Source: Candidatus Gallimonas intestinigallinarum (lineage in GTDB: Bacteria; Bacillota_A; Clostridia; Christensenellales; Borkfalkiaceae). From it: DNA of 24,941 bases. Positions 1-24,941 of the stretch are shown here, one piece after another. Under the pieces are notes generated by a model. It searched no databases. It saw nothing but the letters and a program-made list of their open reading frames with translations, and was not told the origin of the DNA. The stretch is from positions 1 to 24,941 of the forward strand of contig DXBS01000150.1 of the NCBI GenBank assembly GCA_019116405.1, given 5' to 3'. The translations under genes and the position numbers were made by a program. Numbering within the stretch: the stretch's first letter is position 1; each line of letters begins with the position of its first letter.

Positions 1-19
1 CAGCACGGTGTGCTGTGTG

Positions 20-215
20 CGCGTTCCGAACTGCGGTTTTTGACATAGCCGTCAAAAACCGTGACCGCAGCGCGGAATCCACCGCGCGAGAAAAGCAGGC
101 GTTATAGCAAAGTGTTTGGCATTGGCAAACACTCGCAAAGTGCGCCTTGCTGCGACGAAAGCCAGGAGACCTGCCACCATCGGAACACCTCGCTCTTTTC
201 GGGTCGGAGAAGAGT
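20..215 (+). promoter_or_regulatory. Probable cobalamin (B12) riboswitch, leader of the DUF4430/ECF operon
   Basis: Positions 158-175 read AAAGCCAGGAGACCTGCC, which closely matches the conserved 3' core of adenosylcobalamin riboswitches (RF00174 family). A perfect 8-bp hairpin lies just upstream (111-118 with 126-133), and a further hairpin (about 195-214) lies just downstream. Another long hairpin sits at 36-60. The two genes that follow are a DUF4430-type lipoprotein and an ECF S component, both of which fit B12 uptake. I could not confidently match the usual 5' core, so the left boundary is approximate and part of the aptamer or its promoter may lie before the window. Expected behaviour is to shut off the operon when cobalamin is plentiful. 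A covariance-model scan would settle it. Confidence 0.58.
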
Positions 216-216
216 A

Positions 217-308
217 CGTCGGGGAATCAGGGTACGGCGCGATGCGCCTCGCCCTTGTTTCGGCGCGCTCTTTGCTCCTACCGAAGGGCGCGCTTTCTGA
301 TTCCGACG
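217..308 (+). other. Long-range stem in the leader (possible expression platform)
   Basis: CGTCGGGGAATCAG (217-230) pairs with CTGATTCCGACG (297-308), giving a 12-bp helix with a two-base bulge. It encloses GC-rich sequence that can form further hairpins. No U-run follows, so it is not a classic terminator. It may act in the switch between the riboswitch aptamer and the ribosome-binding-site region. The role is inferred. Confidence 0.4.
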
Positions 309-360
309 GCTGCGCAGGGCGCTGTCCGCGGAAAATACAATGTTTCATGCCCGGTCGGGC

Positions 361-379
361 GATTACGTAGGAGGTAATC
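361..379 (+). promoter_or_regulatory. Ribosome binding site held in a small hairpin loop
   Basis: GATTAC (361-366) is the exact reverse complement of GTAATC (374-379). The loop between them contains most of the Shine-Dalgarno AGGAGG (369-374), just before the ATG at 381. This could gate translation initiation of the lipoprotein gene under riboswitch control. The pairing is visible; the function is inferred. Confidence 0.4.
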
Positions 380-380
380 T

Positions 381-875
381 ATGAAACACATGAGGACTTT
401 TTTTGTTGCGGGTACGCTGGCGGCGGCAATGCTGTGCGGCGCGCTTGCGGGCTGTGCGCCGGGCGATGCGAGCGGCGAGCGCGGGTTTGAAGTGCGGGTC
501 TATGAGAGCGACCAGACACGGGTGCTTCTGCGCGTCATGGAGACGGAGGATAATAAGAGCATGTACGATGCGCTTGTCGCCCTGCAGGAGGACGGGCGGC
601 TCACTTTCGACGGCAGTGAAAGTACATACGGCTTCTATATTACGTCTGTCAACGGCGTTGCGGCAACAAGCGAAAATTATTGGGGCGTCTACACGACGCT
701 CGGGATGTATGAGGGCGTCAGCTATTCCGATGCAACGTGGGGGACGATCGAGTATTCGGATACGCTCGGCAACACCTATACGCTCGCAAGCGCGAGCTAT
801 GGCGCTTCGGGACTTCCGCTCGTGCGCGGGGAATGGTACGCCCTCGCCCGGACGGCGGTCGAAAGTGATGCGTGA
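381..875 (+). CDS. DUF4430-type lipoprotein, probable B12-uptake partner
   Basis: A 164-residue secreted lipoprotein. Residues 1-24 form a lipoprotein signal peptide ending in the lipobox LAGC (Cys25 would be lipidated), so the mature protein sits on the outer face of the membrane. The rest matches the DUF4430 / transcobalamin C-terminal-like pattern: a segment built round SMYDALVAL, then YGFYITSVNGV, then a Trp-containing YWGVYTT stretch, and a final beta-rich part. Members of this family are often found beside ECF transporters and B12-controlled genes. The ATG at 381 has the SD AGGAGG. It lies 3 bp from the downstream S-component gene, and a probable cobalamin riboswitch precedes it. The likely role is binding a corrinoid or related ligand outside the cell for the ECF transporter. 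Cobalamin specificity is inferred from context, not from binding residues. Confidence 0.75.
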   Translation: MKHMRTFFVAGTLAAAMLCGALAGCAPGDASGERGFEVRVYESDQTRVLLRVMETEDNKSMYDALVALQEDGRLTFDGSESTYGFYITSVNGVAATSENYWGVYTTLGMYEGVSYSDATWGTIEYSDTLGNTYTLASASYGASGLPLVRGEWYALARTAVESDA

Positions 876-878
876 GCC

Positions 879-1733
879 ATGAAGGGCAGAAAGCAACGTG
901 CGGGCGGATTGGGCGAGAGCGCCGCGCGGATGGTCGCCGTTTGCGCCGTCATGACGGCGCTGCTCCTCGCCGTGCAGTGCGCGCTCTCCCTTGTTGCGGG
1001 CGTGGAGCTGGTCACGGCGTTTTTGCTCGTCTTTTGCTATGTGTTCGGCGTAAAGTACGGCATGATCACGGCAACGGCGTTCTCCCTGCTGCGCAATTTC
1101 ATCTTCGGTTTTGCGCCCGACGTCATCGTGCTGTACCTCATCTACTTTAACGCCTGTGCGCTGTTGTTTGGTGCGATGGGGAAGCGGCGCGGGTATGTGG
1201 CAGAGTACGTCTGTCCCGCGCTCGTGCTGCTGCTCGCCGCAGGGACCCTCGCCCTGGCGATTCTCGGGCTGCCCGTCTCGCCGCTGATGGCGGCGCGGCT
1301 GGAAGTCATGCTCTGGGCACTCTATGCAGTGCTTGTCGCCCTCTTTGTCGGGAGCGTCGTGCTGCTCTTTTTGGGCGACAGGGCGCGCATCGGGCGGGAG
1401 GCCGCTGTACTTTCCGCGCTCGCTGCGTTCAGCACGGTGTGCTTTACCCTCTTAAGCGATGTCATCACGCCACTTTTTTACGGCTGGAGCATGGACGTCG
1501 CGATCGGCTACTTTTACACGGGATTTTTTGCAATGGTGCCGCAGACGCTGTGCGCCGCAGTGAGCGTCGCGCTGCTCTTTTATCCCCTGGAGCGCGCCTT
1601 TTCCATGGCGCTGTCGCCCGCGCAGAAAAAGCGGCGCGAGGCGCTCTTCAGGGCGCGTACGGCAAGAAAAAGGGGAGGAGCTGAACAAATCCCGCCCTCA
1701 AATGATGGACGAACGCAAAAAGATATGGTATAA
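879..1733 (+). CDS. ECF transporter S component (probable cobalamin/corrinoid)
   Basis: A 284-residue integral membrane protein with hydrophobic segments at roughly 17-39, 43-58, 60-78, 82-100, 112-131, 143-165, 174-198 and 207-236. It has a basic N-terminus and a basic, soluble C-terminal tail from about 245. The arrangement and the small-residue-rich helix (AVCAVMTALLLAVQ) are typical of substrate-binding S components of energy-coupling factor transporters. These work with a shared EcfA/EcfA'/EcfT energy module, which is not encoded nearby, so this would be a group II system. It follows the DUF4430 lipoprotein by 3 bp and the probable B12 riboswitch. Its 3' end contains the proS promoter. 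Substrate assignment rests on this context only; another vitamin is possible. Confidence 0.7.
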   Translation: MKGRKQRAGGLGESAARMVAVCAVMTALLLAVQCALSLVAGVELVTAFLLVFCYVFGVKYGMITATAFSLLRNFIFGFAPDVIVLYLIYFNACALLFGAMGKRRGYVAEYVCPALVLLLAAGTLALAILGLPVSPLMAARLEVMLWALYAVLVALFVGSVVLLFLGDRARIGREAAVLSALAAFSTVCFTLLSDVITPLFYGWSMDVAIGYFYTGFFAMVPQTLCAAVSVALLFYPLERAFSMALSPAQKKRREALFRARTARKRGGAEQIPPSNDGRTQKDMV

Positions 1734-1734
1734 T
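1706..1734 (+). promoter_or_regulatory. Sigma-A promoter for proS
   Basis: TGGACG (1706-1711), a 17-bp spacer and a perfect TATAAT (1729-1734). The promoter lies across the last codons of the S-component gene and about 37 bp before the proS ATG. Confidence 0.7.
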
Positions 1735-1770
1735 AGCCATATCTATTTTTTTATCTTTCGGAGCTTTTTT

Positions 1771-3198
1771 ATGGCAAAGGACACGTTTGTAGAACAGATC
1801 GCCGACATTGAGACCGATTTCCCCCAGTGGTACACCGACGTGGTCGTCAAGACCAAGCTGGTCGATTACGGCCCCGTCAAGGGGACGATGGTCATCCGTC
1901 CCTACGGCTATGCGATCTGGGAAAATATTCAAAAGGAACTGGATGCGCGCTTCAAATCATACGGCATCGAGAACGCCTATTTCCCGCTGCTCATCCCCAT
2001 GAGCTTCATGACCAGGGAGGCGGAGCACGTCGAGGGCTTTGCGCCCGAAGTCGCGGTCGTCACCCACGCGGGCGGGGAGAAACTCGCCGAGCCGCTCTGC
2101 ATCCGTCCCACGTCCGAGACCATCATCGGCAGCATGTACAGCAAGTGGATCCAGTCCTACCGCGATCTGCCCGTGCTCATGAATCAGTGGGCGAACGTCA
2201 TGCGCTGGGAAAAGACCACCCGTCCTTTCCTCAGAACGAGTGAATTTTTGTGGCAGGAGGGGCATACCGCCCATGCGAGCGAGGCGGAGGCAGTCGACAT
2301 GACGCTTAAGATGCTCGCCGTCTATGAGGAGTTCGCAAAAACCTGCCTCGCGATGCCCGTGCTCACGGGGCGCAAGACGGAGAAGGAGAAGTTTGCGGGC
2401 GCTGTCGCGACCTACGGCATGGAAGCGATGATGCACGACGGCAAGAGCCTGCAGGCGGGCACGTCGCACTACCTCGGACAGAACTTCGCGAAGGCGTTCG
2501 ATATCAAGTTCCTGGATAAGGATGGCGTGCAGAAGTACGCCTATACGATGTCCTTCGGCGTCTCCACTCGCCTGATCGGTGCGATCATCATGACGCACGG
2601 CGATGCGCGCGGGCTCATTCTGCCGCCCGTTGTCGCACCCGTGCAGGTCGTCATTGTGCCCATTGCGTCCAAGAAGCCCGGCGTCATCGAGGCGTGCAGG
2701 GACTTAAAGGACACGCTGACCAAGGCAGGCGTGCGCGTCGTGTTGGACGAGAGCGAAAATTCGCCCGGCTGGAAGTTCAACGAATGGGAAATGAAGGGCG
2801 TGCCCGTGCGCATCGAGCTCGGCCCCCGCGATCTGGAGGCGGGCAAGATGGTGACCGTGCGCCGCGACACGCACGAAAAGACGGAAGCGGAGCTCTCCTC
2901 GGCTGTGGAGACGGTCAAGGCGCTGCTTGCAACCGTGCAGAACGACATGTACGAGAGAGCCAAGGCGCGCATGGACAGCCGCATCGTGCGTGCGAACTCG
3001 CTCGAAGAGCTGCTTGCGGGTGTGGAGGGCGGAAACTTCGTCCGTGCCGGCTGGTGCGGCTGCCGCGCATGCGAAGACAAGGTCAAGGAGTTTGCGCAGG
3101 CGACGGCGCGCGTCATGGACGACGAAAATACGTCCGAGACCTGCATCGTCTGCGGCAAGAAAGCGGAACATACGGTGGTATTTGCGAGAGCTTACTAA
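1771..3198 (+). CDS. proS: Prolyl-tRNA synthetase, archaeal/eukaryotic type
   Basis: A 475-residue class II aminoacyl-tRNA synthetase that attaches proline to tRNA-Pro in the cytoplasm. The ATG at 1771 is chosen because it follows a short SD (CGGAG) and sits downstream of a clear promoter; upstream in-frame codons lie in the promoter. Landmarks are the N-terminal DFPQWYTDVV segment, RPTSETI (112-118), the motif 2 region RWEKTTRPFLRTSEFLWQEGHT (145-166), an anticodon-binding domain from about residue 285, and a C-terminal zinc-type domain with CGCRAC and CIVCGKK. It ends in ARAY; the terminal Tyr is characteristic of this ProRS subtype. It lacks the editing insertion of the long bacterial-type ProRS. 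A long repeat-rich gap follows. Confidence 0.95.
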   Translation: MAKDTFVEQIADIETDFPQWYTDVVVKTKLVDYGPVKGTMVIRPYGYAIWENIQKELDARFKSYGIENAYFPLLIPMSFMTREAEHVEGFAPEVAVVTHAGGEKLAEPLCIRPTSETIIGSMYSKWIQSYRDLPVLMNQWANVMRWEKTTRPFLRTSEFLWQEGHTAHASEAEAVDMTLKMLAVYEEFAKTCLAMPVLTGRKTEKEKFAGAVATYGMEAMMHDGKSLQAGTSHYLGQNFAKAFDIKFLDKDGVQKYAYTMSFGVSTRLIGAIIMTHGDARGLILPPVVAPVQVVIVPIASKKPGVIEACRDLKDTLTKAGVRVVLDESENSPGWKFNEWEMKGVPVRIELGPRDLEAGKMVTVRRDTHEKTEAELSSAVETVKALLATVQNDMYERAKARMDSRIVRANSLEELLAGVEGGNFVRAGWCGCRACEDKVKEFAQATARVMDDENTSETCIVCGKKAEHTVVFARAY

Positions 3199-3202
3199 AG
3201 CT

Positions 3203-3661
3203 GTTCACGAATTTTCTCACGCAAAGGCGCAATTCCGTGATCTGAGAGGGCGGTCGTGGGCACGCCGCTTTGCGGCTGACCGCACGTCTCGTGCTGGTAG
3301 ACCCCGCCCTCGGTCAAGAAATTGCCTAACAAATGGCAATTTCTTAAGTTCGGGCATGCGCCGAAGCCGCACCGCGGCTATCGGCATAACGCACGCCCTC
3401 ACCCCTCTCTTGACGCGAACCTTAGGGGCTTACCATTATAGTTGCCCGCATTCACTCCCACCCCCAAGCTGCGTGAGCAGCAAATAGAGGCATACTGCGG
3501 AGGGGAACCCTCCTTGTATCTGAGATTTTAACAAAAGGCATAACAAGTGAAGCCTTTTCCCGTTATTCATAGCAAGGGCACGGGGAGTGACTTTCCTTGC
3601 GGCGTAATTGGAACGGGTTCACGCGAATCTTTTTGCAAAGGCGTAATTCCGTGATTGGAGA
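3203..3661 (+). repeat. Pair of ~45-bp imperfect direct repeats bounding the proS-GH13 gap
   Basis: The copies lie at about 3203-3248 and 3617-3661. Both contain GCAAAGGCGYAATTCCGTGAT preceded by a GTTCACG and followed by GAGAG, with small indels. They bound almost all of the 500-bp gap between proS and the GH13 gene, which otherwise has no convincing ORF. The interior holds a hairpin repeat (3316-3404) and a short hairpin at about 3499-3513. Flanking direct copies suggest duplication or insertion of a non-coding element. Confidence 0.65.
3316..3404 (+). repeat. Dispersed intergenic hairpin repeat, copy A
   Basis: AAGAAATTGCC (3316-3326) pairs perfectly with GGCAATTTCTT (3335-3345). Then come TAAGTTCGG, a GCACCGCG block and ACGCACGCC(C)TCACCC. 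The same order of motifs recurs at 21691-21775, and AGGCATAACAA (around 3536-3546) recurs at the end of that copy. It is non-coding and looks like a member of a genome-wide intergenic repeat family. Confidence 0.65.
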
Positions 3662-3699
3662 GAAAATGCCGCCGCGATACAGGCGGTAAGGAGATAAAC

Positions 3700-5223
3700 A
3701 TGCGTCAGCTTCCAAAGTGGCTCTCGGATGCGGTGTTCTATGAGATCTATCCGCAGTCCTTTCAGGATACAAACGGCGACGGGATCGGCGATATCCCCGG
3801 CATGATCCAAAGGCTGGACTATATCAAATCGTTAGGCTGTAATGCGATCTGGGTCAATCCCTGGTACGATTCTCCCTTCGGCGACGCGGGCTACGACGTG
3901 CGCGATTACAAGAAGATCGCGCCCCGCTACGGCACCAACGACGACGCCAAGAACTTTTTCGACGCGGCGCACGCGCGGGGGATGCACGTCCTCATCGACC
4001 TCGTCCCCGGGCATACGTCCATTGAGCATCCCTGGTTCCGCGCGTCCATGCAGCCCGAAGAAAACGAGTATTCCGACCGCTATATCTGGACAAACTCCAT
4101 TTGGGAGAGTACCGATCTCGCCTGCATCCGCGGCATTTCGCAGCGGGACGGCTCGGCGGCGGTCAACTTCTTTTCCAATCAGCCCGCGCTCAATTACGGA
4201 TATGCAAAGCGCACCCGTCCGTGGATGATGCCGCCTGATTCGCCCGCCGCGCTCGCAACGCGCGAGGCGATCAAGGACGTCATGCGCTTCTGGCTGGACC
4301 TGGGCGCGGACGGCTTCCGCGTCGATATGGCATCGAGTCTCGTCAAGGCGGACGAGGGCTGGACGGAGACAATTAAGCTCTGGCAGGATTTCCGCGCCTT
4401 TCTCGATGCGGAGTACCCGCATTGCGCGATGGTGTCCGAATGGGGCGTGCCCGCCAAGTCCATCGAGGGCGGCTTCCACATGGACTTCATGCTGCATTTT
4501 GGTCCGCCCGCTTACAATTCGCTCTTCCGCTGCGAGCATCCCTTCTTCTCGCGCGAGGGCAAGGGGGACATCACCGTGTTCCTCGATACCTACCTTGCCG
4601 ACCTTGCGTCGACGCAGGGCAGGGGGCTGATCTGCATTCCTTCGAGCAATCACGATATGCCCCGCCTTGCGCGCGGCAGGGATGTGCGCGATCTGAAGAT
4701 CTGTTTTGCATTTCTTCTGACGATGAGCGGCGCGCCCTTCCTCTATTACGGCGACGAGATCGGGATGCGCTATCTGGAGGACGTCACGTCGGTGGAGGGC
4801 GGCTACGACCGCACCGGGTCCCGCTCGCCCATGCAGTGGGAAAAGCGCACGGGATTCGGCTTTACGACGGGCGATACGCCCTACATCCCCTTCGATCGGA
4901 GCGCGGATGCGCCCACGGTCGCGGAGCAGGAAGCGCGGAAGGATTCTCTGCTGAATGCCGTCAGGGCGCTTCTGCGGCTGCGGCATGCGCACAGGGCGCT
5001 GCAATCCTTCGGGGAATTTGTCCCGGTGTATGCCGAGGCGGGCAAGTATCCCTTTGCATATGAAAGGCGTGCGGACGGCGAGCGCATCCTCGTCATTCTC
5101 AATCCCGCGGACAGAGCGGAGAAAATCTCCTTTGACTGCGCGGGTGAGGTGCTCTTTCAGGTCGGCGGCGTTCCGGAAGACGGAACAATGCCTGCGCGCA
5201 GCGCATGCGTCATCAGGCGATAG
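3700..5223 (+). CDS. GH13 alpha-glucosidase / alpha-amylase family enzyme
   Basis: A 507-residue cytoplasmic (no signal peptide) glycoside hydrolase family 13 protein that should act on alpha-glucosidic oligosaccharides. The ATG at 3700 has a strong SD (AAGGAG) 6 bp upstream. A (beta/alpha)8 barrel runs from about residue 10 to 410, followed by a C-terminal beta domain. Visible motifs are the DTNGDGIGD calcium-type loop (23-31), region I DLVPGHTS (100-107), region II GFRVDMA with nucleophile Asp209, region III SEWG with acid/base Glu247, and region IV SSNHDMPR with His318/Asp319. Region I has Gly where the usual NH motif has Asn; the invariant His is kept. Similar to oligo-1,6-glucosidases and trehalose/sucrose-type enzymes. 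Exact substrate (starch oligomers, sucrose, trehalose or other) cannot be read from the sequence. Confidence 0.9.
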   Translation: MRQLPKWLSDAVFYEIYPQSFQDTNGDGIGDIPGMIQRLDYIKSLGCNAIWVNPWYDSPFGDAGYDVRDYKKIAPRYGTNDDAKNFFDAAHARGMHVLIDLVPGHTSIEHPWFRASMQPEENEYSDRYIWTNSIWESTDLACIRGISQRDGSAAVNFFSNQPALNYGYAKRTRPWMMPPDSPAALATREAIKDVMRFWLDLGADGFRVDMASSLVKADEGWTETIKLWQDFRAFLDAEYPHCAMVSEWGVPAKSIEGGFHMDFMLHFGPPAYNSLFRCEHPFFSREGKGDITVFLDTYLADLASTQGRGLICIPSSNHDMPRLARGRDVRDLKICFAFLLTMSGAPFLYYGDEIGMRYLEDVTSVEGGYDRTGSRSPMQWEKRTGFGFTTGDTPYIPFDRSADAPTVAEQEARKDSLLNAVRALLRLRHAHRALQSFGEFVPVYAEAGKYPFAYERRADGERILVILNPADRAEKISFDCAGEVLFQVGGVPEDGTMPARSACVIRR

Positions 5224-5317
5224 GTCGCCCGGAAAAAGGCGTATCGCGGCGCATGCGCAAAAGAAATGGCGCGCCGTGTACGCGTAAAACAAGCAAGCTA
5301 TTTTTGGAGGATTCCAA

Positions 5318-6691
5318 ATGAAACATACCGATATTGCAAAAGTACTCAGGGACGCGTCCCTGATGGGGCAGGAGGTCACCGTCTGCGGCTGGGTGCGCAC
5401 GGCGCGCGATTCGGCGGCGGTCGCCTTTCTGGAGATCACGGACGGGACGAGCTTCTCCCGTCTGCAGGTCGTCGTTGACAAGAATAAACTTGCGCTCGAT
5501 CCCGAATGCACCAAGTGCGGCGCGTCCGTGCGGGCAAAGGGCGTCGTCGTCAAAGCGTTCAAGGGCGATGGGGCGGAGCTCAACGCGACGGAAGTGACCC
5601 TTCTTGGAAAGTGTCCGCCCGAATACCCCATTCAGAAGAAGCGCACGACGCTGGACTTTTTGCGCGGCATCCCGCACCTGCGGCTGCGGACCAACACGTT
5701 TGCCGCCGTCTTCCGCGTGCGGAGCGTCGCGGCGCAGGCGGTACACCGCTATTTCCATGAGCGCGGCTACTATTATATCAACACGCCTCTCATCATCGCG
5801 AGCGACTGCGAGGGCGCGGGCGAGATGTTCCGCGTGACGACGCAGCCCTGGGATGCAAAATATGAGAGCGAGGAGGCGTACTACAAGGACGACTTCTTCG
5901 GCAAAAAGGCGGGGCTTTCGGTGTCCGGTCAGCTGGAGGGCGAGGTCGCCGCGACGGCGCTGGGCAGGATCTACACCTTCGGACCCTCCTTCCGCGCGGA
6001 GAACTCCAACACGACGCGTCACCTTGCCGAGTTCTGGCACATTGAACCGGAGATCGCGTTTGCGGAACTGCCGGACGTGCTGGAGGTCGCCGAGGAGATG
6101 GTCAAATACCTCATCCGTACCGTACTTTCGGAGTGTCCCGAGGAGATCGCGTTCTTCGATAAGTTCATGGAGCCGGGGCTTAAGGACAAGCTCACGCACG
6201 TTGCGGAGAGTGAGTTTGGCGTGCTCGACTATACCGAGGCGATCGAAATTCTGAAGAAGGCGGACAAGGAGTTCAAGTTCCCCGTCGAATGGGGGTGCGA
6301 TCTGCAGACGGAGCACGAGCGCTATATCACCGAGGAGGTGTTCAAAAAGCCCGTGTTTGTCGTCAACTATCCCAAGGAGATCAAGTCCTTCTATATGAAG
6401 CAGAATGCGGACGGCAAGACGGTCGCGGCGGCCGATCTCCTGGTGCCGGGCATCGGCGAGATCATCGGCGGCAGCGAGCGCGAGGCGGATCCCGACAAGC
6501 TGCTTGCCGCGATGAATGCGCGCGGCATGGATCTCTCCGCGTATGAGCAGTATATCTCCCTGCGCACCTTCGGCACTGTGCCGCACGGCGGATTCGGGCT
6601 GGGGTTTGAGCGCTTTGTCATGTATGTGACGGGCATGGAGAATATCCGCGACGTCACGCTCTTCCCGCGTACGGTCAAGAATATCATGTGA
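5318..6691 (+). CDS. asnS: Asparaginyl-tRNA synthetase
   Basis: A 457-residue class IIb aminoacyl-tRNA synthetase that charges tRNA-Asn. An N-terminal OB-fold anticodon-binding domain occupies about 18-95, starting at VTVCGWVRTARDS. The AsnRS-typical EYPIQKKRTTLDFLR (102-116) and HLRLRTNTFAAVFRVRS follow. The catalytic core has motif 2 FGPSFRAENSNTTRHLAEFW (221-240) and motif 3 GFGLGFERFVMYVTG near the C-terminus. The HLAEFWHIEPE reading separates it from AspRS. The length is close to the usual bacterial AsnRS. The ATG at 5318 follows TTGGAGGA. No T-box is visible in the 94-bp upstream gap. A perfect hairpin terminator follows 15 bp after the stop. Confidence 0.96.
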   Translation: MKHTDIAKVLRDASLMGQEVTVCGWVRTARDSAAVAFLEITDGTSFSRLQVVVDKNKLALDPECTKCGASVRAKGVVVKAFKGDGAELNATEVTLLGKCPPEYPIQKKRTTLDFLRGIPHLRLRTNTFAAVFRVRSVAAQAVHRYFHERGYYYINTPLIIASDCEGAGEMFRVTTQPWDAKYESEEAYYKDDFFGKKAGLSVSGQLEGEVAATALGRIYTFGPSFRAENSNTTRHLAEFWHIEPEIAFAELPDVLEVAEEMVKYLIRTVLSECPEEIAFFDKFMEPGLKDKLTHVAESEFGVLDYTEAIEILKKADKEFKFPVEWGCDLQTEHERYITEEVFKKPVFVVNYPKEIKSFYMKQNADGKTVAAADLLVPGIGEIIGGSEREADPDKLLAAMNARGMDLSAYEQYISLRTFGTVPHGGFGLGFERFVMYVTGMENIRDVTLFPRTVKNIM

Positions 6692-6706
6692 CAAGAAAAT
6701 ACTTTG

Positions 6707-6744
6707 CGGCGCGCCCCTTGTGAAAGGGGCGCGCCGTGCTGTTT
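6707..6744 (+). terminator. asnS terminator
   Basis: A perfect 13-bp GC-rich stem, CGGCGCGCCCCTT (6707-6719) with AAGGGGCGCGCCG (6724-6736), and a 4-base loop. It is followed by a T-rich TGCTGTTT. Confidence 0.8.
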
Positions 6745-6929
6745 GTCAGATATTTTTTCGGGAAAAAAAGTGCGTCTGAGCGCGTCTGAGAGCCAAAACA
6801 ACGCCTGCCCGGGACTTTTCCCGGGGCTTCGAGGAAGGGAAATGCGGCGAAATTGCGGCGCATTTGCGAGGGGAGAGGGGGTGAGAAAAAGGAATGGCGG
6901 GCGCAGTCTTGCGGGCTGCGCTGTTTTTT
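6745..6929 (+). other. Structured intergenic stretch, possible small RNA
   Basis: No ORF of note lies here. There are hairpins at 6808-6825 (CCCGGGA/TCCCGGG) and 6840-6865 (AAATGCG/CGCATTT), and it ends in a terminator-like hairpin at 6901-6929. asnS already has its own terminator upstream, so this second, orphan one suggests a short independent transcript. No clear promoter was found, and no known RNA family was recognised. Confidence 0.25.
6901..6929 (+). terminator. Orphan rho-independent terminator
   Basis: GCGCAG (6901-6906) and CTGCGC (6916-6921) form a stem with a 9-base loop, followed by TGTTTTTT. There is no annotated gene directly upstream on this strand after the asnS terminator. 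Confidence 0.55.
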
Positions 6930-6965
6930 GTGCCAAATGCCCGTAAAAGAGGATGTTTTTGGCAT

Positions 6966-7002
6966 TTTTCATAGTATTATGTGACACATAGTACTATGAA
7001 AA
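6966..7002. repeat. 37-bp near-perfect palindrome
   Basis: Two 18-base arms (6966-6983 and 6985-7002) around a single central A, with one mismatch. The core CATAGTATTATGT is shared exactly with the hairpin at 14572-14600. It lies upstream of the AT-rich gene at 7168 and may be an operator or a repeat element. The rest of 7003-7073 shows nothing else I could identify. Confidence 0.6.
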
Positions 7003-7073
7003 GAATGAAATTGTTACGTTTCAGGAGTATGCGCGGGCCATGGAAATGGCTGTGACAAATCTTTGAAATTATA

Positions 7074-7102
7074 TTGACAATGGATTAGTCGTCAGGTATA
7101 AT
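7074..7102 (+). promoter_or_regulatory. Consensus sigma-A promoter
   Basis: A perfect TTGACA (7074-7079), a 17-bp spacer and a perfect TATAAT (7097-7102). The start codon of the downstream gene is at 7168, with GAGGGG as its SD. Confidence 0.9.
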
Positions 7103-7167
7103 TTTATTTGCAGTTATCTGCATAAAATCAGGCGTCTGCCCAAGGGACTGCATTTGAGAGGGGAATT

Positions 7168-7689
7168 ATGAACGATGAAGGATTTCGGGTAAACAGAATG
7201 AAGTTTTATCCATGCCAAAGTGTTGGTTCCAAGGTAGCGTGTTGCTTTGCGGTTTGTTGGTTTTTACCGTTATTGATTATATTTATCATATTCTATCCAG
7301 AAGTGCCGCTATGGTCTGTCCTCCTTTTGGGTTTTTGGATATGCTTTTTGATATTCGCAACTGTTGCCTGTTTTTTCCATGGAGTTATTTTTGACGAAAA
7401 GAAAGGGATTTTGTCTTTGCGAGCCATTTATCGGAGAACGGCAAAGTTTTCAGAGATCAAGGATATTCGGATCAACAATCGTCCGAGCGTCGATCCGAGG
7501 AAATATTGTTTCATTGAGATTTCCTTGAAAAACGGCAAAATAATAAAGATGGCAGGCTATAGTTCTTGTTTTCGTTTAAAACATGATGTGGAGAAGTCGG
7601 CAAAAATTGTTTCGGAAATCAAAAAGCGTTTGCAGGAGAAGGGATATCTGAAAGGAGTATTGGAGCAGGTCATCAGTTACGAGGAATAG
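7168..7689 (+). CDS. Uncharacterised two-TM membrane protein
   Basis: A 173-residue protein of unknown function. Two adjacent hydrophobic helices (about 25-45 and 48-72) form an N-terminal hairpin. A soluble cytoplasmic domain of beta strands follows (GVIFDEKKGILSLRAIYRRT, then FIEISLKNGKIIKMAGY) and ends in a basic helix. This layout resembles small membrane proteins with a PH-like (bPH) fold, but I cannot assign a family. The gene is clearly richer in A/T than its neighbours and uses codons such as ATA, TTT and TTG freely. It has its own consensus promoter and terminator, so it is a self-contained unit that was probably acquired. Confidence 0.75.
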   Translation: MNDEGFRVNRMKFYPCQSVGSKVACCFAVCWFLPLLIIFIIFYPEVPLWSVLLLGFWICFLIFATVACFFHGVIFDEKKGILSLRAIYRRTAKFSEIKDIRINNRPSVDPRKYCFIEISLKNGKIIKMAGYSSCFRLKHDVEKSAKIVSEIKKRLQEKGYLKGVLEQVISYEE

Positions 7690-7715
7690 GGGACTATGTG
7701 CAATCCAATCTGAGA

Positions 7716-7743
7716 AGAGGCAAAATACATTGCCTCTTTTTTG
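7716..7743 (+). terminator. Terminator of the two-TM protein gene
   Basis: AGAGGCAA (7716-7723) pairs with TTGCCTCT (7730-7737), followed by a T-run to 7742. Confidence 0.85.
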
Positions 7744-7796
7744 CACTGCAAAGGAGTGAGTGCTTTGATATTGGTTGCGTTTTTTTACATAACAAT

Positions 7797-7826
7797 CCGC
7801 CCGCCGCACAGTTGTGCGGCGGGCGG
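7797..7826 (-). terminator. 14-bp perfect hairpin downstream of the GH43 gene
   Basis: CCGCCCGCCGCACA (7797-7810) pairs with TGTGCGGCGGGCGG (7813-7826). It sits 67 bp past the stop of the reverse-strand GH43 gene. No U-run follows on either strand, so it may stop transcription inefficiently or stabilise the 3' end. Confidence 0.45.
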
Positions 7827-7892
7827 ATGCTATCATTCTTGTGTCGGTTTGATGGGGCTGCGTGCTCTTCTTGCGAGCGTCCGCCAAGATGA

Positions 7893-8912
7893 TCAGTCGT
7901 TGATGCCCTTCTGGATCTCGTTCTCGAAGGGTGTGTTGTACAGCTCGTCCTTGTTGAGCTCGAAGAGCGGGTAGCCGTCCTCGCGGAACTTGACTTTGAG
8001 GACGTGCGCGTGACGGTTGTGGTCGTCGAGCGGGTCGCCGACGATCTTTTCGTAGTTGCGGAAATGTACCATCGTCAGCCACTCGTCCTCGTCGCCCCGC
8101 ACGAAGCAGTTGTGCCCGGGCCCGTAGACCTTGAGTTCTTCGTTCGTCTTGAGCACGGGCCAGCGTTCCTTGCTCCAGGAGCGGGGGTCGAGAAGATCTG
8201 CGTCCTCGTCGGCGGTGAGCATGCCCATACAGTAGCAGGCGCCCGTCGCGGATGCGGAATAGGTCAGATAGATCTTGCCCTTGGTCTCGGGTCCGTACAG
8301 GACGGAAGGGCCTTCATTGACCCAGAAACCGCCGTCGCGCTCCCAATCGTAGTCGGGCGAGGTGATGCGTACAAATACCGTCTTGAGCCGGGTGGGCGTT
8401 TCCAGCTCCGCGATAAGCAGATCGGAGATGGGCTTTTCGGCGCGCTCACAGCCAAATTTCTGCGCCCAGACGGCATACCATCTGCCCTTCATTTCAAACA
8501 CCGTCATGTCGAGCGAGAAGTCGGTGAAGGGATAGGGATCCTCGTCTGCAGGCTGCATGGGAACGGCGTCCGCCTCCCATTCGTCCGTCATGGGGTCCTG
8601 CCCCTTGCAGATGAGGGCATAGGGGCGGATATCCCAGATATCGGGATAGTGACCCGCCGCAAAGTAGATGACCCACTTGCCCATGATATAGTGCAACTCG
8701 GGCGCCCAGATATGGGACGCCAGCTCGCCCGTCTCGTGCTTCATCCAGACGACGCGGCTCTTTGCCGTCGCGATGCCGTTGACTGTGTCCGCGCAGCGGA
8801 TCTCCAGGCGGTCATACAGGGGGCAGGTCGCCGTGAAATAGTACTTGCCGTTGCGCTTGCAAAGATAGGGGTCTGCGCGCTGGGGCGCAAGGGGAGAAAG
8901 GTATTTTGCCAT
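7893..8912 (-). CDS. GH43-family glycoside hydrolase
   Basis: A 339-residue five-bladed beta-propeller glycosidase without a signal peptide, so it should act in the cytoplasm on imported oligosaccharides. Start ATG at 8912 is chosen for its SD (GAGGAA); an in-frame extension upstream lies in the leader. Visible GH43 landmarks are the N-terminal RADPYLCKRNGKYYF with the presumed base Asp, WAPELHYIMGKWVIYFAAG, FSLDMTVFEMKGRWYAVWA with a second carboxylate, and GGFWVNEGPSVLY with the presumed acid Glu. Members are mostly alpha-L-arabinofuranosidases, beta-xylosidases or related enzymes acting on plant glycans. The subfamily and exact substrate are not clear. It has its own promoter at 8987-9015. 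Confidence 0.87.
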   Translation of the reverse strand: MAKYLSPLAPQRADPYLCKRNGKYYFTATCPLYDRLEIRCADTVNGIATAKSRVVWMKHETGELASHIWAPELHYIMGKWVIYFAAGHYPDIWDIRPYALICKGQDPMTDEWEADAVPMQPADEDPYPFTDFSLDMTVFEMKGRWYAVWAQKFGCERAEKPISDLLIAELETPTRLKTVFVRITSPDYDWERDGGFWVNEGPSVLYGPETKGKIYLTYSASATGACYCMGMLTADEDADLLDPRSWSKERWPVLKTNEELKVYGPGHNCFVRGDEDEWLTMVHFRNYEKIVGDPLDDHNRHAHVLKVKFREDGYPLFELNKDELYNTPFENEIQKGIND

Positions 8913-8986
8913 AAAATTCCTCGCTGTTTGATTTTCGATCGGATGGCGGGCGGAGCGCCCGCTTGGTGACAAACTGTCCTGCCTTT

Positions 8987-9015
8987 ATTATAACCTACTT
9001 TTTGCGCCGCGTCAA
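8987..9015 (-). promoter_or_regulatory. Sigma-A promoter for the GH43 gene
   Basis: On the minus strand: TTGACG (9015-9010), a 17-bp spacer and a perfect TATAAT (8992-8987). It lies 74 bp upstream of the ATG. Confidence 0.8.
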
Positions 9016-9113
9016 CGGGCGCGCGGAAAATTGTCTGCGCTTTTTTGGATATTTTTTGCAGCGGGTAAAAAGCTTTGCGTGCGGACGCCGCCGGGATGCA
9101 GCGGCTTTGCGCG

Positions 9114-11663
9114 TCATCTGTGCCTGTTACGGTCTTTTTCGCGGGGCAGCAGGAAGATATAGACGCCGACGATGAGCAGCGCCAGCACGGTCAGGATGAT
9201 GATGAGCGCGATGCGGATCGCCTCCGAGCCGTCGTTATCCAGCATGTCCGCCGTGACGGTCGCGTGGAACGAGGAGTCGTCGGTCAGGCGCGCGGTGTAG
9301 GTGCCGTCGCCGTTGTCAAAGAGCTGTACCTGCGTGCGCTCGGTGACGAGCCGCTCCTCGCCCGCGTCGTTGGTAAAGAGGATGCCGTCCGAGGGCTTGA
9401 GATAGGAGAGAGTGTACAGATCTCCCGCCGCGGGACCGGGTGAGACGGTCGTGAGATAGGACGCGGGGACCCAGCCGCGCTGCACACTGCGCGCGTCCGT
9501 CTCGTATTCGATGAGGGCGTAGGTCATGTCGGGTGCTTCCACGGTGCCCAGAAGCGTGACCTGCGTGCCGCGTGCGAGCGTGAGATCGATGAGCGGGGCG
9601 TCGAGGCAGGGCGCAAAGTATGCCGAGACCTGCGAGGAGAGATAGCGCGTTTCGCCCTCTGTCTGCGTCCAGCTGCTTTCGGCGGTCGTGACGGCGTCGG
9701 CGCGAAGAAGTTCGGCGGTGTAGCTGCCGTCATCCTCCGCAAAGAGCACGACGGCATAGCCGCCCGGGTTGGTCGCATCGTCTGCGAGCAGGACGCCGCG
9801 GCGCGCCTCCGCGCTCCTGCCGTAGCGGACATAGGGGAAGCTGTCATCGTCCGTATCGCGCAGCGCTTCAAGGTCGACGGTGATGCCGACTGCCTGCGCG
9901 GCGACGTCCACAATGAGGTTTTCCTGCGTGTGATGGGAGAAGATGGCCTCCCTTGCGTCGCCGACGGGAAGTTCGGAGAGCGTCGGAATGGAGGCAAGCG
10001 CGCCTTCGGCGGCGTCCGTGCTTGCCTGCGTCGCGACGATATAGTTGCCGAAGAGGAAATAGACGGCGTCGTCCTCGTATCCGAGGACATAGGAGCGCGC
10101 CTGCGCACTGTCCGCGCCGTAGACGAAGTCAGTGCCGTCGATAGCGGCATACGCCTGTCCGTTGCACATCAGCGTGCCGTTTGAAAGACAGTAAAGGTTG
10201 CCCTCGAGGTCCGCGCGCAGGGCGGTCGCGCCGACGGGAAGGATGATGCCCGTGTCCGTTCCCGTGCTCTGGGAGAGAAACTCCTCCTCTGTGTACATGC
10301 GCACTCTGCCGCCCGTGTAGGAGAGGTAAATGTTGCCGTAGAGGTCGGCGGTCATGCCGTTGGGGGAGGTGCTCGTCTCGATCGATTCGCCGCCCACGAT
10401 GCCCCGCGTGCCGTTGCCCTTGACGTAGTAGGTGCTGCCATACAGTACGCTCAGCCCCACGACCTCGGTACCCGTGAGCCGGGCGGAGGTGAATGCCGTC
10501 TCGCCCGCTGCGTAGTTGCAGGTGTAGACCTGCGTCCCCGACGCGTATGCGATGACTTCGCCGTCTGTCGCGACGCGTTCGGGTTCACTCTCGCAGGCGA
10601 GGACTGTGTAGCTGTCCTCTGCGCTGTTGTAGACGGCGATGCGGTCGTTGCCCGCGTCTGCGGTGACGATCAGATCGCCTGCGCGCACAATGTCCGTCGC
10701 GCCGTTTAAGCGGTTGGGAGAATCGGACGCGGCGGCGATCTCATAGTCGGTGTATGCTGCGCTGCCGTCTCCGATTTCGATCTCGCGGACGGAGGAGCCT
10801 CGGATGCAGTAGAACTTCCCGCCGTAATAGCTGAGCGCCGAGACGCGGCAGAAGTCCGCGTCGTCGGAAAGCAGGGTGGGCGCGGCGTCGCTGCCCGGGG
10901 CGCGGCGGAACAGTCCCGCCGCAGAGGAGAAGTAGAGATAGGTCCCGTCCGAACAGAGGGAGGCAATGTGGCGGTTGACCGTCGTATCGGTGGAGATGTA
11001 GTAGCTGAGCATGTCGCCGTACATGCCGTCGGGTCCGGGATAGTAGATCTGATCGCTCACCGTGCAGTAGAGCGTGCCATCCGCGTAGGAGAGCCAGGGC
11101 TCCGTTCCCGTGGAGAGCTCGCCGAGGAAGGTGCCGTCCGACTGCAGATCGGAGAGGCTGCGCTGTGCGAGCGTCGTCACGCCTTGCGAGATAACCGCCG
11201 TATACAGCATGTCGTTTGCTATGAGGAAGGTAGAACAGTTGAGCGAGGGGATCTGCTCTGCCTCGCTCGTTGTGCAGTCGTAGCGCCAGAAATAATTGGA
11301 AGTGCTGCGCACGGTAAAGTAGAGGGTGTCCCCGACAAACTGGATCTTGCCGATGGACGCGCTCTCGCCCGACGTCGTATAGGCGACATAGCCGGACTGT
11401 GTACCGCGCTCATAGACATAGAGCGACCTGCCGTCCGCGATCGCGATATATTCGTCCGAGAATGCGGCGTCGGAGGGAGAATTCAGCTCAAGGTACTGTT
11501 CGTAACTGCCCGGAAGAAAGAGCGAGGCGTTCTCCGTCGTGAGCGAAACGCTCTCTTCTTCCGCCTGCGCGCTCACCGGGGGATTGAGTTGGGATGCAGC
11601 CGTACAGATCGCGCCGCACAGAAGAAGTGCGGCGAGCGCGGCTGCGCTCTTTCGTAGTAACAT
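9114..11663 (-). CDS. Secreted, C-terminally membrane-anchored beta-propeller/SH3-like protein
   Basis: An 849-residue protein of unknown function. An N-terminal signal peptide (about 1-34, plausible cleavage after SAQA) leads into a long extracytoplasmic region. Residues ~50-560 show repeated beta-rich units of the kind (D)GxLYxxx...NDRIAVYN and PNGMTADLYGNIYLSY, typical of NHL/PQQ-like propellers. An SH3-like segment follows at about 700-760 (LARGTQVTLLGTV...QRGWVPASYL). One TM helix near the C-terminus (about 815-840) is followed by a basic tail, PREKDRNRHR, so the bulk faces outward. Its domain plan parallels the smaller gene at 12394-13074. The ATG lies only 6 bp past the -10 box, with no SD. 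Likely a cell-surface sensor or binding protein, but no function can be assigned. Confidence 0.8.
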   Translation of the reverse strand: MLLRKSAAALAALLLCGAICTAASQLNPPVSAQAEEESVSLTTENASLFLPGSYEQYLELNSPSDAAFSDEYIAIADGRSLYVYERGTQSGYVAYTTSGESASIGKIQFVGDTLYFTVRSTSNYFWRYDCTTSEAEQIPSLNCSTFLIANDMLYTAVISQGVTTLAQRSLSDLQSDGTFLGELSTGTEPWLSYADGTLYCTVSDQIYYPGPDGMYGDMLSYYISTDTTVNRHIASLCSDGTYLYFSSAAGLFRRAPGSDAAPTLLSDDADFCRVSALSYYGGKFYCIRGSSVREIEIGDGSAAYTDYEIAAASDSPNRLNGATDIVRAGDLIVTADAGNDRIAVYNSAEDSYTVLACESEPERVATDGEVIAYASGTQVYTCNYAAGETAFTSARLTGTEVVGLSVLYGSTYYVKGNGTRGIVGGESIETSTSPNGMTADLYGNIYLSYTGGRVRMYTEEEFLSQSTGTDTGIILPVGATALRADLEGNLYCLSNGTLMCNGQAYAAIDGTDFVYGADSAQARSYVLGYEDDAVYFLFGNYIVATQASTDAAEGALASIPTLSELPVGDAREAIFSHHTQENLIVDVAAQAVGITVDLEALRDTDDDSFPYVRYGRSAEARRGVLLADDATNPGGYAVVLFAEDDGSYTAELLRADAVTTAESSWTQTEGETRYLSSQVSAYFAPCLDAPLIDLTLARGTQVTLLGTVEAPDMTYALIEYETDARSVQRGWVPASYLTTVSPGPAAGDLYTLSYLKPSDGILFTNDAGEERLVTERTQVQLFDNGDGTYTARLTDDSSFHATVTADMLDNDGSEAIRIALIIILTVLALLIVGVYIFLLPREKDRNRHR

Positions 11664-11669
11664 ATAACT

Positions 11670-11698
11670 ATTATAACACGCGCGCGTGAAAAAGACAA
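11670..11698 (-). promoter_or_regulatory. Promoter of the propeller gene, giving a leaderless mRNA
   Basis: On the minus strand: TTGTCT (11698-11693), a 17-bp spacer and a perfect TATAAT (11675-11670). The ATG starts at 11663, so transcription should begin at or beside the start codon. The 6 bases between contain no SD. Confidence 0.7.
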
Positions 11699-11886
11699 TT
11701 GCATGCAGGCAAAAATTTTATGAAAGTCCGGGAAGACACAAAAAAACCGTCGGTTTGAAAAAAATTTGAAAAATCCGGAAATTTTTTTGTCATACAGGCA
11801 GCCGTCTGTCATATTTCCATGCTATGATAAAAAGGCAAACAAACGTTCGTATATGTTCGGGCGAAGTCCGGACAGCAGGAGGGGAA

Positions 11887-12393
11887 GTGGCAAACGAATA
11901 CGCAAAGGTGATCCTGTATGCATATCCCTATCTTTCGGCGCTCAGCGACGCCGTCGGGGTGGGCGCGGTCAACAAGGCGATGTTATCCTTTCGTTCGCAG
12001 GAGGACGCCTTGCAGACGGCGGAGACCATCGTGGAGGAGCTGGCGGTCAAATCCAGGCTCATGCGGCTGGAAGATGCGGTGAATGCGGCGCTCTCTTCGC
12101 TGAGCGACGAGGAGCTGTATCTGCTGGAGTACAAGTATTTCCGCCGCAAGCGGGTGCTGCGGGAGAAGTATGCGGGATACTGCATGGCGTGCTCCGAGCG
12201 GACATACTACCGCAAACAGTGTGCCGTACTCAAAAAGTTTGTGTGCCGTCTCATGCAGCAGGGCTGGCAGGAGCAGACTTATTCGGAGGCATTTGGCAGT
12301 TTCGCGCCCTTTGCGCGCGTGCTGGACGCGCTGAAGGCGGGGCGGGAGGGGGCGATCACGCAAAAGCGCGCCCGCAAAGAGCGGGGCGCATGA
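11887..12393 (+). CDS. ArpU/RinA-like phage transcriptional regulator (sigma-70 region 4-like)
   Basis: A 168-residue protein from the GTG at 11887, chosen for its strong SD (AGGAGG, 11877-11882). An ATG at 11824 is in frame but has no SD. A helical N-terminal part (residues ~1-70) is followed by LSDEELYLLEYKYFRRKRV and then CSERTYYRKQCAVLKKF. This is the spacing of a sigma-70 region 4-like helix-turn-helix as found in phage late-gene regulators of the ArpU/RinA type. Such genes usually sit just before the terminase genes and switch on head and packaging genes. Here a reverse-strand gene lies between it and terL, and the stop codons of the two abut at 12393/12394. Target sites are unknown. 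A weak TTGTCA/CATATT promoter (11787-11815) is possible. Confidence 0.72.
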   Translation: MANEYAKVILYAYPYLSALSDAVGVGAVNKAMLSFRSQEDALQTAETIVEELAVKSRLMRLEDAVNAALSSLSDEELYLLEYKYFRRKRVLREKYAGYCMACSERTYYRKQCAVLKKFVCRLMQQGWQEQTYSEAFGSFAPFARVLDALKAGREGAITQKRARKERGA

Positions 12394-13074
12394 TCAGAAG
12401 TCCTGCGGTTCATCCGTCTGGCGGCGCTTGCCGCGCATGAGGATAATTGTGATGGCGACCGCCGCGCCGCAGGCAAGGCAGATGACGACGATCTGCGTCG
12501 CGCTGACGGGACTCTCCGCGGCGGGCGTCTGATCGGTTTCGCCGTCGCCGCTCGTTGCGGCGAGGTAGTCGGTATTGTGCTCGTATTCGGGCGGCGCGTC
12601 GGCAGGGATATAGCCGAAGGTGCCGTCCAGGAGCACATACAGGTAGAGCTGTCCGCTCTCGTAGCGGTCGCCGTAGTAGACAAAGGTGCGCTCGACGGAA
12701 GTGAAGGCGTCGTCGCCGAGGTCGCCCGCTTCGGGCAGGGTATAGGTGACGGTGATCTGCTTTCTGAGGTAGGGGCGGACGGGAATGAAGTCGACAAAGA
12801 GCAGCTGATCGGTGCGGCAGTACCCCAAAAGTTTTTTGTAGGGCAGGTCGTCCACGAGATATTCCACGGTGGAATAGACCTCGCCCTCCTCGAGGACGCG
12901 GACGTAGTATGTATCGGGAATGAGAAAAAGGCGTTCTTCCTCGCTCGCGCCCGCGTAGAACCAGACGTCCTGCTCGCAGACGGCATACCGCCCGTCGGCG
13001 GCGGAGGCGGCGAGGGGCGGGGCGGGAAACAGGAGCGCCGCAAGGAGCGGCAAAAGGAGGATCAGACGTTTCAT
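12394..13074 (-). CDS. Secreted SH3-like, C-terminally membrane-anchored protein
   Basis: A 226-residue protein of unknown function. A signal peptide (about 1-25, plausible cleavage after ASA) precedes an extracytoplasmic beta-rich region. This has two SH3-like stretches, around WFYAGASEEERLFLIPDTYYVRVLEEG and SGQLYLYVLLDGTFGYIPADA. A low-complexity Thr/Pro/Glu linker leads to a single TM helix (about 188-211) and a basic/acidic cytoplasmic tail. The plan parallels the 849-residue protein at 9114-11663, so the two may be related in role. It lies reversed between the phage-type regulator and terL, and its start is 44 bp from the terL start on the opposite strand. No SD precedes the ATG; a TACGAT box ends 7 bp upstream, so this may be another leaderless gene. 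It could be a host surface gene or a cargo gene of the cassette. Confidence 0.72.
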   Translation of the reverse strand: MKRLILLLPLLAALLFPAPPLAASAADGRYAVCEQDVWFYAGASEEERLFLIPDTYYVRVLEEGEVYSTVEYLVDDLPYKKLLGYCRTDQLLFVDFIPVRPYLRKQITVTYTLPEAGDLGDDAFTSVERTFVYYGDRYESGQLYLYVLLDGTFGYIPADAPPEYEHNTDYLAATSGDGETDQTPAAESPVSATQIVVICLACGAAVAITIILMRGKRRQTDEPQDF

Positions 13075-13118
13075 GTCTGCTATCGTAGCGCGTTTGCGCG
13101 GGCGGGCGGGGAGCGGTT

Positions 13119-14564
13119 TTGACGAAAATGAGCGAATTATCGGTAAAACTCAGGGCGGTGGAGGCGGAGATCGCCAAGCGGCGGGCGGCGGACCATCTCG
13201 CGCACTACAATACGGGCAGAAAAAAGCATAAAAAACAGCTCGCCTTCCACAAGTGTAAAAAGCGCAACCGCTGGGTGTTCGGCGGCAATCGCTCGGGTAA
13301 GACGGAGTGCGGTGCGGTGGAGGCGGTGTGGATGGCGCGCGGGTGTCATCCCTACCGCAAGAACAGGAAGGACGTGTTCGGCTGGGTGGTGTCGCCCACC
13401 ATGCAGGTGCAGCGCGACGTCGCGCAGAAAAAGGTGCTCTATTACCTGCGTCCCGATCAGATTGCGGATATCGTCATGGTCAGCGGCAGAAAGGACAACC
13501 CCGCCGCGGGCATCGTCGACCAGATCATCGTCAGGAACGTTCTGGGCGGGACGAGCGTGATCGGCTTCAAGAGCTGCGATCAGGGCAGGGAGCGCTTTCA
13601 GGGGAGTTCGCTGGATTTTGTCTGGTTTGACGAGGAGCCGCCGCGCGATATCTACGAGGAGTGCATGATGCGCGTCGTCGACCGACAGGGGGATATCTTC
13701 GGGACAATGACGCCCCTGAAGGGGCTGACCTTTCTCTACGAGGAGATCTACCTCAACCGCGGGAACAATCCCGAAGTCTGGTACGAGTTCATGGAGTGGG
13801 CGGACAACCCCTTTCTCTCCAAGAAGGAGATCGCGCTGCTCACCGCCTCCATGGACGAGACGACGCTGCAGTCCCGCCGCTACGGCAGGTTCGCCGCGCG
13901 CGAAGGGTTGGTCTATCCCGAATTTGACGAGCGGGTGCATGTCATCGAGCCCTTTTCCGTCCCGCCTGACTGGCAGGCGAAGATCAGCATCGACCCGGGG
14001 CTCAAGAACCCGCTCTCGGCGCACTGGTACGCCGTCGATTGGGACGGCAATGTGTATGTGATCGCCGAGCACTACGCCGCGGGGAAGGATGTAGACTACC
14101 ATGTGCGCGCCATCCTCGCGATGTGCGAAAAACTGGGCTGGAAGCGGGACGCGCAGGGGAGGGTGGAGGCGCTCATCGACTCGGCGGCGGGGCAGCGCAC
14201 GCTGGCGGCGGCAAAATCAGTCGCGGAGCTTTTCGCAGAGCGCGGCATCCTCGCCGATACCCGCGTCGAGAAGGACGTCTTTTCCGGCATCGAACGCGTC
14301 AAGGGGTACTTAAGTCGCGATAACGGGCTGCCCGATCTGTATATCTTCTCGGGGTGCGTCAATATGATCCGCGAGTTCAAGAGCTATTTCTGGGGCAGCG
14401 GGGAGAGTCCCGTAAAAAGAGACGATCACGCGATGGACGAGCTGCGCTATTTTCTGATGGATCGCCCGCAGCCCGCGCGGACGAAGGGCGAAAAGAGCGC
14501 GATTGCGAGGGACAAGGAGAAGCGCATCCGGGCGCTGAGAAGGGGAACAAAACACAAAAAATGA
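13119..14564 (+). CDS. Terminase large subunit
   Basis: A 481-residue DNA-packaging motor: an ATPase that pumps DNA into capsids plus a nuclease that cuts it. Walker A is GGNRSGKT (55-62), Walker B is VWFDEEP (168-174, with Asp171/Glu172), and a TMTPLKG coupling-type motif lies at 196-202. The C-terminal RNase H-like nuclease has acidic residues at SIDPG (Asp292), LIDSAA (Asp354) and DDHAMDE (435-441). All key residues appear present, so the enzyme looks functional. The start is taken as TTG at 13119 (SD GGGGAG, about 5 bp away); an ATG three codons later (13128) is an alternative. It is the first gene of the head run and diverges from the SH3-like gene. Confidence 0.92.
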   Translation: MTKMSELSVKLRAVEAEIAKRRAADHLAHYNTGRKKHKKQLAFHKCKKRNRWVFGGNRSGKTECGAVEAVWMARGCHPYRKNRKDVFGWVVSPTMQVQRDVAQKKVLYYLRPDQIADIVMVSGRKDNPAAGIVDQIIVRNVLGGTSVIGFKSCDQGRERFQGSSLDFVWFDEEPPRDIYEECMMRVVDRQGDIFGTMTPLKGLTFLYEEIYLNRGNNPEVWYEFMEWADNPFLSKKEIALLTASMDETTLQSRRYGRFAAREGLVYPEFDERVHVIEPFSVPPDWQAKISIDPGLKNPLSAHWYAVDWDGNVYVIAEHYAAGKDVDYHVRAILAMCEKLGWKRDAQGRVEALIDSAAGQRTLAAAKSVAELFAERGILADTRVEKDVFSGIERVKGYLSRDNGLPDLYIFSGCVNMIREFKSYFWGSGESPVKRDDHAMDELRYFLMDRPQPARTKGEKSAIARDKEKRIRALRRGTKHKK

Positions 14565-14571
14565 CATGGAA

Positions 14572-14600
14572 CATAGTATTATGTCTGACATAATACCGTG
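14572..14600. repeat. Hairpin between terL and the next gene
   Basis: CATAGTATTATG (14572-14583) pairs with 14589-14600, with one mismatch and one wobble. The inner 8 bp (GTATTATG/CATAATAC) are perfect. CATAGTATTATGT is identical to the core of the palindrome at 6966-7002. Possible roles are an mRNA hairpin, an operator or a packaging-related site; none is shown. Confidence 0.5.
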
Positions 14601-14632
14601 AAAATGCCAGAAAAAGGAGGAAAAGTCGTTGG

Positions 14633-14896
14633 ATGCAGGAGGATAAGGTCAGGGATGCGGTGCTCAAAGTCGCGCTCGGCTTCCGCGTGGAGGAGGTGAC
14701 GGAGGAGTACGGCATGGAGGACGGGGAGATGCGCCTCGTCAAGTGCAGAAAGACGCACAAGGATATCCCGCCCGACTTAAAGGCGGTGCGCCTTTTATTG
14801 GAGGGAACGGACTACGCGTCCTTTACGGACGAACAGCTCGAAGCGGAGAAAGAAAAGCTGCTCAGACAACTTGAGCGCGAAAAGGAGAATGCATGA
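14633..14896 (+). CDS. Small phage protein, possible terminase-small-subunit-like
   Basis: An 87-residue, charged, mostly helical protein. An N-terminal helix is followed by VTEEYGMEDGEMRLVKCRKTH and then IPPDLKAVRLLLEG. That order resembles small proteins beside terL in Clostridia phages, whose pattern is 'Lys/Thr-rich strand, pPD..A...L'. A C-terminal Glu/Lys helix may form a coiled coil. SD AAGGAGG is at 14614-14620, 12 bp from the ATG, which is a long spacing. It overlaps the portal start by 4 bp. It may help terL choose DNA, but no DNA-binding motif is clear. It is the only small gene near terL that could take that role. Confidence 0.6.
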   Translation: MQEDKVRDAVLKVALGFRVEEVTEEYGMEDGEMRLVKCRKTHKDIPPDLKAVRLLLEGTDYASFTDEQLEAEKEKLLRQLEREKENA

Positions 14897-16743
14897 ACGG
14901 GGAAATAACAGAGAAAACGGCGAAAGAAAAGCGCGCCGAGGCGCTGGTGAAGGACGTGACGGCGGATTTTGAAGCGCGTCGGGAAATGCGGCGCAGCCTC
15001 GAGCGCGGCTGGCAGCTCAACATGAACTTTGTCAGCGGCAATCAGTACTGCGATATCGGCGCCGCGGGGGAACTGGAAGAGGAGACGGCGGAATTTTACT
15101 GGCAGTCGCGCAGGTGCTTCAATCATATTGCGCCCACTTTGGATACGCGCATCGCGCGCCTTGCCAAGGTGCGCCCCAGTCTTGAAGTGCGCGCCTTCTC
15201 CGATTCGGACGACGACATGAAGACGGCGCGGCTGTGCTCCAATATCCTGAAGGCGGTCAGAAACAGAATCGATCTGGACGGCATCATCGACCGCGCGACG
15301 CTCTGGTCGGAGACGTGCGGCACTGCATTTTACAAGATCGTCTGGAACTACGAGGACGGCAAGGTCATCGGCACGGACGATACGGGGCACTCCATCCGCG
15401 AGGGAGACGTCAACGTGGTGGCGCTCTCGCCCTTTGAAGTGTACCCGGACAGCCTCACCGCGGAGGGAATGGAGGAGGTGGAGAGCCTCATCCACGCCAA
15501 GGCGGTGCCCGTGTCGCAGATCAAGGAGCGCTTCGGCGTGGAGATCGAAGGGGAGACGATCACCGACTTTCCCTTTGTTCCCTTCTCGTCGGCGAGCGGC
15601 TGGAGGCGTCCCATAGACGGCGCGGCGCAGCCCGCGCTTCAGGACGCTGTCATTTTAATTGAACGGTATACCCGTCCGAACGGCGAACACCCGAACGGAC
15701 GGCTTGAAATCGTGGCGGCTGACAAACTCTTGTACGAAGGAGATCTTCCCTATCGCAACGGCGACCGCGGCGAGCGCGTGCTGCCCTTTGTGCGGCAGAC
15801 CTGCATCGCCCTGGCGGGCGCGTTCTTCGGGACGAGCGTCGTGGACAGGATGATCCCCCTCCAGCGGGCGTACAACGCGGTCAGAAACCGCAAGCACGAA
15901 TTTCTCAACCGGCTGTCGATGGGCGTCATCGCGGTCGAAGATGGCTCGGTGGACGCTGAGGATCTTGCGGAGGACGGGCTGTATCCCGGGAAGGTGCTCG
16001 TCTACCGCAGGGGCTCGGAAAAGCCGGGCTTTCTGGAGAGCGGGACGCTGCCATCGGAGTTCGAAAAGGAAGAGGAGCGGCTTTCGGGGGAATTCATCCT
16101 CGTCTCGGGCATGAGCGAGATCTCCCGCAACTCCGCGAACCCGACGCACGTCACGAGTGCGACGGGGTTGCAGCTGCTCATCGACCAGGACGTCAACCGC
16201 ATGCACATGAGCGTGGAGAGCATGGAGCGCGCTGTCAGAGAGGCGGGCAAGCAGATCCTGCATCTCTACAAGCAGTTCGCGGGCGCTTCGCGCGTCATGC
16301 GCATGACGGGCACGGGCGGGTATGCCGAGCTGTTTGAGTTCAGCAGAAGCGACATCTCTGCGGACGACGTGCAGTTCGTATCCGGATACGAGCGCACGGC
16401 AGAGCAGAGAAAGGAGGATATCTTGTACCTTCTGTCGCTCGGGCTTCTGCGGGACGAGAACGGCAACTTTTCGGACGACACGCGCAACCGCGTGCTGGAG
16501 GCGCTGGGGTACGGTTCGTTCGACAACGCGCGGGATATCTCCCATCTGCACCTCAAGAAGGCGGAGAAGGAAAATATCCTGCTGGAGACCATGGACGTGG
16601 AGGCGGATGCGTATGACGATCATGCGCTGCACACGACCGAACACGTCCGCGCCCTGCTTTCGGGCGGGGAGGAGGACGCGGTGCGCAGGGAGCGCATCCT
16701 CAGGCACCTTGCGTCCCATCAAAAATTCGGAGGAGAGAAATGA
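14893..16743 (+). CDS. Phage portal protein (P22-like)
   Basis: A 616-residue portal that would form the ring at the capsid vertex through which DNA enters and to which the neck attaches. Hallmarks are the N-terminal RSLERGWQLNMNFVSGNQYC, then FNHIAPTLDTRIARLAKVRPSL, a central beta-rich wing with DVNVVALSPFEVYPD, and SGEFILVSGMSEISRNSANP. The crown region is rich in charged helices. The length is in the range of P22-like portals and the frame is intact. The ATG at 14893 overlaps the preceding gene's stop by 4 bp, and the portal stop overlaps the scaffold start by 4 bp, indicating translational coupling. It lies directly between terL-side genes and capsid genes, as in podovirus head modules. 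Confidence 0.88.
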   Translation: MNGEITEKTAKEKRAEALVKDVTADFEARREMRRSLERGWQLNMNFVSGNQYCDIGAAGELEEETAEFYWQSRRCFNHIAPTLDTRIARLAKVRPSLEVRAFSDSDDDMKTARLCSNILKAVRNRIDLDGIIDRATLWSETCGTAFYKIVWNYEDGKVIGTDDTGHSIREGDVNVVALSPFEVYPDSLTAEGMEEVESLIHAKAVPVSQIKERFGVEIEGETITDFPFVPFSSASGWRRPIDGAAQPALQDAVILIERYTRPNGEHPNGRLEIVAADKLLYEGDLPYRNGDRGERVLPFVRQTCIALAGAFFGTSVVDRMIPLQRAYNAVRNRKHEFLNRLSMGVIAVEDGSVDAEDLAEDGLYPGKVLVYRRGSEKPGFLESGTLPSEFEKEEERLSGEFILVSGMSEISRNSANPTHVTSATGLQLLIDQDVNRMHMSVESMERAVREAGKQILHLYKQFAGASRVMRMTGTGGYAELFEFSRSDISADDVQFVSGYERTAEQRKEDILYLLSLGLLRDENGNFSDDTRNRVLEALGYGSFDNARDISHLHLKKAEKENILLETMDVEADAYDDHALHTTEHVRALLSGGEEDAVRRERILRHLASHQKFGGEK

Positions 16744-17138
16744 CGGAAGAGGAGAACACAACGCAGGGACCCGAGGACACGACCAAAGTCGATCTCGGAA
16801 AATTTCAGAACGTAGACGCCCTCATGCGCGCTTACAAGGAGCTCGAGGCGGAATTCACCCGTCGCAGTCAACGCCTGCGGGCGCTGGAGGCTGCTGCGGC
16901 GCAGTCGGACGAAGCGCAGCCGAAGCGCGCAGAAGCGGACGCTCACGAAGAGCTGTACCGTGCCGTCAAGGGGGACGAGGGGGTCTGCGCGCGCATCGTG
17001 GGCGAGTATCTCGCCTCGTGCAAGGGCGTGCCCATTCTCGGGGGCGGGGGTGCGGGCGTCACGGCGCCCGTCAAACGAGCGCAGACCTTCAAAGATGCAG
17101 GCAACATGGCGCTCGGCTACTTCAAATTACAAAAATAA
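16740..17138 (+). CDS. Probable capsid scaffolding protein
   Basis: A 132-residue hydrophilic protein. VDLGKFQNVDALMRAYKELEAEFTRR (about residues 17-42) is the KF-x-(D/S)-x-ALxxAYxxLExEFTRR pattern common in phage scaffold or capsid-assembly proteins. It runs into a charged coiled coil and an acidic, Ala-rich middle. A Gly-rich linker (LGGGGAG) and a short basic C-terminus (PVKRAQTFKDAGNMALGYFKLQK) follow; a basic C-terminus is what scaffolds usually use to hold the coat protein. It is shorter than the ~300-residue P22 scaffold. Its position between portal and coat supports the call. Confidence 0.72.
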   Translation: MTEEENTTQGPEDTTKVDLGKFQNVDALMRAYKELEAEFTRRSQRLRALEAAAAQSDEAQPKRAEADAHEELYRAVKGDEGVCARIVGEYLASCKGVPILGGGGAGVTAPVKRAQTFKDAGNMALGYFKLQK

Positions 17139-17161
17139 AGCAACAAGGAGAAAATTAACAT

Positions 17162-18316
17162 ATGGTTACTACCACTTCGGCAGACAGCGCGCTCCGTTCG
17201 TACTATTTGGACGCAGTCACGGAACAGCTCAACAGAAGCGCTAATCCCTTCCTCGCGGCGATCGAACAGACCACCTCGGACGTGTGGGGCAAGGACGTCA
17301 AAAAGACGGTCGTGTGCGGGCTGCACGGCGGCATCGGCGCGGGCACGGAGGACGGAGATCTGCCCGCTTCGTCGACCAACGGATATGCACAGCTCACCGC
17401 GACGCTGAAAAACCTCTACGGCAAGATCGAGATCAGCGACAAGGCGCTGCGCGCTTCCCGCAATGACGAGAGTGCGTTCGTCGACCTGCTCAATGAGGAA
17501 ATGAACGGGCTTGTGCGCAGTTCGTCCTTCAACCTCGGCAGAATGCTCTTCGGCGACGGCACGGGAAAGCTTGCGACGATCTCCAGTGCGACCGGCACCA
17601 CGTATTCGGTGGACAGCACAAGAAATCTGGCGACCGGGATGATCGTCGATGTTATCTCCGGCGAGGGCGCCGCGGTTGCGACCGCGCGCACGATCACCGC
17701 AGTCGATCACAATAAAAAGACGGTCAGCGTTTCGGGATCGACGGTCAGCGGTGTAACAAACTGCGGTCTGTACGTCCAGAATTCACGCAATCTCGAGCTG
17801 ACGGGGCTGGGTGCGATCTTTTCCGATTCTACGACGCTCTACGGGCTGAATCGCTCGGAGAACGGCTGGCTGACGCCCACGATCATCAAGGAGGTGGGTA
17901 CGCTCAGCGAGCTCAACGTACAGACCGCGATCGACAGAGTGGAGGAGGCGTCCGGCGGACAGATCAACTTCATCATCTGTTCGTGGGGCGTCAAGCGCGC
18001 GCTCTACAACGTCCTGAGCAAGTACCGCCAGTGTGACAGCGTCACGCTCGAAGGCGGCACGCGCGCCATTACCTTCAACGGTATCCCCGTCGTGGCGGAC
18101 CGCTTCTGCCCGAGCGGCACGATGTATCTGCTGAACACCAACGATTTCCACCTGCATCAGCTGTGCGACTGGCAGTGGCTGGAGGGGGAAAACGGGCGCG
18201 TGCTCAATCAGATCCCCGGCAAGCCCGTCTATCAGGCGACGCTCGTCAAGTATGCGGAGCTCATGTGCTACCGCCCCTGCGGGCAGGCGATGATGAGCGG
18301 CATCACGGAGAAGTAA
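17162..18316 (+). CDS. Major capsid (coat) protein, HK97 fold, P22-like
   Basis: A 384-residue coat protein expected to build the icosahedral shell. Features of P22-type coats are the early VWGKDVKKTVVCGLHGG, then LKNLYGKIEISDKALRASRND and a long helix, FVDLLNEEMNGLVRSSSFNL. A Ser/Thr/Val-rich beta insertion lies at about 148-205, like the inserted I-domain. The C-terminal half contains INFIICSWGVKRALYNVL and FNGIPVVADRFCPSGTMYLLN, a common HK97-fold signature. SD AAGGAG is at 17146-17151, and the gap after the scaffold gene is 23 bp. No truncation is seen. Confidence 0.85.
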   Translation: MVTTTSADSALRSYYLDAVTEQLNRSANPFLAAIEQTTSDVWGKDVKKTVVCGLHGGIGAGTEDGDLPASSTNGYAQLTATLKNLYGKIEISDKALRASRNDESAFVDLLNEEMNGLVRSSSFNLGRMLFGDGTGKLATISSATGTTYSVDSTRNLATGMIVDVISGEGAAVATARTITAVDHNKKTVSVSGSTVSGVTNCGLYVQNSRNLELTGLGAIFSDSTTLYGLNRSENGWLTPTIIKEVGTLSELNVQTAIDRVEEASGGQINFIICSWGVKRALYNVLSKYRQCDSVTLEGGTRAITFNGIPVVADRFCPSGTMYLLNTNDFHLHQLCDWQWLEGENGRVLNQIPGKPVYQATLVKYAELMCYRPCGQAMMSGITEK

Positions 18317-18329
18317 CAAGGAGGGCGGT

Positions 18330-18905
18330 ATGCTCATCAAGGATGTGCTGATCACGGCGGCGGAGAGCATCGGCAGGACCGACCTGACGAGCGCGATCGA
18401 GTCGGCATACAGCGCGGCGGTCAGTTCGGGGACGTCTCCCTCGGGCGAGGCAGCCGCCCTGCTGCGGTGCTACCGCCTCGTGGAGAACGAAGTCGCGCTC
18501 GATCATCTGCCGCTTCGGGCGCAGGATACGCTTTTGCCCGTCGACGGCTATGTGCAGTTTTCCGATTTTTCCCATTCGCCCGTGGACGTGATCGAGGTCA
18601 GGGACGCGCAGGGGAGTAAGACGGAGTTTGAGGTCTTAGCCTCCCGCCTCTATGTGGGGACGGGGAGCGGGTCCGTCACCATTGACTACACCTATGTGCC
18701 CGAACAGCCCAAGATCAGCGATGAAACGGCGTTTTCGGACAAGGTGTCCGCCCGCTTGCTTGCCTTCGGCGTCGCCAATGAATACCTGCTCACTGCGGGA
18801 CGGTATGCCGAGGCGGCGGTGTGGGAAAAGAAGTACCGCGATGCGCTTTCGGCGGCGGGGCTCTCGCGCAGAAAGCTGTGCGTGCGGGCACGGAGGTGGG
18901 TATGA
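18330..18905 (+). CDS. Head-tail adaptor (P22 gp4-like)
   Basis: A 191-residue protein just after the coat gene. A helical start (LIKDVLITAAESIGR) leads to ALLRCYRLVENEVALDHLPL and a beta-rich middle, then FSDKVSARLLAFGVANEYLLTAGRYAEAAVWEKKYRDAL. This helix-beta-helix plan and size fit the neck adaptor that docks under the portal and stabilises packaged DNA. The ATG at 18330 has SD AAGGAGG, and the stop overlaps the next start by 4 bp. The assignment is from layout and position rather than a unique motif. Confidence 0.65.
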   Translation: MLIKDVLITAAESIGRTDLTSAIESAYSAAVSSGTSPSGEAAALLRCYRLVENEVALDHLPLRAQDTLLPVDGYVQFSDFSHSPVDVIEVRDAQGSKTEFEVLASRLYVGTGSGSVTIDYTYVPEQPKISDETAFSDKVSARLLAFGVANEYLLTAGRYAEAAVWEKKYRDALSAAGLSRRKLCVRARRWV

Positions 18906-20176
18906 CGCCCTCGCATAGGACGTATACGCTGCACTATCCCCTCGCCGAACTCAGAAAGGGCGGGCGCATCCGCCGCCTCCGGCTGGAACACTTCCGTGAG
19001 GAGAGCGGTGCGCTCGTGTGCGCAGAGGGGGAGAGCTTTGCGTATTCGCTGCCCTCGTCCACGACGGACATCTTCTGCGCCGACAACCGCCTGTTCGCCT
19101 ATGTGCAGAGTTCGCAGACGGGGAAGTTCATGGATACGGGCGTCTCCTATCCCTCGGGCGGCAGCATGCACAATTTAGTCGCGCTCGTCGAGGCGGAGGG
19201 CACGACGCGCTTTTTCGCCATCGGAAACAGTTACCTCAACTACTTTGCCAACACGGCAAACAGCATCGTCACCTTTTCGCCCACGCCCTCGACGACGGCG
19301 CTCGCGCTGCATCATGAGCGGCTCTTCGGCGCAGTCGGGACGCGCGTCTACTACACCAAGCCGCTGGACTTCCGCGGCTGGGAGGAGTACGGCGAGCACG
19401 ATGCGGGATATTTTGACCTGCTGCCGGGTGCGGGCACTGTCGTGGATATCTTTTCCATGCGCGACAGAGTGTTCTTTCTCAGGCGATACGGCATCACCCG
19501 TCTGACGGGGTACTGCGACATCTACAATTTTCGCCAGGAGGAAATGCCGTTCGGCATGGGGGAAGTGCTTTCGCGGGCGGCGGTCATCGGGGAATATGCC
19601 TACTTCTTCACACGCAAGGGGCTGTGCCGCTTTGACGGGACAAGCGTCGAGCATGTGGAGGACGCGTCCGACGAGGAGATCTCCCTGCTTCATGAGATCC
19701 GCATGGGCGCGCTGGAGTGTATGCATGCGGCGGCATCCGTCACGCTTTCGGACGGCGCCGAGGCGATCTATATCTACGATCCCGTGTCAAAGCGCGGCAG
19801 ATTTATCCGCCGCAGTTACGATGCGTGCGCGTTCGGGCTGTACATTTATACGAAGCGCGGCAGTTCTGCGTACCGCCTGACGGGCAAGGCACTGCCCTCG
19901 TCCGGTTCGTGCAGACTCCTGACGGAATTCACGTTTGCCGACCTCGGCGAGGGGGAGAAGCGGCTGGAGGCGGTGTACCTCGCGGGCAGAGGGAACTTTT
20001 CGGTGACGGCGGCGGGTGAGGAGGACTCCGTGACGCTGTCCGTTCCGGCGGGGGAGTGGACGCGGTTTCCCGTCGCGGTGCGCGGGGAGAACGTGACGCT
20101 GACCGTCAGCACGAGCCAGAGTACCGCATCGCTCAAGGAACTTGATCTGCGCGTGAGGAGGGAGGACAGGATATGA
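18902..20176 (+). CDS. Beta-propeller neck/tail-hub protein (P22 gp10-like)
   Basis: A 424-residue beta-rich protein. The ATG at 18902 overlaps the preceding stop by 4 bp and is preferred over in-frame codons inside that gene. It contains repeated propeller-like blades such as FFAIGNSYLNYFA, LALHHERLFGAVGTRVYYTKP, VVDIFSMRDRVFFLRRYGITRLTG and AVIGEYAYFFTRKGLCRFDG. The latter pair is typical of phage hub proteins in the gp10 position (portal, gp4, gp10). It would close the neck below the adaptor. A C-terminal beta domain follows (LEAVYLAGRGNFSVTAAGEEDSVTLSV). Overlap with the next gene is again 4 bp. No downstream needle or spike gene exists to cap it. Confidence 0.7.
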   Translation: MTPSHRTYTLHYPLAELRKGGRIRRLRLEHFREESGALVCAEGESFAYSLPSSTTDIFCADNRLFAYVQSSQTGKFMDTGVSYPSGGSMHNLVALVEAEGTTRFFAIGNSYLNYFANTANSIVTFSPTPSTTALALHHERLFGAVGTRVYYTKPLDFRGWEEYGEHDAGYFDLLPGAGTVVDIFSMRDRVFFLRRYGITRLTGYCDIYNFRQEEMPFGMGEVLSRAAVIGEYAYFFTRKGLCRFDGTSVEHVEDASDEEISLLHEIRMGALECMHAAASVTLSDGAEAIYIYDPVSKRGRFIRRSYDACAFGLYIYTKRGSSAYRLTGKALPSSGSCRLLTEFTFADLGEGEKRLEAVYLAGRGNFSVTAAGEEDSVTLSVPAGEWTRFPVAVRGENVTLTVSTSQSTASLKELDLRVRREDRI

Positions 20177-20664
20177 CCATCGACATCGTCGATCTGACCG
20201 ATGAGAAGTACAGCGACCTCAATGCCGTGCAGATGGCAATGGTGCGCGCGGCGCAGGTCAAAAAGAACGAGATCGTTGCCGAAGCGGAGGAGGAAAAGGC
20301 TTCCATTCAGCGGGAGCTGGTCGCCAACAACTTTGCACGCTCCTATGTGCAGGTCATGGCAAACGCGCGCATCAACGCGGCGCAGCTGGAGGCGATCAAC
20401 GCGCTCAAGGAGGATTTGGACTACCAGCTCGCCTATGAGGCGCTCGCTTCGGAGGGGAACGAGATGGGACCTTACCAGTATCCGTCCAACCCTAACTACA
20501 ACCTCACGCCCTCGCAGCGCTTTCTCGTCGTGCGCGAGTACTACATGAGCGTGACGGATGATCCCGACGCCCGCTTGCAGGCGTACGCGGGGGACACGCT
20601 CGCACGAAGCTATCTGGGCGAATATTACGCAACGCTGTACGATCTGCTCGCATCGTACTGCTGA
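20173..20664 (+). CDS. Uncharacterised helical protein, last gene of the cassette
   Basis: A 163-residue protein of unknown function. A long amphipathic, charged helical stretch (about 20-95; VRAAQVKKNEIVAEAEEEKASIQ...) is likely to form a coiled coil. A Tyr/Pro/Asn-rich linker (GPYQYPSNPNYNLTPSQ) and a Tyr-rich helical C-terminus, GEYYATLYDLLASYC, follow. It begins with a 4-bp overlap and ends 9 bp before the terminator. It sits where a P22-like phage would carry a needle or internal ejection proteins, so it may be a neck plug or internal virion protein. That is an inference. Confidence 0.6.
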   Translation: MTIDIVDLTDEKYSDLNAVQMAMVRAAQVKKNEIVAEAEEEKASIQRELVANNFARSYVQVMANARINAAQLEAINALKEDLDYQLAYEALASEGNEMGPYQYPSNPNYNLTPSQRFLVVREYYMSVTDDPDARLQAYAGDTLARSYLGEYYATLYDLLASYC

Positions 20665-20672
20665 AAAAAGGG

Positions 20673-20705
20673 GCAGGCTCCGCAACATGCGGAGCCTGCT
20701 TTTTT
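20673..20705 (+). terminator. Terminator of the capsid cassette
   Basis: A perfect 12-bp stem, GCAGGCTCCGCA (20673-20684) with TGCGGAGCCTGC (20688-20699), a 3-base loop and six T. An A-run at 20664-20669 could let it work on the other strand too. Confidence 0.93.
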
Positions 20706-20853
20706 GACGCTTTAATATGAATAAACCCCCGGTGCCTTATTGCTTATTCGTGATAGTTGTATTTTTCTTGCTATTTGGTGTCTCAATCCTAATAGCTGAA
20801 AGGCAAGTTGTTGGGACGAAAGCGTACTCATCGGCGCTGTGAGTAAAGACGTG

Positions 20854-20907
20854 ATACGGCAAATGCTAAAGCCGAACTGAAAATTATTTTAGGAAAGTTT
20901 GCCGTAT
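20854..20907. repeat. 10-bp inverted repeat before the toxin-antitoxin promoter
   Basis: ATACGGCAAA (20854-20863) and TTTGCCGTAT (20898-20907) are exact inverted copies 34 bp apart. The second arm ends 3 bp before the -35 box. It could be an operator or a hairpin. The rest of the gap from 20706 is AT-rich and shows no ORF or recognised RNA. Confidence 0.4.
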
Positions 20908-20910
20908 ATA

Positions 20911-20940
20911 TTGACTTTGTGGCTGAATATGGTATATAAT
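20911..20940 (+). promoter_or_regulatory. Promoter of the toxin-antitoxin operon
   Basis: TTGACT (20911-20916), an 18-bp spacer and a perfect TATAAT (20935-20940), 31 bp before the antitoxin ATG. Confidence 0.8.
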
Positions 20941-20971
20941 ATAGGTACAAGATAATATGGAGGTAAAAGCT

Positions 20972-21229
20972 ATGACGATCATTCCGATGAGAGACTTAAA
21001 GGATACCGTCGAGATAGAGCGCCGTTGTATGGAGGAAAAAGGCCCCGTCTTTGTTACCAAAAACGGTTACGGCAAGTTGGTCGTAATGGATATTGAGTAT
21101 TACGAACAGACTATGCGCAGGATATACGAAGCAAAACAGATCAATGAAGGACTGTCCGATCTGGCAAACGGCAAAACTGTTGACGGCGACGAAGTAAAAC
21201 AGAAATTGGCGGCGAAATATGGCATCTGA
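20972..21229 (+). CDS. Type II antitoxin, RelB/Phd-like
   Basis: An 85-residue antitoxin. The ATG at 20972 has a good SD (GGAGG, 20959-20963); an ATG five codons earlier overlaps that SD and is less likely. The N-terminal part (IIPMRDLKDTVEIERRCMEEKGPVFVTKNGYGKLVVMDIEYYEQ) is the Phd/YefM-type DNA-binding fold, with the 'P[IV]FVTKNG.G.LVVM' run. The C-terminal helix would wrap round the toxin. It ends 11 bp inside the start of the toxin gene. It is expected to repress its own promoter, alone or with the toxin. Confidence 0.88.
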   Translation: MTIIPMRDLKDTVEIERRCMEEKGPVFVTKNGYGKLVVMDIEYYEQTMRRIYEAKQINEGLSDLANGKTVDGDEVKQKLAAKYGI

Positions 21230-21551
21230 ATACGGGTATCGCTTCACGCGGCAGGCAGAAACGGACTTATCCGGGATTCTGCAATACATAAGCGAAGACT
21301 TATCGAATCCGAGTGCGGCAACCGCACTCGGACGTAAGGTCTTTGCAAGCATTGAGGATATAAGACAGTTTCCGCAGTCTGGTATGATTGTGGACAATCC
21401 CTTTTTGACGGATAAGGATGTGCGTCGCACGCTGATAGATAATTATATCCTCTACTACAAAGCCATAGACGCTGAAAAGATTGTGTATATCATCCGTATC
21501 GTGTATGCAAAGCGCAATCTGGACGAGATATGCCGCGAATTGGAGATATAA
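21219..21551 (+). CDS. ParE/RelE-superfamily toxin
   Basis: A 110-residue toxin overlapping the antitoxin gene by 11 bp. The family pattern is clear: YRFTRQAETDLSGILQYISEDLSNPSAA, then KVFASIEDIRQFPQSG, then VRRTLIDNYILYYKAIDAEKIVYIIRIVYAKRNLDEI. The RR.L..NY.I.Y and I.I..I.Y..R pattern is typical of ParE-like members, which poison gyrase, rather than ribosome-dependent RelE, but the target is uncertain. The pair is AT-richer than the surrounding genes and probably acquired. Confidence 0.88.
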   Translation: MASEYGYRFTRQAETDLSGILQYISEDLSNPSAATALGRKVFASIEDIRQFPQSGMIVDNPFLTDKDVRRTLIDNYILYYKAIDAEKIVYIIRIVYAKRNLDEICRELEI

Positions 21552-21690
21552 CGCGCACAAAGCAAAACAAGCTATTTTCCGAATGTACAAATGCGGCTCA
21601 AAAAACGGAATGTGCAGTAAGGACCCCTTCGTCTCGCTGACGCTCGCCACCGTCTTGGCGGCGCCAAGGTAGTGCGCCGCCTGCGGGCAC

Positions 21691-21806
21691 GAAATCGCCG
21701 CCGAAAATGGCGATTTCTTAGTTCGGCGTGCGCGCACAGCGCACCGCGCTGATGCGCACGACGCACGCCTCACCCTAAAACTTCGTTTCAGGGGAGGCAT
21801 AACAAA
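21691..21806 (+). repeat. Dispersed intergenic hairpin repeat, copy B
   Basis: GAAATCGCC (21691-21699) pairs with GGCGATTTC (21709-21717). TTAGTTCGG, GCACCGCG, ACGCACGCCTCACCC and finally AGGCATAACAA follow. The order and sequence match copy A at 3316-3404, with compensating changes in the hairpin (AATTGCC to AATCGCC on both arms). The upstream stretch (21552-21690) also has GC-rich inverted pieces but no ORF. Confidence 0.65.
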
Positions 21807-21865
21807 AATACGTCATTTCGATTGCGGCGATAAGATTTATTTATCAATCAATTGCAAAAATTCTG

Positions 21866-21894
21866 TTGACAATTTGCTCCGCTTATCGTATAAT
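21866..21894 (+). promoter_or_regulatory. Consensus promoter of the trpB2 leader
   Basis: A perfect TTGACA (21866-21871), a 17-bp spacer and a perfect TATAAT (21889-21894). Confidence 0.92.
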
Positions 21895-21900
21895 GGCAGA

Positions 21901-22157
21901 AACCGATGAAGTGAAAGAGTAACGCGATATCAGCGGACTTCCAGAGAGTTCCCGCAGGGTGAGAGGGGAGCAGACCGACGCGCGTGAATGGGTCACGGAG
22001 GGCGGGCGTGAACACAAGTAGCGTCCGACGGGGCTTTCCCGTTACAGGAAGAGAGCATGTCAGTGCTTACAACGAGGCGGCCGATCGATCGGCTGTGAAA
22101 TTGGGTGGCAACACGGAGAGATTCGTCCCAAACGGATCTTTACCGTGTATTTTTTTG
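21901..22157 (+). promoter_or_regulatory. T-box riboswitch, tRNA-Trp specific
   Basis: A classic T-box leader. The T-box sequence GGGTGGCAACACGG is at 22103-22116. Stem I landmarks are AGAGAG at 21943-21948 and a GGTGAGA-type segment after it, and AAGTAG at 22016-22021 lies in the linker region. In the presumed specifier loop, GTGA-A-TGG-GTCAC puts a TGG (Trp) codon at 21989-21991, followed by a purine. Uncharged tRNA-Trp should bind and block the terminator at 22111-22156, allowing trpB2 expression when tryptophan is short. Confidence 0.9.
22111..22156 (+). terminator. T-box-controlled terminator
   Basis: ACACGG (22111-22116) pairs with CCGTGT (22143-22148), and inside it AGATTCGT pairs with ACGGATCT. 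Seven T follow. The left arm is part of the T-box sequence, as required for the antiterminator switch. Confidence 0.85.
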
Positions 22158-22186
22158 CACAAAATATTTTATCAGGAGGTAACACC

Positions 22187-23578
22187 ATGGCAACCAAGCA
22201 AGTCCCTTACAAGATCTATCTGTCGGAAGAGGAGATGCCTAAGGCATGGTATAATGTTAAAGCGCACATGAAGACGGAGCACGCGCCCTTCATCAATCCC
22301 GCGACCATGCAGCCCTGCACCAAGGACGACCTGCGTCCCGTGTTCTGCGACGAGTGCATCGATCAGGAACTCAACGAGACGGATGAGTACATCGGCATTC
22401 CCGACGGCATCCGCGACTTCTACCGCACCTTCCGTCCCTCGCCCCTTGTAAGAGCGTATTTCTTGGAAAAGCTGCTGGACACGCCCGCCGAAATTTACTA
22501 CAAATTTGAGGGCAACAACACATCCGGCTCGCACAAGCTCAACTCCGCGGCGGCGCAGGCGTACTACGCAAAGCAGCAGGGGCTGACGTCCATCACGACC
22601 GAGACGGGCGCGGGACAGTGGGGCACGGCGCTCGCAATGGCGGCGGCGTTCTTCGGACTGCACCTCGACGTGTACATGGTCAAGGTGTCCTCCGAACAAA
22701 AGCCCTACCGCAAGGAGGTCATCCGCACCTACGGCGCCAACGTCATTCCCTCGCCCTCCGATACGACCGAGGCGGGCAGAAAGATCCTCGCCGAGTTCCC
22801 CGGCACGGGCGGCTCGCTGGGCTGCGCGATCTCCGAGGCGGTGGAAAAGGCGGTCACGACGCCAAACTGCCGCTACGTCCTCGGCTCCGTGCTCGATCAC
22901 GTCCTGCTGCACCAGTCCGTCATCGGCCTGGAGAGCAAGGCGGCGCTCGATAAATACGGCGTCACGCCCGATATCATTATCGGCTGCGTGGGCGGCGGCT
23001 CCAACTTCGGCGGCCTCATCGCGCCCTACATGGGCGAGCGGCTGCAGGGCAAGAACAACATCGAGTTTGTCGGCGTCGAGCCCGCAAGCTGTCCTTCGCT
23101 GACGCGCGGCAAGTTCGCCTATGACTTCTGCGACTCCGCCAAGATCACTCCCCTTGCGAAAATGTACACGCTGGGTTGCGGCTTCATGCCCTCGCCCAAC
23201 CATGCGGGCGGACTTCGCTATCACGGCATGAGTCCCATCGTCTCCCAGCTCTATCACGACGGCTATCTGCGTGCCGTCGCCGTGGAACAGAGCAAGGTGT
23301 TCGACGCGGCGGTCATGTTTGCCAAGTGCGAGGGCATCCTGCCCGCACCCGAGAGCTCGCACGCCATCCGCGTTGCCATCGACGAGGCGCTCAAGTGCAA
23401 GGAGGAGGGCAAGAAAAAGACCATCCTCTTCGGGCTGACGGGCACGGGGTACTTTGACCTCGCCGCCTACAAGCAGTACAACGACGGCACGATGATCGAC
23501 TACGTCCCTACCGATGCCGACCTTGCAAAGGGCTTCGCGACCATTCCCGACTGCCCCGTCAACAAGGGCGCGCTGTAA
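22187..23578 (+). CDS. trpB: Tryptophan synthase beta chain, TrpB2 type
   Basis: A 463-residue PLP enzyme that joins serine and indole to make tryptophan. The ATG at 22187 has SD AGGAGGT, downstream of the T-box terminator. The PLP lysine is Lys117 in GSHKLNSA, the indole-side motif is ETGAGQWG (139-146), and the PLP-phosphate loop is GCVGGGSNFGG (266-276). The extended N-terminus (IYLSEEEMPKAWYNV, ...GIPDGIRDFYRTFRPSPLVRA) and overall length identify the TrpB2 group rather than TrpB1. No trpA or other trp gene is adjacent, so it may use free indole. Control by a tRNA-Trp T-box supports a true tryptophan role. Confidence 0.93.
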   Translation: MATKQVPYKIYLSEEEMPKAWYNVKAHMKTEHAPFINPATMQPCTKDDLRPVFCDECIDQELNETDEYIGIPDGIRDFYRTFRPSPLVRAYFLEKLLDTPAEIYYKFEGNNTSGSHKLNSAAAQAYYAKQQGLTSITTETGAGQWGTALAMAAAFFGLHLDVYMVKVSSEQKPYRKEVIRTYGANVIPSPSDTTEAGRKILAEFPGTGGSLGCAISEAVEKAVTTPNCRYVLGSVLDHVLLHQSVIGLESKAALDKYGVTPDIIIGCVGGGSNFGGLIAPYMGERLQGKNNIEFVGVEPASCPSLTRGKFAYDFCDSAKITPLAKMYTLGCGFMPSPNHAGGLRYHGMSPIVSQLYHDGYLRAVAVEQSKVFDAAVMFAKCEGILPAPESSHAIRVAIDEALKCKEEGKKKTILFGLTGTGYFDLAAYKQYNDGTMIDYVPTDADLAKGFATIPDCPVNKGAL

Positions 23579-23611
23579 GGAATACGCTTTCATGCGGCAA
23601 CTGTCAAATCG

Positions 23612-23647
23612 GCGCGCCGCCGCGCTCATCGCGCGGCGGCGCGCTTT
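23612..23647 (+). terminator. Probable trpB2 terminator
   Basis: A perfect 14-bp stem (23612-23625 with 23631-23644), extremely GC-rich, with a 5-base loop, followed by only TTT. A second short hairpin lies at 23670-23687. Nothing else is seen up to the promoter at 23789. Confidence 0.6.
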
Positions 23648-23788
23648 GCCATATGGGGCGTGACGAAAAGGAGGCAAGCCTGCCTCCGGCGTGGCGCAGC
23701 CTGCAAAATTGTCACGATGCTTGCCACATGAATTGCATGATTTTACACATATTTCATGTTGAACACAAAAATAAATGGAAATACCGTC

Positions 23789-23817
23789 TTTACACGCGCT
23801 AAAAAATGTGATATAAT
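23789..23817 (+). promoter_or_regulatory. Promoter of the P-type ATPase gene
   Basis: TTTACA (23789-23794), a 17-bp spacer and a perfect TATAAT (23812-23817), 24 bp before the ATG. Confidence 0.82.
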
Positions 23818-23841
23818 AAACAAAAAAGCGACGGGGGAACA

Positions 23842-24941
23842 ATGAAGCAAAATTATGAAAAAACAGCCGCCGAACTGCTTGCAGAGCACGGCGTAACGCA
23901 GGAGAGGGGGCTCACTGCGCAGGAGGCGTCATCGCGGCTGGAACTGTACGGCCCGAATGCCTTTGAAAAAGAGAAAAAGACCAAGCTGATCGTTAAAATT
24001 CTGGCGCAGCTCAAGGACGTGTCCGTCATCATCCTGCTCATCGCCGCCGTCCTCAGTCTGACGATGGCGATCATCGAGTGGGAGGGGCTGCACAGCCTCA
24101 TTGAGCCGATCGTCGTCTTTGCCGTCATTGTGATGAACGTCATCCTCGCCGTCACGCAGGAGCGGAGCGCGGAGAATGCCCTGGAGGCGCTTGGCAATCT
24201 CTCCTCGCCCGTCTGCCGGGTGCTGCGCGACGGCTCCGTCGGGGAGTGCGACCCCAAACACCTCGTCCCCGGGGATATCATCCTGTTAAAGACGGGCGAG
24301 AGCGTCCCCGCCGACGCGCGCCTTCTGAAGTCGGAGAGCCTCGCCGTGGACGAATCCTCGTTGACGGGCGAGAGCGTCCCCGCCGAAAAGGACGCGGACG
24401 CGCAGCTCGAAGGGGATATCCCGCTGGGAGACCGCGCCAATATGGTGTTCTCAGGCTGCCTTGTGACGGCGGGCAACGCCGTTGCCATCGTCACCGAGAC
24501 GGGCATGCAGACGCAGATCGGTAAGATCGCGCGCTTCCTCACCGAGACAAAACAGAAAAAGACCCCCTTGCAGGTCCGCCTGGACAAGGTGGGCAAGATC
24601 ATCAGCGGCATCGCCGTCATGTCGGCGATCGTGCTGTTTGTCGTCAGCCTCATTCAGAATGGCGGTGTACTGACGATGGACATGATCATCGTCGCCATCA
24701 CGCTCGCCGTCGCCGCCGTGCCCGAGACGCTCTCGCTGATCGTCACGCTCATTTTAACGCAGGGCGCCAAGAAGATGGCGGCAAAGAACGCGCTCATCCG
24801 GCAGATGCAGTCGGTGGAGACGCTGGGCAGTACCTCCGTCATCTGTTCGGACAAGACGGGCACGCTCACCATGAACAAAATGACCGTCAAGCGGCTCTTG
24901 GTGTACGGCTCCGAGCCCGTGCCCGAGGATGTGGACTTTGA
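23842..24941 (+). CDS. P2-type cation-transporting ATPase (Ca2+-type), 5' part
   Basis: The open frame starts at ATG 23842 (SD-like GGGGGAA) and runs off the window; 366 residues are visible. The order is the N-terminal cation-ATPase domain (LTAQEASSRLELYGPNAF), the first TM pair (about 55-76 and 85-103), and the actuator domain with the dephosphorylation motif SLTGES. TM3 follows, then TM4 carrying AVAAVPETLSLIVT, then the phosphorylation motif SDKTGTLT, where Asp forms the phosphoenzyme. It is most like bacterial PMCA/SERCA-type Ca2+ pumps, which expel cations using ATP. TM4 reads PETL rather than the common PEGL, keeping the Pro-Glu. The ion (Ca2+, possibly Mn2+ or Na+) cannot be fixed from this half. 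Confidence 0.9.
   Translation, partial: MKQNYEKTAAELLAEHGVTQERGLTAQEASSRLELYGPNAFEKEKKTKLIVKILAQLKDVSVIILLIAAVLSLTMAIIEWEGLHSLIEPIVVFAVIVMNVILAVTQERSAENALEALGNLSSPVCRVLRDGSVGECDPKHLVPGDIILLKTGESVPADARLLKSESLAVDESSLTGESVPAEKDADAQLEGDIPLGDRANMVFSGCLVTAGNAVAIVTETGMQTQIGKIARFLTETKQKKTPLQVRLDKVGKIISGIAVMSAIVLFVVSLIQNGGVLTMDMIIVAITLAVAAVPETLSLIVTLILTQGAKKMAAKNALIRQMQSVETLGSTSVICSDKTGTLTMNKMTVKRLLVYGSEPVPEDVDF

Follow-up and report, generated by a model that had tools for sequence, protein, structure and literature searches.

A conserved, probably GTA-like podovirus head-and-nozzle cassette in the chromosomes of uncultured gut Clostridia

What do P22-like head and packaging genes do in a bacterial chromosome when the genes of a phage life cycle do not accompany them? 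The question is raised by a 24,941-nt contig of Candidatus Gallimonas intestinigallinarum (DXBS01000150.1 of assembly GCA_019116405.1), here called the window. NCBI taxonomy puts Ca. Gallimonas in Clostridia incertae sedis; the order that we sampled for relatives we take to be Christensenellales/Borkfalkiaceae. A sequence-only reading of the window had described an intact head cassette and proposed that it is either gene transfer agent (GTA)-like or a packaging satellite. The cassette is present, and the conserved unit is even larger than that reading had it, with three further conserved genes upstream of terL: a phrog_36-like regulator and two surface proteins. The features are as follows:

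9114..11663, minus strand: 849-aa exported, membrane-anchored protein, beta-propeller-like (PF16472/DUF5050, E 3e-4, below the cut-off)
11824..12393, plus strand: phage late-regulator-like gene (phrog_36, 1e-5; family in 80/80 loci)
12394..13074, minus strand: hyp12394, 226-aa surface protein, transcribed away from terL (family in 80/80 loci)
13119..14564, plus strand: terL, large terminase, packaging ATPase and nuclease (PF03237, 3e-13; phrog_2, 6e-30; one open segment in 80/80 loci, the best 80 of at least 577 relatives)
14633..14896, plus strand: g2, TerS-like, apparent C-terminal half of a small terminase (phrog_309 positions 195-242 of 319)
14893..16743, plus strand: P22-type portal (PF16510, P22_portal, 3e-18; phrog_156, 7e-36)
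16740..17138, plus strand: scaffold-like, by position and size
17162..18316, plus strand: major coat protein (phrog_14242, 1e-61)
18330..18905, plus strand: gp4-like head-tail adaptor, by position
18902..20176, plus strand: gp10-like tail nozzle, by predicted fold (AF2 and Foldseek)
20173..20664, plus strand: g8, 163 aa, a conserved family in the loci
20673..20699, assigned to the minus strand by the scan: 12-pair hairpin directly 3' of g8, a possible terminator

From terL to g8 (13119-20664) the cassette consists of eight open frames in one direction, as the claim of unbroken head genes had it. Four junctions (g2/portal, portal/scaffold, gp4/gp10 and gp10/g8) overlap by 4 nt, an arrangement consistent with translational coupling. 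Terminator-like sites in the region number 5, fewer than the mean of 8.3 in shuffled sequences. The GC content in 1.5-kb windows is 0.56-0.62 over positions 12001-21000, as compared to 0.51-0.64 elsewhere on the contig, so the composition is indeed host-like. The scaffold-like frame has no Pfam or PHROGs family match of note and the gp4-like frame has none. The gp10 frame is listed from 18821; the true start is most likely 18902, which gives 424 aa, the length of the nearest homologs. The AF2 model of gp10 (pLDDT 92.8, pTM 0.91) matches podovirus nozzles in Foldseek, including P22 gp10 (8eap, E 7e-13), and predicts a podovirus tail nozzle fold. The g8 gene occupies what we take to be the position of the P22 needle gene.

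A P22-like temperate prophage would be marked by integrase, repressor and replication genes and by att sites. None of these genes, and no lysis gene, was found among 20 window proteins scanned, ten from the cassette region (Pfam and PHROGs) and ten flanking (Pfam), a set that left out small frames, AsnRS and a P-type ATPase. No needle or tailspike was identified in the window, and the repeat search found no att-like repeats flanking the cassette. Both results agree with the sequence-only reading, which had seen no life-cycle genes and had named att sites as a sign of a prophage. The synteny that it asked about was found in part: a GH43 gene adjoins the cassette in six of the eight nearest loci, three of these six also having proRS and asnRS, but the near relative L024 has room for them and shows different neighbours; L022 is too short to show any.

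A tblastn search (E ≤ 1e-3) found at least 577 TerL relatives in species genomes. We fetched the best-scoring 80 loci, which are biased toward relatives of the window, and built gene families by iterated profiles over stop-to-stop segments, families that can drift. The terL, regulator and hyp12394 families occur in all 80 loci, g2 and portal in 79 each, scaffold in 75, gp4 in 71 and g8 in 69, and every absence of these head or tail genes falls at a contig end; the propeller-like protein family occurs in 73 of these best 80. All eleven genes stand in a single order in 63 of the 80 loci and in the window, on which ground we dismissed chance clustering. The portal is in two pieces in L035, and the best regulator match is oddly placed in L053.

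Among 297 genomes sampled from the order, a strong TerL (E 1e-78 or better, the next match being at 1e-23) occurs in 176 and the coat in 173. The two occur together in 170 genomes; 3 have the coat without a strong TerL, 6 a strong TerL without the coat, and 118 neither. The cassette is therefore not essential, as 118 genomes lack both genes, some of which may be incomplete assemblies. Twelve strong TerLs are partial, frames having been listed for only part of the strong matches; ten of the 12 stop at contig ends and two (G044 and G054) are truly cut. A stop codon was flagged in 20 TerLs, and we dismissed these flags as a sign of broken genes, since all nine that were checked are open. Disrupted head genes in relatives, the expected mark of a dying prophage, are thus uncommon.

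The TerL sequence retains GGNRSGKT, the D171-E172 pair, D292, D354, D435 and D436, invariant in 16 TerLs; these are presumably the Walker motifs and nuclease acids that the sequence-only reading had pointed out. The dN/dS check it suggested for terL and coat gave low values in the six nearest pairs (terL 0.03-0.27, coat 0.02-0.22, and portal 0.10-0.17), dS being near saturation in most pairs. To compare cassette and host, trees of 28 genomes were built with FastTree and set against rpoB and gyrB. The Mantel r of cassette genes was 0.67-0.84 against rpoB, where permutation reached 0.38 at most, and 0.72-0.91 against gyrB, where it reached 0.52 at most. Of the 15 splits common to rpoB and gyrB, portal recovered 15, the regulator 14, terL, gp10, g8 and hyp12394 13 each, coat 12 and gp4 9, an imperfect congruence; the propeller-like protein recovered 11 of 14 host splits.

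The small gene g2 matches phrog_309 at 195-242 of 319 only, leaving no space for an N-terminal helix-turn-helix; a median of 45 residues (80 sequences) precede its PPDxKA-type motif. The TerS of the L151 phage has an additional N-terminal part and matches phrog_309 at 154-257. From these profile positions, g2 appears to correspond to the C-terminal half of a TerS, without its DNA-binding part. The link between g2 and TerS consists of a modest profile match and one phage intermediate (34% identity). No relatives of g2 were found in GenBank phages by tblastn at E ≤ 1, a search of PDB gave weak, unrelated matches only, and the TerS that precedes TerL in prophages L139 and L140 (phrog_51 for L140) does not align to it. 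The gene follows terL in 79 of the 80 loci, the remaining locus stopping at a contig end. Sherlock 2019 proposes a TerS without an N-terminal DNA-binding domain as a GTA-type trait, and g2, a TerS by profile, has this form.

Upstream, the phrog_36-like regulator, presumably RinA/ArpU-like, is a possible activator of the cassette. The hyp12394 protein has a signal peptide-like start, two SH3-like barrels and a C-terminal membrane helix; its AF2 model (pLDDT 86, pTM 0.68) weakly resembles autolysin repeats in Foldseek (E 2.9e-3). The propeller-like protein has an SH3-like stretch near its C-terminus, recognised by eye. These two surface proteins may act in reception, immunity or release.

The P22 gene order is portal-scaffold-coat-gp4-gp10, and the window shares it with P22-like temperate podoviruses, along with the nozzle fold; unlike them it has no identified integrase, repressor, replication gene, needle or spike, and its TerS is shortened and lies behind TerL. 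Homologous head genes occur in the phages or prophages L139, L140, L263 and L267. The nearest true-phage-like relative seen is L263 (IMG/VR 2887785357, 34.8 kb; TerL 59% identical), in which homologs of portal, scaffold, coat, c32 and gp4 follow TerL. Unlike the window it encodes a replication initiator, its TerS is longer and precedes terL, and no g2 was detected in the 17.4 kb of the record examined. L323/L347 was dismissed as a cassette-carrying phage: a terL cut at about residue 173 adjoins a siphovirus-like stretch that brings capsid and tail genes of its own, mostly named by eye.

FpGTA of Faecalibacterium prausnitzii is the closest published case, likened by description. As its report has it (PMC12946183), FpGTA is podovirus-like, belongs to gut Clostridia, lacks replication genes, has an operon with terminase, portal, scaffold and coat and a TerS without an obvious DNA-binding domain, and has additional genes at a second locus. 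In the same report, FpGTA TerS lies upstream of TerL, whereas the remnant in the window follows it, and particles of ~40 nm with 8.4-9 kb of DNA were seen, whereas those of the window system are predicted from its genes. FpGTA tail-fibre and lysis genes are placed ~125 kb away (PMC12946183); for the window lineage we found neither, and some sister lineages have holins behind gp10. The holin families PF05105, phrog_297 and PF10960 were each found in 0 of 26 genomes of the window type. Searches for a tail fibre or spike found the tail protein of the AT-rich relatives as follows: phrog_5302 matched in 1 of 30 genomes, as fragments, and the L014 protein itself matched in 5 of 297 genomes, two of these matches having E < 1e-40; its 683-aa neighbour was found in 0 of 19. 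RcGTA and the alphaproteobacterial type I GTAs, as described in PMC9662315 and PMC6854486, resemble the window system in vertical inheritance, host co-diversification and a TerS without the N-terminal DNA-binding domain; they are set apart by description, the window having a P22-type portal, a podovirus nozzle, no long-tail genes recognised in the cassette and a Gram-positive-type host.

Taken together, these genes are probably an ancient, domesticated podovirus head-and-nozzle cassette, GTA-like and chromosomally inherited across a large set of uncultured Clostridia from the gut; its domestication is well supported. This reading rests on genes that are intact and keep a fixed order, on low dN/dS, on TerL and coat occurring together and on host-like trees; it rests further on a TerS of reduced length, on the nozzle fold and on cassettes that are dispersed over separate loci in some genomes. 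In seven small genomes, among the matches listed (162 TerL, 149 coat, 135 genomes with both), TerL and coat are 12-103 kb apart and both open, which argues against self-packaging. Kogay 2022 names caudoviricete ancestry, endogenization, often at several loci, and mostly vertical inheritance with host co-diversification as GTA traits. The TerL, portal and coat profiles and the predicted gp10 fold indicate the ancestry, shared host neighbours and those split loci the endogenization, and the 28-genome comparison the inheritance. The definition of Kogay 2022 also includes packaging of mainly random host DNA, on which the TerS lacking its N-terminal part bears indirectly, own genes that do not fit into the particles in full, and delivery of DNA to other cells; for the window system these would be predictions.

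In such a system, the phrog_36-type regulator would switch on the operon in some cells. Scaffold and coat would assemble a prohead on the portal, and TerL with a TerS lacking the helix-turn-helix would fill the head with any chromosomal DNA met. The vertex would then be sealed by gp4, gp10 and perhaps g8 as a very short tail, and cell lysis would free particles with host DNA. Expression, sequence-independent packaging, capsid size, particles, delivery and lysis without the sisters' holins are what we infer from the genes. The most likely purpose would be to let cells package parts of their own DNA and hand them on.

Host-DNA particles could also be made without transfer, serving instead for killing or lysis in the manner of PBSX, which would put a defective phage to tailocin-like use. 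The two surface proteins could then be immunity or target factors, and the fast evolution of gp10 (median dN/dS 0.80 over 547 pairs with dS < 1.5) is expected of a target-recognition part; with TerL and the TerS remnant conserved, no long-tail or tail-tip killer gene recognised in the cassette and a short-tailed head as the expected particle, we consider this use unlikely. It is a good deal less likely still that the shell was exapted for another cargo or role (protein or RNA storage, programmed lysis) with DNA packaging secondary. Portal and coat alone could serve such uses, but TerL is the most conserved cassette gene (~75% identity, as compared to ~60% for coat at the same loci); this and the retention of the TerS remnant speak for DNA packaging.

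Capsid-forming phage satellites have an integrase and replication module alongside their packaging genes. A small set of head and packaging genes with no complete phage genome around it would suit a capsid-encoding satellite (cfPICI-like) or other mobile packaging element, but the scanned window proteins include no integrase or replication gene, no att-like repeats flank the cassette, the trees are host-like and the cassette is spread over two loci in the seven genomes, making this origin very improbable. Of the two proposals in the sequence-only reading, the satellite therefore falls away; the GTA-like one is supported by intact head genes, GH43 synteny, the lack of att-like repeats and low dN/dS. 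The slightest probability goes to a decaying remnant of a recent prophage, intact by chance: phages and prophages with homologous head genes exist and two TerLs are truly cut, yet TerL is open in all of the best 80 loci across deep divergence, and low dN/dS, conserved order, mostly single copy and host congruence speak against decay.

GTAs outside Alphaproteobacteria are few. We give roughly even chances to a fuller, joint version of the GTA-like reading: an independent podovirus-derived GTA lineage, as old as a large gut-Clostridia group and retained in over half of the species sampled from the order. In this version TerS lost its DNA binding (one subclade having a new lysine/arginine-rich tail) and packaging thereby became non-specific, a divergently transcribed, wall-binding surface pair serves, for example, as receptor or immunity, and motor and shell genes have moved to different loci in streamlined genomes. 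The FpGTA authors (2026) describe their system, from a single genus, as the first GTA of the human gut microbiome, and the faecal-particle study assigns 3 of 25 events to GTA-like packaging of Christensenellaceae DNA (PMC12946183). The cassette is a concrete gene set to compare with that packaged DNA. Fragments of such cassettes stand catalogued as viruses, and the TerS-truncation model of random packaging becomes testable across many natural variants. If particles are made, a built-in gene-exchange machine would be present in over half of the species sampled from a gut order.

The eight head genes proposed by the sequence-only reading are real open frames that span 13119-20664 of the window, with 4-base overlaps at four gene junctions. 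TerL, the P22-type portal and the coat give clear profile matches. A structure model of gp10, built from a 46-row alignment (pLDDT 92.8, pTM 0.91), has its best solved matches in podovirus tail nozzles, among them P22 gp10 (8eap, E 7e-13) and the Sf6 and T7 tail complexes. Host genes flank the cassette: prolyl-tRNA synthetase, GH13, GH43, a PLP-dependent enzyme (TrpB2-like) and a Phd/ParE pair, together with AsnRS and a P-type ATPase that were identified by eye.

20957-21551: Phd/YefM-ParE toxin-antitoxin pair, directly after the cassette

Neither the Phd/YefM nor the ParE gene was found by tblastn in 100 related loci (L001-L100).

A scan with the TerL alignment, confirmed by tblastn (E ≤ 1e-3), identified at least 577 TerL relatives in the species-genome collection, and the best 80 of these (66-86% identity) form our locus set. 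They come from Clostridia, Clostridiales and Eubacteriales MAGs, three Candidatus Gallimonas species, Ca. Coproplasma and one Christensenella sp. To assign gene families, we ran iterated profiles on the stop-to-stop segments of these loci. TerL, the phrog_36-like regulator and the SH3 protein (hyp12394) are each present in 80/80 loci, g2 and portal in 79, scaffold and coat in 75, gp4 in 71, gp10 in 70, g8 in 69 and the propeller gene in 73. All eleven genes occur in one order in the window and in 63 of the 80 loci: propeller gene (−), regulator (+), SH3 protein (−), terL, g2, portal, scaffold, coat, gp4, gp10 and g8. Wherever downstream genes are absent, a contig end lies at most 172 bases away, and only L024 and L098 lack the propeller gene while having ample space for it. 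The regulator match is oddly placed in L053 and portal is split into two pieces in L035. Locus L041 carries two adjacent propeller-type genes (about 1344-7000) where other loci have one, and L213 (genome G122) has two full coat genes in tandem (8026-10376). Nine of the 20 TerLs listed as stop-flagged were fetched and all nine were open, while 10 of 12 partial TerLs run into contig ends and two are truly cut (G044, G054).

At about 13998 in L347 (L323), the cassette terL breaks off near residue 173 and borders on a siphovirus-like stretch that carries capsid, tape-measure and amidase genes of its own (largely by eye). The arrangement resembles a prophage insertion into terL. The cassette stops after coat in L019, L255 and L331 and inside terL in L157, and in these four stretches restriction-modification or DNA methyltransferase genes (by eye) lie within a few kb past the stop. 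Defence genes may have settled within or next to the cassette on repeated occasions.

The sequence-only reading had proposed looking for the cassette at the same locus in relatives. Among the eight nearest loci (TerL identity 83-86%), six retain the GH43 neighbor: L021, L023 and L027 have proRS, asnRS and GH43 in common with the window, and L025, L026 and L028 have GH43. L024 is long enough but has other neighbors, and L022 is too short for the comparison. The window accordingly belongs to a Gallimonas-like bacterium. GH43 is present in 19/80 loci overall. We sampled 297 genomes of the order to which G009 belongs: 236 give a TerL match of some strength, and these fall sharply into 176 at E ≤ 1e-78 and 60 at E ≥ 1e-23. 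A single match occurs in 169 of the 176 strong-TerL genomes; seven have two, which in G090, G264, G292 and G308 are pieces of one terL on two contigs, leaving G063, G076 and G135 as possible two-copy genomes. The coat profile matches 173/297 genomes, such that 170 have both TerL and coat, three coat only, six TerL only and 118 neither. In a class sample, 18/341 genomes pass a TerL threshold of E 1e-30, 12 of which are also in the order sample. Two of the other six are prophage-like with homologous heads (L139, L140). The remaining four (L135-L138) are Clostridia outside the order sample with a TerL close to the cassette family and no recognized portal or coat in the stretch read, which for L138 stops 0.8 kb past terL. 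L136 has a phrog_36 regulator and a corrinoid-protein-like gene (by eye) near TerL.

For 28 genomes, the cassette gene trees were set against those of rpoB and gyrB. The rpoB and gyrB trees agree on 15/25 splits, and of these agreed splits portal recovered 15/15, regulator 14/15, terL, gp10, g8 and hyp12394 13/15 each, coat 12/15, gp4 9/15 and the propeller gene 11/14. Mantel correlations were 0.67-0.84 against rpoB (largest permuted value 0.38, 2000 permutations per gene) and 0.72-0.91 against gyrB (largest permuted value 0.52, 1000 permutations). Both the phage genes and their three upstream partners thus track the host about as well as rpoB tracks gyrB, less so for gp4 and coat. The loci L036 and L051 (genomes G009 and G017) differ by 0.007 in rpoB, 0.07 in gyrB, 0.20 in terL and 0.37 in portal, reflecting either a binning error or recombination. 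The dN/dS check suggested earlier for terL and coat gave low values in near pairs (NG86), as did portal; gp10 is higher, with a median of 0.80.

TerL matches occur in 978 of 50,697 GenBank phage records, all below 60% identity, and the eight best listed are at 28-31%. In IMG/VR we found 75 TerL relatives, 46 at ≥ 52% identity, one at 44% and 28 at 27-36%. Contigs shorter than 20 kb carry 41 of the 46. Judged from the parts read, three of the five longer contigs (L252/L331, L255, L256/L019) resemble chromosome fragments, and many IMG/VR entries of the cassette family may be such fragments. The other two are phage-like: upstream of terL, L263 (TerL 59%) carries a replication initiator plus a longer TerS, and L267 (TerL 52%) a helicase plus a TerS-like gene (by eye), so a phage with such a head exists. 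Compared with this phage form, the domesticated cassette differs in its TerS and in its missing life-cycle genes. Three AT-rich relatives are filed as viruses (L013, L014, L016); L014 and L016 have the same upstream regulator and SH3 protein as the cassette, and in L014 gp10 is followed by a tail protein (phrog_5302).

The match of the 87-aa g2 to the TerS family phrog_309 is confined to positions 195-242 of 319, and six of eight g2 proteins match at E ≤ 0.1 (best 3e-5). Scanning viral contigs with g2 led to L151, a phage fragment that also carries primase- and Snf2-like genes (by eye). Its 173-aa TerS covers phrog_309 positions 154-257 (E 8e-15), and an N-terminal part with a helix-turn-helix look (by eye) and no Pfam match precedes a g2-like half at 34% identity. 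Across 80 g2 proteins of the cassette, the PPDxKA-type motif is preceded by a median of 45 residues; with the start codons chosen, three proteins exceed 75. The g2 of one subclade (L064, L080, L083, L085, L092, L096 and others) has a lysine/arginine-rich C-terminal tail, possibly a non-specific DNA-binding tail. Sherlock et al. (PMC6854486) propose that loss of the TerS N-terminal DNA-binding domain with retention of non-specific binding leads to random GTA packaging.

In 135 genomes the coat gene lies within 6.5 kb after terL in 105, on a different contig in 23, and 12-103 kb away on the same contig in seven. Five of the seven (G103, G082, G140, G168, G181) have the regulator, SH3 protein and terL at one site and g2, portal, scaffold, coat, gp4 and gp10 at a second, both among host-like genes. 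G279 keeps g2 beside terL, and its terL and coat sites are separated by ribosome- and tRNA-related genes (by eye); for G155 the reading covers the terL side and a small part of the coat side. Holins close the operon in some subclades: a BhlA (PF10960, 4e-16) and a Phage_holin_1/phrog_297 holin. Among 33 genomes scanned, both occur, one copy each, in six of seven non-window-type genomes, always 3-4 kb past coat, and in none of 26 window-type genomes. G186 and G322 were picked blind, G103, G082, G181 and G122 had been seen before the scan, and G224 is the exception. The second holin follows gp10 in six of eight further stretches (two from G186 and G322); L229 ends soon after gp10, and in L230 this holin is absent, whereas homologs of tail genes from the AT-rich relatives are present. 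Lysis and tail genes were probably in the ancestral set and then lost, replaced or moved in the window lineage.

Searches of the open PMC literature on GTAs and prophages of Christensenellales, Borkfalkia and Borkfalkiaceae turned up no account of this cassette among the entries listed. The single paper that links GTAs and Christensenellales there, PMC12946183, describes the FpGTA of Faecalibacterium and three GTA-like packaging events in Christensenellaceae, and the four named MAGs searched for loci belong to other families. Three of the six features in the GTA definition of Kogay et al. (PMC9662315) are found in the cassette and the other three are matters for experiment, so we call it GTA-like and not a proven GTA. 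The original observation of an intact head cassette with no life-cycle genes was right, and evidence beyond that view supports its GTA-like reading: the cassette, known here from its genes alone, appears to be a GTA-like system.
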